A stretch of DNA of 64,000 nt. Source: Geomonas agri. Lineage in GTDB: Bacteria > Desulfobacterota > Desulfuromonadia > Geobacterales > Geobacteraceae. The notes below the pieces were generated by a model that was not told the DNA's origin, did no database searches, and was given only the letters and a program-made list of their open reading frames with translations. Positions 1 to 64,000 of this stretch are shown piece by piece. A program made the translations under genes and the position numbers. The DNA lies in assembly GCF_020179605.1 (NCBI RefSeq), contig NZ_JAINZO010000002.1:682001-746000 (forward strand). The letters run 5' to 3'. Position 1 is the stretch's first letter; each line of letters starts with the position of its first letter.

Positions 1-2
1 CT

Positions 3-488
3 GCTCCGACCGTGGCGTTGACCAGGAACACGGAGACGCGGGTACTGTTCCGGGGCGCGAGCAGCGACTTCTTCGTGGTCTCCGGAAAACTGGTGCGTCA
101 TGACCCACAGGCTGCACTGGCGCTTTCCGCCGCCATGGTACGCGCACTCAACTGGATGCGTAAGAGCAACGCCAACTTGCAGCAGGCGGTGCTCTGGTCA
201 GAAGCGGACGGTGCGGCGCTTAACCCGCGTCAGAGGAAACTGACGCAAAGCCAGGTCATCGAGATCACACGTCGGGAGATCCTGGATGTCCCCGCGGCAC
301 CCGTTATCGTGCGACGCCCGGGATACCACCCCCTGAAGGAAGAATTCGATTTCCTCAAGCGGTTGGGGAAGCTCCCGCAGCAAGCGGACTACCACAGGGT
401 TGAGAGTGCCCTGGCTTATGATGGACTGCAGCAGGTGCTGAAGTCACCCCAGCGCTACCGGTTGGGGGAGTTCGAGTATCGTCCATGA
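3..488 (+). CDS. ABC-type solute-binding protein (NMT1/SsuA-like), C-terminal part, 5' end outside window
   Basis: The frame is open to the left edge, so the true start lies upstream; a GTG at 12 is only an internal candidate. The visible 160 or so residues have the look of the C-terminal lobe of periplasmic binding proteins of the nitrate/sulfonate/taurine class (a helix beginning DPQAALALSAAMVRAL, then the xxPxVIVRRPGYHPL stretch). The stop overlaps the start of the downstream sensor kinase by 4 bases, so the two are translationally coupled; a binding protein next to a sensor suggests that ligand binding feeds a signalling pathway, though this is inference. Ligand unknown. Confidence 0.6.
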   Translation, partial: APTVALTRNTETRVLFRGASSDFFVVSGKLVRHDPQAALALSAAMVRALNWMRKSNANLQQAVLWSEADGAALNPRQRKLTQSQVIEITRREILDVPAAPVIVRRPGYHPLKEEFDFLKRLGKLPQQADYHRVESALAYDGLQQVLKSPQRYRLGEFEYRP

Positions 489-3391
489 CGGCGCCGGCCA
501 GGAGACACGGCAGGCTGTCTGGTATCCGTGAACGCATCATCGCGTATTTCAGCGTGCTTTCGTTGCTGGGGTGCGGCGCACTGATCCTGGTACTGGTGTA
601 CGGCGCGCCATGGCTGGGGATCGAGGGGATCCACGGGCTGAAGGAGGCGGAGATCGTCCGCGCCCTGGAAAACGCTGCCGACCAAAAGAAGCAGTCTATC
701 CTCACCTGGCTCGCCTCGCGTCGAACCGAACTGGCAGTGTTGGCTAACTCCAGCGATTTTGTCGATGCGACCGCGGCCCTTCTGGACCAGGAGGCCGCGT
801 CCGCAGTCCCTCCACAAGACCGGGTCCGATTCCTCTGTCAGCACCTGATCACCCTCAAGGCCGCCGGCTCCGATGCCTATGACAGCGTGGCGTTGATAGC
901 GCCGAACGGGAAGGTTATCGCCGCGAGCGAGCCCGACGAGGTCGAGAGCAGCTACCGTTACGGCGAATTCCTGGACGCCGCCTTCGCCGTTGGGGCCGTA
1001 GAGCAGATCGGTACCGCCTGGCGCGACGGACACCCGGTGATACTGATTTCGCGGCAGGTCGTGATCCGGGACCGGACCGGCCGGGAAACAGGAGAGGTGC
1101 CGGCGGTTCTGGTCAGCGTGACCAGGCCGCAACAGAGCCTGGAGGCGTTGGCGCTGTTGCCCGGAGTCGCCGATGCCGAAGGCAACCAGATGATCCTGGT
1201 CGGACCGCAGGGGGAACTCCTCGCCTCGGTACCGGAACGCAAGCCGGAACTGGCGGCACGGGATCCGCTGCTGGCGACACTGACGCGGCAGGCGATGACC
1301 ATGACCGAGTCGGCGCGCCTGGAAACTTTAGGGGACGGCCGCCAGATACTCGCCGTGTACCGTTACGTACCCTTGGGAGCAGCGCAGGGGTGGGGGATCG
1401 CGGTGGCGATGGACCATGAAAAGGCCTTTTCGGCACTGGTCTCCACCAAGACCCGTGCCGCTCTGTTCGGCATGGCCATGATTGTCATCGCGCTGGGGCT
1501 GGTCGGCTGGGGGGGCGGACGGGTGGCTGGTCCGATCCGGGAGCTGAGGAATTCCGTGCTGGACCTGGAGCGCGGCAACCTGGCGGCGCGAACGGAAGCG
1601 AAGAGGGGGGCGCCGCAGGAAATCGCGGAACTTGCCACCGCCTTCAACAGCATGGCCAGACGGATCGAGGATTCGCACCAGGACCTGGAGAGGAAGGTCG
1701 CCGACCGGACCAGGGAACTGCGCCTGGAGAAAGAGAACGCGCGGCGCTACCTTGATCTGGCCGGGACGATGCTGATGCTTTTGGGGAGCGACGGCTGCAT
1801 CAGGATGATCAATAAGGCAGGGACGAAGCTCTTGGGCATGTCGGAAGGGGGACCGCTCGGGCTGGATTGGTTCGACAACTTCCTTCCCCATGAAGGGAAA
1901 AAGGAGATCCGCGAGGTTTTCAACGCCCTGATGCGCGGAGAACAGCAGCTCCTCGAGTTTTACGAAAACCACATCCTGACCCGTGACAAGGGGGAGCGGC
2001 TCATCTCCTGGCACAACATCCTGATGCGAGACGAGGACGGCACCATTCAGGGGGTGCTGTGCTCCGGGGAGGACGTTACCCTGAAGCGGCAGGCGGACCT
2101 GGAGCGCGGCGAACTGGAGCGGCAGCTGTTGCACACCCAGAAGCTGGAGAGCCTCGGGGTACTCGCCGGTGGCATCGCCCACGATTTCAACAACCTGCTC
2201 ATGGCCATCGGCGGCAATGTCGAACTGGTGCGCCACGTGCTGGAGCCGGACAGCCCGGCAATCAAGTACCTGGAGAACGCGCACCAGGCGACCAAGCGGG
2301 CGGGGGACCTGACCAGGCAGATGCTGGCTTACTCCGGGAAGGGTGGCTACAGCGTCAAACTGGTGGAGTTGAACCGGCTGGTGGGGGAAAACGTGGACCT
2401 GATGAAGGCGTCCCTGCGCAAAGGGGCAACCTTCACGGTACAGCTGGCGCCGGGGCTACCGCTGCTGGAGGCGGATCCCGGGCAGATACAGCAGGTGATC
2501 GTCAACCTGATTACCAACGCCATCGAAGCGGCGGGGGAGGGGGGGGCAATTACGGTGACCACGGCCCTGAGCGATTATGGCGTATCGCAACTGGTGCAGA
2601 GCCGCCTGGAGCTAAAGCCGCAGCCGGGGAGATTCCTTTCCATCGAGGTCGCGGACAACGGTTGCGGCATGGACCAGGCCACGCGCGATCGCATGTTTGA
2701 TCCTTTCTTTTCCACCAAGTTCACGGGGAGGGGGCTCGGGCTGTCAGCGGTACAGGGGATCGTCAGGGGGCACCGAGGCGCCATTTTCGTCGCGAGCGAG
2801 CCCGGAGCCGGAACCAGAGTGCAGGTGCTTTTCCCGCTCGCTGCACAAAATAACGACCGCACCGGGGACGTGATGCAGTCGGAGCCGGTCAGGTCGGTCG
2901 CAAGGGAGACGGTACTGGAACGTGCAGCGGCCAAGCAGGGGGATGCAAGGGAGTTACAACTGGCCGACGCGGCAGCGGCCGCCGTGGCCGAAGAGCGAGA
3001 GCCTGAGGGAGCTGCCACGGGGATGGTACTGATCGTGGATGACGAGGAGATGGTGCGCCTGGTATGTCGGGCCATGCTAAGGGGGCTGGGCTATCGGACC
3101 ATGGTGGCCTCGGATGGCCCGGAGGCCGTGGCGCTTTTCCGCGAGCATGCTGACGAGATCGGGGTGGTGATCATGGACCTCTCCATGCCCCAGATGGACG
3201 GCATGACCGCCGCCGAGCACCTTCGCAGCATCCGGCCCGATGTGCGCATCGTCCTCTCCAGCGGTTTCAGCGCGGCGGAAGAGGCGAGGCGCCTGTCTGG
3301 ACACCAGGGCGCGCAGTTCATCCAGAAACCGTACGACCTGGTGTCACTGAAACAGGTGCTGGGCCAGGTCGACCCTGACCCGTCATCTTGA
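485..3391 (+). CDS. Hybrid sensor histidine kinase with Cache-like sensor, HAMP, PAS and C-terminal receiver
   Basis: A 968-residue membrane kinase. A first membrane helix lies near residues 20-42, then a periplasmic region of about 270 residues (Cache-like), a second helix near 325-348, HAMP, a PAS domain around 415-530, and a dimerisation/phosphoacceptor helix with the motif GGIAHDFNNLL, where His566 is the predicted phosphoacceptor. The ATPase domain shows the N box (NLITNAIEAA), ADNGCGM and GRGLGLS. A receiver domain at the C terminus carries DDE and the phosphoacceptor Asp898 (VIMDLSMP). No DNA-binding output is present, so the phosphoryl group probably passes to another protein. It starts inside the stop of the solute-binding gene (ATGA overlap). 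Confidence 0.93.
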   Translation: MTAPARRHGRLSGIRERIIAYFSVLSLLGCGALILVLVYGAPWLGIEGIHGLKEAEIVRALENAADQKKQSILTWLASRRTELAVLANSSDFVDATAALLDQEAASAVPPQDRVRFLCQHLITLKAAGSDAYDSVALIAPNGKVIAASEPDEVESSYRYGEFLDAAFAVGAVEQIGTAWRDGHPVILISRQVVIRDRTGRETGEVPAVLVSVTRPQQSLEALALLPGVADAEGNQMILVGPQGELLASVPERKPELAARDPLLATLTRQAMTMTESARLETLGDGRQILAVYRYVPLGAAQGWGIAVAMDHEKAFSALVSTKTRAALFGMAMIVIALGLVGWGGGRVAGPIRELRNSVLDLERGNLAARTEAKRGAPQEIAELATAFNSMARRIEDSHQDLERKVADRTRELRLEKENARRYLDLAGTMLMLLGSDGCIRMINKAGTKLLGMSEGGPLGLDWFDNFLPHEGKKEIREVFNALMRGEQQLLEFYENHILTRDKGERLISWHNILMRDEDGTIQGVLCSGEDVTLKRQADLERGELERQLLHTQKLESLGVLAGGIAHDFNNLLMAIGGNVELVRHVLEPDSPAIKYLENAHQATKRAGDLTRQMLAYSGKGGYSVKLVELNRLVGENVDLMKASLRKGATFTVQLAPGLPLLEADPGQIQQVIVNLITNAIEAAGEGGAITVTTALSDYGVSQLVQSRLELKPQPGRFLSIEVADNGCGMDQATRDRMFDPFFSTKFTGRGLGLSAVQGIVRGHRGAIFVASEPGAGTRVQVLFPLAAQNNDRTGDVMQSEPVRSVARETVLERAAAKQGDARELQLADAAAAAVAEEREPEGAATGMVLIVDDEEMVRLVCRAMLRGLGYRTMVASDGPEAVALFREHADEIGVVIMDLSMPQMDGMTAAEHLRSIRPDVRIVLSSGFSAAEEARRLSGHQGAQFIQKPYDLVSLKQVLGQVDPDPSS

Positions 3392-3416
3392 ACCTCACAT
3401 CACCTGTGTCCCGCCC

Positions 3417-4460
3417 TTACTTGAGCTGAGGGTGGGGTGTCTCATCGGAACCGGCGGGCAGCAGCGGGTAGGAAAGCCTCGGTTGCCTGCCGGTCAACGT
3501 CTTCAGAAAAGCCACCGTATCTGCCACTTCGCCGTCCTTCAGCTTCACCCCCAGTTGAGCCGAACCCATAACCGTAACTGCATCGTGGAGCGTCCAGACC
3601 TTCCCCGAATGGAAATAGGGCTGGGTTACGGCAACGTTGCGCAGCGAAGGGGCCTTGAAGACGTAGCGGTCACTTTCGGTATTGGTGACCATGAAGCGGC
3701 CGGTATCACCGGCGGGGCGGATTTCGGTAGTCGGGGTCTCCCTGACGCCGAAGGGGTAGTAGTTGGCGCCGCCTACGTTGGTACCGGCATGGCACGGGGC
3801 GCACCCCTTGTCCATGAAGATACGCAGCCCCCGTTTTTCTTTGGCGTTGAGGGCGGCCGCGTCACCCTTGAGGAATCGGTCAAACGGCGAGTTCGGGGTG
3901 AGCAAGGTCGCCTCGAAGATCTCGATGGCTTTGGCCATATTGTCGAAAGTAATGGGGTCGGTGGCCCGGGGGAAGGCGGCCTTGAACAGCGGCGCGTAGC
4001 CCGGAATGCTTTTCAGGGTCTTCACCACCAGTTCCGGGTTGCTGTTCATCTCTACCGCTGCCTGCACCGGCCCCTTGGCCTGGGTTTGCAGGTCCTTGGC
4101 ACGGCCGTCCCAGAATTGCGCCGCGTCGAACACGGCGTTGAAGACGGTGGGGGAGTTGCGCGGCCCTTTCTGCCAGCCATGTCCCGTCGATGTTTCCTGG
4201 AGGTCGGCTCCGGCCAATCCGACGTTGTGGCAGGTGTTGCAGCTGATCAGTTGCGACGAGGAAAGCCGGGGATCGAAAAACAGCTTGGCGCCCAGTTCGA
4301 GCTTGGCTGCAGTGGCGGGATTCCCCTTGAGAGATGGGGCCTTGGTCGGGATCGGCTTGAACAACTTGTTGGCGCGCGACATCAGGTCATCCGCAGCGTA
4401 TGCTGACAGGCAGAGACTGAGGCAGAGCGGCACTAACAGCGACAAAAGTATCCTTTTCAT
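3417..4460 (-). CDS. macA: Di-heme cytochrome c peroxidase, MacA/CcpA type
   Basis: A 347-residue secreted protein with a cleavable signal peptide (residues 1-22, ending AYA). Two c-type heme sites are visible: C74-x2-C77-H78 (CNTCH) and C220-x2-C223-H224 (CAPCH). The order and spacing, with the low-potential peroxidatic heme first, match bacterial di-heme peroxidases, which reduce H2O2 in the periplasm with electrons from c-type cytochromes. In Geobacter the homologue MacA has also been placed in electron transfer to outer cytochromes. It converges on the sensor kinase with a 25-base gap. The symbol rests on family resemblance, and CcpA-type paralogues cannot be separated from MacA here. Confidence 0.88.
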   Translation of the reverse strand: MKRILLSLLVPLCLSLCLSAYAADDLMSRANKLFKPIPTKAPSLKGNPATAAKLELGAKLFFDPRLSSSQLISCNTCHNVGLAGADLQETSTGHGWQKGPRNSPTVFNAVFDAAQFWDGRAKDLQTQAKGPVQAAVEMNSNPELVVKTLKSIPGYAPLFKAAFPRATDPITFDNMAKAIEIFEATLLTPNSPFDRFLKGDAAALNAKEKRGLRIFMDKGCAPCHAGTNVGGANYYPFGVRETPTTEIRPAGDTGRFMVTNTESDRYVFKAPSLRNVAVTQPYFHSGKVWTLHDAVTVMGSAQLGVKLKDGEVADTVAFLKTLTGRQPRLSYPLLPAGSDETPHPQLK

Positions 4461-4578
4461 GTGGCCTCCTCGTTACTGGTAGAGTGGCAAACTATAAAAA
4501 GGTACTTTCGGAACGGGTATTGTCAACTCCCAGCCGCCCTCATCCACCCCTCTGAGGAGATGGGAGAATGGCTATAAG

Positions 4579-4605
4579 AAAAGGGGGGCCTTGCGCCCCC
4601 CCTTC
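4579..4605 (-). terminator. Intrinsic terminator of the nfn operon
   Basis: A G/C-only hairpin (about eight G:C pairs around CTTG) is followed, read on the minus strand, by a T-rich tract CCCCTTTTCTTAT. It sits 25 bases past the stop of the glutamate-synthase-like gene and before the divergent macA promoter region. Confidence 0.7.
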
Positions 4606-4629
4606 TGGTTCACGTCTTTTGCGTCTATA

Positions 4630-6039
4630 TCAGCGCTTAAGGTACTGGTCGATGGCGGCCGCGGCACGCTTGCCGTCGCCCATGGCCAGGATGACGGTCG
4701 CGCCGCCCCTGACGATGTCGCCGCCGGCGAAGACGCCGGGGATGCTGGTCTGCCCCTCGTCGTCGGCCACGACATTGCCCCACTTGTTCAGCTTGAGGTC
4801 CGGTGCGGTGGCGGTCAAAAGCGGGTTGGCGTTGGTGCCTACCGCGTTGATCACGATACCGGCAGGGATGTCAAACTCCGACCCGGCGATCGGCTGCGGG
4901 CGGCGGCGCCCGGAATCATCGGCCGGCCCCAACTCCATCTTCTGGCAGCGCAGCGCCTTGACCCAGCCGTCCTCGGTGCCGATGATGGCGAGGGGGGCGG
5001 TCAGCATGATGAATTCGACCCCTTCCTCCTTGGCGTGCTTGATCTCCTCGATCCTAGCCGGCATCTCGGCCTCGCCGCGGCGGTAGATGATCATGGCGCG
5101 CTTGGCGCCCAGCCTGCGTGCGGTCCTGACGCAGTCCATGGCGGTGTTGCCGCCGCCGATGACGGCGACCTCGTCACGTTGCAGAATCGGCGTTGCGCTG
5201 TCCTCCCTGCGCCCAGCCTCCATCAGGTTGACGCGGGTGAGGAATTCGTTGGCGGCATAGACACCTTTCAGGTTCTCGCCCGGAATGTTGAGCATGGTCG
5301 GCAGACCTGCACCGTTGGCGATGAAGACGGCATCAAAATCCTCGGTCAGCTCGGCGACGGTCAGGGTCTTGCCGATGATGACGTTGCACTCGATGGTGAC
5401 GCCCAGGTCGGCCAGCACGGCAACTTCACGGTCGATGATCTCCTTGGGGAGACGGAACTCCGGGATGCCGTAGCGGAGCACGCCGCCGGTGTCATGCAGT
5501 GCCTCGAAGATGGTGACCTGGTGGCCCATGCGGGCCAGTTCGCCCGCCGCGGTGAGTCCGGCGGGGCCGCAACCGACCACGGCCACGGTTTTGCCGGTCG
5601 GCTCGGGCTTCGCCTCCTTGAGCAGGCGGTCCGGGTGCAGCATGGCCCAGTCGGCCACGTAACGCTCCAGGTAGCCAATGGCCACCGCGTCGCCTTTCTT
5701 GCCGCGCACGCAAAGCGCCTCGCACTGGGTTTCCTGGGGGCAGACCCTGCCGCAGACCGCGGGAAGGGCGTTGTCGCCGCGCAGGATCTGGGCTGCCTTG
5801 GGCAGATTATCGCAGGCCAGCGCATCGATGAATTCCGGGATGGAAACGCCGACCGGGCAGCCGGCGACGCAGTTCCTGGTCTTGCACTGCAGGCAGCGCT
5901 GCGCCTCGGAAAGCGCCTGGTCTGCGGAAAGCCCCAGGTTCACCTCCTCGAAATTGGTACTCCGCTCATCCGCCGGCAGTTCCGGCATGTGAACCCTGTC
6001 TATAGTCATCCTCTCTTTGGGGGACAGGTCGTTGCTCAC
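4630..6039 (-). CDS. nfnB: NADPH-dependent glutamate synthase-like / Nfn large subunit (SudA, NfnB)
   Basis: A 469-residue flavoprotein of the GltD/NfnL family. The N-terminal cluster-binding region has CLQCKTRNCVAGCP and CGRVCPQETQC. Two Rossmann motifs follow: VAVVGCGPAGLTAAG for FAD and VAVIGGGNTAMD for NADPH. The upstream partner (4-bp overlap) is an FAD/NAD-binding 2Fe-2S subunit, which is the arrangement of NfnAB, the bifurcating ferredoxin:NADP+ transhydrogenase of anaerobes. Older annotation calls these pairs sulfide dehydrogenase or gltA/gltB-like. No glutamine amidotransferase subunit is nearby, which favours Nfn over a true glutamate synthase. Confidence 0.85.
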   Translation of the reverse strand: MSNDLSPKERMTIDRVHMPELPADERSTNFEEVNLGLSADQALSEAQRCLQCKTRNCVAGCPVGVSIPEFIDALACDNLPKAAQILRGDNALPAVCGRVCPQETQCEALCVRGKKGDAVAIGYLERYVADWAMLHPDRLLKEAKPEPTGKTVAVVGCGPAGLTAAGELARMGHQVTIFEALHDTGGVLRYGIPEFRLPKEIIDREVAVLADLGVTIECNVIIGKTLTVAELTEDFDAVFIANGAGLPTMLNIPGENLKGVYAANEFLTRVNLMEAGRREDSATPILQRDEVAVIGGGNTAMDCVRTARRLGAKRAMIIYRRGEAEMPARIEEIKHAKEEGVEFIMLTAPLAIIGTEDGWVKALRCQKMELGPADDSGRRRPQPIAGSEFDIPAGIVINAVGTNANPLLTATAPDLKLNKWGNVVADDEGQTSIPGVFAGGDIVRGGATVILAMGDGKRAAAAIDQYLKR

Positions 6040-6887
6040 TTTGCTACCTCCTTAGCCAGTTTGCAGCACTCGGCCGCGTGCGCCTCTTCCTTGCGATAGC
6101 TGGTGAGGCGATCGGAAAGGCCGTCGAAGTCCACCAGGTGCGCGTCGAACTCCGGACCGTCCACGCAGGCGAACTTGGTCTCGGTGCCGACCTGGACCCG
6201 GCAGCCGCCGCACATCCCGGTGCCGTCGATCATGATCGGGTTGAGACTCACGATAGTCTCGATGCCCGGCTCCCGAGTCAGGTTGGACACCGCCTTCATC
6301 ATGGGCACCGGGCCCACGGCGAAGACCGCCTGCGGCGCGCGGGCTGGATCGGCGATCATCTCGGAAAGGGGACCGGTGACGAAGCCCTTGTAGCCCAGGC
6401 TGCCGTCCTCGGTGGTGATCAAGAGGTTCTTGGAGAGTGCACCCAGCTCGTCCGCCAGGATGACGTAGCGCTCCGAGCGCCCGCCGATGATGGTGGTGAT
6501 CTCGTTGCCGGCTTCGGCAAGCGCCTTCACCAGCGGGAACAGAACGGCCGTGCCGACGCCCCCCCCGACACAGGCGACCCGGCCCCAGTTGGTGATGTGG
6601 GTCTCCTTGCCCAGGGGGCCGGCCACGTCACGAATGAAGCCGCCGGCCGGGGTGGCGACGATCTTTCGAGTCGAGGCGCCGATGGCCTGTATGAACAGGG
6701 TGATGGTCCCGGCGGTCGGGTCTGCGTCGCCGATGGTCAGCGGGATCCGTTCTTCGCCTTGATCCAGCCTGACCATGACGAACTGTCCCGCCTTCCTGGC
6801 CTTGGCGATCCGGGGAGCGACCAACACCATCTTGTGGAGGTTTTCCGCGAGAATCTCGTTGCTTACAACTTCGAACATTGGGGTCAC
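6036..6887 (-). CDS. nfnA: Nfn small subunit, FAD/NAD-binding 2Fe-2S oxidoreductase
   Basis: A 283-residue ferredoxin-NADP reductase-like protein. The N-terminal beta barrel for FAD is followed by an NAD-binding lobe starting VACVGGGVGTAVLFPLVKAL, and a C-terminal 2Fe-2S site around CGGCRVQVG with a further Cys in FACVDGPEFDAHLVDF. It has the same fold as dihydroorotate dehydrogenase electron-transfer subunits, but its place directly upstream of, and overlapping, the GltD-like gene marks it as NfnA/SudB. In the complex it would carry the NAD(H) site and the second flavin. The start ATG is preceded by AAAAAGGTGACCCC on the minus strand. Confidence 0.85.
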   Translation of the reverse strand: MTPMFEVVSNEILAENLHKMVLVAPRIAKARKAGQFVMVRLDQGEERIPLTIGDADPTAGTITLFIQAIGASTRKIVATPAGGFIRDVAGPLGKETHITNWGRVACVGGGVGTAVLFPLVKALAEAGNEITTIIGGRSERYVILADELGALSKNLLITTEDGSLGYKGFVTGPLSEMIADPARAPQAVFAVGPVPMMKAVSNLTREPGIETIVSLNPIMIDGTGMCGGCRVQVGTETKFACVDGPEFDAHLVDFDGLSDRLTSYRKEEAHAAECCKLAKEVAK

Positions 6888-7039
6888 CTTTTTGGGAGGG
6901 GATGTGTTGCAGCTGTTTTAGCGTAGTGAATACGATATCAGCAGCAAGGGGGAGAGGGCAAGGAAGTATACGGAGAGGCAGGGGTAATGAGCAAATGACA
7001 ATGGAGAATTGACAATGGTGAGTGGGGGAGGTGCTGGTT

Positions 7040-7135
7040 TTATACCCCCGGAGGGAGAGGGGGAGTTCGCTTGAGCCGGAGGTTAGGTTGAGCCGGGGGA
7101 GACTCCCGCCCCCGGAGGGGGAGGGCGGGGGAGAG
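7040..7135. repeat. GC-rich REP-like intergenic repeats
   Basis: The 250-base gap between the exporter gene and nfnA contains two degenerate copies of the CCCCGGAGGGGGAGGG motif that recurs in many gaps of this window. I see no ORF or clear promoter in the gap. Confidence 0.6.
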
Positions 7136-7137
7136 GG

Positions 7138-8013
7138 CTAGGCCTTTACTTTATACGTCGCGCAGATGATCCCGGCGAAGATGAGGACGATGCCAGCAAC
7201 GTGGAAGGACTGCAGCCGCTCGCCCAGGAAGGCGACCGCCATGATGGTGCTGAAGGCGGGCATCAGGTGCACGAACTGCCCCCCGACGTGCGGGCCGACC
7301 ACGCGCAGACCGTGGTTCCAGGCGGTAAAGGCGACCACGGAGGCGAGGACGCCGACGTACAGGACGCTGAGGATGGTGGGGAGGTTCCAGGTCATCAGGT
7401 GCCCCTGGGAGATCTCGTAGCCGTAGAACGGGATCAAAAGCACAAGGCCGCACACCGTCATGGAGAAGAGGAACACGAACGGATTCAGCCCCTGAGGGTA
7501 GCGCTTGATGGCTACGGAGTAGAGGCCCCAGGCGATGGCGGCGAGGAGCACCAGCAGGTCCCCACGGTTAAAGCTGAGCGTGAGGATGCGCGTCGGGTCA
7601 CCGCGAAGGATGATGGCGGCAACGCCTATGAGTGATAGCGCGATGCCCGCGTGCTGGCGCAGCATGACCCGCTGCCCGTAAAAGATCCGGGCGAACATGA
7701 TGATGAAGATGGGGATGGCCGAGTTGACCAGGGCTGCGTTGATGGCCGTGGTCCAGTGCATCGCCGTGTAGATCAGGAAGTTAAACAGGGTGACGCCGAA
7801 GAGGCCGGAGATCCCGACCAGCGGTAGGTTGGCGCGCACGATGGGCCACTGCTCGCGCAGGCGCGGCAGCACCACCGGGAGGAGCACGATAAGCGCCACC
7901 ACCCAGCGCCAGAAGACGAAGCCGGCGGGGGGGATCACGTTGTTCATGGCCCGACTGATCACGAAGTTCCCGGACCAGATCAGGGCGCTCAGGGTAAGGA
8001 GGAGGTACGGCAT
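7138..8013 (-). CDS. EamA/DMT-family transporter
   Basis: A 291-residue protein made almost entirely of hydrophobic helices, about ten, in two similar halves as expected for the drug/metabolite transporter superfamily (two EamA repeats, the second beginning near residue 150 at GDLLVLLAAIAWGLYSVAIKR). Conserved features include ALIWSGNFVISRA near the N terminus and FLGERLQSFHVAGIVLIFAGI at the end of the second repeat. Such proteins usually export amino acids or small metabolites; the substrate cannot be read from the sequence. It stands alone, flanked on both sides by repeats. Confidence 0.85.
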   Translation of the reverse strand: MPYLLLTLSALIWSGNFVISRAMNNVIPPAGFVFWRWVVALIVLLPVVLPRLREQWPIVRANLPLVGISGLFGVTLFNFLIYTAMHWTTAINAALVNSAIPIFIIMFARIFYGQRVMLRQHAGIALSLIGVAAIILRGDPTRILTLSFNRGDLLVLLAAIAWGLYSVAIKRYPQGLNPFVFLFSMTVCGLVLLIPFYGYEISQGHLMTWNLPTILSVLYVGVLASVVAFTAWNHGLRVVGPHVGGQFVHLMPAFSTIMAVAFLGERLQSFHVAGIVLIFAGIICATYKVKA

Positions 8014-8058
8014 GCGATACCTGCGATGGCGAAGATTTCGTCCACTCCCCCTCGCCCT

Positions 8059-8114
8059 CGAACCTCCGCGCTAAGCGCTATGGTCCGTAAATCGGGAGAG
8101 GGCCGGGGTGAGGG
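8059..8114. repeat. Two adjacent REP-like units upstream of the exporter gene
   Basis: Positions 8059-8087 (starting CGAACCTCCGCGCTAAGCGC) match, in inverted orientation, a unit at 25575-25604. Directly after comes GGGAGAGGGCCGGGGTGAGG (from 8094), a member of the commonest repeat family here. Confidence 0.7.
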
Positions 8115-8165
8115 CGGCGCCAAAGGCGAAAGACTCTCTCATTTTGAGGACTTGGTCAAGCAAAT

Positions 8166-8245
8166 TGAACAGGGATAAAAGGGATAAAGGCGGATAAAAA
8201 ACAAAACCCTCCCCCGGAGGGGGAGGGCAGGGGAGGGGGGAGGCG
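8166..8245. repeat. AACAGGGATAAA repeat half plus GGAGGGGGAGGG unit
   Basis: From 8168 an AACAGGGATAAAAGGGATAA half-element appears, as at 9128 and 26862, followed from about 8206 by a CCCTCCCCCGGAGGGGGAGG unit. Both lie just past the 3' end of flxA. Confidence 0.65.
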
Positions 8246-8259
8246 GTGTAGGAAGGAAC

Positions 8260-9102
8260 TTAGAACTCCTGCGACATTGCCTTCACCTGGCGTGCGGTGA
8301 AGACGGGGCCGTCCTTGCAGACATAGACGTTGCCTACGTTGCAGCGGCCGCACTTGCCGACGCCGCACTTCATCCGGTTCTCCAGGGTCGTGTAGATGTT
8401 GTCGTCGGTGAAACCGAGACGCTCCAGGACCGGGAGGGTGAACTTGATCATGATCGGCGGCCCGCAGACCAGCGCGATGGTGTTCTCGGCGCTCGGTGCG
8501 GCTTCCTCCAGCACGGTCGGGACGAAACCGACCTTGCCGTCGAAATCCGGACCGGCACCGCCGGGGTCCACGCACTTCACCAGGCGCACGTCGCCGCGCT
8601 CCTGCCATTCCTTCAACTCGTGCTTGTAGACCAGGTCCGCCTCGGAGCGGGCGCCGTAGACGATGGTGATGTCCTTGAACTTGTCGCGCAGGTCGAGGCA
8701 GTTCCAGATCACTGTCCTAAGCGGCGGCAGGGCGATGCCTCCCGCGATGAAGACCAGGCTCTTGCCGTAGAACTCCTCGATCGGGAAGGAATTGCCGTAG
8801 GGGCCGCGCACGCCGACGGTGTCGCCGACCTCGAGCCTTCTCAAGGACTCGGTCACGCGGCCGACGCTCCTGAAGCAGCACTCGATGTACCCCTTGCGGG
8901 TCGGTGCCGAGGCGATACAGAAGGTCGATTCGCCGAAGCCGAAGGAGGAGTATTCGGCGAACTGGCCGGCGCGGAAGCTGAAGTTCTCCCGGACCTGCTC
9001 GTCCTGGAATACCAGGCGCAGGGTCCTGACGTCCGGCGTCTCGTCGACGATGGCTTCTATGGTGGCGAGGTTGGGGAGGTAGATGTTATCCGATTTGCAC
9101 AT
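8260..9102 (-). CDS. flxA: FlxA-like FAD/NAD-binding oxidoreductase of the Hdr-Flx complex
   Basis: A 280-residue ferredoxin-reductase-type protein: an FAD barrel with FRAGQFAEYSSFGFGE, an NAD lobe beginning VFIAGGIALPPLRTVIW, and a C-terminal iron-sulfur site CGVGKCGRCNVGNVYVCKDGP. The same architecture is found in HdrF/AsrB-like proteins and in FlxA of the flxABCD-hdrABC clusters of sulfate reducers and other anaerobes. It is the last gene of the leftward hdr-flx operon. In such complexes this subunit is thought to oxidise NADH and pass electrons to the bifurcating HdrA flavin. Gene naming is by context. Confidence 0.82.
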   Translation of the reverse strand: MCKSDNIYLPNLATIEAIVDETPDVRTLRLVFQDEQVRENFSFRAGQFAEYSSFGFGESTFCIASAPTRKGYIECCFRSVGRVTESLRRLEVGDTVGVRGPYGNSFPIEEFYGKSLVFIAGGIALPPLRTVIWNCLDLRDKFKDITIVYGARSEADLVYKHELKEWQERGDVRLVKCVDPGGAGPDFDGKVGFVPTVLEEAAPSAENTIALVCGPPIMIKFTLPVLERLGFTDDNIYTTLENRMKCGVGKCGRCNVGNVYVCKDGPVFTARQVKAMSQEF

Positions 9103-9127
9103 AGGCTTTGTCTCTCGTAAGGCGATT

Positions 9128-9203
9128 AACAGGGATAAAAGGGATGAAGGGGATAAAACCTCAGGCTTTTATTGTTATCCCTTTTATCCCCTTTATCCCT
9201 GTT
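9128..9203. repeat. Inverted repeat element, AACAGGGATAAA...TTTATCCCTGTT
   Basis: The two arms, each about 30 bases of AACAGGGATAAAAGGGAT(A/G)AAGGGGATAA type, face each other across a short centre. The element fills most of the 105-base gap between flxB and flxA. Related copies: a single arm at 8166 and a full inverted pair at 26862-26972. Confidence 0.8.
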
Positions 9204-9207
9204 CGTT

Positions 9208-10218
9208 TTAGTCGTGCTTTGTGTTGATAGTCTCGAGGATCTCGGCGATGTCGATGCCGACCGGGCAGGCGCGGATGCAGCGACCGCATCCGGTGCAGAG
9301 GGTCTTGCCGAACTTGTCGTCGTAGTACTTGAACTTGTGCATGATCCGGTTTCTGTAGCGCTTGTTCTGCACGTCGCGTGGGTTATGACCGGAAGCGTGG
9401 TTGGTGAACTTGGCGAAGCCGCAGGCGTCCCAGTGCTTGCGCCTGACGCCGTCGTCCGTGCTCCCCTCGTCGTTGATGTCGAAACAGTGGCAGGCCGGGC
9501 AGATGAAGGCACAGGCGCCGCAGCCGACGCAGATATCGGCGATCTTCTCCCAAAGCGGGTCCTCGAAGTGGTCTTCCAGCCACTTCTTGATCTTGACCAG
9601 GTCGAGCTTCTCGACCGCCTGGTCGACGAAGGCTACCGGCTCGGCGCCCGCCCCCTCCGCGAAGAGGTTTTTGTGCGCAGCCACCAGCGCCTGCCCCTTT
9701 TCCGTCACCGCTTTGCAGGCGTAGGAGCCGTCCTTGAGCGGGGTCAGGAACAGGTCGCTTCCCGCCTCAGCGTCCGGGGCGAGGCCTACGGCGCGGCAGA
9801 AGCAGGCGTCATCGCCCTTGGTGCAGGCGATTCCGACGATGGTGCTCTTGCGGCGGCGTTCCAGGTAGAACTCGTCCTTGTAGTCCCAGGACATCACCGC
9901 ATCGAGGATGGCGGGAGAGCCCGCATCACAGGGGGGCGCGCCGATCAGCACCGTCTCCGGAAACTTGGAGCGGTCCACGTCGTTCACTTTCATGGCGCCG
10001 TTTTCCCGCTTGTAGGAAAGGATGTCCTCGCAGATCGGGAAGAACAGCTCCTTGGAGGAGCGGCGCGGCAGCGCGTCGAGGGTGAGGTCCGAGCCCGCCG
10101 TCAGCGGTTCGTAGAGCACCACCGATCCTGACAGCTTCGGGCCCACTACGAGTTTGGCTTCCTTGACCAGGAGGTCGATCAGATTGCGAAGGTTCTGTTC
10201 CGTAATGATCTGCGGCAT
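9208..10218 (-). CDS. flxB: FlxB-like iron-sulfur protein (AsrA-like, two 4Fe-4S motifs)
   Basis: A 336-residue protein. The C-terminal third carries CVGCGACAFICPACHCFD and CTGCGRCIRACPVGIDI, two ferredoxin-type 4Fe-4S motifs. The N-terminal part resembles the anaerobic sulfite reductase subunit A family and contains further cysteines (GAPPCDAGSPA, CTKGDDACFCRA). No sulfite reductase catalytic subunit is nearby; with flxA, flxC and flxD around it this is better read as an electron conduit between the NADH-oxidising subunit and HdrA. It lies between flxC and flxA on the same strand. Confidence 0.8.
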   Translation of the reverse strand: MPQIITEQNLRNLIDLLVKEAKLVVGPKLSGSVVLYEPLTAGSDLTLDALPRRSSKELFFPICEDILSYKRENGAMKVNDVDRSKFPETVLIGAPPCDAGSPAILDAVMSWDYKDEFYLERRRKSTIVGIACTKGDDACFCRAVGLAPDAEAGSDLFLTPLKDGSYACKAVTEKGQALVAAHKNLFAEGAGAEPVAFVDQAVEKLDLVKIKKWLEDHFEDPLWEKIADICVGCGACAFICPACHCFDINDEGSTDDGVRRKHWDACGFAKFTNHASGHNPRDVQNKRYRNRIMHKFKYYDDKFGKTLCTGCGRCIRACPVGIDIAEILETINTKHD

Positions 10219-10245
10219 AAGAGTCTCTTTCGTCTTGGCCTTTTT

Positions 10246-10410
10246 CCCCTCGCCCTTCGGGAGAGGGGCAGGGGTGAGGGCGCTGCTGGCTTGTGTGATG
10301 GTGTTACGGCTTCCACTCCTCCCCCCGGAGGGGGGAGGCTGGGTGGGGGGGAGCCAGCGATGAAAAGCCCCCTCCCTGTCCCTCCCCCTCCAGGGGAGGG
10401 GACCTCGGGC
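10246..10410. repeat. Cluster of GC-rich REP-like units between flxC and flxB
   Basis: CCCCTCGCCCTTCGGGAGAG is followed by GGGGTGAGGG (to 10280), and then by CTCCCCCCGGAGGGGGGAGG and CCCCTCCAGGGGAGGGGAC. The units are inverted repeats able to form strong hairpins inside the operon transcript, so they may attenuate or stabilise the mRNA. Confidence 0.7.
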
Positions 10411-11355
10411 CTACTTGATGAACGACTGGTCGTCGTTTTCCTTGTACTCGTTGAGCGGTCCCTTTTCCACCGGGGTCAGACCAGCCTCGAAGTCGTAGAG
10501 TTCTTTCAGCTCCTGGGCCATGCGGCGGTTCAAGAGGTTCAGCGGGATGTCCATCGGGCAGACCCGCTCGCACTCAGCACAGCCCCCGCAACGCCCGGCG
10601 AGGTGCATGGCGCGCACCAGGTGCCAAGCCATGTTGCCGGCAGGACGCGGCGAGCTCTCCACCGCCTGCGGGCGGTTCTTGTCGCACAGGCACTGTTCGC
10701 AGTAGCAGAAAGGGCAAACCTGGCGGCAGGCCATGCAGCGGATACAGCGCGAGAAATGTTCCTTCCAGAAAGCCCAGCGCTCCGCTTGCGGCATTGCCTC
10801 GATGCGGGCCATCTCCTCCGCCTCTTCCGGCGTCAGGTCGGCGAGCTCGGCGTGGGTGCCGGCGGCGACGTCCGCTCCCTCCGGCATGTGCACCGTGCAC
10901 TCGCGGCACTTGCGGGCGATGTTCGCCTCGGTCACCGTTCCGGTCCGCTCGACGCCGAAGCCGTACACGCCAGGACAGACCACGCCGATGATGAAGAGGT
11001 CTTCGCGCTGGAGCTGCGACTCCGTCATCAACCCGGCCAGAGCGCGCATGTCGCACCCCTTGGCGACGATGCCGACCTTGCCCTGCTTCAGCACCCCTTT
11101 CTTGGCCTTGGTGAGGTAGACCGAAAGGTTGTTGACGCATGCGGGCGAGAAGATGAGCTTTTCGGCCTCTTCCACCGTGGTGACCAGGGCGGGGCTGGCG
11201 GTTCCTTTGCGGCGGCCGGGGAGGTAGCCGACCACGCCGACCACCGTCTCGTCCTTCAGGATCTGCACCGCTTCCTTGCGGATAGCCTCGGTGATCGCCT
11301 GGTAGTAGGCCGGTTCTATGCTGGTCACCTGGTTCTTGTTTGCTTTAGCGTTCAT
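10411..11355 (-). CDS. flxC: FlxC-like 4Fe-4S dicluster protein
   Basis: A 314-residue protein with a C-terminal iron-sulfur domain: CIRCMACRQVCPFCYCEQCLC and CGGCAECERVCPMDIPL. The N-terminal two-thirds is a FrhB/FdhB-like region (GVVGYLPGRRKG, KGCDMRALAGL). It lies between flxD and flxB in the leftward operon. By comparison with flxABCD-hdrABC clusters it would help carry electrons between the FlxA flavin and HdrA. The gap to flxD (172 bases) is filled with hairpin repeats, unlike the tight hdrC-hdrB-hdrA junctions. Confidence 0.78.
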   Translation of the reverse strand: MNAKANKNQVTSIEPAYYQAITEAIRKEAVQILKDETVVGVVGYLPGRRKGTASPALVTTVEEAEKLIFSPACVNNLSVYLTKAKKGVLKQGKVGIVAKGCDMRALAGLMTESQLQREDLFIIGVVCPGVYGFGVERTGTVTEANIARKCRECTVHMPEGADVAAGTHAELADLTPEEAEEMARIEAMPQAERWAFWKEHFSRCIRCMACRQVCPFCYCEQCLCDKNRPQAVESSPRPAGNMAWHLVRAMHLAGRCGGCAECERVCPMDIPLNLLNRRMAQELKELYDFEAGLTPVEKGPLNEYKENDDQSFIK

Positions 11356-11419
11356 GTCGTTGTCCGTAGGCGCCGCGATTGGCGTGGGCGCGAAGATTTT
11401 TGGTGCGAGAGGTAGAAGC

Positions 11420-11518
11420 GTTCCCCCTCCCTGACCCTCCCCCTCCGGGGGCGGGGACTATTCGAGCTTCGTCCATTACTCCTCCCCCCGGAGGGGGGAG
11501 GTCGGGGGGGGGCTGCCC
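11420..11518. repeat. GC-rich REP-like units between flxD and flxC
   Basis: Two units, CCCTCCCCCTCCGGGGGCGGGG and CTCCCCCCGGAGGGGGGAGG, fill the gap inside the operon. Same family as 10315-10400 and 22108-22145. Confidence 0.65.
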
Positions 11519-11527
11519 CAAGGAAAG

Positions 11528-12061
11528 CTAGCCTATACTGTCGTACGCCTCTTTCAGCTCCGGCGAATTGAGAACCGTGGACTTGTCCACCGAAGTCCCG
11601 GCGAAGGTGGACCACTGCTCCTCGTGCTCGAGTTCCTTGAATTCGGGCATCGGGCCCATGGTGCGTACCCGTTCGGTCAGCTCGGTCACCACGTCGACCC
11701 ACTTGCCACCCTCGGCCGCGGAGACCCAGGAGAACTGGAGCCGGTTCAGGTCGACCCCGACGAAGTTGAGCAGCGCGCGGAAGGCGGCGAAGCGGCGCCG
11801 GGCGTGGAAGTTGCCGGCCATGTAGTGGCAGTCGCCGGGATGGCACCCCGACACCAGCACCCCGTCCGCCCCTTTCTGAAAGGCGCGCAGGATGAAGACC
11901 GGGTCGATCCTTCCCGTGCAGGGGAACTTGAGCACCCGAACGTTGGACGGGTACTGCATCCTGCTGGTCCCCGCGAGGTCCGCCCCCGCGTAGGTGCACC
12001 AGGTACAGACGAAGGCGACAATCTTTGGTTCAAAGTCATGCTTGATGTGTTCAGCGTGCAT
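11528..12061 (-). CDS. flxD: MvhD/FlxD-like hydrogenase iron-sulfur (delta) subunit
   Basis: A 177-residue protein of the FrhD/MvhD family, recognisable from VAFVCTWCTYAGADLAGTSR, VLKFPCTGRIDP and GCHPGDCHYMAGN. In methanogens MvhD hands electrons from a partner dehydrogenase to HdrA through a 2Fe-2S cluster. Here it sits just downstream of hdrA (31-base gap), with no hydrogenase large subunit in view, so the electron donor is more likely the FlxABC module. All family cysteines appear intact. Confidence 0.88.
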   Translation of the reverse strand: MHAEHIKHDFEPKIVAFVCTWCTYAGADLAGTSRMQYPSNVRVLKFPCTGRIDPVFILRAFQKGADGVLVSGCHPGDCHYMAGNFHARRRFAAFRALLNFVGVDLNRLQFSWVSAAEGGKWVDVVTELTERVRTMGPMPEFKELEHEEQWSTFAGTSVDKSTVLNSPELKEAYDSIG

Positions 12062-12092
12062 GAAAAGTCCTTTTAGAAACTGGGTCAGAAGT

Positions 12093-14090
12093 TTAAAGCG
12101 CCTCTATCATCGCCATGATCTGTTCGTCGGTGTAGCCGTCGAGTTCGATGGACTTGGACGGGCAGGTAGCCTGGCAGGTGCCGCAACCGCCGCAGACACC
12201 GGGGTTCACGTAGGCAACCTTCTTCACCAGGTTCCCCTGGCGATCCCGGATCTCCTTCTCCTCGATAGCCCCGTAGGCGCAGACCTTCTTGCAGGCGAAA
12301 CAGCCGACGCAGTATTTCTCGTTCACCTTGGCGACCACCGGGTCGCGCTCCAGCTTGTCTTTGGCGAACAGGGTCATCACCTTGGCGGCCGCGGCGGAAG
12401 CCTGGCTCACCGTGTCCGGAATGTCCTTCGGACCCTGGCAGGCGCCGGCGAGATAGATCCCGGCAGTGGCGCACTCGACCGGCTTCAGCTTTGCGTGCGC
12501 CTCGGAGTAGAAGTTGTACTTGTCGTAGGAGATGCCGAGTTTCTGGGCCAGAAGGTCCGCGCCGTCCTGGGGCTGCACGGCGGTCGCGAGCACCACGAGA
12601 TCGGCCTCGATCTCGACCTGCGTGCCGACCTGGATGTCGCTCCCCATCACCACGATCTTGTCGCCGCGCTGGTACATGCGGGAGACCATCCCCCTGATGT
12701 AGACCGCTTCCTCTTCCTCGACCGCGCGGCGCCAGAACTCGTCGTACCCCTTGCCCGGGGTCCTCGCGTCCATGAAGAAGACGTAGGCCTGCCCGTCGTG
12801 CACCTTGTGGTGGTAGAGCATGGTGTGCTTCGCGGTGTACATGCAGCAGACCTTGGAGCAGTAAGAGATCCCCTTCTCCCTGGCGCGCGAGCCGACGCAC
12901 TGGATAAAGACCACCTGCTTGGGCTCCTTGCCGTCCGAGGGCCTGAGGATCTTGCCCCCGGTCGGGCCGGAGGCGGAGGCAAGACGCTCGAAGGTCATGC
13001 CGTCGATGATGTCGGGGATGGTGCCGTAGCCGAACTCGCCGTAGCCCTGGATGGGGCTCCCTTCGGGCTTCCTGTCAATGGTGTAGAGCTTGAAACCGGT
13101 GGCGACGACGATGGCGCCGACGTCCTCAACGGTCAAGGTATCTTTCTGCTCGTAGTCCACCGCGCCCGGCCCGCAGACCTTGGCGCAGACGCCGCACTTG
13201 CCGCTTTGGAACATGGTGCAGTTCTCACGGTCGATCACCGGGGTGTTGGGGACCGCCTGCGGGAAGGGGACGTAGATGGCGGGGCGCATGCCGTGCCCCT
13301 GGTCGAACTCGTTGGGGATCTTCTTTTTCGGACACTTGGTCATGCAGACGCCGCAGCCGGTGCACTTGGACTCGTCCACCGAGCGCGCCTTGTGCTTCAC
13401 GGTCACCTGGAAGTTGCCGATGTAGCCATCGACCTTCTCAATCTCGGAATAGGTGTACAGGGTGATGTTCGGGTGGTTCGCCACGTCGACCATCTTCGGA
13501 GTCATGATGCACTGCGAGCAGTCGAGCGTCGGGAAGGTCTCGGAGAGCTGGGCCATGTGGCCGCCGATGGACGGATCGCGCTCCACCAGCACCACCTGGT
13601 GGCCGGCGTCCGCGACGTCAAGCGCCGCCTGGATCCCGGCGATGCCGCCGCCGATGACCAGCGCGCGCTTGGTGACCGGAACGGTGATGGGGGCGAGGGA
13701 TTTGCCTTTCCGGACCCGCTCCACCATGAGCTTCACGATATCCTTCGCCTTCGCAGTCGCCATATCCCGGTCCTCGTGGACCCAGGAACAGTGCTCGCGG
13801 ATGTTGGCCATCTCGCACAGGTACGGGTTGAGCCCGGCCGCCTCGGCCGCCTTGCGGAAGGTCTTCTCGTGCATGCGCGGGCTACAGGCCGCCACCAGCA
13901 CACCGTCCAGCTTGTGCTCTGCCACTGCCTTCTTCAGCAGGGTCTGGCCCGGATCCGAGCACATGTACTTGTAATCGCAGGAATAGGCTACACCGGGGAT
14001 CTCCCCCGCAGCCTTCGCGACCTGCTCCACATCCACCGTGCGGGAGATGTTCTCGCCGCAGTGGCACACAAAAACGCCGATTCTGGACAT
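12093..14090 (-). CDS. hdrA: HdrA-like flavin-bifurcating heterodisulfide reductase subunit A
   Basis: A 665-residue iron-sulfur flavoprotein. It begins RIGVFVCHCGENISRTVDV, the CxCG N-terminal motif of HdrA, followed by a thioredoxin-reductase-type FAD fold (ALVIGGGIAGIQAALDVADAG). Ferredoxin clusters are seen at CTGCGVCMTKCPKK with nearby CGVCAKVCGPG in the middle, and CVGCFACKKVCAYG plus CGGCGTCQATCPS at the C terminus. HdrA is the bifurcating centre of methanogen and bacterial Hdr complexes. This organism is not a methanogen, so the partner disulfide is unlikely to be CoM-S-S-CoB. It is followed by flxD and preceded by hdrB (32-base gap). Confidence 0.93.
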   Translation of the reverse strand: MSRIGVFVCHCGENISRTVDVEQVAKAAGEIPGVAYSCDYKYMCSDPGQTLLKKAVAEHKLDGVLVAACSPRMHEKTFRKAAEAAGLNPYLCEMANIREHCSWVHEDRDMATAKAKDIVKLMVERVRKGKSLAPITVPVTKRALVIGGGIAGIQAALDVADAGHQVVLVERDPSIGGHMAQLSETFPTLDCSQCIMTPKMVDVANHPNITLYTYSEIEKVDGYIGNFQVTVKHKARSVDESKCTGCGVCMTKCPKKKIPNEFDQGHGMRPAIYVPFPQAVPNTPVIDRENCTMFQSGKCGVCAKVCGPGAVDYEQKDTLTVEDVGAIVVATGFKLYTIDRKPEGSPIQGYGEFGYGTIPDIIDGMTFERLASASGPTGGKILRPSDGKEPKQVVFIQCVGSRAREKGISYCSKVCCMYTAKHTMLYHHKVHDGQAYVFFMDARTPGKGYDEFWRRAVEEEEAVYIRGMVSRMYQRGDKIVVMGSDIQVGTQVEIEADLVVLATAVQPQDGADLLAQKLGISYDKYNFYSEAHAKLKPVECATAGIYLAGACQGPKDIPDTVSQASAAAAKVMTLFAKDKLERDPVVAKVNEKYCVGCFACKKVCAYGAIEEKEIRDRQGNLVKKVAYVNPGVCGGCGTCQATCPSKSIELDGYTDEQIMAMIEAL

Positions 14091-14122
14091 AAGCTCCTCA
14101 ATCGTTCGCTGCCGCCGTCAGG

Positions 14123-15076
14123 CTAGAGCAGCTGTTTATCTCTCAACAGCGGTTTCGGGTCGGTGATGACGCTCTCGAAACCGAGGCTCTCCGAGGCCAC
14201 GCCCATGGCGAGCGCCGCGAGCTGGGTGACGTAGAAGATGGGGAGGTCACGCTGGTCGGGGGCACTGCCACCGTGCAGCTCGGAGCCGAAGATGTTGCCG
14301 AACAGGGTGGAGTCGGGAGCGCCGTAGGCTTCCTTGATCTCCTTCTGGCGGATGTCCAGGTTGCCGTGGCACAAGGGGCAAGCCACCATGATGCAGTCCG
14401 CGCCGGCGATGCGCGCGGATTCGAGGATGGCGTTGGAGAGCTTGAGTACCACGCCGGGGCGGGACAGGGTAAAGTTCGCGCCGCAGCATTCCATGCGGTG
14501 GCTCCACTTGACCGGCTCTGCCCCCAGCGCGCGCAGGAGGTCCTCCATGATGCTCGGATCTTCGCAATCGTCCAGTTCCGGCACCTCAGGCGGACGGGTC
14601 AAGAGGCAGCCGTAGTAAGGGGCGACCTTGAGCCCCAAAAGCGGCTTCTTGACGCTTTCTTCGAGCTTGGCCAGGCCGTACTCGCGGGCGAGTATCTCCA
14701 TGATGTGCTTGACCGGCTTGTTGAGGGCGGCCGGGCCGTCGATGGCGACTTCGACCTGCTTTCTCTTGCTGTCGTCCTCTTTCAAGTGGTGCTGGGTGGT
14801 CTTCAGACGCGAGAAGCAGGCGGCGCAGGCGACGGCCAGGTCCCCCTCGACCTCTTCGGCCAGTGAGAGGTTCTTGGCGCAGAGCGACAACGACAGGAGC
14901 TCGTCCACGTTGTGGGCGGGGGTGGCGCCGCAGCAGAACCAGTCCGGCACTTCTTTTAGCCCCACGTTGAGCGCCTTGAACAGCGCCCGGGTGGAGATAT
15001 CGTATTCGCGCCCGGAAGCGTGCAGCGAGCACCCCGGGTAATAGGAATAACTAAGACGTTTCTTGCCAGGTGTCAC
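14123..15076 (-). CDS. hdrB: HdrB-like heterodisulfide reductase subunit B
   Basis: A 317-residue protein with the two cysteine-rich CCG-type motifs of HdrB: VPDWFCCGATPAHN near residue 47 and HRMECCGANFTLSRPG near residue 205, plus YYPGCSLH at the N terminus and a CPLCHGNLD stretch. In methanogen HdrB these bind the noncubane 4Fe-4S clusters that cleave the disulfide, so this is the presumed catalytic subunit. Its start overlaps the stop of hdrC (ATGA), indicating coupled translation. The physiological disulfide or thiol substrate in Geobacter-type bacteria is not evident. Confidence 0.92.
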   Translation of the reverse strand: MTPGKKRLSYSYYPGCSLHASGREYDISTRALFKALNVGLKEVPDWFCCGATPAHNVDELLSLSLCAKNLSLAEEVEGDLAVACAACFSRLKTTQHHLKEDDSKRKQVEVAIDGPAALNKPVKHIMEILAREYGLAKLEESVKKPLLGLKVAPYYGCLLTRPPEVPELDDCEDPSIMEDLLRALGAEPVKWSHRMECCGANFTLSRPGVVLKLSNAILESARIAGADCIMVACPLCHGNLDIRQKEIKEAYGAPDSTLFGNIFGSELHGGSAPDQRDLPIFYVTQLAALAMGVASESLGFESVITDPKPLLRDKQLL

Positions 15077-15657
15077 AGCGCCTCCCCTTTCTTGCGCATC
15101 TCCTCGATCCGCTTGAAGATCCCTTCGATCTCCGCGATGTTCTTGTTCTTGGAATGGAACATCTTCAGCTTTCCTTTGGAGATCAGCTTTGGTCCGAGCA
15201 TGAGGTCTTTGAGGAACTGTCCGCTCTTCATGTTGAAGGCGGCGCCCAGGCGCAGTTCATACTGGCGGCCGTAGGTGCGGATGTTCTCTATAAAGAGACG
15301 GTTGGCGAGCTGCACGTAGCTCTCTTTGGAGGGGCCGTCGGCGTCCCAGGAGAGTTTTCTGAGCGCATCCATGATGGCGGCGAGATCGACCTTGTTGGGG
15401 CAGCGGGTGGTGCAGGTCTCGCAAGAAGCGCAGTACCAGATTGAGCGGCCGGCGAGGATGCGCTGACCCTGCCCCAACTGCAGCAGGCGCACCACCCGGT
15501 TGGGCGGATGCTCCATGAAGGTGGACATGGGGCAGCCGGCCGAACATTTGCCGCACTGGAAGCAGCGCCGGACCGAACTGCCGGACAGTGCCTCCACCTT
15601 CTTCACGAACCCGATGTTCATGGTCTCGTTGGAGAGGTGCATCAACTTGTTTTTCAC
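15073..15657 (-). CDS. hdrC: HdrC-like heterodisulfide reductase subunit C
   Basis: About 194 residues with two 4Fe-4S motifs, CFQCGKCSAGCPM and CASCETCTTRCPN, as in HdrC, which feeds electrons to HdrB. I chose the GTG at 15657 because GAGG lies six bases upstream with good spacing and the reading starts near the usual HdrC length; the frame stays open to an ATG at 15744, but that start has no ribosome-binding site. First gene of the leftward hdrCBA-flxDCBA operon. The leader on the minus strand holds a perfect AAAGGGC/GCCCTTT hairpin (15736-15751). Confidence 0.9.
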   Translation of the reverse strand: MKNKLMHLSNETMNIGFVKKVEALSGSSVRRCFQCGKCSAGCPMSTFMEHPPNRVVRLLQLGQGQRILAGRSIWYCASCETCTTRCPNKVDLAAIMDALRKLSWDADGPSKESYVQLANRLFIENIRTYGRQYELRLGAAFNMKSGQFLKDLMLGPKLISKGKLKMFHSKNKNIAEIEGIFKRIEEMRKKGEAL

Positions 15658-16149
15658 TGCGGACCTCGTGACTGGTTCATGGTCGGGGACCATTTTGTTA
15701 ATAAACAGATCGAAATCATACGCCCAATGAAAGTGAAAGGGCAAGCCCTTTGTAACGGGAAACCGTCATGCCGAAGAACGTTGTTTTAAAAACGTGGAAA
15801 TTTCTGTCATACGAAAAATTGGAATGGACTATACGCCATTTTAAAACAAAAAAGCAAGCAATTGTTTTTCACCAAACTGTCTGAAAAAGAAGGGCTTTTA
15901 TGAAAAAGCATGGATAAATGGGCTTTTCTGCGGGTCCTGTAAGTGAGAAAATCGCTGCAAAAAGTGAAATTTTAGAACAAGAGAGCCTTTGTTATCATTC
16001 GCGCCAGAAGTACTTGAAGTAGCGCAAGAAATGGTTAGAAAATTCAGATACGGGGAAAATCTCGCTGCACAGGCGTTTGACGGGGTCAAAAGAGCGTGTT
16101 TACGTTTTTTTAAAACAAAGAGCGTAAATTATTGGAATCGGCAAATACT
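15658..16149. other. AT-rich divergent intergenic region between hdrC and the ABC exporter
   Basis: This stretch of nearly 500 bases is far richer in A and T than its surroundings. It contains runs such as TTTTAAAACAAAAAAG (15839) and TTTTTTTAAAACAAAGAG (16107) and repeated GAAAAAG and AGAGCGT words. No convincing ORF is seen. It must hold the promoter of the hdr-flx operon, but I could not place a -35/-10 pair on the minus strand with confidence. It resembles, loosely, the 21-bp repeat region at 40769-41240. Confidence 0.5.
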
Positions 16150-16178
16150 TTGACAGAAAAAACGAAATGTAATAATAC
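16150..16178 (+). promoter_or_regulatory. Sigma-70-type promoter of the ABC exporter operon
   Basis: TTGACA at 16150-16155, a 17-base spacer and TAATAC at 16173-16178. Transcription would begin near 16185, some 30 bases before the TTG start of the first exporter gene. Confidence 0.75.
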
Positions 16179-16215
16179 TGTCGAGGCGTTATCCATGAGG
16201 TGAGCCATCGGCGAA

Positions 16216-17946
16216 TTGAGAAGACTATACCGCTACATGCGTACCCGCCGGGGGGCTTACCTGCTGGGAGCCTTGCTGCTGGTGGGGACCAACCTGTGCG
16301 GCCTCGCTATCCCGTGGCTCTTGAAACTGGCTATCGAGGCGTTGCAGACTCCCGCCAAAGCTGGCTACACCCCCGCCCAGTACGGCGCCATGATTGCCGC
16401 GGCCGCGGTGGCGCAGGGTGTCATCCGCGTCTTTTCCCGCACCACTCTGCTCAATGCCGGCCGCCGTATCGAGTACGAGCTGCGCGAGGACCTCTACGCC
16501 AACCTGCTCACCCTCGACCGCACCTACTTCTCCAACTGGCGTACCGGAGACATCCTGTCCCGGCTCGCCAACGATCTCACCAACGTCAGGATGCTGCTCG
16601 GCTTCGGTGTCCTGAGCCTGCTCAACACCGTGGTGATCTACACCGCATCGCTGATCCTGCTGACCCGGATCTCCCCGTTTCTCACTCTGTGCGCCGTGCT
16701 CCCCTTCCCGATAATGATCCTGATCGTGAAACAGATGAGCGCCTCCATGTTCCGTATTTCCAAGAGGACCCAGGAGGCGCTGGCGCGGCTCACCACCCGT
16801 GTGGAGGAGAACGTCTCCGCCGCGGCCGTGGTGCGGGCCTACTGCCGCGAGGACGGTGAGATCGAAAGTTTCGGCGCTGTGTGCGACAGCTACAGCGAAG
16901 CCAGCATGGCCATGGCCAAGATCCGCGGGCTGATGCTGCCGGTGATGGCGGCGACCGGAGCCATCGGCACCCTGGTTATCCTCTTCGTTGGCGGCAACCA
17001 GGTCATTCGCGGCGAGCTCACGCTGGGCGGCTTCGTCGCCTTCAACGGTTACCTCGCCATGCTGGTGTGGCCGACCATCATGTTCGGCTGGATATTGAAC
17101 CTGGTGCAGCGGGGAGCGGCGTCGATGACCCGGCTGAGCGAGATCCTGAACGCGCACCCCCAGGTGGTCGAACCGGAGCAGCCCATTGACCCCGGGCAGA
17201 TCAGGGGAGAGATCGAGTACCGCAACTTCAGCTTCAGCTACGGCAGTGCCGAGATGCTGCGCGGCATCGACTTGAAGATCGCACAAGGGGCGCGCATCGG
17301 CATCGTCGGCGTAGTGGGGAGCGGCAAGTCCACCCTGGTGCGTATGATTCCGCGCCTCTTCCCGGTGGCGGAGGGGACGCTGTTCATCGACGGCATTGAC
17401 TTGAACCGGCTCCCGCTCAAGCGCATCCGCGAGGCGGTCGGCTTCGTCCCGCAGGAGACCTTTCTTTTCTCCCGTACCATCGCCGACAACATCGGCTACG
17501 GCAAACCGGGGGCGACCCGGGAAGAGATCGAGCGTGCCGCCAGGATCGCGGGGCTGTCGGGAGACCTGACGCGGTTCCCGCAGGGGTTGGACACGCTGGT
17601 GGGTGAGCGCGGGGTGACGCTGTCCGGTGGGCAGAAGCAGCGCGTCTCCATCGCCCGCGCTCTCATCAAGGAGCCGAGCGTCCTGATACTGGACGATCCC
17701 CTTTCTGCAGTCGACGCCGATACCGAGGAGGAGATTCTCTCCGCGCTCTCCGGTTACTACGGTAAGAGGACCGTGCTCATCGTGTCGCACCGGCTCTCGC
17801 CGCTGCGCAACTGCGATCAGATCATCGTGCTGGAGCAGGGCCGCATCGTCGAACAGGGGAGCCACGCGGAGCTCCTGGAACTCGGCGGCCGCTACGCGGC
17901 GATCCACAGGGAAGAACAGCTGAAGGCGGAGATAGAAAGGCTTTAA
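16216..17946 (+). CDS. ABC exporter, fused permease-ATPase, first subunit
   Basis: A 576-residue half-transporter: six membrane helices in the first 310 residues (ABC type 1 exporter domain), then an ATPase with Walker A GVVGSGKST, Q-loop VPQETFLF, signature LSGGQKQR and Walker B LILDDP. Start is TTG, supported by GAGGTGAG about ten bases upstream; no better ATG exists. Together with the next gene, of the same architecture but different sequence, it probably forms a heterodimeric exporter of the BmrCD/YheIH kind. A LILDDP Walker B (Asp in place of the catalytic Glu) would make this the degenerate site of such a pair. Substrate unknown. Confidence 0.9.
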   Translation: MRRLYRYMRTRRGAYLLGALLLVGTNLCGLAIPWLLKLAIEALQTPAKAGYTPAQYGAMIAAAAVAQGVIRVFSRTTLLNAGRRIEYELREDLYANLLTLDRTYFSNWRTGDILSRLANDLTNVRMLLGFGVLSLLNTVVIYTASLILLTRISPFLTLCAVLPFPIMILIVKQMSASMFRISKRTQEALARLTTRVEENVSAAAVVRAYCREDGEIESFGAVCDSYSEASMAMAKIRGLMLPVMAATGAIGTLVILFVGGNQVIRGELTLGGFVAFNGYLAMLVWPTIMFGWILNLVQRGAASMTRLSEILNAHPQVVEPEQPIDPGQIRGEIEYRNFSFSYGSAEMLRGIDLKIAQGARIGIVGVVGSGKSTLVRMIPRLFPVAEGTLFIDGIDLNRLPLKRIREAVGFVPQETFLFSRTIADNIGYGKPGATREEIERAARIAGLSGDLTRFPQGLDTLVGERGVTLSGGQKQRVSIARALIKEPSVLILDDPLSAVDADTEEEILSALSGYYGKRTVLIVSHRLSPLRNCDQIIVLEQGRIVEQGSHAELLELGGRYAAIHREEQLKAEIERL

Positions 17947-17949
17947 AAG

Positions 17950-18088
17950 CAGCCCTCACCCCCGCCCCTCTCCCGAAGGGCGAGGGGATGGACGCCAAGC
18001 GAGCAAACGCAATTTCTGGTTCATCATCCCGCCGGGACTTCGGTCCATTCTCCCTCACCCTCCGGGAGAGGGCCGGGGTGAGGGAGTT
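17950..18088. repeat. Composite REP-like repeat between the exporter genes
   Basis: CCCTCACCCCCGCCCCTCTC...GGGCGAGGGG at the left and CCCTCACCCTCCGGGAGAGG...GGGTGAGGG at the right form a two-arm element. Similar composites occur at 19938-20072 and 24601-24718. Confidence 0.75.
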
Positions 18089-18119
18089 GGAACTGATCAT
18101 CTAGCTGCAAAGGAACGAT

Positions 18120-19925
18120 ATGCACTTTGGCGGGATATACGAGGATGAAACGGTAGGCAAGGTATACGACCGGCGCCTGATGGGGCGCTTTGTCGCCTAC
18201 ATCCTCCCCTACCGCCGCAGGCTGGTCACGGCACTCCTGGTGCTCCCCCTGATCGCCGCCTCCAAACTCGCCCAGCCCTGGATCATCAAGGTCGCCATCG
18301 ACGAACACATCGTGAAGGGGCGCATGGAGGGGCTACCCGCCCTGGCCGCGGCCTTCCTGGCCGTTATTTTCGCAGAATCGATCCTCATGTTCACCCAGGT
18401 CTACCTGCTGCAGTGGGTGGGGCAGCGGGTCATGTACGACATCAGGGTCAAGCTTTTCAGCCACATCCAACGCCTCTCCACCCGCTTCTTCGACCAGACC
18501 CCCGTCGGCAGCCTCGTGTCCCGCCTCACCAGCGACATCGAGGTGCTAGGCGAGATGTTCGCCGCCGGGATCGTGACCGTGGTCGGCGACATCCTGGTGC
18601 TGGCGGGGATCGTCGGCATCATGCTCTGGATGAACGTGCGGCTGTCGCTGGTCACCTTCTCGGTGCTGCCAGTGCTGATCTGGGTCGCCTTCGCTTTCCG
18701 CAAGTGGATGCGGCTCGCCTTCCGCCAGGTGCGCTCCCGCCAGGCCAACCTATCCGCCTTCCTCGCCGAGAGCATCGGCGGCATGGCGGTGGTGCAGCTT
18801 TTCAACCGCGAGCGGGACGAGGCCAAGGAGTTCCAAAGGCTGAACGCCTCTTACGTGGAGGCCAACCTCCCGGTGATCACCTGGGACGCGGCGCTCTACG
18901 CGGTGGTGGAATCCCTTTCCTCGGTCGCCGTGGCGCTGATCATCTGGTACGGCGGCGGCGAAATCGTCAAAGGAACGCTCTCCTTCGGCTCGCTGGTCGC
19001 CTTCATCCAGTACATAGAGAAGTTCTTTTCACCGATCCGCGACCTGTCGGCCAAGTATTCCATCATGCAGGGGGCGATGGCCTCGCTTGAGCGCATCTTC
19101 GCGCTTTTGGACAACGACGACCGCGAGCCCGAACCGGTGCCGATCTCCGCAGTGGCGAGCGGGATGCCGCAGGCATCCGAGGGCACCCCGACCCATGCGT
19201 TGCAGAGCATCTGCTTCAATGACATCTGGTTCGCTTACAAAGACCGCGATTACGTTCTGAAAGGGTTTTCCCTACAGATGAAGCGCGGTGAGAAAGTGGC
19301 GCTGGTGGGGGAGACCGGCGGGGGCAAGACCACCGTGACCAGGCTCCTGTCCCGGCTCTACGACGTCGAGCGCGGGTCTATCACCATCGATGGGACCGAC
19401 ATCCGCGAGCTGCAACTTCCGGCGCTGCGCAAGCGCATCGGCGTCGTGCTGCAGGATCCCTATCTCTTCTCCGGCACCATCGCCTACAACATTTCCCTCG
19501 GGGACCCCGAGGCGCTCAAGAGGGTGGAGCAGGCGGCGGCCGTGGTTGGCGCGGATCGTTTCATCCGGGAACTGCCCAAGGGGTACGACGAGGAAGTGCG
19601 CGAGCGCGGAGTGAACTTCTCGGCTGGCGAGCGCCAGTTAATTTCTTTTGCCCGCGCGGTGGCCTTCGATCCCGAAATCCTGGTGTTGGACGAGGCGACG
19701 GCGAGCGTGGACACGGCCAGCGAGCGATTGATCCAGCAGGGACTCGAAGGGCTGATGCAGGGACGCACCACGCTGGTGGTCGCGCACCGGCTCTCCACCA
19801 TCCGCGACGCCGACCGTATCGTCGTCATCCACCGCGGCGAGAAGGCCGAAGAGGGGACCCACGCCGAGCTGATGGCCGCGCAGGGGCTCTACTACCGGCT
19901 TTACCAGCTGCAGTTCAAGGATTAA
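18120..19925 (+). CDS. ABC exporter, fused permease-ATPase, second subunit
   Basis: A 601-residue half-transporter: N-terminal six-helix exporter domain and an ATPase with Walker A GETGGGKTT, Q-loop LQDPYLF, a signature read as FSAGERQLISFARA and Walker B LVLDEAT with the catalytic Glu. The signature is the degenerate SAGE form while the partner carries the canonical LSGGQ; with the partner's LILDDP this fits a heterodimeric exporter with one consensus and one degenerate ATP site. It follows the first subunit by 173 bases, taken up by a repeat. Export of a drug or lipid is likely; substrate unknown. Confidence 0.9.
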   Translation: MHFGGIYEDETVGKVYDRRLMGRFVAYILPYRRRLVTALLVLPLIAASKLAQPWIIKVAIDEHIVKGRMEGLPALAAAFLAVIFAESILMFTQVYLLQWVGQRVMYDIRVKLFSHIQRLSTRFFDQTPVGSLVSRLTSDIEVLGEMFAAGIVTVVGDILVLAGIVGIMLWMNVRLSLVTFSVLPVLIWVAFAFRKWMRLAFRQVRSRQANLSAFLAESIGGMAVVQLFNRERDEAKEFQRLNASYVEANLPVITWDAALYAVVESLSSVAVALIIWYGGGEIVKGTLSFGSLVAFIQYIEKFFSPIRDLSAKYSIMQGAMASLERIFALLDNDDREPEPVPISAVASGMPQASEGTPTHALQSICFNDIWFAYKDRDYVLKGFSLQMKRGEKVALVGETGGGKTTVTRLLSRLYDVERGSITIDGTDIRELQLPALRKRIGVVLQDPYLFSGTIAYNISLGDPEALKRVEQAAAVVGADRFIRELPKGYDEEVRERGVNFSAGERQLISFARAVAFDPEILVLDEATASVDTASERLIQQGLEGLMQGRTTLVVAHRLSTIRDADRIVVIHRGEKAEEGTHAELMAAQGLYYRLYQLQFKD

Positions 19926-19937
19926 TCACTGCAGTCC

Positions 19938-20072
19938 ACCCCCTCGCTCTTCGGGAGAGGGGCAGGGGTGAGGGCGCTTGCCAGCTCCGCCCATGCCATA
20001 TGATATTCACGGTGTTGCCCGTGGCATCTCCCTCACCCGGCCTACGGCCACCGTCTCCCAACGGGAGAGGGA
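19938..20072. repeat. Composite REP-like repeat upstream of selB
   Basis: CCCCTCGCTCTTCGGGAGAG...GGGGTGAGGG faces CTCCCTCACCCGGCCTACGG...GGGAGAGGG, with a central stretch of about 60 bases. It lies between the exporter gene and selB and is almost the same layout as 24601-24718. Confidence 0.78.
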
Positions 20073-20145
20073 ACGGGAAGATAGAAACATTGACCTTTCA
20101 TTCAAAAATTGAGATATAAGAAGCACTTTTTTCGCGGAGCACCAC

Positions 20146-22056
<1,911 letters not shown>

Positions 22057-22148
22057 GTGTTGCCGGTACAGACATCTCAGTTATGCTTCTGTGTGCTTCG
22101 TCTCTGCTCCCTCCCCCGGAGGGGGAGGGTTGGGGAGGGGGAAAAACC

Positions 22149-22577
22149 ATGGATGCAGACGAGAAATCCTTTTTCGCTCCCGCTCCACTTCCCGCCGAAC
22201 TGTTGCAGGCCGCTCACGCGCTACGGCAACACATGACCGACGCAGAGCAGTTGCTCTGGTACTGTATGCGGCGGAAACAATTGGGTGGATTCAGGTTTAG
22301 GCGTCAGCATCCTGTCGAGAAGTACGTTCTGGATTTTTATTGTCCAGAGGCAAGACTCGCCGTGGAGCTGGACGGTGGACAGCACAACGAAACCAGGCAC
22401 GCCCTGCGCGATCGAGGAAGAACCAACTTCCTTGAGGCGCAGGGCGTTTTTGTTTTAAGGGTTTGGAACCATGAGGTGTTTGTGAACCTGGAAGGGGTGC
22501 TGGAAAGGATCTACGAGGTGTTGATGCGGAGGGCGGAAGTCAATTACGGCAGGAACAAAAAGCGTCCCCCTCCCTAG
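22149..22577 (+). CDS. DUF559 endonuclease-like protein
   Basis: About 142 residues. The core reads QLLWYCMRRKQLGGFRFRRQHPV...YVLDFYCPEARLAVELDGGQH, the usual DUF559 (Vsr/PDDEXK-like) pattern with Asp and ExDG as likely metal ligands, and RVWNHEVF near the end. The start at ATG 22149 follows GGAGGGGG; upstream reading would run through a REP-like repeat. Proteins of this family are common in bacterial genomes, often as single genes near repeats, and their function is not established. It sits between selB and the convergent large hypothetical gene. Confidence 0.8.
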   Translation: MDADEKSFFAPAPLPAELLQAAHALRQHMTDAEQLLWYCMRRKQLGGFRFRRQHPVEKYVLDFYCPEARLAVELDGGQHNETRHALRDRGRTNFLEAQGVFVLRVWNHEVFVNLEGVLERIYEVLMRRAEVNYGRNKKRPPP

Positions 22578-22620
22578 CCCTCCCCCTCCGGGGGAGGGGG
22601 AAAGTACCTACTCTACCCAG

Positions 22621-24573
22621 CTACCAAATATAATCCTTGGCGATATCCCGCTTGTCCCGCCCATAGAGGATGTGGAAGGCGCGAAGCTTCTTTAACGCCA
22701 CGGGCGAGAGGCTCCCGAGCGGCAGGTAGATGATCCTCTTTCCCAGCCGCGCGGCGTGCTGCTTCAGGAAACTCCGCGGCGACTTGGCGGCGGCATACAC
22801 TACGTCCTTCTCCAATGAATAATCGAGTGCCGCCATCAGCAGGTGCTCGGACTTACTGAGCGCGTACCGATAGTCAGGATCGTGCCAGACGTCCACCATG
22901 CGCCGCGGCGGGTAGCTCAACAAAAATCCGCCGTACTCGCAGCGCGAAATTCCGGGACCGACGATGTTGTCGGTGGGCGGGGTGGCGTAGAAGGCCATAT
23001 CGGACTCCTGGGCATGTTCGCCCAGCCACGTCATGCAGTACGGGTATTTCGCCCCTTCCTTGTCCTCGTCGAGGATCACCACCACGCATCCCACGCCACT
23101 CTTAAGCCGCTTGTTCTCCCGGACGTAGATCTTTCCTTCGTGCACGTTGCGCAGCGTCTCGCGCATGTCGATGCCGTCCAAAAGCGACGAGCTGAACGGC
23201 TCGGACTTGCTGGCCTCCTCGCTCAACTGCCGGGCCCCGATCCGCTTCAGGTTGCGGCCATATTCCTCGATGTTGAGATCTTCGGGCGGGTAGGAGCAGA
23301 TGTACGGGTCGTCGAACCCCTCCAGCCAGTCCCCGGGCCGCTTCTCCTCTTTGCGGTTCATCATCTTGAGCCGCGACAGCCCCTTGGCGCGCACCTGTTC
23401 GCGCGGGCGGAACCGGATGCGCTTGGTGGCTGACCAGAGTTCGGCGGCGGAGAGGCGCAGGGTGGGGATGTCGGCGACGTCGCGCTGCCAGGGATAGTGG
23501 GCGGCCAGCCGGAAGAAGGCGTAGGCGAAGTTGTCGTCCAGGCAACCGCGCGCGGCGGCGAGCATCTGGAACAGGTCCGGCAGCAGCATGCGCGACAGCA
23601 GGGCGTAGTTGCGGGCGAAGCGGAAGAAAGCGCGCTTCTGCCAGAAGTGCACCTTGTCACCGGTCTCCTGCCGGTAGTGCCGGGCCGATTCAAGGAAGAG
23701 CCGCAGTATGATCTTCTGCCGATCCGGCAACTCCCCCTCCGGCCCGATGCGATGCGCGCTCCTCTGAACCGATTCTGCCAGGGCCTCCTCCTCCGGGATA
23801 TTCTGCTTCCCACCCAGGATCAACTCGAAAGCGTTGAAGCTCTTTCGCAGCGATGGGCCGCCCGGGGCGGGTTCAGGGGGGAGGGGAGAGCGCCTGGTCT
23901 CGTAGAGGGCGGAAAGGAAGGGATACTCTGCCAATACCTCGTGGCAGCATTCCGGGTGCAGGTTGAAGATGGTGATCCCTTCGCGGCGGGTGCGGGTCAG
24001 GGGCTGGGCCTGCGGTGTGTCGAAATCCTGCCGGATCCGCTCCAGGTGCGCCATGCCGCAAATGAAGAGGATGCGCTCGTGCTGCGCAGAAAGCTGCCGC
24101 AAGCGGTAGGCCATGCCGCGCTCCCGGCGCAGGTCCTCCTCGCCGGGCGGGATCTCCCGGTACAGCTTCGCGACCTCGCGGTAGAACGGTTCCAGGCCGA
24201 TGCGCTGTACCGAGTAGGAATCGGGGAGTTGTTCCGGGTGGGAAGGGTAGGAATCGAGGTCGATGTCGACCAGGTGCAGCGGAACCTGGTTTTCCAGGGC
24301 GAGTCGCGCGCCCTCGATGAGCGGATCGGCCGGTTCGATAATGAGGAATACGGACTGGGCGGCGACGTGGTAGGCGAGGACCGAGATTTCCGGCAGGCGC
24401 CGCACGCCGCGCAGGAACTGCTGCTCCAGCGTCTGCGGGAGCTCCAACGCGATGCAGTCCGGCTTCACCGTCTCGAATGCCTCACGCACCAAGTGGGCGA
24501 ATTCCATCCGGTAGTGCAAGATGGGGAGGGCGTGGACGTTGCCGAATTGTTCCAGGTAGAGTCGGTCGGGCAT
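22621..24573 (-). CDS. Large conserved hypothetical protein paired with a MoxR ATPase; possible TraB/TIKI-like N-terminal domain
   Basis: A 650-residue cytoplasmic protein (no signal peptide or clear membrane helix). The first 200 residues contain FGNVHALPILHYRMEF, PDCIALELP and, near residue 170, ILFICGMAHLERI; this His-plus-Glu pattern followed by a late GxxH motif is what TraB/PrgY/TIKI and EreA-like proteins show, so a metal-dependent hydrolase-like fold is possible but weakly supported. The rest (Arg-rich middle, C-terminal part with VVVILDEDKEG) matches nothing I recognise. The gene follows the MoxR ATPase on the same strand across a repeat. MoxR ATPases often act as chaperones for partner proteins, so the two may work together. 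Function unknown. Confidence 0.6.
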   Translation of the reverse strand: MPDRLYLEQFGNVHALPILHYRMEFAHLVREAFETVKPDCIALELPQTLEQQFLRGVRRLPEISVLAYHVAAQSVFLIIEPADPLIEGARLALENQVPLHLVDIDLDSYPSHPEQLPDSYSVQRIGLEPFYREVAKLYREIPPGEEDLRRERGMAYRLRQLSAQHERILFICGMAHLERIRQDFDTPQAQPLTRTRREGITIFNLHPECCHEVLAEYPFLSALYETRRSPLPPEPAPGGPSLRKSFNAFELILGGKQNIPEEEALAESVQRSAHRIGPEGELPDRQKIILRLFLESARHYRQETGDKVHFWQKRAFFRFARNYALLSRMLLPDLFQMLAAARGCLDDNFAYAFFRLAAHYPWQRDVADIPTLRLSAAELWSATKRIRFRPREQVRAKGLSRLKMMNRKEEKRPGDWLEGFDDPYICSYPPEDLNIEEYGRNLKRIGARQLSEEASKSEPFSSSLLDGIDMRETLRNVHEGKIYVRENKRLKSGVGCVVVILDEDKEGAKYPYCMTWLGEHAQESDMAFYATPPTDNIVGPGISRCEYGGFLLSYPPRRMVDVWHDPDYRYALSKSEHLLMAALDYSLEKDVVYAAAKSPRSFLKQHAARLGKRIIYLPLGSLSPVALKKLRAFHILYGRDKRDIAKDYIW

Positions 24574-24600
24574 AAGTTAGTTAGGGTGCATAGCCGTGGG

Positions 24601-24718
24601 TCCACCCCCTCGCCCTCCGGGAGAGGGGCAGGGGTGAGGGATGCTGCCAGCTCAGGGTGCTTCATCGCGTCGCCCTCACCCGGCCTGCGGCCACCCTCTC
24701 CCAAAGGGCGAGGGTAGA
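24601..24718. repeat. Composite REP-like repeat between the MoxR gene and its partner
   Basis: CCCCTCGCCCTCCGGGAGAG...GGGGTGAGGG on the left and CCCTCACCCGGCCTGCGGCC...GGGCGAGGG on the right, about 120 bases in all, forming a long imperfect inverted repeat. Near-copy of 19938-20072. Confidence 0.78.
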
Positions 24719-24728
24719 GGACGAACTC

Positions 24729-25547
24729 CTATTTCAAGTATCGCAGCGCTTCTTCGCCCAGGATCCGCTCCACCGCGAGCGGCAGCAGTTCGCGCGGGTC
24801 CTTCTCGGTAGCGGTCATCATCTTCAGGGCGTAGCGGGCGATGTTGATGCCGTCGCGCACCGAGTACGGCTCGTCCGCCGCGTGGCCGCGCTGCAGGAAC
24901 TGCACGACATAGTTGAGAATGGAGGTGCTGGCGAAGGGGAGGTTCTCCTTCAGGATGGCCAGTTCCTCCTCCGCCTCCGGGAAGTCGATGAAGAGCTGGG
25001 GCTGCAGGCGGGAGTGGATATACTCCGGCACCTCGAAGGTGGAGGAGTCCTCGTTCATGGTCACCACGATGCGGAAGTCCGGGTGGGCCTGGATCCGCAG
25101 GCCGGTGATGATCGACTCCACGTAGCGGCGGTCGTCCAGAAGCGGCGCGAGCGACGCCCAGGCTTTCTCGCTCATCCGGTTCCCCTCGTCCAGGATCAGC
25201 ACACCGCCCGAGATCATGGCCGAGACCAGCGACGACGCGGCGTACTGGATGGTTCCCTCCGGGCCGATCACCGGTGTCACAATCAGGTCCTCGGGGCGAG
25301 TGTCCATGGTGGCCTGGAACAGGTAGACCTTGCGTTCTAGTCTTTTCGCCGCGGCGTAGGCGAGGGTGGTCTTGCCGACACCCGGTTTGCCGATCAGGCG
25401 CGGGTTGAAGGGGATGTCACGCTCGTCGATGACCATCCAGGCGGCCAGGAGCTGCCGGAGCAGTTCCTCGTCCCCCACCCAGCGCAGGGGGAGCTCGATG
25501 GGGTTGGCGAGGGTCAGGTTGATGCCGTCCAGAGTTATGCGGTCCAT
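24729..25547 (-). CDS. MoxR-family AAA+ ATPase
   Basis: A 272-residue AAA+ protein. Walker A is GKPGVGKT (residues 53-60), Walker B VLILDE (116-121), and sensor 1 VVTMNED; the segment DTRPEDLIVTPVIGPEG between them is typical of the MoxR/CbbQ branch. The start at 25547 has GGAG five bases upstream; a TTG at 25565 would add six residues without better support. MoxR proteins usually remodel or load metal into a partner encoded next door, often with a VWA protein. Here no VWA gene is seen and the only same-strand neighbour is the 650-residue unknown protein. Confidence 0.88.
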   Translation of the reverse strand: MDRITLDGINLTLANPIELPLRWVGDEELLRQLLAAWMVIDERDIPFNPRLIGKPGVGKTTLAYAAAKRLERKVYLFQATMDTRPEDLIVTPVIGPEGTIQYAASSLVSAMISGGVLILDEGNRMSEKAWASLAPLLDDRRYVESIITGLRIQAHPDFRIVVTMNEDSSTFEVPEYIHSRLQPQLFIDFPEAEEELAILKENLPFASTSILNYVVQFLQRGHAADEPYSVRDGINIARYALKMMTATEKDPRELLPLAVERILGEEALRYLK

Positions 25548-25574
25548 AAAAACTCCAAAAAACAACCAAGCTTG

Positions 25575-25604
25575 CGGACCGTAGCGCTTTAGCGCGAAGG
25601 TTCG
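25575..25604. repeat. Short palindromic unit, copy of 8059-8087
   Basis: Starting CGGACCGTAGCGCTTTAGCG, this is the inverted copy of the unit at 8059-8087 (core GCGCTAAAGCGC). Only these two copies were seen. Confidence 0.7.
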
Positions 25605-25624
25605 TGGCTAACGGTTCTGTGGTT

Positions 25625-25804
25625 TTAGGTATTCATCTCGTGCCCATACATCATCACCAACCGGGCGCGGTTCTCGCGGCAGCTCCTGCAGAGCTCGCCG
25701 GCATCCTTGAAAAACTCCTCTGCCAACCACTCTCCCGCCTCGCCGTACAGCGAATCCGGCTCGTTCTCGTCGTACTCGGTCTTGCAGATGCTGCAGGTCT
25801 TCAT
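25625..25804 (-). CDS. 59-residue CxxC-CxxC putative zinc-binding protein
   Basis: The reading begins [20 protein letters not shown] and has a second pair in [13 protein letters not shown], a CxxC-x(30)-CxxC arrangement that suggests a small zinc ribbon or treble-clef fold. The start overlaps the stop of hemH by three bases (ATGA), so it is translated as part of the hemH transcript. I do not recognise a named family. Coupling to ferrochelatase raises the thought of a metal- or heme-handling role, but that is inference only. Confidence 0.7.
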
Positions 25805-26757
25805 GCTTTTACCGTGGTCCGCACCAGGTCCGCCAGGCAGTCCAGGAACATCGGGTCGGAGTTGAGCGATTCCGTCCTGACGAAGCGCTTGATACCGTGC
25901 GCCTTGGCCTCCTCGGCATACTGGATATCGATTTCGTAAAGTGTCTCAATATGGTCGGAGACGAAGGAGAGTGGCACCATCAACAGGTTCTCCTTCCCTT
26001 CTTTTGCCAGCCGCTGGATAGTGGCCTCGGTGGAGGGCTCCAGCCACTTCACTTTGCTCGCCTTGGATTGGAAGCAGAGCAGATGGCTCGCCTCGCCTAC
26101 CTGCTCCATTACCAGCCGCACCGTCTCCTGGATGTGCGCCAAGTATGGGTCCCCTTCGTCAATGAAGGATTGGGGCAGCGAATGGGCGGAGAAGACGATC
26201 TGGACATCCTTGGGGTCCGGGAAATTCTGAAGCCCCCGGATCACCTTGCCGGCCAGTGCCTTGATGTAGAGCGGGTGGTTGTAGAAGCGGTCGATGTAGA
26301 TGATCTCGAAGTCGCCCTTGGCCTCCTTGAGCACCCGCTGCAGTTCGTTGACGCTGGAGCCGGTGGTCGCCTTGGAGTAGTGCGGGTAGAGCGAGAGTGC
26401 CACAACGCGTTTGATCCCCTCGCGCTTGATCGCCGCCAGGGCATCGATGGTGGTCGGTCGGGAGTAGCGCATGGCCACGAAAGAACGGAAGCGGTCGCCC
26501 AAAAGCGCCTGCAGTCCCGCTCCCTGCGCCTCGGTCAGTTCCCGGATCGGGGACTTGCCGCCGATCTGGCGGTAAAACTCGGTGACCTCCGGTGCCCGCT
26601 TGTTGACGATGCGCCGGGCGATGAAGGGCTGCAAAAAGGCGGGACCGATCTTGATGATGTCGCGATCCGTGAACAAGTTCATGAGGAAAGGGTGCACGGC
26701 ATCGAGTGAATCGGGGCCTCCCATCTGGAGCAGCAGGAGTGCGGTTTTGTCAGACAT
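25801..26757 (-). CDS. hemH: Ferrochelatase
   Basis: A 318-residue ferrochelatase, inserting Fe2+ into protoporphyrin IX at the end of heme synthesis. Family marks: [20 protein letters not shown] at the start, [27 protein letters not shown] (with the conserved His), [19 protein letters not shown], and the late [14 protein letters not shown], where His and Glu are the catalytic pair. In a genome rich in c-type cytochromes heme demand is high. Transcribed leftward with the 59-residue CxxC gene. The gene is complete and ordinary. Confidence 0.95.
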
Positions 26758-26861
26758 GGCAACCTCTTGGGCGAGAATAGTGGCCCAAGAAATGTAGCAG
26801 AAAACGCGGGGAAGGAGAACCGGTTTAATTCATTGGAGGGGGAAGAGACAAAAACAAATGA

Positions 26862-26972
26862 AACAGGGACAAAAAGGATAAAGGGGATGAAAGCAAAAGC
26901 CTGCCAGCCTGGTGTTAAAACCTAAGCTTCCAGATTTTTGCCGTTATCCCCTTCATCCCCTTTATCCCTGTT
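26862..26972. repeat. Inverted repeat element of the AACAGGG/CCCTGTT family
   Basis: Left arm AACAGGGACAAAAAGGATAA followed by AGGGGATGA; right arm CCCCTTCATCCCCTTTATCC followed by CTGTT. The arms are separated by about 55 bases. Located between the 3' end of the chemoreceptor and the hemH upstream region; same family as 9128-9203. Confidence 0.78.
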
Positions 26973-26981
26973 AAATCGGGT

Positions 26982-28538
26982 TTAGCGGACGCCGGCCTTG
27001 GTGAGGTGGGGGGCGTAGCGCTTGTCGGTCCCCTTGATGTGGTTCACCAGCCAGTTCTGCAGGAACTCGATGACGTCGTGGGTGAGCACCGTCTCGCCGG
27101 AGTTGAACTTCGCCTGCAGCACAAGCACTTGGCTCACCAGCGCCTTGTGCTGCTGGACGTGGGCGGTCTCCTCGGGGTAGCCGGATTTGCGGAAGGCTTC
27201 CTCTTCGGCGGCGAAGTGGCTGCCGGTGTACTCGATCAGGCGCTGCAGCACCGACCCGATCGCCTCCTTGCTGCGCTTGTGCTGCATCGCCTGGGCCAGC
27301 TCGTTCACCATGGCGAACAACTTCTTGTGCTGATCGTCGAAGGTGTTGATGGTGGTGGCGAAGCTCTGGTCCCAGACCATGGCGTCGGAGAGCTGGAAGT
27401 GGGACACCAGCTCGTGCAGTTCGTCCACCTGCTGCACCAGTTTGCTGGTGGCGGCCTTGGTGTTGCGGGCGCTTTCCACGTTGCTGTTCACCACGGAGGT
27501 GATCATCTGGATGTTGCCGGTGATCTCGTGGGTGGTGGCAGTCTGCTCTTCGGCGGCGGTGGCGATTTGGGATAGCTGCATGGTCAGGTCGTTGATCATG
27601 CTCAGGATCCCGTTCAGCGCCTCGCCGGAGCGACAGGTCTCGGCCGTTCCCTGGTTCACCTGTTGCACCCCTTCGCTCATGGCCCCGACGGCGTCGCGGG
27701 TCTCGCTCTGGATCGACTTGATCATGCTGTCGATTTCCTTGGTGGCGCGGGTGGTCCGCTCGGCCAGTGCGCGCACCTCGTCGGCGACGACCGCGAAGCC
27801 CCGCCCAGTCTCGCCGGCGCGGGCCGCCTCGATGGCGGCATTCAAAGCGAGCAGGTTAGTCTGGTCGGCGATGTCCTCGATGGTGCCGGCGATGGCGCCG
27901 ATCTGGTCGGAACGCTCACCGAGTCCCGCTACCGAGGTTGAGGTGGAGGTCACCCGCTGCGCGATGTTCTCCATGAGCCGCGCGCTGTTGCTCACGATCT
28001 CCGCGCCGGCGTTGGTCTCCGCGGTCGCCTTGTGGGCGTTCTCTGCTGCATAGATGCAGTTGCGCGCGATGTCGGCGGAGGTGGCGGACATCTCCTCGCT
28101 GGCGGTGGCGATGGTGGACGCCTGCATGGCGACATCCTCGGCGGCGGACGCCATGGCGTCATTGGTGGCGCTCACCAGCGCGACCGAGTCCCGGACCAGG
28201 TCGGTGACCGTGAAGAACTGGTGCATGGTCTTGTTCCAGTCCCCCATCATGTTGTTGAAGGCGGTCGCGATGCGTCCGACTTCGCCACTGGGGATGTGCT
28301 CGACGCGGCGGGACAGGGTCCCTTGGGCCGCGGCCTCCAGTGCGTCGGCGATTTCCCGCAGGACGCGCGACTCCGAGCGGGCCACGAACCAGCTGGCCAG
28401 CCCGGAAATCAAAAAGATGAAGGCTCCGGCCCCCACCATCGTCAGGATATTGCCGCAGTTCCCCAAAGCAATGGTAGAGGTGACCGTCGCACAGACAGCA
28501 ATCAGGTTGATCGTGATAAGGCGGGCACTAAAAGACAT
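26982..28538 (-). CDS. Methyl-accepting chemotaxis protein with C-terminal bacteriohemerythrin domain
   Basis: 518 residues. Start chosen at 28538, with AAGGAG eight bases upstream. Two adjacent hydrophobic helices (residues about 8-50) form a hairpin with almost no periplasmic loop, so the signal is read in the cytoplasm. Next come HAMP and the conserved MCP tip ([16 protein letters not shown]). The last 130 residues form a hemerythrin: [22 protein letters not shown], then [17 protein letters not shown] and HIKGTDKRY supply the His/Glu/Asp ligands of a di-iron site. DcrH of Desulfovibrio is the known precedent for oxygen sensing by a hemerythrin on a chemoreceptor. Confidence 0.92.
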
Positions 28539-28705
28539 GAACGATCTCCTTTTTTGGCTTTTCAGACTCAAGGAGATTATCGTCTGCACCAGACTAAAAC
28601 TTTAAATGTATCGAGTTGTTTACAATAAAAATCCGTAACTGATCCTGCGGCGACCCGATCTGAGGGCGCAGTTAAATGGTACTGGCTCGTCCAGATCGGT
28701 CGTTG

Positions 28706-28894
28706 TTACCAGGAAGGGCGATCGCTTTGGTGCAGTCGATCCTGCACGGCGGCGAGATTGGCGGCGGCTTCGGGGTTGGGGATCTGGTGGTTTCTCTCTC
28801 TGTGCTGAACTTTTTCCGACTGTTCGATCTGCATTACAAAACCACAGGAGAGGATGATGGTTGCCATCACGATCTTGCAAGGAAAACTCTTCAT
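28706..28894 (-). CDS. Small secreted peptide, 62 residues
   Basis: Begins MKSFPCKIVMATIILSCGFV: a basic start and a hydrophobic stretch followed by a polar tail rich in Gln, Arg and His (RERNHQIPNPEAAANLAAVQ). The start has a very strong ribosome-binding site, AAGGAGG six bases before the ATG, which is why I take it as real. A Cys at residue 17 could be lipidated, but the lipobox is poor. No family recognised. It lies alone between the chemoreceptor and the oxidase operon. Confidence 0.55.
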   Translation of the reverse strand: MKSFPCKIVMATIILSCGFVMQIEQSEKVQHRERNHQIPNPEAAANLAAVQDRLHQSDRPSW

Positions 28895-29132
28895 AGTCGG
28901 CCTCCTTGTTGCCGGGAATGCGTAAGAGAGTCCCCGGCCAGACTGCCATATGAGGAAAAATATTGGCATAGTCTAATGTATGAGAAGATTAAGTCAAGCT
29001 TAATATTCTTGTTTAGGGCATCTTGCCGACAACACAGGGAAAAAGACGGGGAGCCGAATGTCTCATGGGAAATTATCGCGCCTCATGTGGACAGCGAGAA
29101 AGATTGATTTATAATGAGCACTTGTTTTTCCC

Positions 29133-30008
29133 ATGAGAGGAGTAATGGAAGCGATGAGTATCATTGGTGTTCTCAGGCGTGCGGTGTTGGTGGGGGTGGC
29201 GGTCCTGCTGCTCTTCCCGGCTGCCGTGAGCGCCCATAGCGAGGAGGACGCGTCCGCCCACCATGAGGGCGCGGCGCAGACGGACGCCAACGTGGGCCTC
29301 GATGAGCGGCTGGGTGCAAAGATCCCACTCGACCTGGTGTTCACTGACGAGAACGGACGCCAGCGGCGCCTGCAGGAACTGATCACCGGCCCGACCATCA
29401 TCCTTCCCGTCTATTACTCTTGTACCAACGTCTGTAACTACCTCCAGGAGGGGCTGGCCAGGGCGCTCCCCGAGATCAAGTTGGAACCGGGGAAGGAATA
29501 CCGGGTGATCTCGGTCAGCTTCGACGAGCGTGAGACCCCGCAGCGGGCGCTGAAGTCCAAGCACATGTACCAGACGGTGATGAAAGGCAAGTTCCCGGAG
29601 GGAAACTGGACCTTTCTCACCGGCGACGCGGCCAACATACACAAGCTCACCGATGCAGCCGGCTTTCACTTCCAGCGCAAGGGCAACGATTTCGTGCATC
29701 CCGTGGTCAGCTTCATCGTGGCGCGGGACGGCATGATCGTGCGCTACCTGTACGGCACTCAATTCCTTCCCAAGGACGTCACGCTGGCCCTCATGGAAGC
29801 GCGCCAGGGCCGCGTCGGCACCACCATCAGCAAGATGGTTAGCTACTGCTTCAGCTTCGACCCCAACAGCAAGAGCTACGAGTTCAACATCCTGCGGGTG
29901 AGCGCGACAGCGATCATCGTCTGCGTGGTGGGCTTCATCATCTTCCTGGTCGTGGGCGGGAAAAACAAAAACGGCAACAACAAGCGCAATGGCAACAACG
30001 TCACCTAA
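29133..30008 (+). CDS. SCO1/SenC-family copper chaperone with C-terminal membrane anchor
   Basis: 291 residues: a signal sequence (to about AVSAHS), a thioredoxin-like SCO domain with the copper-binding CTNVC pair and the later conserved His in FVHPVVSFIV, and unusually a C-terminal hydrophobic helix (ATAIIVCVVGFIIFLVVGG) with a basic Asn/Lys tail. SCO proteins load copper into the CuA centre of oxidase subunit II. It is the first gene of the caa3 operon, 27 bases before subunit I. ATGs at 29133, 29145 and 29154 are all possible starts; the last two lie behind AGGAG. Confidence 0.9.
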   Translation: MRGVMEAMSIIGVLRRAVLVGVAVLLLFPAAVSAHSEEDASAHHEGAAQTDANVGLDERLGAKIPLDLVFTDENGRQRRLQELITGPTIILPVYYSCTNVCNYLQEGLARALPEIKLEPGKEYRVISVSFDERETPQRALKSKHMYQTVMKGKFPEGNWTFLTGDAANIHKLTDAAGFHFQRKGNDFVHPVVSFIVARDGMIVRYLYGTQFLPKDVTLALMEARQGRVGTTISKMVSYCFSFDPNSKSYEFNILRVSATAIIVCVVGFIIFLVVGGKNKNGNNKRNGNNVT

Positions 30009-30035
30009 CAGGACGTTGCAGGGTTCGGGGGAAAA

Positions 30036-31655
30036 ATGAGTCACGAAACGGCAATGGCGGAAGGCGGCTTTTGGCGGGATAGCGGGAAGACCGGGATCGG
30101 AGCCTGGATATTCTCTACCGACCACAAGCGGATCGGGTTGATGTACCTTTACTGCGTGCTCGGCTTCTTCCTGGTCGGCGCCTTCCTCGGGTTCTTGATC
30201 CGGCTGGAACTGATGGCGCCGGGACCGACCATCATGACCGCGCAGACCTATAACGCGATGTTCACGGTGCACGGGGTGGTGATGATCTTTCTCTTCATCA
30301 TCCCGGGGATCCCGGCCTCGTTCGGGAACCTGGTGCTTCCCATACAGTTGGGGGCGCGGGACGTTGCCTTCCCGCGGGTGAATCTCTTCTCCTGGTGGCT
30401 CTACGCAATCGGCGCCATCATCGTGCTCACATCGCTGTTCACGGGCGGTGGCGCCCCCGACACCGGCTGGACCTTCTACGTACCGTTCAGTTCACGGACT
30501 ACGACCAACGTCTCGCTGGCCGTCTTCGGCGTCTTCGTGCTCGGCTTCTCCTCCATCCTCACCGGCATCAATTTCATCACCACCATCCACAGGATGCGCG
30601 CTCCCGGGATGACCTGGACCCGGATCCCGCTCTTTACCTGGAGCCTCTACGCGACGGCCTGGGTGCAGGTACTCGCCACCCCGATCATCGCCATCACCCT
30701 GCTGCTCGTGGTGACCGAGAGGATACTGGGCCTCGGTCTCTTCGACCCCACCCGCGGCGGCGATCCCGTCATGTATCAGCACATGTTCTGGATCTACTCG
30801 CACCCGGCGGTGTACATCATGATCCTGCCCGGCATGGGGGTCATCTCCGACATCATCCCGGTCTTCTCCCGGAAGCCGATCTTCGGCTACAAGATGATCG
30901 CTTTCTCGAGCCTCGCCATCGCGGCAGCTGGCTCGGCGGTGTGGGGGCACCACATGTACACCTCGGGGATGAGCGACCTGGGCATCCTGGTCTTCTCCTT
31001 CCTGACCTTCATCGTGGCCATCCCCTCGGCCATCAAGGTGTTCAACTGGGTCTCCACCATGTACAAGGGATCCATTTCGCTGGAAGCGCCCATGCTCTTT
31101 GCGCTCTCCTTCATCCTGCTCTTCTCTATCGGCGGACTCTCCGGCCTGATCCTGGGCGCGGCCGCGACTGACATCCACGTGCACGACACCCACTTCGTGG
31201 TTGGGCACTTTCACTACGTCATGTTCGGCGGCACCGGCTTCGCCTTCTTCGCGGCGGCCCACTACTGGCTCCCGAAGTACTTCGGGCGCCGCTATCAAGA
31301 GAAGCCGGCCATCATCGGCTGGGTGCTCATGTTCATCGGGTTCAACATCCTCTACTTCACCATGCAGGTGCTGGGGATGGAGGGGATGCCGCGACGCTAC
31401 TACGATTACCTCCCGGAATTCGCCCGACTGAACTTCGTGGCGACGGTGGGAAGCTGGATCATGCTGACCGGGGTGGCCATCGTGGTCTGGAACCTGTGGC
31501 GCGGACTTTTCAAGGGGGAGCCGTTCACCGGCAATCCCTGGGGCGGGGCAAGCCTGGAGTGGAGTATTGCGACACCGCCTCCCACGGAAAACTTCGAAGA
31601 GGACCCGGTGGTGACCCACGGGCCGTATGATTTCAAAGGGGCGGGGGTTCCATGA
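30036..31655 (+). CDS. ctaD: Cytochrome c oxidase subunit I (caa3 type)
   Basis: 539 residues with twelve membrane helices. Heme ligands and CuB site are in place: [30 protein letters not shown] (the His-Tyr pair), GHHMYTSGM and the [12 protein letters not shown] motif with the last heme ligands. Lys- and Tyr-bearing helix features place it with A-type oxidases rather than cbb3. It reduces O2 to water with proton pumping. Overlaps subunit III by four bases. A terminal oxidase in a Geobacter-type anaerobe points to microaerobic respiration or oxygen defence. Confidence 0.95.
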
Positions 31656-32251
31656 GTCACCTGGAAAAGGACAGTTTCGGCGCCAAGCTCGGCATGTGGT
31701 TGTTCCTGTTCACCGAAATGCTGCTCTTCGGTGGCGTCTTCATCCTCTACTCGGTCTACCTGACCCGCTACCCGAAGGAGTTCGGGCTGGGCGGCCACCA
31801 ACTGGACCTGGTCTACGGGGCCACCAACACGGTGGTACTACTGACCAGTTCCCTGTTTGCGGCCATGTCGGTCACCGCGATCAAGACGGGGGCGAAAAAA
31901 CTCACCCTCGGCCTTCTTTCCGGGACCATTGGCTGCGCGTTCATCTTCCTTGGTATCAAGTACCTTGAGTGGAGCGCCAAGATCCACCACGGCATCTACC
32001 CCAACTCCCCCAAGTTGATCGCGGGGCCGCCGGGAGAGTCCATATTCTTCAGCCTCTACTACCTCACCACCGGCCTGCACGGCATCCACGTCATCGTGGG
32101 CGCGGTGCTGATGAGCTGGACCGCGGTGATGGTGACCAAAGAGAGGATAAACGCGACAGACAACGTGACGCTGGAAAACGTCACCCTGTACTGGCACCTG
32201 GTCGACCTGGTCTGGATCTTCATCTTCCCGCTCTACTACCTGATCCTTTAA
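31652..32251 (+). CDS. ctaE: Cytochrome c oxidase subunit III
   Basis: 199 residues, five helices, as in bacterial caa3/cyo-type subunit III. Begins [27 protein letters not shown] and contains [16 protein letters not shown] near residue 135, the family signature with the conserved Glu/His helix pair. ATG overlaps the stop of subunit I (ATGA). Ends [19 protein letters not shown], also typical. Confidence 0.93.
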
Positions 32252-32303
32252 AGGGTGCCGGGGCCGGGACCGAGTGCAGTTCAAACGCTTGTGGAGTGAA
32301 CGT

Positions 32304-32591
32304 ATGACAGAAGAACACGCGGAACACATCCTGAGTTACGGAAAATTGGCCACCGTCTGGGTGGCGCTGCTGGTCCTCACTGCGGCAACCATCCTGGTGA
32401 CCCGGGTCGAGTTGGGGGTCTGGAAGGTCTGGGCGGCGCTGGCCATCGCCAGTGTCAAGTCCGGCCTGGTCATCGCCTTCTTCATGCACATGAAGTACGA
32501 GCCGCGCCTGTTCCGGATCATCCTGTTCGTGGCGCTCTTCACCCTGGCGGGCTTCATCGGGGGAACCTTCTTCGACGTACTCTACCGTTAA
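32304..32591 (+). CDS. ctaF: Cytochrome c oxidase subunit IV (CtaF/CyoD-like)
   Basis: 95 residues, three helices, starting MTEEHAEHILSYGKLATVWV, with GLVIAFFMHMKYEPRLFRII in the middle (the conserved FFMHM). The ATG at 32304 has GGAG seven bases upstream. It lies between subunits III and II in the same operon. Small accessory subunit, probably for assembly or stability. Confidence 0.88.
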   Translation: MTEEHAEHILSYGKLATVWVALLVLTAATILVTRVELGVWKVWAALAIASVKSGLVIAFFMHMKYEPRLFRIILFVALFTLAGFIGGTFFDVLYR

Positions 32592-32601
32592 AGGGGCGAA
32601 C

Positions 32602-33504
32602 GTGGAAAATCAGCTATTGACGACGACGCAAGCAGTCGACCCGGTCTTCAAGTTCCTCTTCGGTGCCTGCACCGTGCTCCTGTTGGGGATCACCATCACC
32701 ATGATCGTATTCGTGGTGCGCTACCGTCGGTCGAAGAACCCGGAACCAACCTCGCAGGTGGCGGGGAGCCCGCTTTTGGAAGTGGTCTGGACCCTGCTTC
32801 CCACCCTGCTGGTGATCGGCATGTTCTACTACGGCTGGACCAGCTACCTGTCGCTCAGGACCGTGCCGAAGGGCGCCATGCAGGTGACGGCCGAGGCACG
32901 CATGTGGTCTTGGACGTTTGTCTACGACAACGGCAAGACGAGCCCCAAGCTCTACGTCCCGGTGGGGCGGCCGGTGCAGGTGAACCTGGTCTCCAAGGAC
33001 GTTGTGCATGGCTTCTACGTCCCCGCCTTCAGAATCAAGCGCGACGTGGTGCCGGGGATGAAGAACCACGTGTGGTTCGTGGCCACCAGTCCCGGCAGTT
33101 ACGATCTCTTCTGTTCGCAGTACTGTGGCACCGCGCACTCCTCCATGGTCAGCACGGTGGAGGCGCTGCCGCCGGAGCAGTTCGCTGCGTGGCTGGGCCA
33201 AAAGCCCGCCAGTGTGGGCGCGCAGGGGCAGGAACTGCTGCAGCGCTACGGTTGCCTGGGCTGCCATTCCCTCGACGGGACCCCCAAGGTGGGACCGACC
33301 TTCAAGGGGCTCTACGACAGCCAGGTTAAGGTTACCCGTGGCGGCAAGCCGGAGACGGTGAAGGCGGACGAGAAGTACCTTCATGAGTCGATCGTCGATC
33401 CCGGCGCCGCCATTGTGGAGGGCTTCCCCCCGATCATGCCCAAGAGCGAGATCCCGGAGGCCGAGGTGAAGGCGATAGTGGAATTCCTGGAAGGGGACAA
33501 GTGA
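32602..33504 (+). CDS. ctaC: Cytochrome c oxidase subunit II fused to cytochrome c
   Basis: 300 residues: two N-terminal helices, a CuA cupredoxin domain and a C-terminal cytochrome c. CuA ligands are His136, Cys171, Cys175, His179 and Met182 (CSQYCGTAHSSM). The heme site is C218-x2-C221-H222 (CLGCH), with the likely axial Met in PPIMPKSE. The fused cytochrome defines a caa3 oxidase. In this operon subunit II comes after I, III and IV, whereas in many bacteria it comes first. The start codon is GTG. Confidence 0.94.
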   Translation: MENQLLTTTQAVDPVFKFLFGACTVLLLGITITMIVFVVRYRRSKNPEPTSQVAGSPLLEVVWTLLPTLLVIGMFYYGWTSYLSLRTVPKGAMQVTAEARMWSWTFVYDNGKTSPKLYVPVGRPVQVNLVSKDVVHGFYVPAFRIKRDVVPGMKNHVWFVATSPGSYDLFCSQYCGTAHSSMVSTVEALPPEQFAAWLGQKPASVGAQGQELLQRYGCLGCHSLDGTPKVGPTFKGLYDSQVKVTRGGKPETVKADEKYLHESIVDPGAAIVEGFPPIMPKSEIPEAEVKAIVEFLEGDK

Positions 33505-34337
33505 TCGTAACTGCAGTTTGCAAAACAAGTAAAGGTCTGTACCGGCTGTTCCGGCTCCCGCTTGCCCTGATGAACGGCATGGCGGCGCTGGGCGGGTACC
33601 TGCTGTGCCGGGCCCAGCCGCAACTGGATGCGCTTTCTCTCTTTGCCGGCGTGGTCCTTATGGCGTGTGCCGCTTCGGCCTTCAACCAGGTGCTGGAGCG
33701 CGATCTCGATGCCATCATGGATCGCACCAGGCTGCGTCCGCTCCCCGCGGGGGAACTGGGCCTGGCAGGCGGAGTGACCATTGCCCTCCTAACCCTCGTG
33801 GCGGGGGTGCTGCTGCTCAACGTCCACGGACTTTTACCGCTGTGCCTCTCCCTCTTCACCCTGCTCTGGTACCTCCTCGTCTATACCCCGCTCAAGCGCC
33901 GCACCCCGTTCGCCCTGCTGGTCGGTGCCGTCTGCGGTGCGCTGCCCCCGTTAATCGGCTGGAGTGCGGCCGGCGGCGCAGTCACCGATTTCAGGATCGT
34001 CCTGCTCTGCGGCATCCTGTACCTGTGGCAGGTGCCGCACTTCTGGATGCTGCAGAAAAGGCACGCCGACGATTACCGCCGGGCGGGGGTGCCGCTCTTC
34101 GTTCCGCGCAGCTTCCGCGGACCGGCGCCATTCCTGGTGCTGTGGCTGGTGGCCATGATCGCGGCGACATTGATGCTCCCGGTCTTCGGGCTGATCGCGG
34201 GACAGCATGCCCCCCTGTGGTGCATCGCCTTTTGCCTGCCGCTCGTCTTGTATCCCTTCGAGCGCTGGGAAGGCGCTGCCTTCGCCGGTGTGAATATCTT
34301 TCCGGCACTGCTCACCCTCGCACTGTACGGCTTTTGA
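33501..34337 (+). CDS. ctaB: Protoheme IX farnesyltransferase (heme O synthase)
   Basis: 278 residues of a UbiA-type prenyltransferase with about nine helices. The first Asp-rich motif reads FNQVLERDLDAIMDRTRLRPLP, and YTPLKRRTPF with LVGAVCGALPPLIGW follows, both typical of CtaB/CyoE. It makes heme O from protoheme, the precursor of the oxidase heme. GTG start overlapping the stop of subunit II by four bases. No ctaA (heme A synthase) is seen in the window. Confidence 0.92.
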   Translation: MIVTAVCKTSKGLYRLFRLPLALMNGMAALGGYLLCRAQPQLDALSLFAGVVLMACAASAFNQVLERDLDAIMDRTRLRPLPAGELGLAGGVTIALLTLVAGVLLLNVHGLLPLCLSLFTLLWYLLVYTPLKRRTPFALLVGAVCGALPPLIGWSAAGGAVTDFRIVLLCGILYLWQVPHFWMLQKRHADDYRRAGVPLFVPRSFRGPAPFLVLWLVAMIAATLMLPVFGLIAGQHAPLWCIAFCLPLVLYPFERWEGAAFAGVNIFPALLTLALYGF

Positions 34338-34369
34338 TCCCTTTATTGTGCGCTGACCGAGACGACCAC

Positions 34370-34390
34370 CCTCCCAAGGGGAGAGGGTGA
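34370..34390 (+). terminator. Hairpin after the oxidase operon
   Basis: ACCCTC/GAGGGT arms around CCAAGGGGA, just after ctaB. It may be a short REP-type unit used as a weak terminator, as no T-run follows. Confidence 0.35.
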
Positions 34391-34414
34391 AAGCATTGGA
34401 TAGGAGAATGATTG

Positions 34415-34606
34415 ATGGGAGATAAAGAAAAGTGTGAGCAGCCGGCACGGCACAAGACTCACATGTGCAAGCTGAAGAAGGATGGCAGGATGGAAGAGTT
34501 CGAGCGGCACGGCGCAAAGCCGATCGTTTACTGTAACAAGTGCAAGGTTCAGGCGGACGACCCCTTGGTGGTCTGCAACCCCAGGAGCCTCAAGGTCGTC
34601 CGTTAA
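34415..34606 (+). CDS. Small CxxC protein, 63 residues, paralogue of the 42120 gene
   Basis: Begins MGDKEKCEQPARHKTHMCKL, and later has VYCNKCKVQADD and VVCNPRSL, giving four cysteines in addition to the first ones. ATG 34415 has GGAG eight bases upstream. The spacing and the words HMC(K/Q)LK, CN(K/R)C(K/R) and (V/L)CNPR also occur in the gene at 42120, so the two are paralogues of a conserved small family, probably zinc-binding. No known function. Confidence 0.75.
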   Translation: MGDKEKCEQPARHKTHMCKLKKDGRMEEFERHGAKPIVYCNKCKVQADDPLVVCNPRSLKVVR

Positions 34607-34614
34607 TCCCCCGC

Positions 34615-35838
34615 CTAGAAGAAGACTGTCGCCTTGGTTGCAAGAAGGTACCAGTTGCGTTTGGAAGCGTCGGTGTATTCCGACATGTTCCAGGTCCCGT
34701 CGATCAGGTGCCCCTCCACCTTGAGTATCAGGTTACGCACCGGGTCGAAGCGAAGCGTCAGTACCTTTTCCTTCTGCCACGTCTGCCAGGGAGCCCCCAC
34801 GCCTAGATCCTCGAAGGTGGATCCATTGCGGTGATGCCGGTCCGCGTAGATCTCCGTGTAGTACCCACCCAACTCGAACCAGTCGGTAAAGCGGTAGGCG
34901 GCGCTCGCGTACCAGCCGTCCGAGGCCTGCCTGGAGGTGAAGTTCTCCAGTGCCGGGTTCTGGTAATCGGCCGTCACGGTGTAATCGTCCCTCTGGTATT
35001 CGGTGGCCAGCGTCAGGTCGTTCCAGACGTACTCGACACCCAGGATGTAGCGGTGCCACGAATCGAATTTCCACTTGGCGGTGACCGGTGTGGTGGCAGA
35101 GGTGGCCGGATCTGTGTAGATGCCGGTGGCTGTGCCGTCGAAGGAGGTATGAAGCCCGCTGAAGGTGGTGCGCATCCCCACCGGCGTCCTCCATTCCAGG
35201 TGGTGCACAAAGGCGGTACTGGAATTCACCTCGGTGGTGGTCAGCGGCGCATCCACCGTCGAGATGTAGGCCGAGTAGTTCCTGGCCGAAGCGCCGTCCA
35301 GCGGGATCGGCGTGGTCCCGACCTGGAGCTGGTAGTTGACCGTGCCCGCCGACCAGGCAGGAATCGATCCGTAGATGCTGGCGCCGGTGATGGCGTTCAC
35401 GGAGTCGCGCTCGTAGTCGTAGTACTCGTTCTGGGGCAGGAAAATGAAGGTGCGTGCGGCGTCGTTGTCGCGCGACTCGTTGTACAGCCCCAGGGGGATC
35501 TTGATCTTGCCGGCACGGAAGCCGAGCCAGTCGGTGACGCGGTAATCGCCGAAGGCCCAGTCGAGGGTGATCTTGTCTTTGCCGTAGCTGCCGCGGTCCA
35601 TGGCCAGAAGCTGTAGGCCCACACGCAGGTCCGGGTTGACCTCCTTGGAAAAGTTCACCGCGAAGTCGTTGAAGTTGAACGAGCCCTGACCACTGTTGGA
35701 GACAGGAAAGTTGTTGTCGTGCGAGGTCTTGATGTACCCTTGCGAGGCGAAACCGTGAATCTCGACGCCGGCAAGATCCACGGCGTGGGCCGACCCGGCA
35801 AAGGCGAGCAGCATCATCGTAGTCAACGCTTTCTTCAT
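34615..35838 (-). CDS. Outer-membrane beta-barrel porin-like protein
   Basis: 407 residues with a signal peptide ending AGSAHA and a body of alternating polar/aromatic strands. It ends in Phe (KATVFF), the usual C-terminal mark of outer-membrane barrels. Start chosen at 35838, where the signal peptide begins; the upstream open reading overlaps the neighbouring gene. Strands such as WLGFRAGKIKIPLGLYNE resemble phosphate/anion-type porins (OprO/P-like), fitting the PstS-like neighbour 13 bases upstream. Substrate not proven. Confidence 0.8.
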   Translation of the reverse strand: MKKALTTMMLLAFAGSAHAVDLAGVEIHGFASQGYIKTSHDNNFPVSNSGQGSFNFNDFAVNFSKEVNPDLRVGLQLLAMDRGSYGKDKITLDWAFGDYRVTDWLGFRAGKIKIPLGLYNESRDNDAARTFIFLPQNEYYDYERDSVNAITGASIYGSIPAWSAGTVNYQLQVGTTPIPLDGASARNYSAYISTVDAPLTTTEVNSSTAFVHHLEWRTPVGMRTTFSGLHTSFDGTATGIYTDPATSATTPVTAKWKFDSWHRYILGVEYVWNDLTLATEYQRDDYTVTADYQNPALENFTSRQASDGWYASAAYRFTDWFELGGYYTEIYADRHHRNGSTFEDLGVGAPWQTWQKEKVLTLRFDPVRNLILKVEGHLIDGTWNMSEYTDASKRNWYLLATKATVFF

Positions 35839-35851
35839 ATCGGAATCCCCC

Positions 35852-36298
35852 CTACTTGATGGCAATGGTTTTAACTGCATCGCCCGTCTGCCCGGAGGCG
35901 ACGAACCCGATGGCATTGGGGGTCTTGGCGACGAAATCGATCATCTGTTGTGCGTCGGGGAAAGTCGGCGGCATGGCGGCCTTGCCCGTGGTCACCATCC
36001 TGACCCAGTGCTGGTCGAACTGGGAAGGTGTCTTGCCGAGGATTACCTGCAAGAACTCCTTGAGCGTCCGATCATCTTCCAGGACCGCCATCTTGATGTG
36101 CTTACGATTGCCCCACTTGACCTTTTCGCCGAGGTAAATGCCCTGTAGCTCGGCGCGGGTCAGGGAGCTTTCGACGACGCTCTTGTTCGCGATGACGATG
36201 AAGCTGGCCGCATGAGCGCTGGAATGCGTCCAGATGATCAAACACAACAGAAGCAGAATCTTTGTCCCCGTAATGCAGAGCTGTTTGGGGTCAAACAT
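35852..36298 (-). CDS. Small periplasmic PstS-like (phosphate-binding-like) protein
   Basis: 148 residues with a signal peptide (to about SSAHAA). The body resembles one lobe of phosphate ABC transporter binding proteins: FIVIANKSVVESSLTRAELQGIYLGEKVKW, then GKTPSQFDQHWVRMVTTGK and a late GAIGFVASG-like NAIGFVASGQ. About half the normal PstS length, as in a known group of stand-alone binding-like proteins. It is followed by the porin gene, so the pair may form an outer-membrane uptake or sensing unit. The start has TGGAGG seven bases upstream. The 250-base gap upstream holds no gene. Confidence 0.75.
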   Translation of the reverse strand: MFDPKQLCITGTKILLLLCLIIWTHSSAHAASFIVIANKSVVESSLTRAELQGIYLGEKVKWGNRKHIKMAVLEDDRTLKEFLQVILGKTPSQFDQHWVRMVTTGKAAMPPTFPDAQQMIDFVAKTPNAIGFVASGQTGDAVKTIAIK

Positions 36299-36549
36299 AC
36301 AGCACCTCCAGAGGTTTCAGTTCACTGAGCAGAATTTGTTACTGTCATAGGATTTACTTTGATGGAATATCGGATGGCTCAAGGTATAGCTTTAATCAAA
36401 ATGTGAAAGCGTGACTATGGATGAGTGTGTGAACTGAGCAGGTTGTGTCGCATGGACTGAAGCTATTGAGTCGTGGGAAAGTTTGGAGAGGTAGCCGAAG
36501 GAAGAAGTCCCTCCCCCTGATCCGAAGGGGGAGGGAGCAAAGAGCATGC

Positions 36550-37746
36550 TCAGCCGATCACGCCGAGCTCGCGGCCGATGTTGGTGAAGGTCTTGAGACC
36601 TGTTTCCAGGTCATCCTGCGTGTGAGCCGCACTGATCATGACGCGGATGCGCGCCTTCCCTTGGGGGACGGTGGGGAAGCCGATGGGCATGGCGAAGATG
36701 CCCGGCTCCGCGGCGAAGAGGCGGCGCGAGAATTCCTGCGCCATGGTCGCCTCCCCCAGCATCACCGGGGTGATGGGAGTGACGCTGGCACCGATGTCGA
36801 AACCGGCGTGGCGCATTCCTTCCTTGAAGTAGCGCGTGTTGTCCCACAATTTTTGCACCAGCGCGGTGCTCTCCTCCAACAAGTCTACGGCTGCAAGGCA
36901 GGCGGCGGTGTCCGCGGCGGTTACCGCGCTGGAGAAGAGGAAGGGACGCGCCTTCTGGCGGATCCAGTCGATGACCACCTTTTTGCCCGCGATCACCCCG
37001 CCCATGACGCCGAAAGCCTTGGACAGCGTGCCGATCTCCAGGTCGAACTTTCCGTTGAGCTTGAAATGGTCTACGATGCCGCGCCCGCCGTGGCCGAGCA
37101 CTCCTTCTCCGTGGGCGTCGTCCACCATGGTGATGATGCCGTGGCGCTCGCACAGCTCGAAGAGCTTGTCCAGGGGAGCCACGTCGCCGTCCATCGAGAA
37201 GACCCCGTCGGTTATGAGGAGCGCCCGCCGGTATTGCCCGATGTTCTCGGTGATGACCCGCTCGCAGTCGGCCAGGTCGCAGTGCTCGTAGACCAGGATC
37301 TTGGCGGAGGAGAGCCGGCAGCCATCGATGATGCTGGCGTGGTTCAACCGGTCGGTGAAGATGACGTCACCCTTGCCCACCATAGGGGGGATGGCGGCCT
37401 GATTGGCGCAGAAGCCCGACTGCACGTAGAGGGCATCCTCCACCCCCTTGAACGCCGCCAGCCGCTGCTCCAGCTTGCGGTGCAATTCCAGCGTCCCCGC
37501 TATGCTGCGTACCGCCGCCGGGCCAACGCCCCACTCATCCACCGCATCCTGCGCCGCCTTTTTGAGGCGCGGATGGTTGGCGAGCCCCAGGTAGTTGTTG
37601 GTGCAGAAGTTGAGTACCCTCTTGCCATCCACCACCATCCACGGCCCGCAGGCCGAGCCGATGGTGCGGATGTTGGTCCTCAGTCCCTGCCCTTCCAGGG
37701 CGGTCATCTCTTCCGTTATCCAGGCGAACTTATCAGCCATTGTCAA
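36550..37746 (-). CDS. kbl: Glycine C-acetyltransferase (2-amino-3-ketobutyrate CoA ligase)
   Basis: 398 residues of the alpha-oxoamine synthase family. PLP-binding Lys in TLSKAFGVMGG; other marks: LNFCTNNYLGLANHP, TDGVFSMDGDVAPL and DDAHGEGVLGHGGRG. It cleaves 2-amino-3-oxobutyrate with CoA to glycine and acetyl-CoA. With tdh just upstream it completes the two-step threonine breakdown pathway. Gap of 52 bases between the two genes, occupied by a short hairpin-rich repeat. Confidence 0.95.
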   Translation of the reverse strand: MTMADKFAWITEEMTALEGQGLRTNIRTIGSACGPWMVVDGKRVLNFCTNNYLGLANHPRLKKAAQDAVDEWGVGPAAVRSIAGTLELHRKLEQRLAAFKGVEDALYVQSGFCANQAAIPPMVGKGDVIFTDRLNHASIIDGCRLSSAKILVYEHCDLADCERVITENIGQYRRALLITDGVFSMDGDVAPLDKLFELCERHGIITMVDDAHGEGVLGHGGRGIVDHFKLNGKFDLEIGTLSKAFGVMGGVIAGKKVVIDWIRQKARPFLFSSAVTAADTAACLAAVDLLEESTALVQKLWDNTRYFKEGMRHAGFDIGASVTPITPVMLGEATMAQEFSRRLFAAEPGIFAMPIGFPTVPQGKARIRVMISAAHTQDDLETGLKTFTNIGRELGVIG

Positions 37747-37798
37747 ACTCCTTTGAAGTCCATTTCCCTCTCCCTCTGGGAGAGGGGAGACCTTCCAC

Positions 37799-38842
37799 CT
37801 ACTCCTCCACCCAGTTCAGTATCACCTTCCCGGCGTTGCCGCTGCTCATCACCTCGAAGGCTTCCTCGAACTGCGTGTAGTGCATCCGGTGCGTGATCAC
37901 CGGGGCGAGATCCAACCCGATCTTGATGAGCGACTGCATCAGGTACCAGGTCTCGTACATCTCGCGGCCGTAGATCCCCTTGATGGTCAGCATGTTGAAG
38001 ATCACCTGGTTCCAGTCGATGGCCAGGTCTCCCGACGGGATCCCCAGCATGGCGATCTTACCGCCGTGGCACATGTTGGCCAGCATCTCCTTGAAGGCCA
38101 CGCCATTGCCGGACATCTCCAGGCCGACGTCGAATCCCTCCTTCATACCAAGTTCCTTGCGGACGTCCGCGAGGGTCCGCTCCTTTACGTTGAGCGCCAC
38201 CGTCGCCCCCATCTTCTTGGCCAGGTCGAGGCGATACGGGTTCATGTCCGTGGTGACGATGTAGCGCGCCCCGGCATGGCGTGCGATGGCGGTAGCCATG
38301 ATGCCGATCGGCCCCGCGCCCGTGATCAGCACGTCCTCACCCAGGACCGGAAAGGCTAGGGTGGTGTGGGTCGCGTTGCCGAAGGGGTCGAAGATGCTCA
38401 GGATCTCCATCGGAATGGAGGGATCCGCGTGCCAGACGTTGGTCACCGGGATGCAGATGTACTCCGCGAAGGCGCCGGTGCGGTTCACGCCCACCCCGTT
38501 GGTGTCCTTGCACAGGTGCCGTCTCCCGGCCAGGCAGTTGCGGCACCGGCCGCAGACGATGTGTCCCTCGCCGGAGACGATGTCCCCGATGTTGAGGTCG
38601 GCGACGTTACTCCCCATCGCCACCACCCGCCCCACGAATTCGTGGCCGATCACCATCGGCACCGGGATCGTTTTCTGTGCCCAGGCGTTCCAGTCCCAGA
38701 TGTGCAGATCGGTGCCGCAGACCGCGGTCTTGTGCACCTTGATCAGGACGTCGTTGATCCCCATCTCCGGTACCGGGACCTCGTCCATCCACAGCCCCGG
38801 CTTCGGGTATTTCTTAACCAATGCGCGCATGGTCTTTTGCAT
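37799..38842 (-). CDS. tdh: L-threonine 3-dehydrogenase
   Basis: 347 residues, zinc-dependent medium-chain dehydrogenase. Catalytic zinc ligands are in [13 protein letters not shown] and GHEFVGR; the structural zinc cysteines are in [15 protein letters not shown]; the NAD fold reads [19 protein letters not shown]. It oxidises threonine to 2-amino-3-oxobutyrate, the substrate of Kbl. The start gives the typical length. Confidence 0.95.
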
Positions 38843-39054
38843 GATGCAACTCCTCGACAGTAATGGCCGTTTTGGCTCATTAATGTTACCAACAACGTCT
38901 CACATGTAAATAGCGGGAGAGTGAAGATGGCACCCCCACCGCGAGCAGGTAAGGTGATTTGAATACAATGGGACAACAAGGTGTTGATGTTCAGCGCCAA
39001 ACCCGCTATCTTCGACTTTTTTACGGATACCTGAGTAAAAAGGACGAGAAGACA

Positions 39055-39789
39055 GTGACAAAGACGAAGGATGCTATCTACGCTGCGCCGCTGCAGGAAA
39101 TGATCGACTTCAAGTTTGACGAACGGGTGGTGGCGGTCTTTCCCGACATGATCCAACGCTCCGTGCCGGGCTACGGCATGATCATCTCCAACATCGGCAT
39201 CCTCGCCGGCAAATACGCACAGGCGGGAAGCCACTGCTATGATCTCGGCTGCTCGCTCGGGGCGGCCACCCTCTCCATGCGCCAGCGCATCAGCCAGCCG
39301 GATTGCGATATCATCGCCGTCGACAATTCCCCCGCCATGATCGAGCGCGGGCGTGAACTCCTCGCCCGCGACACCGGGTCGACAGTCCCGGTGACCATGA
39401 CCTGTGCCGACCTCCAGGACGTCACCATCGAGAACGCGTCGGTGGTTGTCCTCAACTTCACCCTGCAGTTCATCCCCCCGACGCAGCGCCTGGCGCTGAT
39501 TGAGCGCATCCACGCGGGACTCAACCCCGGCGGCATCCTGATCCTTTCAGAAAAAATCGCTTTCAGTGAACCGGAACGGCAGCATTTCCATGTGGAACTG
39601 CATCACGACTTCAAGCGGGCCAACGGCTACAGCGATCTCGAGATCAGCCAGAAGCGGTCGGCGCTGGAGAACGTGATGATCCCGGAAACTCTCGCCTGTC
39701 ACCATGAGCGGCTGCGGGCCGCGGGCTTTTCCTCCTCCGAGCTCTGGTTCCAGTGTTTCAACTTCGCTTCAATGGTCGCCATGAAATGA
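39055..39789 (+). CDS. cmoA: Carboxy-S-adenosyl-L-methionine synthase
   Basis: About 244 residues when read from GTG 39055, close to the E. coli length of 247; the frame stays open to 38959. Strong family marks: [34 protein letters not shown] (SAM site), [25 protein letters not shown] and [20 protein letters not shown]. It makes Cx-SAM from SAM and prephenate, the donor for tRNA U34 carboxymethylation. The stop overlaps the start of cmoB (ATGA). The exact start is the uncertain part: AAGGACGAG lies upstream of the GTG. Confidence 0.93.
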
Positions 39790-40754
39790 ACTACGACACC
39801 CTCTACTCCCGACTCGCCGCCATGGGGCAGGAGCGCTGGGCGGAGCAACTGCAAGCGTCCCTGCCGGAGAGACTGCTCCTGGAAAGCCACGGCAAGCTGG
39901 CAGGGTGGCAAAGCGCCCTGCAGTCGCTGCCGGAGATAATGCCCTCCCGGATCGAGCTGAAAGACAATGTCACCATCGGCTGCAGCGCCGACCTCGTCGC
40001 AATTGACTCCGCAGAGGTCATCGCCACACTGCAGGCTTTTCATCCCTGGAGGAAAGGGCCCTACCACTTCTTCGGCATCGACATCGATACCGAATGGCGC
40101 TCGGATTGGAAGTGGGACCGCGTTGTGCCCCACATCGAGCCCCTCGAGGGGCGTAACGTGCTCGACGTCGGCTGCGGCAACGGCTATCACGGCTGGCGCA
40201 TGCGCGGCGCCGGTGCTGACTTCGTACTCGGCATCGAGCCGTTCCTGCTTTCGGTGCAGCAGTTCCAGGTGATGCAGCGTTACCTGCGCGATCCGCAGCA
40301 CCAAGTCATTCCCATCGGCATCGAGGACGTCCCCCCCGATCTCGCCTGTTTCGACACCGTCTTTTCCATGGGGGTCCTTTATCATCGTCGATCTCCCCTG
40401 GACCATCTTTACGAACTCAAGGGGTGTCTGCGCCCGGGGGGAGAATTGGTGCTGGAGACGCTGATCGTGGAAGGGGACACGCAGACCGTGTTCATGCCGC
40501 CAGGACGTTATGCCAAGATGCGCAATGTCTGGTTCCTCCCCTCCATCGGGGCGATGACCTTGTGGCTGCAGCGCTGTGGCTTCACGCAAATCGCCTGCGT
40601 CGATACCAACCGCACCAGCCGTGAGGAGCAACGTTCGACGCAGTGGATGCAGTTCGAGTCGCTGGCGGATTTTCTCGATCCTGCTGATGCGGAAAAGACG
40701 ATCGAGGGACACCCGGCGCCGCTACGGGCAATTTTTACTGCGAAGAGGCCCTAA
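39786..40754 (+). CDS. cmoB: tRNA U34 carboxymethyltransferase
   Basis: 322 residues, as in E. coli (323). It uses Cx-SAM to turn hydroxyuridine into uridine-5-oxyacetic acid at wobble position 34. Marks: [39 protein letters not shown] (SAM site), [16 protein letters not shown] and [18 protein letters not shown] [17 protein letters not shown]. Start overlaps cmoA, so the pair is a coupled operon. It is followed by the 21-bp repeat array. Confidence 0.95.
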
Positions 40755-40768
40755 CGTTTTGACGTGCA

Positions 40769-41240
40769 GGTGCGGTAATTAATTTGCACCGAGCGGCAAA
40801 TGGGAGATGGTCCTGGATAAACAAAAGCGCCTCGCGCCCGCGCGAAATGAGGCCGTGATTAATTTAAAGAAGGTCGTAGTTAAAATAAAGTGGGTCGTGT
40901 TTAAAATAAACAAGACCATGAATAAGAAAAACATGGGGATGTTTAATTTAAAGCGGGTTACTCATTAGCGAAACAGGACCACTTCGAAATCGAAAGAGTC
41001 CTTATTCGGAAAAAGCGAGGGAGTATTGTAGATTGTCAAGGTGACTTCGGCTGAAAAGTAGAGGCAAAAAATATAAAAAGCATCTTCGCCGTTAGGTGGA
41101 AGAGAGCTCGACGGCAGAAGCAGGCCTCACGAAATTTAAATAAGGTCGCATATTAGAAAAAGTAGGTTTGGTTTAAAATAAAGCAGACGTCATTTATTTT
41201 AAAGCAACCCTTACATTAGAAAAACAGGTTCAGGTTTACT
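40769..41240. repeat. Degenerate tandem array with a 21-bp period, AT-tract in each unit
   Basis: About 22 units of 21 bases in register, with a loose consensus of GGTCGT-N2-TTAAAATAAAG plus two bases. Clearest units: 40872 (GGTCGTAGTTAAAATAAAGT), 40893, 40935 and 41165 (GGTTTGGTTTAAAATAAAGC); units 40977-41101 are strongly decayed but the spacing holds, with one single-base slip by 41165. No ORF crosses it on either strand. The period equals two helical turns, so the A/T tracts lie on one face and the DNA may be intrinsically curved. Fills most of the 570-base gap between cmoB and the small lipoprotein gene. Confidence 0.75.
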
Positions 41241-41261
41241 GAAGTCGCTGCCTTCCGGTAC

Positions 41262-41318
41262 GAAAAACCCCGACGGCGTCCCCAGGTGCAGGGGACAGTT
41301 CCATCGGGGTTTTTTGTG
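41262..41318 (-). terminator. Intrinsic terminator, usable in both directions
   Basis: Outer arms AAAAACCCCGA and TCGGGGTTTTTT enclose an inner CCCC/GGGG pair (TCCCCAGGTGCAGGGGA). It lies just past the stop of the small lipoprotein gene (minus strand) and also past the repeat array on the plus strand. Confidence 0.75.
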
Positions 41319-41323
41319 GGCAA

Positions 41324-41491
41324 TTACCTGCGGTAGCCGTACGAGCCGCGGCTGTAGCGGCCGTCGTAGTCTCCGTAGTAGCCTCCGTGGCGGTGCCCGC
41401 CGTAAAAATCATCCACAGGCACGACAACACAGGCCGACAAGAGTGACGGTAACACCACGAGTGCAATCAGATACCGGATTTTCTTTTTCAT
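41324..41491 (-). CDS. Small Gly/Tyr-rich lipoprotein, 55 residues
   Basis: Reads MKKKIRYLIALVVLPSLLSA then CVVV: a charged start, a hydrophobic stretch and the lipobox LLSAC, so it should be lipidated at Cys21. The mature tail of 35 residues is rich in Gly, Tyr, Arg and His (GGHRHGGYYGDYDGRYSRGS). AAGGAG stands eight bases before the ATG, and a strong terminator follows the stop. No known family; tails of this type occur in small envelope proteins. Confidence 0.75.
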   Translation of the reverse strand: MKKKIRYLIALVVLPSLLSACVVVPVDDFYGGHRHGGYYGDYDGRYSRGSYGYRR

Positions 41492-41594
41492 CTCGATTCT
41501 CCTTTATCCCGGACACGTTGCCATTGTCTTCAGGCTAAAGGGAAATTGAGCATGAAATATGGAGCAAAGAAGAAAAGAAAGAGCTTGTTGCGGT

Positions 41595-41972
41595 TCAGCT
41601 GCCGCCAAGGACGTGCTTGATGGTGTCGTAGATCTCCCTGGGCTCAAAGGGCTTCTTGAGTATCGCCTTGGCCCCCACTTTCAGCACGGCGTTGGTGTCG
41701 CTCGGACAATCTGAGGCGCTGCTGGTCAGCACGTTGGCGTTCTTGTTGAGCGCGATCATTTCCCTGGTAGCGTCGATGCCGTTTTTGACCGGCATGTAGA
41801 CGTCCATGATCACGATATGGGGACGATGCGTGAGGAACATCCGTACTGCCTCGATCCCGTCTGACGCTTCGGCGACCACGGTGAAACCGATCCTGCCCAG
41901 TATGTCGCGCAACGAGTCGCGATAGAACTTTTCGTCGTCAACTATCAGTATCCGCACGTCCTTCAGGGCCAT
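41595..41972 (-). CDS. Stand-alone response regulator receiver (CheY-like)
   Basis: 125 residues, receiver domain only. Acidic pocket in ILIVDDEKFYRD, phosphoacceptor Asp in VIMDVYMPVKNG, and switch Lys in ILKKPFEPREI. Ser in LTSSASD takes the Thr/Ser switch place. No output domain, so it works by protein contact, like CheY or Spo0F. No kinase gene is adjacent. Confidence 0.92.
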   Translation of the reverse strand: MALKDVRILIVDDEKFYRDSLRDILGRIGFTVVAEASDGIEAVRMFLTHRPHIVIMDVYMPVKNGIDATREMIALNKNANVLTSSASDCPSDTNAVLKVGAKAILKKPFEPREIYDTIKHVLGGS

Positions 41973-42119
41973 TGTTCCTCCTCTGACAAAGCCTGACCAC
42001 TTGCTCGGATCTATATAAGACTTTCATTCTTCCAGGTCAATTAGAATATATGAAGTGTGTCTACCAAACGGAACCAGACCTGTTATGATAGGGACGTGTC
42101 CAGAAAAAAGGAGAACGCC

Positions 42120-42299
42120 ATGAGCGAGAACGAAAGTTGCCCCACTCCGAAACAACACCCGGCGCATATGTGCCAATTAAAACACGAGGGAAGGATCGAG
42201 GAGATCGACAAACACTCGGCTCATCCAAAATTCGTCTGTAACCGGTGCCGCGCCAAGGCCGACTCGGAGGATTTCCTCTGCAACCCGCGGCCGCTGTAG
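42120..42299 (+). CDS. Small CxxC protein, 59 residues, paralogue of the 34415 gene
   Basis: Begins MSENESCPTPKQHPAHMCQL, then FVCNRCRAKADSEDFLCNPR. AAAGGAG lies upstream of ATG 42120. Shares with the gene at 34415 the HMC(K/Q)LK start, the CN(K/R)C(K/R) pair and the terminal CNPR. Probably a zinc-binding protein of a small family. Its stop overlaps, in another frame, the beginning of an HTH remnant. Confidence 0.75.
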   Translation: MSENESCPTPKQHPAHMCQLKHEGRIEEIDKHSAHPKFVCNRCRAKADSEDFLCNPRPL

Positions 42300-42301
42300 G
42301 G

Positions 42302-42424
42302 CGCCACATCGCCTACCAGGTCTACCAGCGCCTGGAAAATCCCCGTAAGGCAAACCCCACCATCAAGACGCTCGAGAAGATCGCCAAAGTCTTTGGCAGA
42401 CGTGTCGACCTCGGGCTCGTCTGA
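42302..42424 (+). pseudogene. C-terminal remnant of a HicB/XRE-type HTH antitoxin
   Basis: Reading from 42302 gives RHIAYQVYQRLENPRKANPT then IKTLEKIAKVFGRRVDLGLV and a stop. This is the usual end of the helix-turn-helix domain of HicB-like antitoxins (YQVYQRLENP.KANPT.KTLEKIAK..GK/R). There is no start codon or N-terminal HicB domain upstream, where the frame runs into the preceding CxxC gene, and no HicA toxin is near. Most likely the tail of a decayed toxin-antitoxin locus. Confidence 0.6.
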
Positions 42425-42443
42425 CCGCCCCTACTTCCATTCT

Positions 42444-43448
42444 CTATTTCCGAATGAGTACTGCCACCACCTGGTCGAGGCCTGCCACCACGCGGCTTAG
42501 TCTGTCGTAGTCGACCTTGTCTGGGGTATCGGAGGGCTGGTGATAATGGGGATAGCGGAAGGGTGCGGTGTCGGTGATCATGATGCCGGGGTAGCCGACC
42601 TGCCAGAACGACCACTGGTCGGACCAGCCGATGCCGGGGAGCGTCTCCGGCGCGGCCACTCCCTCGGACGGAAAGCGGGCGCTCTGCCGGAAGGTCCCGA
42701 TGGCCCGACGTACGAGGTCTCGTGACTTGACGTTGCCCACGAAGGCGATGAAGTTACCGGTATCGGGGTAGAAGTGCCCCAGCGGGGCCGGGTACTGCTG
42801 GCTCCCGCGCTGGTCGGAATAGCACCCCATGGTCTCCAAGGACAGCATGGCCACAATCTTCTCGCCCCGCTCCCGGCAACGGCGGGCGTAAATCATGCTC
42901 CCCATGGTGCCCCCCTGGAAGTGCGGCGGCTCCTCGTTGGTGAAAGCGACAAAGCGCACGGTTCGCTCCGGCCGCACGGTGGAGAAGGTTCGCGCCAGTT
43001 CCAGCAGGGCCGCCACCCCAGTGGCGTTGTCGTTAGCGCCGGGCGTGCCGGGGGCGGAATCGTAGTGGGCGCCGATGACCACGATCTCGTCGGGAGCCCG
43101 AGTTCCCTGCAGTACCCCTTCCAGGTTCGCCACTGCTCTCCCCTCTATCAAGATGCTCTGCTCATTGACCTTGAGTCCATACTCCCGGAGCCGGTCGCCG
43201 ACGTATTGCGCCGCGTCCTGCAGCCCGTGGTAATTGGCGAGGTTCCTCTCCCCGATCTGACCTGCCAGCACCAGGACATGCTCGCGCAATCGATCGCTGA
43301 GTAGCTTCTGCTCGGGGGTGAGAGGGGGGAGCGGTCCCTTGTAGGTTTTGCCAGGCATCCTCATCATTGAACCACCCACGGTACCAAAGAGGAAAAGTGC
43401 CAGCACGACGCAGGCCGCTACCCACACTATTGCGGTCTTGTAGTTCAT
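42444..43448 (-). CDS. M28-family zinc aminopeptidase, membrane-anchored
   Basis: 334 residues from ATG 43448, which has AGGAAGGAA upstream; the frame is open further upstream but without support. An N-terminal helix (AIVWVAACVVLALFLFG) anchors it, facing the periplasm. Zinc-site motifs of the M28 family: VVIGAHYDSAPGTPGANDNATG (His, Asp), FVAFTNEEPPHF (Glu-Glu), LSLETMG and the late PHYHQPSDTPDKVDYD. Its substrate is not known; a peptide or amino-acid releasing role is usual. Confidence 0.88.
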   Translation of the reverse strand: MNYKTAIVWVAACVVLALFLFGTVGGSMMRMPGKTYKGPLPPLTPEQKLLSDRLREHVLVLAGQIGERNLANYHGLQDAAQYVGDRLREYGLKVNEQSILIEGRAVANLEGVLQGTRAPDEIVVIGAHYDSAPGTPGANDNATGVAALLELARTFSTVRPERTVRFVAFTNEEPPHFQGGTMGSMIYARRCRERGEKIVAMLSLETMGCYSDQRGSQQYPAPLGHFYPDTGNFIAFVGNVKSRDLVRRAIGTFRQSARFPSEGVAAPETLPGIGWSDQWSFWQVGYPGIMITDTAPFRYPHYHQPSDTPDKVDYDRLSRVVAGLDQVVAVLIRK

Positions 43449-43635
43449 AAAATGGTTCCTTCCTGGGAAGTTCCAACCAGCGAAAAGGATAATGTGACGA
43501 CCGGGGATGTCAATATCAGGAAATTGTCTCAGGCTCACGTACGACGACTGGAAGAAAAGATCTGGTATCATTGGAACGACCGGCAGATACAGCTCCAAAA
43601 AAAAACCAATGACAGAGGGAATGTGAGGGGCGGAC

Positions 43636-45741
43636 ATGGACCTGAGAAAGACACACAGCATCGTACTGAATGAAGGGGATCCTGAACAGAAGCGCGCTGA
43701 GATACAGCAGTACTTCGAGGCGACATTTACCATAGATGAGCTGCTCTATGATACCCTGAAGGACGACGGGGCCTTCTACCTGAGAGCGGACCGGCTGCGC
43801 CACCCGCTCATTTTCTACTTCGGACACACGGCATCGTTCTTCGTTAACAAGCTGGTGATCGCCCGGGTCATCGAGAAGCGCATCGATCCGCGCCTGGAGG
43901 CCATGTTTGCCGTCGGCGTGGACGAGATGTCCTGGGACGACCTGGACGAGACCCATTATGACTGGCCGACGCGGGCCGAGGTGAAGGCGTATCGCGACCA
44001 GGTGCGCGAGCTGGTCAGCGGGCTGATCAAGACCCTGCCGCTCACCCTCCCCATTACCTGGGACAGCCCATTCTGGGCGATCATCATGGGGATCGAGCAC
44101 GAGCGGATCCACCTGGAAACCTCCTCCGTGCTGATCCGGCAGCTTCCCATCGACCGGGTGCGCCGCCACGAGTTCTGGGAGATCTGCCGCGATTCCGGAG
44201 CGGCCCCGGAAAACGAACTGGTTCCCGTTCCCGGCGGGCAGGTGGTGCTGGGCAAGGAAGAAGGGCATCCACTCTACGGGTGGGACAACGAGTACGGGCA
44301 CCACGAAGCGCAGTTGCAGCAGTTTTCAGCGGCGAGGTACCTGGTTTCCAACCGCGAATACCTCTCCTTCGTGGAAGCCGGAGGCTACCGGGAGGAGCGC
44401 TGGTGGACGGAAGAGGGGTGGCACTGGCGTACCTTCAAACAGGCGGAGCACCCGCTGTTCTGGGTGCAGCGCCCGCACGGCTGGGGACTGCGCACCATGG
44501 TCGAGGTGATCGATCTCCCGTGGAACTGGCCGGTGGAGGTGAATTACCTCGAGGCGAAGGCTTTCTGCAACTGGCTCGCCGACAAGACCGGGAAGCGGAT
44601 CCGCCTTCCCAGCGAGGACGAGTGGTATCGGATCTACGACCTGGCGGGTGTGCGCGACCCGCAGGAGTGGCGCGATGCTCCGGGCAACATCAACTTGGCC
44701 TACTGGGCCTCGTCCTGCCCGGTGGACCGCTTCCGCTTCGGACAGCTCTTCGACGTGGTGGGCAACGTCTGGCAGTGGACCGAGACGCCTATCTATGCCT
44801 TCCACGGTTTCCGTATCCATCCCTGGTACGACGACTTCTCGACGCCGACCTTTGATACGCGCCACAACCTGATCAAGGGAGGATCCTGGATCTCCACCGG
44901 CAACGAGGCGACCCGCGAGTCGCGCTACGCCTTCCGGCGCCACTTCTTCCAGCACGCCGGCTTTCGTTACGTGGAAAGCGACAACCCGGTGCAACTGAAC
45001 GAGGATCCCTACGAAACCGATGCGCTGACCGCGCAATACTGCGACGCCCACTACGGTCCCGAGCACTTCGGGGTTCCCAATTTCGCCAAGGCTTGCGCCG
45101 ACGTTTGTTTGGAGGTAACATCCGGGCGCGCCAGGGGGCATGCCCTCGACCTCGGTTGCGCCGTGGGGCGTGCCAGCTTCGAACTGGCCAGGGGCTTCGA
45201 CAGGGTGACGGGAATCGACTTCTCCAGCAGGTTCTTCCGTCTGGCGGCGCGGATGCAGGAGGAAGGGTACCTGCGCTACGCACTCCCGGAAGAGGGTGAC
45301 ATCGTTTCCTTCCATGAGCTGAGCCTGGAGGAGTTGGGGCTTGCCCCCCTGCGGGACCGGGTGCAGTTCTACCAGGGGGACGCCTGCAACCTACCCGACA
45401 AGTTCTCCGGCTACGACTTAGTGCTCGCCGCCAACATTCTGGACCGGCTCTACTCGCCGCGCCGCTTCCTGGCGGCCATCCGCGGCAGGATCAACCCCGG
45501 CGGGCTCCTGGTGCTGGTTTCCCCGTACACCTGGCTCGAGGAGTACACCAAGAAAGAGGAGTGGCTGGGTGGCTACCGGGAGGCGGGCGAGCCGGTGTGG
45601 ACCCTGGATGCACTCAAGGCGGAGCTGGCACCTCATTTCCGGATGCTGGGCGAGCCGCGCGATGTTCCCTTCGTGATACGGGAGACGCGCCGCAAGTTCC
45701 AGCACGGTATTTCCGAACTGACCGTATGGGAGCTTAAATGA
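43636..45741 (+). CDS. ovoA: 5-histidylcysteine sulfoxide synthase / 4-mercaptohistidine N-methyltransferase (OvoA)
   Basis: 701 residues with three parts: a DinB-like N-terminal domain holding the iron-binding H155-x3-H159-x-E161 (EHERIHLE), an FGE-sulfatase domain (about 180-450: ENELVPVPGGQVVLGK to IKGGSWISTGNEATRESRY), and a C-terminal SAM methyltransferase (HALDLGCAVGRASFELARGF). OvoA joins cysteine to histidine with O2 and later methylates the product, giving ovothiol A with OvoB. Length and domain order match characterised OvoA. Stop overlaps the start of the PLP gene by four bases. Unusual in an anaerobe because the first step needs O2. Confidence 0.95.
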   Translation: MDLRKTHSIVLNEGDPEQKRAEIQQYFEATFTIDELLYDTLKDDGAFYLRADRLRHPLIFYFGHTASFFVNKLVIARVIEKRIDPRLEAMFAVGVDEMSWDDLDETHYDWPTRAEVKAYRDQVRELVSGLIKTLPLTLPITWDSPFWAIIMGIEHERIHLETSSVLIRQLPIDRVRRHEFWEICRDSGAAPENELVPVPGGQVVLGKEEGHPLYGWDNEYGHHEAQLQQFSAARYLVSNREYLSFVEAGGYREERWWTEEGWHWRTFKQAEHPLFWVQRPHGWGLRTMVEVIDLPWNWPVEVNYLEAKAFCNWLADKTGKRIRLPSEDEWYRIYDLAGVRDPQEWRDAPGNINLAYWASSCPVDRFRFGQLFDVVGNVWQWTETPIYAFHGFRIHPWYDDFSTPTFDTRHNLIKGGSWISTGNEATRESRYAFRRHFFQHAGFRYVESDNPVQLNEDPYETDALTAQYCDAHYGPEHFGVPNFAKACADVCLEVTSGRARGHALDLGCAVGRASFELARGFDRVTGIDFSSRFFRLAARMQEEGYLRYALPEEGDIVSFHELSLEELGLAPLRDRVQFYQGDACNLPDKFSGYDLVLAANILDRLYSPRRFLAAIRGRINPGGLLVLVSPYTWLEEYTKKEEWLGGYREAGEPVWTLDALKAELAPHFRMLGEPRDVPFVIRETRRKFQHGISELTVWELK

Positions 45742-46895
45742 CGCAGAAGAAGTTCGATTTCGACGAGATCATCGACCGGCGCGGCACCGCGAGCGAGAAG
45801 TGGGACAAGTACCGCGACCGCGACATCATCCCCCTTTGGGTGGCGGACATGGATTTCAAGTCGCCCCCTGCCATCATAAAGGCGCTGCACGAGCGGGTGG
45901 AGCACGGCGTCTTCGGCTACACGGCGCCGCCGCAGGGACTGGTACAGGCGGTGATCAATTCGTTGCAGGAGGAGTACGACTGGCAGGTGCACAAGGAGTG
46001 GATTGTCTGGCTGCCGGGTCTCGTTACCGGGCTCAACGTGAGCTGCCGCGCGGTGGGGGAGGTCGGTGACGACGTCATTACCTTCACGCCGGTCTATCCC
46101 CCCTTCATGTCCGCCCCTCCTCTATCCGGCCGCAACGCTATCAACGTCCCCCTGGTCTGCCAGGCGGGTCGCTGGGGCCTTGATATGGAGGCATTGGAGG
46201 CAGCAGTCACTCCAAGGACGAGGCAGCTCCTTTTGTGCAGCCCGCACAACCCGGTAGGGCGGGTCTGGACCCGCGAGGAACTGGCAGCATTGGACGATTT
46301 CGCGGCGCGCCATGATCTCGTCATCTGCAGCGACGACATCCATGCTGGGTTGGTAGTGGAGCCGGGCATGCGGCACATCCCGATCGCGACCCTCTCCCCG
46401 GAAACCAGCCGGCGCACCATCACCTTGATGGCGCCGAGCAAAACCTACAACGTTCCCGGGTTGGGCTGCTCCTTCGCCGTCATCTCCGACGACGCGCTGC
46501 GCCGCGCTTTCAAAAAGGCGATGGGGCGGATCGTGCCGCACGTGAACCTGTTGGGCTACACTGCAGCCGAGGCGGCCTATCGTGACGGGGAGGAGTGGCG
46601 CCAGGAGCTGCTGGAATACCTGCGCGGCAACCGGGACCTTGTGGAACAAGAGATGACTGCGCTCGGGCTTCCCGTGGCCAGGGTGGAGGCGACGTATCTT
46701 TCCTGGATCGATCTGCGCCACACCGGCATCGAGGATCCGGTGGTGTTCTTCGAGGAGGCTGGCGTCGGCCTTTCCGGCGGGAGCGACTTCGGCCTTGCCG
46801 GTTACGTGAGGCTCAACTTTGGCTGCCGCCGCGAACTGCTGCGGGAGGCGCTCAGGCGGATGAAGGCGGCGATGGAAACAATCAAAGGAAGGTGA
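45738..46895 (+). CDS. ovoB: PLP-dependent C-S lyase, MalY/PatB type; probable OvoB
   Basis: 385 residues of the aminotransferase class I/II fold. Marks: PLWVADMDFKSPPAIIKAL, FGYTAPPQGLVQAV, LLLCSPHNPVGRVW and the PLP Lys in LMAPSKTYNVPGLG. MalY/PatB proteins cleave C-S bonds. Because the gene overlaps ovoA by four bases, its role is very likely OvoB, which removes pyruvate from histidylcysteine sulfoxide to give 5-thiohistidine. Alone the sequence would be read as cystathionine beta-lyase; context decides. Confidence 0.88.
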   Translation: MTQKKFDFDEIIDRRGTASEKWDKYRDRDIIPLWVADMDFKSPPAIIKALHERVEHGVFGYTAPPQGLVQAVINSLQEEYDWQVHKEWIVWLPGLVTGLNVSCRAVGEVGDDVITFTPVYPPFMSAPPLSGRNAINVPLVCQAGRWGLDMEALEAAVTPRTRQLLLCSPHNPVGRVWTREELAALDDFAARHDLVICSDDIHAGLVVEPGMRHIPIATLSPETSRRTITLMAPSKTYNVPGLGCSFAVISDDALRRAFKKAMGRIVPHVNLLGYTAAEAAYRDGEEWRQELLEYLRGNRDLVEQEMTALGLPVARVEATYLSWIDLRHTGIEDPVVFFEEAGVGLSGGSDFGLAGYVRLNFGCRRELLREALRRMKAAMETIKGR

Positions 46896-46916
46896 CCTGT
46901 CGCAAACCGCTCAGGT

Positions 46917-46954
46917 GCAAAAGGCTCCAGGTTTTTTTACCTGGAGCCTTTTGC
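46917..46954. terminator. Perfect hairpin between ovoB and guaC
   Basis: A 16-bp perfect stem, GCAAAAGGCTCCAGGT and its complement, with a six-T loop. T-rich flanks on both sides let it terminate both convergent transcripts. Confidence 0.85.
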
Positions 46955-47008
46955 GTTCATTGCGGATACTTCGTGTTCTTCGCGTAACCGCTGTTACGCT
47001 CTTTGCCG

Positions 47009-48052
47009 TTACCCGAAAATCTTGTTTTCCTGTTCCCCCACGCGGATGAAGGTGGTGCGCTTGGTCAACTCCTTGAGCGCCGAGGCTCCCACGTAGGTGC
47101 AGGCTGAACGCACCCCGCCCAGGATGTCGCGCACCGTCTCGTCGATGGGGCCGCGATAGGGTACTTCCACCGTCTTCCCTTCCGAGGCGCGATAATGCGC
47201 CACCCCGCCGGAATGCTTGTCCATGGCTGTGGCGGAGCTCATGCCGTAAAACAGCTTGAACTGCCTCCCGCCGCGCTCCACGATCTGGCCGCCGCTCTCG
47301 TCGTGGCCCGCCAGCATTCCCCCCAGCATGACGAAGTCGGCGCCACCGCCGAAGGCCTTGGCGACATCCCCGGGGCAGGTGCAGCCGCCGTCGGAAACAA
47401 TTCTCCCTCCCAAGCCGTGCGCCGCATCCGCACACTCGATAACTGCGGATAACTGCGGGTAACCTACCCCGGCCTTGACGCGGGTGGTGCAGACCGAGCC
47501 GGGACCGATGCCGACTTTGACGATGTCAGCGCCGGACAGCAGCAACTCCTCGACCATCTCGCCGGTGACCACGTTGCCCGCCACGATGGTCTTGTCGGGG
47601 TACCCGTCCCGCACCTTCTGCACAAACTCGACGAAGCTCTCGGCGTAGCCGTTGGCGACGTCGATGCAGATGAACTGCAGCTTCGGATGGTTGGCGATGA
47701 TGGTGGAGAACTTCTCGTAATCGCTGTCCGAGGTGCCGGTGCTGACCATGATGCGGTTGTAGATGTCGTCGCCGTGGTTGTGGTCGGTGAGCCAGGCGTC
47801 CCAATCGGCGATCGTGTAGTGCTTGTGCAGCGCGGTCAGCATCCCGTGCTCCGCGAGACGGTCGGCTACCTCAAAGGTACCGGTGGTGTCCATGTTGGCC
47901 GCGATCACCGGGATGCCGCTCCAATCGTACTTGCTGTGCAGGAACCGGAAGTGCCGCTGCAGGTCGACCTGGGCCCTGCTCTTCAGATTGGATCTCTTGG
48001 GTCTGATAAGCACGTCGCTGAAGCCAAGCTTCACATCGCTTTCCAGGAACAT
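47009..48052 (-). CDS. guaC: GMP reductase
   Basis: 347 residues, the E. coli GuaC length, from ATG 48052 with GGAGG seven bases upstream. IMP dehydrogenase fold; GMP reductase signs: [18 protein letters not shown] at the start, [35 protein letters not shown] with the catalytic Cys, and [13 protein letters not shown]. No CBS domain, which separates it from GuaB. Converts GMP to IMP with NADPH. Confidence 0.95.
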
Positions 48053-48190
48053 TTTGCATCCTCCGTTGCAACTCCCTCTTTTTGGGGAGAGGGGTGGGGT
48101 GAGGGTTATCTTCTCTCGACACTTGAAGTAGTTTATGAGAGTACCCGAAAACGCTTGTTCCACAAGTTGCCATGTGATTTCGGGACCTTG

Positions 48191-48219
48191 TTGAGTTTGG
48201 CCAAGGGCTGTGCTAGAGT
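48191..48219 (+). promoter_or_regulatory. Probable promoter of the MFS gene
   Basis: TTGAGT at 48191-48196, 17-base spacer, TAGAGT at 48214-48219, about 20 bases before the start codon. The divergent guaC side contains a GC-rich repeat (48068-48104). Confidence 0.5.
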
Positions 48220-48240
48220 GCGCGGCGGAGGAGCGTATAC

Positions 48241-49494
48241 ATGATCGATGCACGTCAGCGCCGCCAGCGCTGGTTGATTTTTTTCATCCTGTCCCTGATC
48301 TACATCCTGGTTTATTTCTACCGCGTATCCCTGGCCGTCGTCGCCAAGGACGTCTCCCGCGACCTTGAACTCACCCCGGCGCAACTGGGCTCCCTCTCCA
48401 GTATCCTTTTCTACGTCTATGCGGCCGCCCAGGTCCCGCTGGGACCGATGATCGACCGGCTGGGGAGCCGCATCGTGATCAGCGGCTGCGGCGTACTGAC
48501 CGCCATCGGCGGTATCCTCTTTTCCCAGGCTGGCAACATGGGACAGGCCCTGGTCGCCCGAGTGCTCATCGGCATCGGGACCGCCTCGGTATTAATGGCG
48601 ACCTTCAGCCTCTTCAGCCACTGGTTCAGCAAGCAGGAATTCGGGAAGGTGTCGGGCCTCATGGTTGCGGTGGGGAACATGGGGAACCTGGCCGGCACCG
48701 CGCCGCTCGCGCTGGCGGTGGCGTGGATCGGGTGGCGCAACTCGTTCCTGGGCATTGGCATCATGCAGGCGCTAGCCACGGTGCTCGTCTTTTTGCTGGT
48801 GCGGGATCGTCCGGCGGTTGCCGTGGAAGGCGCCGGTGAGCCGGCGCCGGCCAAGATGGGGATGCTGCAGGCGTGGAAGCACGTGACCACCAACCGGGAC
48901 TTCTGGCTCCTCGCGGGGCTCGCCTTCGCCTGGTACGGATGCTATCTGGCGGTGCAGGGGCTGTGGGGCGGGCCGTACTTGATGGAGGTGCTCAAGCTGA
49001 CGCGCGAGGAAACGGGACGGATGCTGATGTTCACCTCGATAGGGTTCATCTGCGGCAGCCTCGTCATCGACTCCGTTGCCCGCAAGCTTTTTCACTCCTA
49101 CAAGAAGACCTTTCTCTGGGGGCAGATTGTGCTGCTGGTTTTGATGATCGGCTTCCAGGGGCCGCTCGATCATCTTCCCCTGCTGCTTCTGGGCGCCTAT
49201 TTCTTCTGCCTGGGGCTCGCCGTTTCGAGCGGCGTCATGATCTACCCGATCAACCGCTCCATGTTCCCGGTCTCCATCGTCGGCACCGCGCTCACCTCCA
49301 TTAACCTCTTCGTGCTGTTGGGGGCGGCTTCCGTGCAGCAGATTATGGGGGTGGTTATCGACGCCGTCGGCAAGACTACGCCGGAAGCGACGGTGCAGGC
49401 CTTCCACTCCGCGTTCCTGGTGCCGGTGGGCGTGCAGGCGGTCGCGGCAGCGTTGTTCTTCTTCGCCAGGGACTACTGGGAGAAAAGCGCTTAG
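48241..49494 (+). CDS. MFS transporter
   Basis: 417 residues with twelve membrane helices in two halves separated by a loop at about residues 195-215. The typical motif A appears as [13 protein letters not shown] after helix 2; the start [18 protein letters not shown] resembles hexose-phosphate/glycerol-phosphate antiporter-like (OPA or ACS) families. Substrate not determinable. GGAGGAG lies before the ATG. It is divergent from guaC. Confidence 0.87.
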
Positions 49495-49578
49495 AGGGGC
49501 GGGTAGGGACTAGGAGCGGGGGGCTAGTTAAAAGGCACGAGGCCGGCGACTCACGGTTCGCAATTCGCGAACCAGGGA

Positions 49579-50583
49579 TCAGGCGGCGAGTTCCGCAACG
49601 GCGGTGCGGAAAGCGGAGAGGTTCTTGGCGCGTTTGAGGTGTTTCAGTTCGCGCTCCAGTTCGTGGTCGTCGACGTTGGAAACCACTCCCTTGATCTTGC
49701 CCAGCACCTGCATGTCGCCGCAAAAAAGCTTGCCGTAGAGCGGAAGCAGGTCGCTCAGGTAACGATGCAGCATGGAACGCCTCTCGGCCACGTCCGGCTC
49801 GGCGCAGGCACGGCCGCGCAACCGCTCGAATAGCATCGGCTCGCCGATGCCGCCGCGCCCGAGCATGAGCCCCGCCGCACCAGTCTTCTCCAGCAGTTCC
49901 AGCCCGAAAGCCGCGCTCCTGATGTCGCCGTTAGCGATGACGGGGATGGCGGTCCGCTTGATCACCTCCGCGGTGACGGCGTGGTCGGCGACTCCCTCGT
50001 AGGCCTGGCGCACCGTGCGTGGGTGCAACACCAGGAAGTCGACGCGGGCCCGCTCGAAGAGCGGCAAGAGCGTAAAGATCTGTTGCGGATCGTCGTAGCC
50101 AGCGCGGATCTTCACCGAGAATGATCCCCTGATCTCCTCACGCAGCGCGGGGATGATCTCCTCCAGCAGTTCCGGCCGCTTCAGCATCCCGCCGCCGGTA
50201 AGCCCGCTGGTCATACGCCCGTAAGGGCAGCCCATGTTCAGGTTGATGTGCACCGCGCCTGCCTTCTGCGCGGTCCTCGCCGCAGCGACCAGCGCGTCCC
50301 GGCCGTGCCCGATCAGCTGGACCACCAGCGGCACCCCGTTCTCCTCTGCCGCGCATTCGCGCACGTCCCCTGGCATCAGGAGCTTCTTCTCCGACTGCGA
50401 ATTGACGCGCATGAACTCGGTCCAGACCACGTCCGGACGCACCCATGTCGTGAACAGCTCGCGCAGCGCACGGTTGGTGAGCCCCTGCATGGGCGCGAGC
50501 ATGAGCGGTTTTTCCCCGGGATTCCAGGGGAGCACGTTGTTGGCTTGGGAATTGGTAGTGGGATTTTCTTGAGTATTCGGCAT
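49579..50583 (-). CDS. tRNA-dihydrouridine synthase
   Basis: 334 residues of the Dus family, reducing uridine in tRNA with FMN and NADPH. Marks: LMLAPMQGLTNRALRELF, VQLIGHGRDAL, INLNMGCPYGRMTSGLTGGGML with the catalytic Cys, VIANGDIRSA and GLMLGRGGIG. The NMGCP and GRGGIG variants put it outside the best-known DusA/B/C forms, so no letter is given. Located between the MFS gene (convergent) and slyD. Confidence 0.88.
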   Translation of the reverse strand: MPNTQENPTTNSQANNVLPWNPGEKPLMLAPMQGLTNRALRELFTTWVRPDVVWTEFMRVNSQSEKKLLMPGDVRECAAEENGVPLVVQLIGHGRDALVAAARTAQKAGAVHINLNMGCPYGRMTSGLTGGGMLKRPELLEEIIPALREEIRGSFSVKIRAGYDDPQQIFTLLPLFERARVDFLVLHPRTVRQAYEGVADHAVTAEVIKRTAIPVIANGDIRSAAFGLELLEKTGAAGLMLGRGGIGEPMLFERLRGRACAEPDVAERRSMLHRYLSDLLPLYGKLFCGDMQVLGKIKGVVSNVDDHELERELKHLKRAKNLSAFRTAVAELAA

Positions 50584-50651
50584 GTTCTTCAGGGTGATGC
50601 GTTTCTGCCTAGGGGGTAGAGTTCCTTGCCCGGCGTTCTGCTCTCAAAACT

Positions 50652-50679
50652 GTGGGGGCGAATTATCATTCGCCCCCAC
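50652..50679 (-). terminator. Terminator of slyD
   Basis: Perfect 12-bp stem GTGGGGGCGAAT with a four-base loop, followed on the minus strand by a short T-run (CAGTTTTGAG). It lies between slyD and the dus gene. Confidence 0.7.
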
Positions 50680-50723
50680 GCTTGGTTTAGGTAACTTGTG
50701 CCCCGCAAGCGGGGACGATGTGC

Positions 50724-51230
50724 TTAGAGGATTTCGAGCAGTTCGATTTCGTAGGTGATGTCTTCGCCGGCCAGCGGGTGGTTGGCGTCGACCACGATGG
50801 CGGTCTCGTTGACCTCGACCACGACTACGTCGACCGGTTCGTCGTCATCGCCGGTCAGTTCCAGCTCCATGCCGACCTCCGGCTCGATGTCGCCGGTGAG
50901 CTGCTCGCGGCTGATGGCGAACACCTCGTCCTCGTCGTACTCCCCGAAAGCGTCCTCGGCCGGGATCACGATGGTCTTCTTTTCGCCCGGCGCCATGCCG
51001 ACCAGGGCCTCTTCGATCTGCGGGAAGAAGTCCTCGTTGCCGACGGTGATCTCCATCGGGCCGTGCTCACCGCAGCCGCAGCCGTCATCATCGCAGCCGT
51101 CATCGCCACAACCGCAATCGTCATCTTCGCAGCAACCGGCATCGCCGATGGTGGTATCGATGATGGTGCCATCTTCCAAGCTGCCGGTGTAGTTGATACG
51201 TACTTTGTCGCCTTGCTTTGCAATTGCCAT
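50724..51230 (-). CDS. slyD: FKBP-type peptidyl-prolyl isomerase SlyD, with internal Cys/Asp-rich insert
   Basis: 168 residues. FKBP/SlyD core: KVRINYTGSLEDGTIIDTT at the start, EDFFPQIEEALVGMAPGEKK and IPAEDAFGEYDEDEVFAISR, with the IF chaperone flap after it. Unlike E. coli SlyD, whose metal-binding His/Cys stretch is the C-terminal tail, here a 27-residue Cys/Asp/Gly segment (residues 31-57, seven Cys) sits inside the FKBP domain between the first strands and EITVGNE, and the C terminus is plain. Probably a folding helper that can bind nickel, zinc or similar metals. Confidence 0.9.
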   Translation of the reverse strand: MAIAKQGDKVRINYTGSLEDGTIIDTTIGDAGCCEDDDCGCGDDGCDDDGCGCGEHGPMEITVGNEDFFPQIEEALVGMAPGEKKTIVIPAEDAFGEYDEDEVFAISREQLTGDIEPEVGMELELTGDDDEPVDVVVVEVNETAIVVDANHPLAGEDITYEIELLEIL

Positions 51231-51359
51231 TTTTACTCGGTTCCTTCTTTATGGGGTTGATGTCTAGCTCGAAGCTATTCCGGGATGGTACGTGGGACGG
51301 TGCCCGCTAGTCCAGCAAAATCTGGTGGCAGCCGACTTTTATTTCAATTCACCTCTCGC

Positions 51360-51824
51360 TCAGCTTGCTTTGGAGCCTTTTTTCACTGCAAAGCTGTAGC
51401 ACTGCAGGTAGGTAAGCACGGTGAGCAGGAAGCTGTAGATGATGACGCTGAGGACGAAGGGATCCGCCGGCGCCGCCAGGGCAAAGATGAAGTAGAAGCC
51501 CAGGACGGACATCTTGGTCACGTCGGTCCACCTCTTTTTCTTGGCGAACTCCTTGGCCTCCTCCGGGGTCGGTTCCTTCCCGGCCAGGGCGAGATCGCGC
51601 TCGGCTTCTTTCGAGGCGAACCTGAAGATGGGATAGAAGAGCAGTACCTGGATCACGAAGGCATAGATCACGCCGCTCATGAAGCGATAGCCTCTGTTCA
51701 ATGCCTGCAGCCGCTGCTGGAAGTTGACCGCAGTATAGATCAGCAGGGCGATCAGCCCGAACTGTGCCACGGCAAAAATTTTTATCGTCTTGTTGATCTT
51801 CTTCTGGTCCAGGGTAGCCGCCAT
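51360..51824 (-). CDS. Conserved hypothetical membrane protein
   Basis: 154 residues with four predicted helices (about 17-35, 48-68, 105-122, 125-145) separated by a charged stretch (KEAERDLALAGKEPTPEEAK). No signal peptide and no recognised family. It lies alone between slyD and the divergent yceH-like gene. Codon pattern looks normal for the window, and GGAGATGAC precedes the start. Confidence 0.7.
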   Translation of the reverse strand: MAATLDQKKINKTIKIFAVAQFGLIALLIYTAVNFQQRLQALNRGYRFMSGVIYAFVIQVLLFYPIFRFASKEAERDLALAGKEPTPEEAKEFAKKKRWTDVTKMSVLGFYFIFALAAPADPFVLSVIIYSFLLTVLTYLQCYSFAVKKGSKAS

Positions 51825-52052
51825 GTCATCTCCTTACGCGGATTTGCTGCTGCAGCGTAACTGCGCCATACCATAACAAATAAAATGATGTTATACAACA
51901 CAAGAGTCTTCGCTGCTGCAACCGCTCTTTTTGCATTGAACCGTGTCCGGGAATCTAGTAAGTTGGAGCGACTTCACGCCCGGGTATGGCGCAAGGTGCA
52001 GGGCCTGTTGTTCTATTGATGATCTAAAGCCCCCGGATAAAGGAGCTTTCCC

Positions 52053-52700
52053 ATGGATGTGACCCTCAATGCTATCGAAGTCAGAGTGCTCGGTTCGCTT
52101 GTCGAGAAGGAACTGACCACGCCTGAGTACTACCCTCTTTCCCTGAACGCGCTGGTGAATGCCTGCAACCAGAAATCGAACCGGGATCCCGTCACCAACC
52201 TCGACGAGTACCAGGTCACCGGCGCGCTCGACAGTCTGCGCTTCAAACAGTTCGCCTTGCTCTCCGGTGCCGGTGGCAGAGTTTCCAAGTACCGTCACGC
52301 GTTGGTGGAGAAGTTCCGGTTCACCCCCGCCGAGCTTGCCCTCCTGTGCGAACTGATGCTGCGCGGCCCGCAGACGGTCGGTGAGCTGAGGACTCGCGGT
52401 GAGCGCATGTACGCCTTTGCCGACCTGGCCGAAGTGGAGGCGGTGCTGCAGGACCTGATGGAACGGACGCCTTCGCTGGTGACACGCCTGCCGGTCCAGC
52501 CCGGGCGGAAAGAACCGCGCTACTGCCAGCTCTTTGCCGGCGAGCCGGACCTTGCCGAACTGTCGGCTGCGTCGGAAGGCGCGAGGGGTGGCGCGGCGGG
52601 CGAGCGGATCGCGGAACTGGAGCAGGAGGTTGCCAGCCTGCGCGAGGAGGTGGCGGCCCTGCGCCAGACTATCGCCGACTTCAAGAAATCTTTCGAATAG
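52053..52700 (+). CDS. YceH-family (DUF480) protein
   Basis: 215 residues. The DUF480 signature is clear: LNAIEVRVLGSLVEKELTTPEYYPLSLNAL, NACNQKSNRDP, SKYRH and LCELMLRGPQTVGELRTRGERM; two winged-helix modules are expected. A coiled-coil tail (residues 180-212, EQEVASLREEVAALRQ) ends it. Function of the family is not settled. Nine bases before the next gene, so likely an operon with the DUF2288 and DUF1847 genes. Confidence 0.9.
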   Translation: MDVTLNAIEVRVLGSLVEKELTTPEYYPLSLNALVNACNQKSNRDPVTNLDEYQVTGALDSLRFKQFALLSGAGGRVSKYRHALVEKFRFTPAELALLCELMLRGPQTVGELRTRGERMYAFADLAEVEAVLQDLMERTPSLVTRLPVQPGRKEPRYCQLFAGEPDLAELSAASEGARGGAAGERIAELEQEVASLREEVAALRQTIADFKKSFE

Positions 52701-52709
52701 GAGTAAGAG

Positions 52710-53006
52710 ATGACCGATACCAGGGAGGAACTGGCCACCAAGGTAGATATCACCGACTGGCTTTCGCTTCGGGCGCATCTGGAGCGCGGCGGGGTGATCG
52801 TGGTGGATCCGCTGCTGGAACTGGCCGAGGTGGGTGCCGCGCTCGCGGCGGACGAGGTGCAGCAGGTGCAGCGCTGGCTTTCTACAGGACTTTTGACCAA
52901 GCCGAGCCTCGAGCAGATACAGACATGGGATGCCGACAAGGGGAAGATCTTCAACTGCCTGATCATCTCACCGTACGTGTTGATCCAGGAGCCGACCCCG
53001 GCTTAG
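52710..53006 (+). CDS. DUF2288 protein
   Basis: 98 residues: EELATKVDITDWLSLRAHLERGG, VDPLLELAEVGAALAADE and FNCLIISPYVLIQE are typical of this small uncharacterised family. No membrane or signal segment. Between the yceH-like gene and the DUF1847 gene, all in one direction with gaps under 20 bases. Confidence 0.85.
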   Translation: MTDTREELATKVDITDWLSLRAHLERGGVIVVDPLLELAEVGAALAADEVQQVQRWLSTGLLTKPSLEQIQTWDADKGKIFNCLIISPYVLIQEPTPA

Positions 53007-53023
53007 GGGTAAAGGAGGGCGAC

Positions 53024-53746
53024 ATGGAAAAGGAGTATGCTGACGTCACCTGCGCGAGCTGCAGCGCGGTATGGCAGAAAAAAGGGACCACCAACTGCTG
53101 GAGCGGGGATCCCGAGACGGCGCCGCCCAGGCCGGGCAACTGCCCTGCCGATCGGCACGCCGAGGTGGTCAAGGAAACGGCGGAGCTGATGAAAGGGGAG
53201 AGCAAGGACGCCAAGATGGCGTTCGTGGCGGCCCGCGTGGAAGGGCTTTGCTACCAACCCATCCCCGGCAGCGATGCGGTCAACGCACGCTGGACCCGGG
53301 TCGAGGACACCATCGCTTTCGCAAAGCTCATGGGATACCAAAGAATAGGCATCGCCACTTGCATCGGCCTCCTCGAGGAATCCGAGCGGCTGGTCGCGAT
53401 ACTGAAGGCCCAGGGGTTTACTCCGTTAAGCGTCTGCTGCAAGGCGGGGAGCATTGATAAGAAGGAATTGGGGCTCGCCGAGAGCGACAAGGTGCGTCCG
53501 GGCACCTTCGAACCAGCCTGCAACCCGATCGCCCAAGCCCAGATCTGCAATGATCTCGATACAGACATGAACATGATCGTCGGCCTGTGCGTCGGGCACG
53601 ACATGCTCTTCAACAAGTACTCTAAGGCCCCGGTGACCACCTTGGTGGTGAAGGACCGCGTCACCGGCCACAACCCCGCTGCCGTACTTTACGGCCAGAA
53701 CTTCTACTATAAGCGTCTCCAAAAGGGGCCCATGCATATTGAGTAG
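53024..53746 (+). CDS. DUF1847 cysteine-rich (metal-binding) protein; 3' end is the integration site of the adjacent element
   Basis: 240 residues from ATG 53024 (AAAGGAGG upstream). Cys-rich start (CASCSAVWQKKGTTNCWSG) and several later cysteines (LCYQP, CIGLLEESE, VCCKAGS, EPACNPIAQA, GLCVGHD) fit the DUF1847 family, thought to bind metal. The last codons (LQKGPMHIE) lie within attL: the same LQKGPM stretch reappears at the far right end of the element followed by IVE, so the present C terminus was supplied by the integrated element. Confidence 0.85.
   Translation: MEKEYADVTCASCSAVWQKKGTTNCWSGDPETAPPRPGNCPADRHAEVVKETAELMKGESKDAKMAFVAARVEGLCYQPIPGSDAVNARWTRVEDTIAFAKLMGYQRIGIATCIGLLEESERLVAILKAQGFTPLSVCCKAGSIDKKELGLAESDKVRPGTFEPACNPIAQAQICNDLDTDMNMIVGLCVGHDMLFNKYSKAPVTTLVVKDRVTGHNPAAVLYGQNFYYKRLQKGPMHIE
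53716..53734. repeat. attL core (19-bp direct repeat)
   Basis: TCTCCAAAAGGGGCCCATG, identical to 63904-63922. It encodes LQKGPM at the end of the DUF1847 gene. Flanking bases differ on both sides. Confidence 0.88.
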
Positions 53747-53756
53747 TTTGTTCATG

Positions 53757-53786
53757 TTGATATGAGTTGGCAAACATTCGTATAAT
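53757..53786 (+). promoter_or_regulatory. Promoter-like sequence inside the left end of the element
   Basis: TTGATA at 53757-53762, 18-base spacer and a perfect TATAAT at 53781-53786. Transcription would start near 53793 and meet the terminator at 53820 before reaching the integrase. Confidence 0.6.
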
Positions 53787-53819
53787 CAATAATTTACGCT
53801 TGACTTTGCACCAGGAGAG

Positions 53820-53854
53820 CCGCTAAGGTTTAATACAACTTTAGCGGTTTTTTT
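53820..53854 (+). terminator. Strong intrinsic terminator upstream of the integrase
   Basis: Arms CCGCTAAGGTT and AACTTTAGCGG (with one G-U pair in RNA) around TAATAC, followed by seven T. It could end the DUF1847 operon, or attenuate transcription into the integrase. Confidence 0.8.
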
Positions 53855-53863
53855 ATTTCTAAA

Positions 53864-53910
53864 CCTCCCCATGTCCTACCCGAGTTGCGGGTTGATGGTC
53901 ATGGGTAGGA
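53864..53910. repeat. Left subterminal repeat, arm-type site
   Basis: CCTCCCCATGTCCTACCCG (53864-53882) is repeated exactly at 63825-63843 near the right end. Within it TCCTACCC (53874) faces GGGTAGGA (53903-53910), an 8-bp inverted pair. A likely binding site for integrase arms or the AlpA-like protein. Confidence 0.65.
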
Positions 53911-53928
53911 AAGTGAAGGGTGCCAATC

Positions 53929-55185
53929 ATGCCAAAGATCAACCTTACGTTGCGTGAGATACGCCAGATCATTCCGCCTGCATCGGGGAGGGCGGATTAT
54001 TTCGACAACGAGCTGAGAGGTTTCTTGCTGAGGGTGTCGGCCGACTTTCTGGATAAGGCGGGGACGAGGCACAGGGGCGCCCGCGTCTTCTATGTCCAGA
54101 CAGACGTAATGGACCCAGCAAAGGGCAAATTCGTTACCCGCAAGGCCAAGGTAGGGGCATTCGGAGAATTTACCCCTGAGGAGGCACGTGGGAAGGCGCG
54201 GTTGCTCCTGCAGGATCTCCGGGCAGGAAAGCCGGTTGTTCCGTCAAACGTGCCGACGCTTGCAAGGATGATGGAGATTCACCTCACCGACAAGGCATTC
54301 GGTCCGAGGACTGAAAGTGCCTACCGTTCCGACATCCCGGCCAAATTTCCAACCTGGTTGGATATGCCGTTATCCGAGATAGCGAAGATCCCTCCGAGCG
54401 TAATGATAGATCGATTCAAGGATGTAGAAAACAATAACGGTCCCATGGCTGCAAAGAATGCCTTTGGAAAGCTGCAGGCGATCTTAAATTACGCAATGGT
54501 AAAGTTCCCTTCGGTGGTACAGGTAAACCCTTGCTCGGTCATTGGCCAGGCTGGGTTGTGGCCAGAGACGAAGAGCCGGAATGATTGCCTTAGGGGGAAC
54601 GACTTCAAGATTTTCTCGGGGGGGTTGGGCGGCTTCAATGCCATCACTCAAGATGCATATCGCTTTTGCCTCTATCATGGTCTACGAAACCGTGAGGCAG
54701 CCGGCCTACGATGGGAATTCGTTGACTTCGGAAATGAGACGTTGACGCTGCCAGAAACCAAAACGAAGATCCTGCATGTGCCTTTATCTAGGCAATCCCT
54801 GGCCATTCTGCAGCGGCGGCAAACAGAGAACCCCAAGGGCAACCCCTTTGTGTTCCCTTCCCTTTATGCCAATAACAAGAGTAAGACGGGGCACGTCGCT
54901 TTGAAGGCCGATCTGCTCCAGTTCAGAACAGGTCTTAAACTTACGGTACATGGGCTCCGGAGGTCTTTCATCACGATTGGTAAAAAGCTACACTTTCATG
55001 AGGAGGCCGACCGGCTGACAAATCATGCTGATGGTTCTGTTACGGGCAAGCACTACGACGGCCGTGAGGTTGACGACCTTCGCGGGCCCCTCCAGGCTAT
55101 TGCTAACGAGATTGAGCGGCTTATGGTGCAGGGTGTCGGTGGTAAGGTGGTGGAACTGGCAACCGCAAGAATCAATCAACAGTAG
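53929..55185 (+). CDS. int: Tyrosine recombinase / integrase of the element
   Basis: 418 residues from ATG 53929 (GAAGGG upstream; GTG 53920 is an alternative). P4-type integrase with an N-terminal arm-binding region like DUF4102 (ADYFDNELRGFLLRVS, FGEFTPEEARGKARLLL). Catalytic residues: Arg253 (HGLRNREAAGLRW), His341-x2-Arg344 (HGLRR), His366 (LTNH) and Tyr376 (KHYDG). It should carry out site-specific insertion at the 19-bp repeat. First gene inside attL, transcribed into the element. The 3' end overlaps the convergent repressor gene by 14 bases. Confidence 0.92.
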   Translation: MPKINLTLREIRQIIPPASGRADYFDNELRGFLLRVSADFLDKAGTRHRGARVFYVQTDVMDPAKGKFVTRKAKVGAFGEFTPEEARGKARLLLQDLRAGKPVVPSNVPTLARMMEIHLTDKAFGPRTESAYRSDIPAKFPTWLDMPLSEIAKIPPSVMIDRFKDVENNNGPMAAKNAFGKLQAILNYAMVKFPSVVQVNPCSVIGQAGLWPETKSRNDCLRGNDFKIFSGGLGGFNAITQDAYRFCLYHGLRNREAAGLRWEFVDFGNETLTLPETKTKILHVPLSRQSLAILQRRQTENPKGNPFVFPSLYANNKSKTGHVALKADLLQFRTGLKLTVHGLRRSFITIGKKLHFHEEADRLTNHADGSVTGKHYDGREVDDLRGPLQAIANEIERLMVQGVGGKVVELATARINQQ

Positions 55186-55642
55186 GATCTTTATCCTTCA
55201 ACTGGTCAAAAAGAGGAGACATTTTTTCTATGAACTCTTTGTTTGTGTTCAATTCCACCAGATACTCACGGTCCGCGTCAGCAATGATTGCGAATAATTG
55301 TTTTGTGCAGTCCAGAATTTTTAATAACCTTCTATCGGGGCCGTTCGATTCAACCAGGTCCTTTACGGTTTCAAAAATATCGTTTACATAAGGTTCGGCT
55401 TTCTCAACATTAAAAGCGTAGGCTTCTCCCCTGAGCTCGCCCACCGAGACTTTAAAATAACTGGCGAGTTTCCCCAATGTTTCTTGTGATGGTTCGCCTA
55501 TACCTTTTAGATAACGCTGGACCGTCAAGCGGGTTAAGCCAGTAGCGTTGGCCACAGCAACTTGACTTGACCCCTCAACAGCTTGTTTCAGTAGTTCGAC
55601 CACCCTGGTGGGTGTTTTACCTCCGCCTCTCCCTTTCCCCAT
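55172..55642 (-). CDS. HTH XRE-type repressor of the element
   Basis: 156 residues. N-terminal helix-turn-helix: RVVELLKQAVEGSSQVAVAN, then ATGLTRLTVQRYLKGIGEPSQETLGKLASYF. The C-terminal 85 residues are helical and unrelated to known peptidase domains, so this is not a LexA/CI self-cleaving type. Divergent from the AlpA-like gene, with palindromic operator-like sites between them. Probably keeps the element quiet. Start ATG has GAGG seven bases upstream. Confidence 0.82.
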   Translation of the reverse strand: MGKGRGGGKTPTRVVELLKQAVEGSSQVAVANATGLTRLTVQRYLKGIGEPSQETLGKLASYFKVSVGELRGEAYAFNVEKAEPYVNDIFETVKDLVESNGPDRRLLKILDCTKQLFAIIADADREYLVELNTNKEFIEKMSPLFDQLKDKDPTVD

Positions 55643-55660
55643 TTACAAACCTCGCACAAA

Positions 55661-55738
55661 AAATATACCTGCTTAAAAATAAGCATTGACATTGACGCCA
55701 GATGGTGCTTAATTATGATACATGCTTAAAATTAAGCA
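55661..55738. promoter_or_regulatory. Divergent control region with operator-like palindromes
   Basis: Two near-identical 16-bp palindromes, TGCTTAAAAATAAGCA (55670-55685) and TGCTTAAAATTAAGCA (55723-55738), and a half site TGCTTA (55706). Rightward promoter: TTGACG (55692-55697), 16-base spacer, TATGAT (55714-55719), overlapping the half site. A leftward -10 (TATATT on the minus strand, near 55661) sits beside the first palindrome. Typical of a repressor switch. Confidence 0.75.
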
Positions 55739-55761
55739 CGCAATCATAAACCGGAGGTGAT

Positions 55762-55956
55762 ATGAGGCTCCTTAAAGAACGAGAGGTCGCCGAACAAATC
55801 GGCATGTCGGTCCACTGGCTCCGCCGCAAGAGAATTACCGGCGGGGGCATTCCTTTCTTAAAACTTGGCGAAGGGAAAAGTGCCGTGCGGTATGAAGAGG
55901 AGGCAGTCGAGGCATTCAAGCGAAGCCGGGTCAGGACGTCGACCAGCCAAGCGTAA
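55762..55956 (+). CDS. AlpA/excisionase-like small HTH protein
   Basis: 64 residues: LLKEREVAEQIGMSVHWLRR, KRITGGGIPFLKLGEGKSAV and RYEEEAVEAFKRS, the usual small winged HTH pattern of AlpA and excisionases. GGAGG precedes the ATG. It stands opposite the repressor, where satellites place the activator of their early genes. Could promote excision or transcription. Confidence 0.8.
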   Translation: MRLLKEREVAEQIGMSVHWLRRKRITGGGIPFLKLGEGKSAVRYEEEAVEAFKRSRVRTSTSQA

Positions 55957-55990
55957 GCCGGCCCATTGGGGGCACAACATGGAGGAGACG

Positions 55991-56377
55991 ATGAAAAGAC
56001 GCGAAAAACAGGAGACTAGCCCCAACAGCATCCAGAGACAGTACATGTGCTTACAGTTGCAGAAAGCTATTGACCGTTTCGACAAGGTCGTCGCCAAGGC
56101 CACAAGCAGCAAAAAAAACTTGGCCTTCCCCTTATTGAACTCTAACAACAACCCACAGGAGGACACGAGAATGAGCAGAGAAGAAATGGACAAGGGCCTG
56201 GATCGGATCAGCGAGGGGATTGAGAAACTGGACGCACGAGGCCGCTTGTCTGTGCTTCGGCACCTTGGCAAAGTTTCTGGAATCCTCACTGATGAAGAAT
56301 GGCCGCCCGAGTTGAAGCAACAGTACCACGAGACCGAAGCGCGGTTAATCGAGCGGGCTCAGAAAGAAGCAGCCTAA
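55991..56377 (+). CDS. Hypothetical element protein
   Basis: About 128 residues from ATG 55991 (GGAGGAG upstream); another start at 56171 also has a strong AGGAGG site, so a shorter product may be made too. Helical, charged; the second half (MSREEMDKGLDRISEGIEKL ... DEEWPPELKQQYHETEARLI) has coiled-coil features. No family recognised. Confidence 0.55.
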   Translation: MKRREKQETSPNSIQRQYMCLQLQKAIDRFDKVVAKATSSKKNLAFPLLNSNNNPQEDTRMSREEMDKGLDRISEGIEKLDARGRLSVLRHLGKVSGILTDEEWPPELKQQYHETEARLIERAQKEAA

Positions 56378-56443
56378 AACCAAAACAAAGGCCACGTCGC
56401 GAGAAGTCGCCGTGCCGCGCACACGCGTGGAAAAGGAGGACAC

Positions 56444-56692
56444 TTGTACCCTGCAATCAACGACCGAGACATGAAACGAGCGGCAGTAGTTAAAGCTGCC
56501 GGCCACCCCGTCACCATCTTCAAACTCTGCAGTCCTCGCTGTACCGCATCATACGAGTCCAGCCCCGCAGTCAGAAAACTCCTTGAGGCCTACGAGTCCG
56601 GCCAGGTACTCCCTATCCCCCCGAAGAAGATCATGCAGGCCTATGGCGAACTCATGGGCCAGTGCAAGGACTTGAAACAGGGGGCGTTATGA
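56444..56692 (+). CDS. Small hypothetical element protein, 82 residues
   Basis: TTG start supported by AAAAGGAGG. Two Cys pairs-like spots (LCSPRC, MGQCKD) and basic helices. Stop overlaps the start of the RepA-like gene (ATGA), suggesting a replication-linked role, but no family is recognised. Confidence 0.6.
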   Translation: MYPAINDRDMKRAAVVKAAGHPVTIFKLCSPRCTASYESSPAVRKLLEAYESGQVLPIPPKKIMQAYGELMGQCKDLKQGAL

Positions 56693-58218
56693 CCTCCACC
56701 GCAGACCTCGAGCGGGATCTGCTAACGGCCTTGCTGGCTGAGGGCACCGCCTACGCTAACACCGCAGGCCTTACGCCTGCTGACTTCTGGGAAGATGATC
56801 ACGGTGAGTTGTTCAAGATCTTGGGCCAGATCCCCGCTGCGCCCGGTGCAGTTCCCCCTGCTTTGATCGGGGCTAACATTCCCAACAAAGGAAAACGGCA
56901 CCGACTCACGGCCTTGGTAGCAGAGCTTTACCAGGGCGACGTCGCCGCCGTCCTTGTTTCCCAGATAGCCCAAGCCGTGAAATCTGAGGCTCGCAACCGA
57001 GAGATAGCGGCAGCGGCCCAGATCTTAGCAAAATCCCCGGGCAACGAGGCGGCCAAGGCGACATTGGCCGCTCTGCTCGAAACGGGATCCGCGTCGCGAC
57101 CCACAAGGGCGTTGTTTCTTTCTGCCAGTGAATTCCTCCAAGAAGAAGCACATATCGCATACCTCATAGCGGGTTTGATCGAGCGGGACACAACCGGGCA
57201 GCTCTTCGGCCCGAGTGGGGGTGGTAAGACTTTTGTTGCGCTGCACCAGGCCCTGGCTGTGGCCACCGGTGGCAACGTCCACGGCCACAGAGCGGAGCGC
57301 GGCCTGGTTCTCTACCTTGCAGGGGAAGGGCATGGAGGACTGCGCCGGCGCGTCAAGGCCTATCAAAAGCATCATGGCATTGAGCCTCACTGTCTCGGGC
57401 TGTTTCATGTCAGCCGGCAAACAATCTCTTTTGACGGTTCTGGGCTCCCCGCTGCCAAAGCAGAGGCCAAAGCCCTGGCCGACGCCTTCGGAACACCGGT
57501 TGCGCTGATCGTGGTGGATACCCTGGCGCGCCACCTGGACGGCGACGAAAACTCTACTTCTGACATGAACCGCTTTGTTGCCGCGGTCGATGATCTCCGT
57601 TCGGCCTTCCCCGGCGCTGTCGCCTTGATCGTACACCACAGCGGGCACGGAGAGGAAACCAAGAAACGGGCGCGCGGCTCGTCGGCGCTCAAAGCCGCCA
57701 TGGACTTTGAAATCTGTTGTGACCGTGGTTTGCTCACCTTTACCAAGATGAAGGACAGCGAGGCGCCCGAGCCGATCCCCTTTAAGCTCCGGCCTGTGCA
57801 GATCGGGGCCAGCCAGGACGGCACGCCCCTGGCGTCTTGTGTGGTGGAATTCGGCGAGCGTTCGGAACGGGACAAGGTGGCGTCATTCACGACGATGGAG
57901 CGCATTGCCGCCAAGGCCCTTGTTGTAGCTTCGAAGCGCACCAGGACGGACCACAATGGCAAAGCCGCTGCTCTGGTGAGTGACTGGAGGGATGATTTCT
58001 ACGCCTTACGCCGGACGGATGATCCGGAAGCCAAAACTAATACCCTCAAAAATGCGTTCCTCAGGGCTGAAACCGGCTTGATCGAAAAGAAGTCGATAGC
58101 AGCAGACGGACACCTCAGAATCCTGACAGCGTCCCTGCCGTCATACGTCACAACATCGTCACAAAGCGTCACATATGACGTGGAAGAGAAGGCGTCACAT
58201 CGTCACACACCCTTATAA
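56689..58218 (+). CDS. RepA-like AAA ATPase / helicase with DnaB-like N-terminal domain
   Basis: 509 residues. An N-terminal helical region like the DnaB N domain (ADLERDLLTALLAEGTAYANTAGL) is followed by a RecA-type ATPase: Walker A GPSGGGKT (174-181), Walker B VALIVVDT (271-278), and VALIVHHSGH later. This is the fold of plasmid RSF1010 RepA and of phage/satellite helicases. Iteron-like repeats begin inside its 3' end, so it probably starts replication of the excised element. No primase domain is seen. Confidence 0.85.
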   Translation: MTSTADLERDLLTALLAEGTAYANTAGLTPADFWEDDHGELFKILGQIPAAPGAVPPALIGANIPNKGKRHRLTALVAELYQGDVAAVLVSQIAQAVKSEARNREIAAAAQILAKSPGNEAAKATLAALLETGSASRPTRALFLSASEFLQEEAHIAYLIAGLIERDTTGQLFGPSGGGKTFVALHQALAVATGGNVHGHRAERGLVLYLAGEGHGGLRRRVKAYQKHHGIEPHCLGLFHVSRQTISFDGSGLPAAKAEAKALADAFGTPVALIVVDTLARHLDGDENSTSDMNRFVAAVDDLRSAFPGAVALIVHHSGHGEETKKRARGSSALKAAMDFEICCDRGLLTFTKMKDSEAPEPIPFKLRPVQIGASQDGTPLASCVVEFGERSERDKVASFTTMERIAAKALVVASKRTRTDHNGKAAALVSDWRDDFYALRRTDDPEAKTNTLKNAFLRAETGLIEKKSIAADGHLRILTASLPSYVTTSSQSVTYDVEEKASHRHTPL

Positions 58219-58250
58219 AGGGTGTGACGATGTGACGGTCTCTTGTGACG
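58146..58250. repeat. Iteron-like cluster of CGTCACA heptamers with a hairpin; candidate origin
   Basis: CGTCACA occurs at 58146, 58157, 58167, 58193 and 58201, and its complement TGTGACG at 58223, 58231 and 58244: eight in 105 bases. Units 58193-58237 form an almost perfect inverted repeat around CCCTTATAAAGGG. The cluster covers the end of the RepA-like gene and the space behind it. Origins next to their initiator gene are common in satellites. Confidence 0.65.
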
Positions 58251-58290
58251 GTCCCGGATATATCCAAGACCCCGAGGAGGAACAGCTCAC

Positions 58291-58431
58291 ATGGAACTGA
58301 AAGACAACCTCCCCCTCCCTGCTAGCGATAAGGATGAGAACTTTATGGCCAACCTACTCGATGCGGTAAAGCGGAAAAGGGAGGAAGCGACAGGCGGCCG
58401 GCGAGAGTACCAACCGGAGAAGGACAAGTAG
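58291..58431 (+). CDS. Very small element protein, 46 residues
   Basis: Reads MELKDNLPLPASDKDENFMA then NLLDAVKRKREEATGGRREY; charged, no domain recognised. GGAGG lies ten bases before the ATG. Short, so only moderately supported. Confidence 0.45.
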   Translation: MELKDNLPLPASDKDENFMANLLDAVKRKREEATGGRREYQPEKDK

Positions 58432-58577
58432 TCTAGGGGGCGGGGGCAGATCCCCTCAGCCCTCGTTTCTGGACACCGCGTGTGTCCCCACGCTCATAAA
58501 ATATTTCCTGTTTGAATAAATGTTCAAAGATGTTCGAACGTTGGGGAGAAATCAAACGTTGGAGGGGGAAATCAAAC

Positions 58578-58766
58578 ATGGGAATCAAACGGCCGGCAAT
58601 GAACACCAGAAAGACCGCGGAATATCTCGCCTGCAGCACCTCATACGTGTACCGGCTCTTCAATGACGGGGTGCTTGACGGCTTCCGCCTGGGGGGCCGT
58701 AAGGGCGTGAGGATCTACGTCGATTCAGCCGAGGCTTTCATCATGGACCACGAAAACGAAAAATAA
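58578..58766 (+). CDS. Second small HTH (excisionase-like) protein
   Basis: 62 residues from ATG 58578 with GGAGGGGG nine bases upstream. NTRKTAEYLACSTSYVYRLF and GFRLGGRKGVRIYVDSAEAF form the HTH_17/excisionase pattern. The element therefore has two proteins of this type; this one lies after the replication module and may be the excisionase. Confidence 0.72.
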   Translation: MGIKRPAMNTRKTAEYLACSTSYVYRLFNDGVLDGFRLGGRKGVRIYVDSAEAFIMDHENEK

Positions 58767-58852
58767 ATTGTCGCTATTCTCCACATTCTCCACAGCGTCG
58801 CCGGGCCGAGAAGGCGCTGTGGTACCGTGCTAGTCAAAAGGGGGAATCAAAA

Positions 58853-59395
58853 ATGCTGAATATCAACAAAGCGAAATTGAAGCTCACCGGCCAAGGAGCC
58901 GACCCGGTCCACCTGGGAGACTGCATCCGTGCCCTCCAGGCTGAAAACCTGCTGCCGGCGGACAACAACTCACCTATCAACGCAAAAGATTGTGCGGTTC
59001 TGCTTATCGGCTGCACCTCTCTGGACCCGGCGAACGCTGCCCAGCACGTTCTTGTGTATGGCGGGCTTCAGGGTGAGCTGGGGCTCTTCGGGATTTCGCT
59101 ACAGTACATACTCGGCGCCGAACCGTCGCGCATCGCTGTCACCTCCGTGAGGATCTGCCAGGACTTCCCCCTGGCGAGGATCGAGTACGCCGACAGTGAC
59201 CTTCAGGAATTCACCGCGGTTTCCTTCATCGGCAAAGGGTTGCGCCAGGAAGTGGTGGTCTCCGGCGGCCTGATCGCATCGCTGGCAATGGGGCTGAAGC
59301 ATGACACGGTGGCCGGCTGGCGGGGCGCGGAATTTCAAAAACAGCTTGAGGAGGTTTGCAATGGCCAGCAAAAAGAGCATCAAGAGCCGGTCTAA
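58853..59395 (+). CDS. Unknown element protein, 180 residues
   Basis: Compact mixed alpha/beta protein: LTGQGADPVHLGDCIRALQA, CAVLLIGCTSLDPANAAQHV and EFTAVSFIGKGLRQEVVVSG. No family recognised. GGGGGAAT precedes the ATG. Position before the capsid gene hints at a morphogenesis or packaging role, but nothing in the sequence shows it. Confidence 0.6.
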   Translation: MLNINKAKLKLTGQGADPVHLGDCIRALQAENLLPADNNSPINAKDCAVLLIGCTSLDPANAAQHVLVYGGLQGELGLFGISLQYILGAEPSRIAVTSVRICQDFPLARIEYADSDLQEFTAVSFIGKGLRQEVVVSGGLIASLAMGLKHDTVAGWRGAEFQKQLEEVCNGQQKEHQEPV

Positions 59396-59534
59396 AGCAA
59401 AATGGGTCTCCGGGCTCAGCAAGGCTAAGTTCGAAGCTTCTAGGAACAGACCCACAGCGGGATGCTGGTGGGAACGTCGAAGGGGGCCCGCCGGGATGGC
59501 GGAAAAGGCCGAAGCCAAGCGGCAGCACAAATAG
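59361..59534 (+). CDS. Small basic element protein, 57 residues
   Basis: MASKKSIKSRSKAKWVSGLS and a Lys/Arg-rich remainder; GAGGAGG six bases before the ATG. Its start lies 35 bases inside the previous gene. A nucleic-acid-binding or capsid-associated role would suit the charge, without proof. Confidence 0.6.
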   Translation: MASKKSIKSRSKAKWVSGLSKAKFEASRNRPTAGCWWERRRGPAGMAEKAEAKRQHK

Positions 59535-59604
59535 CAGTTATCCCAACTCAAACGGACCATCGGGAGATGGACCTGGCCGTGAACACGGCAAAGGATGGTA
59601 AAGC

Positions 59605-60762
59605 ATGTCTTTCGAGGCACTTAACAACGCATTCGAGAAGTTTATCGACAGCAACGACGCAAGGCTCGACAGGATAGAAGCCGGGCTTAACGCAAGGATG
59701 GATGAGATCGAAGGCAAAAGGAACAGGCCGGCGGCCGGAGTTTCCAACACCCCCGCGACCGCAGACCAGAAGGCACACAGCGAGGCCTTTAATGCCTTCG
59801 CCCGCAGGGGCATCGACAACGGCCTGCTCGACCTGGAGATCAAGGCAGGGATGTCTGTTGGCTCCGACCCGGACGGCGGCTATGCTGTTCCTTCCGAGAT
59901 CGCCAGCGACATCGAGAAGCTGGAAAAGGATGCCGTCACCATGCGCAGAATCGCCAGGGTGATCAGCATCGGTACGCCGAATTACACGAAGCTGGTGAAC
60001 AAGGGTGGCACCACGAGCGGCTGGGTCGGCGAGACCCAGGCACGCCCGGAGACGGACACCCCGCAGCTCGCCGCCCTCACTCCGTTCTGGGGGGAGATCT
60101 ACGCCAACCCCTGTGCAACACAGACCATGCTCGATGATGCCTCCTTCGACGTTGCTTCCATGCTCACCGAGTCCATCTCGGAGGAATTCACGGACCAGGA
60201 AAACACCGCCTTCATCAACGGTGACGGCCTTCTGAAACCGAAGGGCCTGCTCTCTTTCCCCGTCGACGCCGCAGCCGACAAGACCCGCGCATTCGGTACG
60301 CTGCAGTTCATCAAGACCGGCGATGCCAGCGGCTTTAAGGCGGCCTCCGCCACCGTATCCCCGGCTGATGTCCTGGTGGATCTCGTGTACTCGCTCCGCA
60401 AGCCGTACCGGCAGGGCGCCGTCTGGCTGATGAACAGCAACACCCTGGCCGTCGTGTCGAAGTGGAAAGACGCGGTAAACGGTCTGCCGATCTGGCAAAG
60501 GGGTCTGATTGAAGGGCAGCCGTCGATGCTCCTGGGCTACCCGGTGGAAGAAGACGAAGCAATGCCGGACATCGCAGCCGGTGCCTTCCCGATTGCCTTC
60601 GGCAACTTCAAACGCGGCTTCACCATCGTGGACCGCAAAGGGATCCGGGTGCTGCGGGACCCCTTTACCAACAAGCCGAATGTCCACTTCTATACCACAA
60701 AGCGCGTTGGCTCGTTCCTCAATAACTCGCAGTGTATCAAGCTGCTTAAGATCTCGGCGTAA
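59605..60762 (+). CDS. HK97-family major capsid protein
   Basis: 385 residues. The first 50 form a predicted coiled coil (NNAFEKFIDSNDARLDRIEA) like the HK97 delta domain, which is normally cut by a protease. The capsid fold follows: SVGSDPDGGYAVPSEIASDI, GTTSGWVGETQARPETDTPQ, NGDGLLKPKGLL and GYPVEEDEAMPDIAAGAFPI, with GIRVLRDPFTNKPNVHFYTTKRVG at the end, all typical of phage and satellite HK97 capsids. No protease or portal gene is next to it. Confidence 0.9.
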   Translation: MSFEALNNAFEKFIDSNDARLDRIEAGLNARMDEIEGKRNRPAAGVSNTPATADQKAHSEAFNAFARRGIDNGLLDLEIKAGMSVGSDPDGGYAVPSEIASDIEKLEKDAVTMRRIARVISIGTPNYTKLVNKGGTTSGWVGETQARPETDTPQLAALTPFWGEIYANPCATQTMLDDASFDVASMLTESISEEFTDQENTAFINGDGLLKPKGLLSFPVDAAADKTRAFGTLQFIKTGDASGFKAASATVSPADVLVDLVYSLRKPYRQGAVWLMNSNTLAVVSKWKDAVNGLPIWQRGLIEGQPSMLLGYPVEEDEAMPDIAAGAFPIAFGNFKRGFTIVDRKGIRVLRDPFTNKPNVHFYTTKRVGSFLNNSQCIKLLKISA

Positions 60763-60851
60763 AGCTCGGGTGGGGCGCTCCCTGTACTGGCCCTGGTCCT
60801 GACAAGTACAGCAAAGCCGCGGACCCGGGGTCACGGGCAGCGTGGCCACAT

Positions 60852-60890
60852 AAAGGCGGAACCGGAACCCTCCCCGGCTCCGCCTTTTTT
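60852..60890 (+). terminator. Terminator after the capsid gene
   Basis: Stem AAAGGCGGA with CCGG inner arm and its complement, followed by TTTTTT. The 336-base gap 60763-61098 otherwise holds no convincing gene. Confidence 0.75.
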
Positions 60891-61098
60891 ACTCCACCGC
60901 AGGAGCTTCCTCGACCTGCGCTACGAAAAGAGCATCGAAGGCACCGGCGTCACCGCCCGGCTCTTCTACGACGAGTTCCGCGACAAGACCGGGGACCCCC
61001 CACTGGGGGCAAATCCCTGGGGGCCTGGTTCCCATGACCGCGTGTGAGGCCACACTTGCACAAAACCAAGAAACCCTTTCAAAAATTCTGGAGGCCAC

Positions 61099-61419
61099 AT
61101 GGCAACCAAAACACCGAAGCACCTGAGCAAGGAAGCACAAGACCTGTGGAAGCGGCTGCTCGAGGAGTACGGCATTGAGGACTCACCCGGGCTTCTGATC
61201 CTGCAGACCGGTCTCGAAGCATTCGACCGGATGCGGGAGGCGCAGGCCGTCATAGCGAAAGAAGGATTGACAGTGAAGGACCGTTTTGACCAGGCGAAGG
61301 CCCACCCCTTAACCACCGTGGAAAGAGACGCCAGAGCGGCAATGCTGGCGGCCCTCAAGGCTTTGAACTTGGATCTCGAACCGCTGCAGGATCGCGCCGG
61401 CCGCCCGGCGGGGAGGTAA
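61099..61419 (+). CDS. P27-family phage terminase small subunit
   Basis: 106 residues: PKHLSKEAQDLWKRLLEEYG, IEDSPGLLILQTGLEAFDRM and REAQAVIAKEGLTVKDRF fit the P27 small terminases, which recognise packaging sites. No large subunit (ATPase/nuclease) follows, so packaging would need a helper phage; satellites often carry just the small subunit to redirect packaging. GGAGG precedes the ATG. Confidence 0.82.
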   Translation: MATKTPKHLSKEAQDLWKRLLEEYGIEDSPGLLILQTGLEAFDRMREAQAVIAKEGLTVKDRFDQAKAHPLTTVERDARAAMLAALKALNLDLEPLQDRAGRPAGR

Positions 61420-61420
61420 C

Positions 61421-61675
61421 ATGGCGACAAACCGGAAGCGCACCCCGCGCAGCAGAACTGCCCCGGCCATCTCCCCCGAGTGCTTCAACTGGCTTTGCGA
61501 CGGCAAGTACGACCCGCAGGGCGGCCCCTGGAAAGATCGTTTCTTCCTCATGCATGAAGAGAAGCGCGCGCTATGGTTCGCTCACCGCAACGAGGTGCTC
61601 GCCTGGTGGGAGAAGCGTTACCCGGGAACGAAGCCGTTCCTCTGGTGGAAATACGAAGGTGGTACCAATGCCTGA
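61421..61675 (+). CDS. Small phage-type protein next to the small terminase
   Basis: 84 residues: RKRTPRSRTAPAISPECFNW, LCDGKYDPQGGPWKDRFFLM and AWWEKRYPGTKPFLWWKYEG. Rich in Trp and basic residues, no named domain. It starts one base past the terminase stop and overlaps the next gene by 8 bases; similar small genes accompany P27 terminases in prophages as far as I recall. Confidence 0.65.
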   Translation: MATNRKRTPRSRTAPAISPECFNWLCDGKYDPQGGPWKDRFFLMHEEKRALWFAHRNEVLAWWEKRYPGTKPFLWWKYEGGTNA

Positions 61676-61924
61676 CATCAAAACAGGGAGTGTCACCGTT
61701 ACCGGCTTTTCCGAGGGAAGGGCACAAAAAAAGAAACTGCTGCCGTTGCGCTGGGATATCTGAACGCTCCTCTGCCGATAGAGCAGGTGTTGGCGGCGGC
61801 TGCTCATGAATACTGCCATGCGATGCAGTTTGGCCAGAATCGACCAGGAGACTGCACTGAGGCCGATGCTTTCGCCGCTGATGTGGTGCCGGTGTTCCTA
61901 GCGTCTGGAATGTCTACGCGATAA
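61668..61924 (+). CDS. Possible -1 frameshifted gene with HExxH motif
   Basis: The zero frame from ATG 61668 reads 22 codons to ...GRAQKK and stops at 61763. At 61727-61733 lies A AAA AAG, the bacterial slippery heptamer. A -1 shift there joins ETAAVALGYLNAPLPIEQVL, then AAAAHEYCHAMQFGQ with the zinc motif HEYCH, and TEADAFAADVV as the likely third ligand region, ending at 61924: an 85-residue product. Alternatively it is a simple mutation that broke a small metallopeptidase-like gene. The downstream half has no start codon of its own. Confidence 0.5.
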
Positions 61925-62065
61925 CACTATTCATACCGTCAAGGGACTAACTTATTCCTGAGGAAAACTATCTAACTATCTGTAAACTAGTCACATCTAA
62001 ATTAGGTACATTTTTTGCTTAAATAACTTTTATTATCTAAATGCAATAGTGTTGGGCAAGGAGGT

Positions 62066-63382
62066 GTGGTGAAAAGCGAAAAGATAGCTGTTGCAGCAGG
62101 AATTCTTCTGTTCGTTAGCGTACCGGCTTATGCTTTCCACTCCGGCGGCGTCGCCGAGTGCGAAGGTTGCCACACAATGCATGGCTCTTTTGAAGGTCAA
62201 TCCATATGGGGCCCTATTGTCGGCATGCCCCAGTACGAGACTGGCCCCTACCTGCTGAAAGCCCAGGATCAGTCCGGCTCCTGCTTGAACTGCCATCAAG
62301 CAGCCGACACCACCGGTTCCGGCTACCACATCTCCACCGCCAACGTTACCCCCTACGACAGCACCCGCGCCGTTGAAGGCACCCCGGGCGGCGACTTTGC
62401 CTGGCTGAAGAAGTCTTTTCCTCTTTCCGGAAGAAATATGATGACCACCATTGATGGCGACCGCAAGGGCCACAACATCATCGCCAGTGACTTTGGCTAC
62501 ACCGCTGACAGGACCCTGACCGCAGCTCCTGGTGGCACCTATCCTGCAGCGAACCTCGCATGCTCCAGCTGCCACGATCCCCACGGCACCTATCGTCGTT
62601 TTGCTGACGGCACCCAGGCCCGCACCGGCCTGCCGATCTTCAACTCCGGTTCCTACACCAGCAGCGCCAACCCGATCGCCGGCGTGTCCGCAGTTGGTGT
62701 CTACCGCATCCTAGGCGGCGTAGGCTACCAGCCCAAATCCTTGGCCGGCTCCTATGCGTTCGTTGCCCCGGCTCCTGACGCGGTTGCCAAGTCCTCTTAC
62801 AACGGCGTATCCACCACCGTCGACACTGCCGCCGGCCAGAAAGACCTGGTTGCATACGGCCAGGGTATGTCCGAGTTCTGCGCCAACTGCCACACCGCCA
62901 TGCTCGAAAACGCTTACACCTCCGGCATGAAAGGCCTGGTCCACCCGGCCGGTAACTCTGCCAAACTGACCGCCCCGATCGCCGCCAACTACAATGCCTA
63001 TGTAACTTCCGGCGTTATGACCGGCACCATCGGCTACAGCGCCCTCGCACCGTATGAGCTGGGCACCAACGACTACACCACCCTGAAGGCATTCGTGGCC
63101 TCTCCGACCGCAGCCACCACCAGCAACAACGTACTGTGCCTCTCCTGCCACCGCGCCCACGCTTCCGGTTTCGAGAGCATGACCCGCTACAGCCTGACCA
63201 ACGAGTTCATGACGGTTGCCGACGCAACCGGCGCAGCACTGTATGACTCCAGCACCACGGAAAACAAGATCAACTACGGTTTGAGCGTCCAGCAGCAGAC
63301 CGACGCCTACAACGGCCGTCCTGCCACGGTGTTTGGTCCTTACGCTCGTAACTACTGCAACAAATGCCACGCTAAAGATTAA
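62066..63382 (+). CDS. omcS: OmcS-like six-heme c-type cytochrome (nanowire cytochrome homologue) inside the element
   Basis: 438 residues with a signal peptide ending AYA and six CxxCH sites: Cys32, 73, 166, 272, 358 and 431 as first cysteines. The same sites and words as Geobacter OmcS are seen (HSGGVAECEGCHTMH, CSSCHDPHG, YRILGG.GYQPKSLAGSYAF, VAYGQGMSE.CANCH, CLSCHRAHASGF, CNKCHAKD as the C terminus). OmcS polymerises into extracellular filaments that carry electrons to metals and electrodes. GTG start behind AAGGAGG. It stands between the frameshifted gene and the right end of the element, so it is mobile-element cargo. Symbol by homology; OmcT or another paralogue is possible. Confidence 0.88.
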   Translation: MVKSEKIAVAAGILLFVSVPAYAFHSGGVAECEGCHTMHGSFEGQSIWGPIVGMPQYETGPYLLKAQDQSGSCLNCHQAADTTGSGYHISTANVTPYDSTRAVEGTPGGDFAWLKKSFPLSGRNMMTTIDGDRKGHNIIASDFGYTADRTLTAAPGGTYPAANLACSSCHDPHGTYRRFADGTQARTGLPIFNSGSYTSSANPIAGVSAVGVYRILGGVGYQPKSLAGSYAFVAPAPDAVAKSSYNGVSTTVDTAAGQKDLVAYGQGMSEFCANCHTAMLENAYTSGMKGLVHPAGNSAKLTAPIAANYNAYVTSGVMTGTIGYSALAPYELGTNDYTTLKAFVASPTAATTSNNVLCLSCHRAHASGFESMTRYSLTNEFMTVADATGAALYDSSTTENKINYGLSVQQQTDAYNGRPATVFGPYARNYCNKCHAKD

Positions 63383-63403
63383 TCTTGAAATTGTTCAAAC
63401 AAA

Positions 63404-63429
63404 AAGAGCCGGGAGAGATCCCGGCTCTT
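63404..63429 (+). terminator. Terminator of the cytochrome gene
   Basis: Perfect 11-bp stem AAGAGCCGGGA with its complement and a GAGA loop. The T-run after it is weak (TTACTTTG). Confidence 0.65.
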
Positions 63430-63532
63430 ACTTTGCTGGTCTAGCCAGTCTCAAGACTTAGGTGACACCTTACAAGTTCCTTCCCTTATCAGATAGTTGG
63501 GACTCTAGTTCTCTTTGCTGCAGAAGTGGTCT

Positions 63533-63712
63533 ATGGCACCGCCGCACCTATATCGTACCTATAACTATATGCTTCGCACAAGGCGGGACCGTCAATTGAC
63601 GCCAGGAGAACGGAAAAACATGATTGATGTATGGGGGGCGGACTTAATGGGCGACGGGAAGGCGCAGCAGGCTATGAGCAGGAAATTTGACCTGCAGCCA
63701 GTGGGGACGTAG
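63533..63712 (+). CDS. Possible small protein near the right end
   Basis: 59 residues: MAPPHLYRTYNYMLRTRRDR, QLTPGERKNMIDVWGADLMG. Basic, no domain recognised, poor ribosome-binding site; an inner ATG with AGGAG also exists. Kept as a tentative gene. Confidence 0.35.
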   Translation: MAPPHLYRTYNYMLRTRRDRQLTPGERKNMIDVWGADLMGDGKAQQAMSRKFDLQPVGT

Positions 63713-63734
63713 TGTGCTTTCTATAGAAGGGAAA

Positions 63735-63814
63735 AGCGGGAATTCCCGCTATTGAAAAACCGGAATTCCGGTTATTGGAGAGGGCGTCGGTATTACTGGA
63801 CGCCCTTTTCTTTT
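63735..63814. repeat. Two perfect palindromes and a terminator-like hairpin at the right end
   Basis: AGCGGGAATTCCCGCT (63735-63750) and AACCGGAATTCCGGTT (63758-63773) are perfect and share the centre GGAATTCC; their centres are 23 bases apart. Then AGGGCGTC/GACGCCCT (63781-63806) with a T-run. May bind a dimeric regulator or terminate transcription leaving the element. Confidence 0.6.
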
Positions 63815-63824
63815 GCGGTCCGTT

Positions 63825-63883
63825 CCTCCCCATGTCCTACCCGTGCCAGTTTGCGGTTGAAAATGGTATTTAAAGTTGGTAGG
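63825..63883. repeat. Right subterminal repeat, arm-type site
   Basis: CCTCCCCATGTCCTACCCG (63825-63843) is the exact partner of 53864-53882. TCCTACC (63835) faces GGTAGG (63878-63883), as on the left. Both copies lie 60-130 bases inside the att cores. Confidence 0.65.
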
Positions 63884-63903
63884 TTAGCGCTATATTCCCC
63901 TTT

Positions 63904-63922
63904 TCTCCAAAAGGGGCCCATG
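63904..63922. repeat. attR core (19-bp direct repeat)
   Basis: TCTCCAAAAGGGGCCCATG, identical to 53716-53734. Chromosomal sequence resumes right after it. Confidence 0.88.
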
Positions 63923-63934
63923 ATCGTGGAGTAG
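63923..63934 (+). pseudogene. Displaced original 3' end of the DUF1847 gene
   Basis: In the frame that continues LQKGPM the bases encode IVE and a stop, matching HIE-stop at the left junction. This is what remains when an element inserts in a gene's 3' end and supplies a replacement. Confidence 0.75.
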
Positions 63935-64000
63935 GTGGCTAGATTTGAGCGTGGGGTGGCAATAGGGGAGAGAACATAATTATTGATGGAAACGGAGCCT

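Follow-up and report, generated by a model that had tools for sequence, protein, structure and literature searches.

Multiheme cytochrome genes have already been described in phage-derived regions of metal-reducing bacteria. The putative prophage of Desulfuromonas soudanensis, reported in 2016, carries genes for triheme, 11-heme, and MtrC-family decaheme cytochromes; one more prophage cytochrome case was given for Geopsychrobacter electrodophilus, and the phage-borne spread of cytochromes was proposed in the accessible part of the same paper (PMC4914508). Of 33 Geobacter genomes, 12 carried OmcS-related genes, whose recurrent duplications, gains, and losses were uncorrelated with the species phylogeny; the accessible text of this paper names no vehicle for their spread, the word "mobile" being absent from it and "phage" occurring twice (PMC12977616). 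OmcS is not placed in a prophage in the available portions of PMC11434368 and PMC10553843. Prophage-borne cytochromes are known, but the literature searched, which left bioRxiv preprints and most subscription papers outside, yielded none of the OmcS type in either a phage or a satellite.

The window analyzed here, i.e., the whole stretch of 64,000 nt corresponding to bases 682001-746000 of contig C2 in a 4.68-Mb genome of seven contigs, contains an omcS-family gene inside an element of approximately 10.2 kb bounded by exact 19-bp att repeats (Table 1). The element resembles the D. soudanensis and G. electrodophilus regions in carrying a multiheme cytochrome gene within phage-derived DNA of a metal reducer, but the D. 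soudanensis prophage has sheath, tail, and baseplate genes in the part of its description available (PMC4914508), whereas the window element is small, carries a filament-type OmcS, and yielded no large terminase or portal. Phage-inducible chromosomal islands (PICIs) and capsid-forming PICIs, as described in the accessible part of PMC10803314, share with it the size of about 10 kb, the integrase, the excisionase/AlpA-like regulators, the replication gene, the small terminase, and an own capsid; unlike them, the window element gave no portal or large terminase, and its relatives have a tape-measure gene.

Table 1. Coordinates of the element, its ends, and its genes in the window
Feature	Position	Strand	Basis or remark
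DUF1847 gene (PF08901) hosting the left att at its 3' end	53024-53746
Left att repeat (3' end of DUF1847)	53716..53734	+	exact 19-bp repeat; same site in use in G007, G011, G014, G005
Inner 19-bp exact direct repeat, left	53864..53882	+	repeat D12; possibly an integrase arm site
Tyrosine integrase, 421 aa	53920..55185	+	PF00589 E 2e-9; phrog_1 E 1e-31
HTH repressor-like regulator	55172..55642	-	PF01381 E 3e-10
Excisionase/regulator-like small HTH protein, here named AlpA-like	55762..55956	+	phrog_66 E 2e-6; phrog_2528 E 5e-7
AAA helicase/replication protein, 518 aa	56662..58218	+	PF13481 E 6e-34; phrog_2850, phrog_906
Second excisionase/regulator-like HTH protein	58512..58766	+	phrog_66 E 6e-4
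Conserved element protein, no assigned function	58853..59395	+	also in the twin element; phrog_9767 E 1e-3
HK97-type major capsid protein, 385 aa	59605..60762	+	PF05065 E 1e-69; 55% identical copy in the twin
Terminase small subunit	61099..61419	+	PF05119 E 8e-7; phrog_83
84-aa protein adjoining the small terminase	61421..61675	+	86% identical in the twin, 64% in G014
Short frame, weak by-eye likeness to the N-terminal part of a neck (tail-completion) protein	61668..61763	+	compared with the L099 protein, phrog_5
omcS-family hexaheme c-type cytochrome gene, intact, 438 aa, GTG start	62066..63382	+	OmcS 6ef8 E 6e-134; six CxxCH; 13 invariant His
Tape-measure remnant, approximately last 32 codons	63614..63712	+	tblastx 62% over 37 aa to the G014 tape-measure C terminus, E 1e-10 (against ten loci)
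Right-end segment common to the twin element	63733..63814	+	73% over 85 columns to L042:5546-5470, E 1e-7
Inner 19-bp exact direct repeat, right	63825..63843	+	repeat D12
att repeat, right	63904..63922	+	exact 19-bp repeat

By its sequence, the cytochrome belongs firmly to the OmcS family, in agreement with the first-pass annotation, which had named a six-heme protein of the OmcS type with a CNKCHAKD end. The gene is a single open frame with six CxxCH motifs, this C terminus, and a signal-peptide-like N terminus (judged by eye). In a phmmer search of the PDB sequences, OmcS was the sole match (6ef8/6nef, 450 bits), with residues 24-438 of the element protein aligned on residues 1-407 of the 6ef8 chain, so that the likeness to Geobacter sulfurreducens OmcS covers the whole mature chain. 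The two differ in that the window copy is the sole multiheme gene in an att-bounded element; filament formation by the window copy is a prediction from sequence. The six heme motifs and seven further His residues were invariant in a family alignment of 16 sequences, from which three rows of an earlier larger alignment had been left out. One of these seven residues outside the CxxCH motifs, H39, corresponds to His16 of mature OmcS, the inter-subunit ligand. In the trees, whose rows did not include OmcT and OmcJ sequences, the element protein grouped with the 69-82% identical copies, apart from the hexaheme paralogues (~40-50%) of these genomes. No PHROGs family was matched at E 0.01, the general doubled-CXXCH model alone scored above its cut-off in NCBIfam, and the AlphaFold prediction had a mean pLDDT of 29.

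The att repeats are part of a 31-nt repeat (84%), and the possibility that they had arisen by chance, which the first-pass annotation had entertained, was ruled out by comparison with related genomes. This comparison included every one of the 30 DUF1847 matches that had a locus id, further DUF1847 matches without a locus being left out. In three of 18 same-genus relatives (G007, G011, and G014), the same DUF1847 gene is followed by an integrase 73-75% identical to that of the window, and a second att copy is present at the far end, delimiting elements of approximately 16.6, 17.1, and 16.0 kb, respectively. The site is empty in G003 and G013, where the gene runs straight into the sequence found at window-scale position 64584 or just after. 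The elements at the DUF1847 site, those of these three siblings and of G005, are contained in loci L157, L158, L090, and L096. That of G005 is a 2.1-kb att-bounded island containing an AlbA-like 551-aa gene alone (name given by eye). In G002, the first att copy is followed 755 bp on by another att-like copy. In the genome under study, an FKBP-type gene separates the right att from what seems to be a broken third att approximately 670 bp further on (both recognized by eye; L040 905-1590, from window position 63905 on and past the window end). The same arrangement with a whole third att was seen in G014, indicating tandem build-up at the site. The FKBP gene also follows DUF1847 in G006 and G015, for which no integrase match was obtained at E 1e-30.

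Placement of omcS inside a region with an integrase, a capsid, and a small terminase gene, as originally proposed, was borne out by the exact repeats and the corresponding Pfam matches; the element, its site, and the position of omcS within it are firmly established. The integrase, repressor, helicase, capsid, and small-terminase frames are open along their full length, and the sense-strand frames longer than 200 aa in the element are those of the integrase, the helicase, the capsid protein, and OmcS. The features of satellites of the PICI type present in the element are site-specific, att-bounded integration with its own integrase and the combination of an AlpA-like regulator (assigned through the phrog_66 family only), a replication gene, and a small terminase. 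Portal and large terminase belong to the packaging set of capsid-forming PICIs; neither was found among the ten element proteins scanned against PHROGs, and the element therefore falls short of a complete phage. The short neck-like frame following the 84-aa gene gave no tblastx match better than E 0.1.

A twin element is present in the same genome on contig C1, with a length of 10.6 kb and 55-bp exact repeats at a tRNA-Val gene (L042, G000:C1:1812000-1831000, 5329-15999). In addition to the related capsid, the small-terminase segment of the twin is 86% identical at the DNA level, and a further three segments (134-1053 nt) are 83-91% identical. Its integrase is different, the window integrase as query matching itself alone in its own genome. 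After the 84-aa gene, the twin encodes a tape-measure protein of 757 aa (PF09718 E 1e-23; phrog_339), and tape-measure proteins are also encoded towards the right end in G014 (736 aa), G011 (1148 aa), and G007 (1095 aa, a call based on weak matches, E 6e-7). Thus, the twin and the three siblings all have the gene, of which the window element retains approximately the last 32 codons. Since omcS is flanked by the 84-aa gene on one side and the stub on the other, with short frames alone in front, it occupies the position of most of the tape measure, which it may have replaced in one event. Among the frames of at least 60 aa in the four comparison elements, none contained two or more CxxCH motifs. 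The right ends of the siblings carry other extra genes, namely, MqsR/MqsA together with a SecB-like gene (G007), a SIR2-like gene (G011), and frames that match no Pfam family (G014); at the right end of the twin, no extra gene could be named.

The suggestion that the gene could be an extra copy beside a chromosomal omcS was confirmed. The genome contains seven further omcS homologs, of which three at the start of contig C1 are close (82, 82, and 79%) and four are 43-46% identical. The two 82% copies encode an identical protein, and their DNA, counted from the contig end, is the same for 1853 bp, either through a true duplication or through the assembly; a response regulator and a sensor kinase (by eye) lie between them (L041 1-6042). 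The homology of the element omcS to the chromosomal copies begins at position 62093 and ends at 63384, with different flanks on both sides. With respect to the nearest chromosomal copy, dS was 0.41 and dN/dS 0.34, against 0.32 and 0.39 between two chromosomal copies. A recent duplication from the chromosomal array was rejected in its simple form, since the flanks are not shared and dS reaches 0.41. Synonymous differences between the element and chromosomal copies fall by 0.164 in the last third of the gene (5 of 2000 permutations), and a 40-codon stretch is 99% identical. However, a gene-conversion tract is not claimed, because the control pair also shows a fall (0.093) and 145 of 2000 codon shuffles gave an identical run as long as the longest one observed (55 nt). 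Likewise, no claim is made for a mosaic with the copy of G077 (segment score reached in 269 of 5000 permutations).

Trees were built from full-length matches (> 300 residues) from chosen loci, a subset of all matches: the first included 17 loci, with 29 rows plus the window giving 30 rows, 29 of them different (L048 contributed none), and the second combined 15 of these 30 rows with seven new ones, 22 in all. The element copy grouped with a chromosomal copy, the G077 copy, and other copies of the genus (99/98; 94/98 for the same node in a tree without G077), with the inner order not settled. The tree thus places the element copy in the omcS pool of its own genus, without fixing its exact origin there. 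G077 belongs to another family, and its omcS (L180 3317-4627) is 79% identical in nucleotides, against 73-75% for the other same-genus genomes listed. The grouping of this copy with those of the window's genus represents a transfer of omcS between families, i.e., omcS crosses families. The G077 gene adjoins a second hexaheme gene, no phage genes were seen around it, and this transfer cannot be ascribed to the element. Altogether, DNA matches to omcS were obtained in 34 of 141 genomes of the order, own genome included, and the surroundings were inspected in some of them. In G015, an extra tandem omcS pair is located at 3.10 Mb (L044 6274-9358), away from the other copy of this genome; no phage gene was seen nearby, and the flanks seem by eye to repeat pieces of a neighboring gene.

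Changes unique to the element omcS amounted to 18 synonymous and 27 nonsynonymous, and the same count for the chromosomal copies gave 4 and 5, and 14 and 26, respectively, so constraint on the branch of the element copy is weak, although the chromosomal copies are under no stronger constraint by this count. Immediately before omcS, its own strand showed no sigma-70-like site, and a sigma-54-like GG-N10-GC site was equalled in 46 of 500 shuffles and was rejected.

In our opinion, the locus is probably best explained by a phage-derived, satellite-like element at the DUF1847 site that took up an omcS from the pool at the cost of its tape measure, the gene being an accessory extra copy. According to this scheme, whose order of events is inferred, the element would have integrated via its tyrosine integrase into the 3' end of DUF1847, restoring the gene end; an omcS-family gene from the pool of Geobacter-type bacteria would then have entered by illegitimate exchange, which would have removed most of the tape-measure gene and left a moron-like extra copy with its own flanks. 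What the sequence shows directly is an element at a defined site, with omcS inside it, a tape-measure stub, and an unbroken cytochrome frame. The scheme is further supported by the intact hemes and invariant histidines, the dN/dS of 0.34, the three close chromosomal copies, and the GC content, which is lower in the element without omcS than in omcS or the flank. The encoded OmcS could be exported and matured by the machinery serving the chromosomal OmcS proteins and could add to, or mix into, OmcS-type filaments. The integrase of the element may still be able to excise it, while its packaging would need a helper phage supplying at least the large terminase, the portal, and tail parts. The presence of the combination in a single genome among those searched, the weak constraint on its branch, the promoter results, and the short frames in front of omcS count against this explanation, the short frames also fitting a decaying element, and the loss of the tape measure argues against easy packaging. 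An accessory gene caught by a satellite-like element is favored, and the present mobility of the element is doubtful. Of the original proposal of an OmcS-like gene on a phage-satellite-like element, the family, the element, and the extra copy stand. Present movement of the element, travel of OmcS with it, and a benefit to the host are hypothetical: the tape measure is reduced to a stub, the copy belongs to the omcS pool of the host genus, and no other genome with the combination was found among those searched.

The opposite arrangement, with omcS native to its chromosomal place and phage genes inserted around it, is highly improbable. The sole point found for it is the native-like GC content of omcS (0.598, with 0.602 in the 13-kb flank and 0.554 in the element without omcS), whereas DUF1847 is directly followed by other genes at the empty sites in G003 and G013, and omcS has element genes on both sides, those of the small-terminase region before it and the tape-measure stub after it. 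Moreover, the left flank (61640-62090) matched four of 58 genomes, own genome included, the other three giving a 23-bp match only; hence the same neighborhood in many relatives, which would have marked the gene as native, was not seen. Two further readings concern the present mobility of the same element and overlap with the favored one. A decayed, immobile element that caught a stray omcS duplicate, with the gene neutral or kept by the host and the element having no part in its spread, has a considerable chance, somewhat short of even. It agrees with the stub and the short broken frames beside omcS, with dispersed copies arising in the genus without phage genes, such as the G015 pair, and with the repeated OmcS-like duplications in the accessible text of PMC12977616, but the open integrase, repressor, helicase, capsid, and small-terminase frames and the intact cytochrome frame speak against it. 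An active satellite with omcS as a selected cargo, spread among Geobacter-type bacteria, appears unlikely. Accessory genes in the same-site siblings (MqsR/MqsA with SecB-like; SIR2-like) indicate that cargo carriage is usual, and omcS does cross families; however, no second genome with omcS in such an element was found among those searched, no OmcS relative was detected by tblastn (E 0.001) in 50,697 phage and 72,556 plasmid records or by two pattern scans of IMG/VR (the first reaching near relatives only), and the copy in the other family has a hexaheme gene, and no phage gene seen, beside it. For cargo in the strict sense, moving with the element and helping the host, omcS is no more than a candidate. 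The boldest version, in which a live satellite swapped its tape measure for a nanowire cytochrome gene and spreads filament ability in phage particles, is improbable and offered as speculation; altered surface OmcS might then also change phage attachment, because a Shewanella surface cytochrome is cited as a phage target in the accessible part of PMC12977616.

With the accessory-copy explanation preferred, an omcS inside a small virus-derived mobile element raises the possibility that genes of this kind can be transferred among strains. The locus provides a concrete candidate vehicle for OmcS-like gene gain and loss, with exact ends, empty sites, siblings, and a cytochrome-free twin; if the live-satellite version were true, the ability to build or alter conductive filaments would be passed on in phage particles. 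Furthermore, the twin encodes an integrase, a helicase, a capsid, a small terminase, and a tape measure, but no large terminase that was seen; Geobacter-type bacteria may thus contain a group of small elements of this composition, possibly a satellite group not yet described. Megablast of window positions 53700-63950 against the phage records gave no match, and the window-type capsid was found in two of 58 genomes, own genome included, the other match being 26% identical. A related capsid was present on sixteen IMG/VR contigs and four genome contigs. Four of the IMG/VR loci were inspected (L098, L099, L100, and L102); two are located on contigs of 36-37 kb with a fuller head and tail set, as recognized by eye, one neck protein among them being profile-tested.
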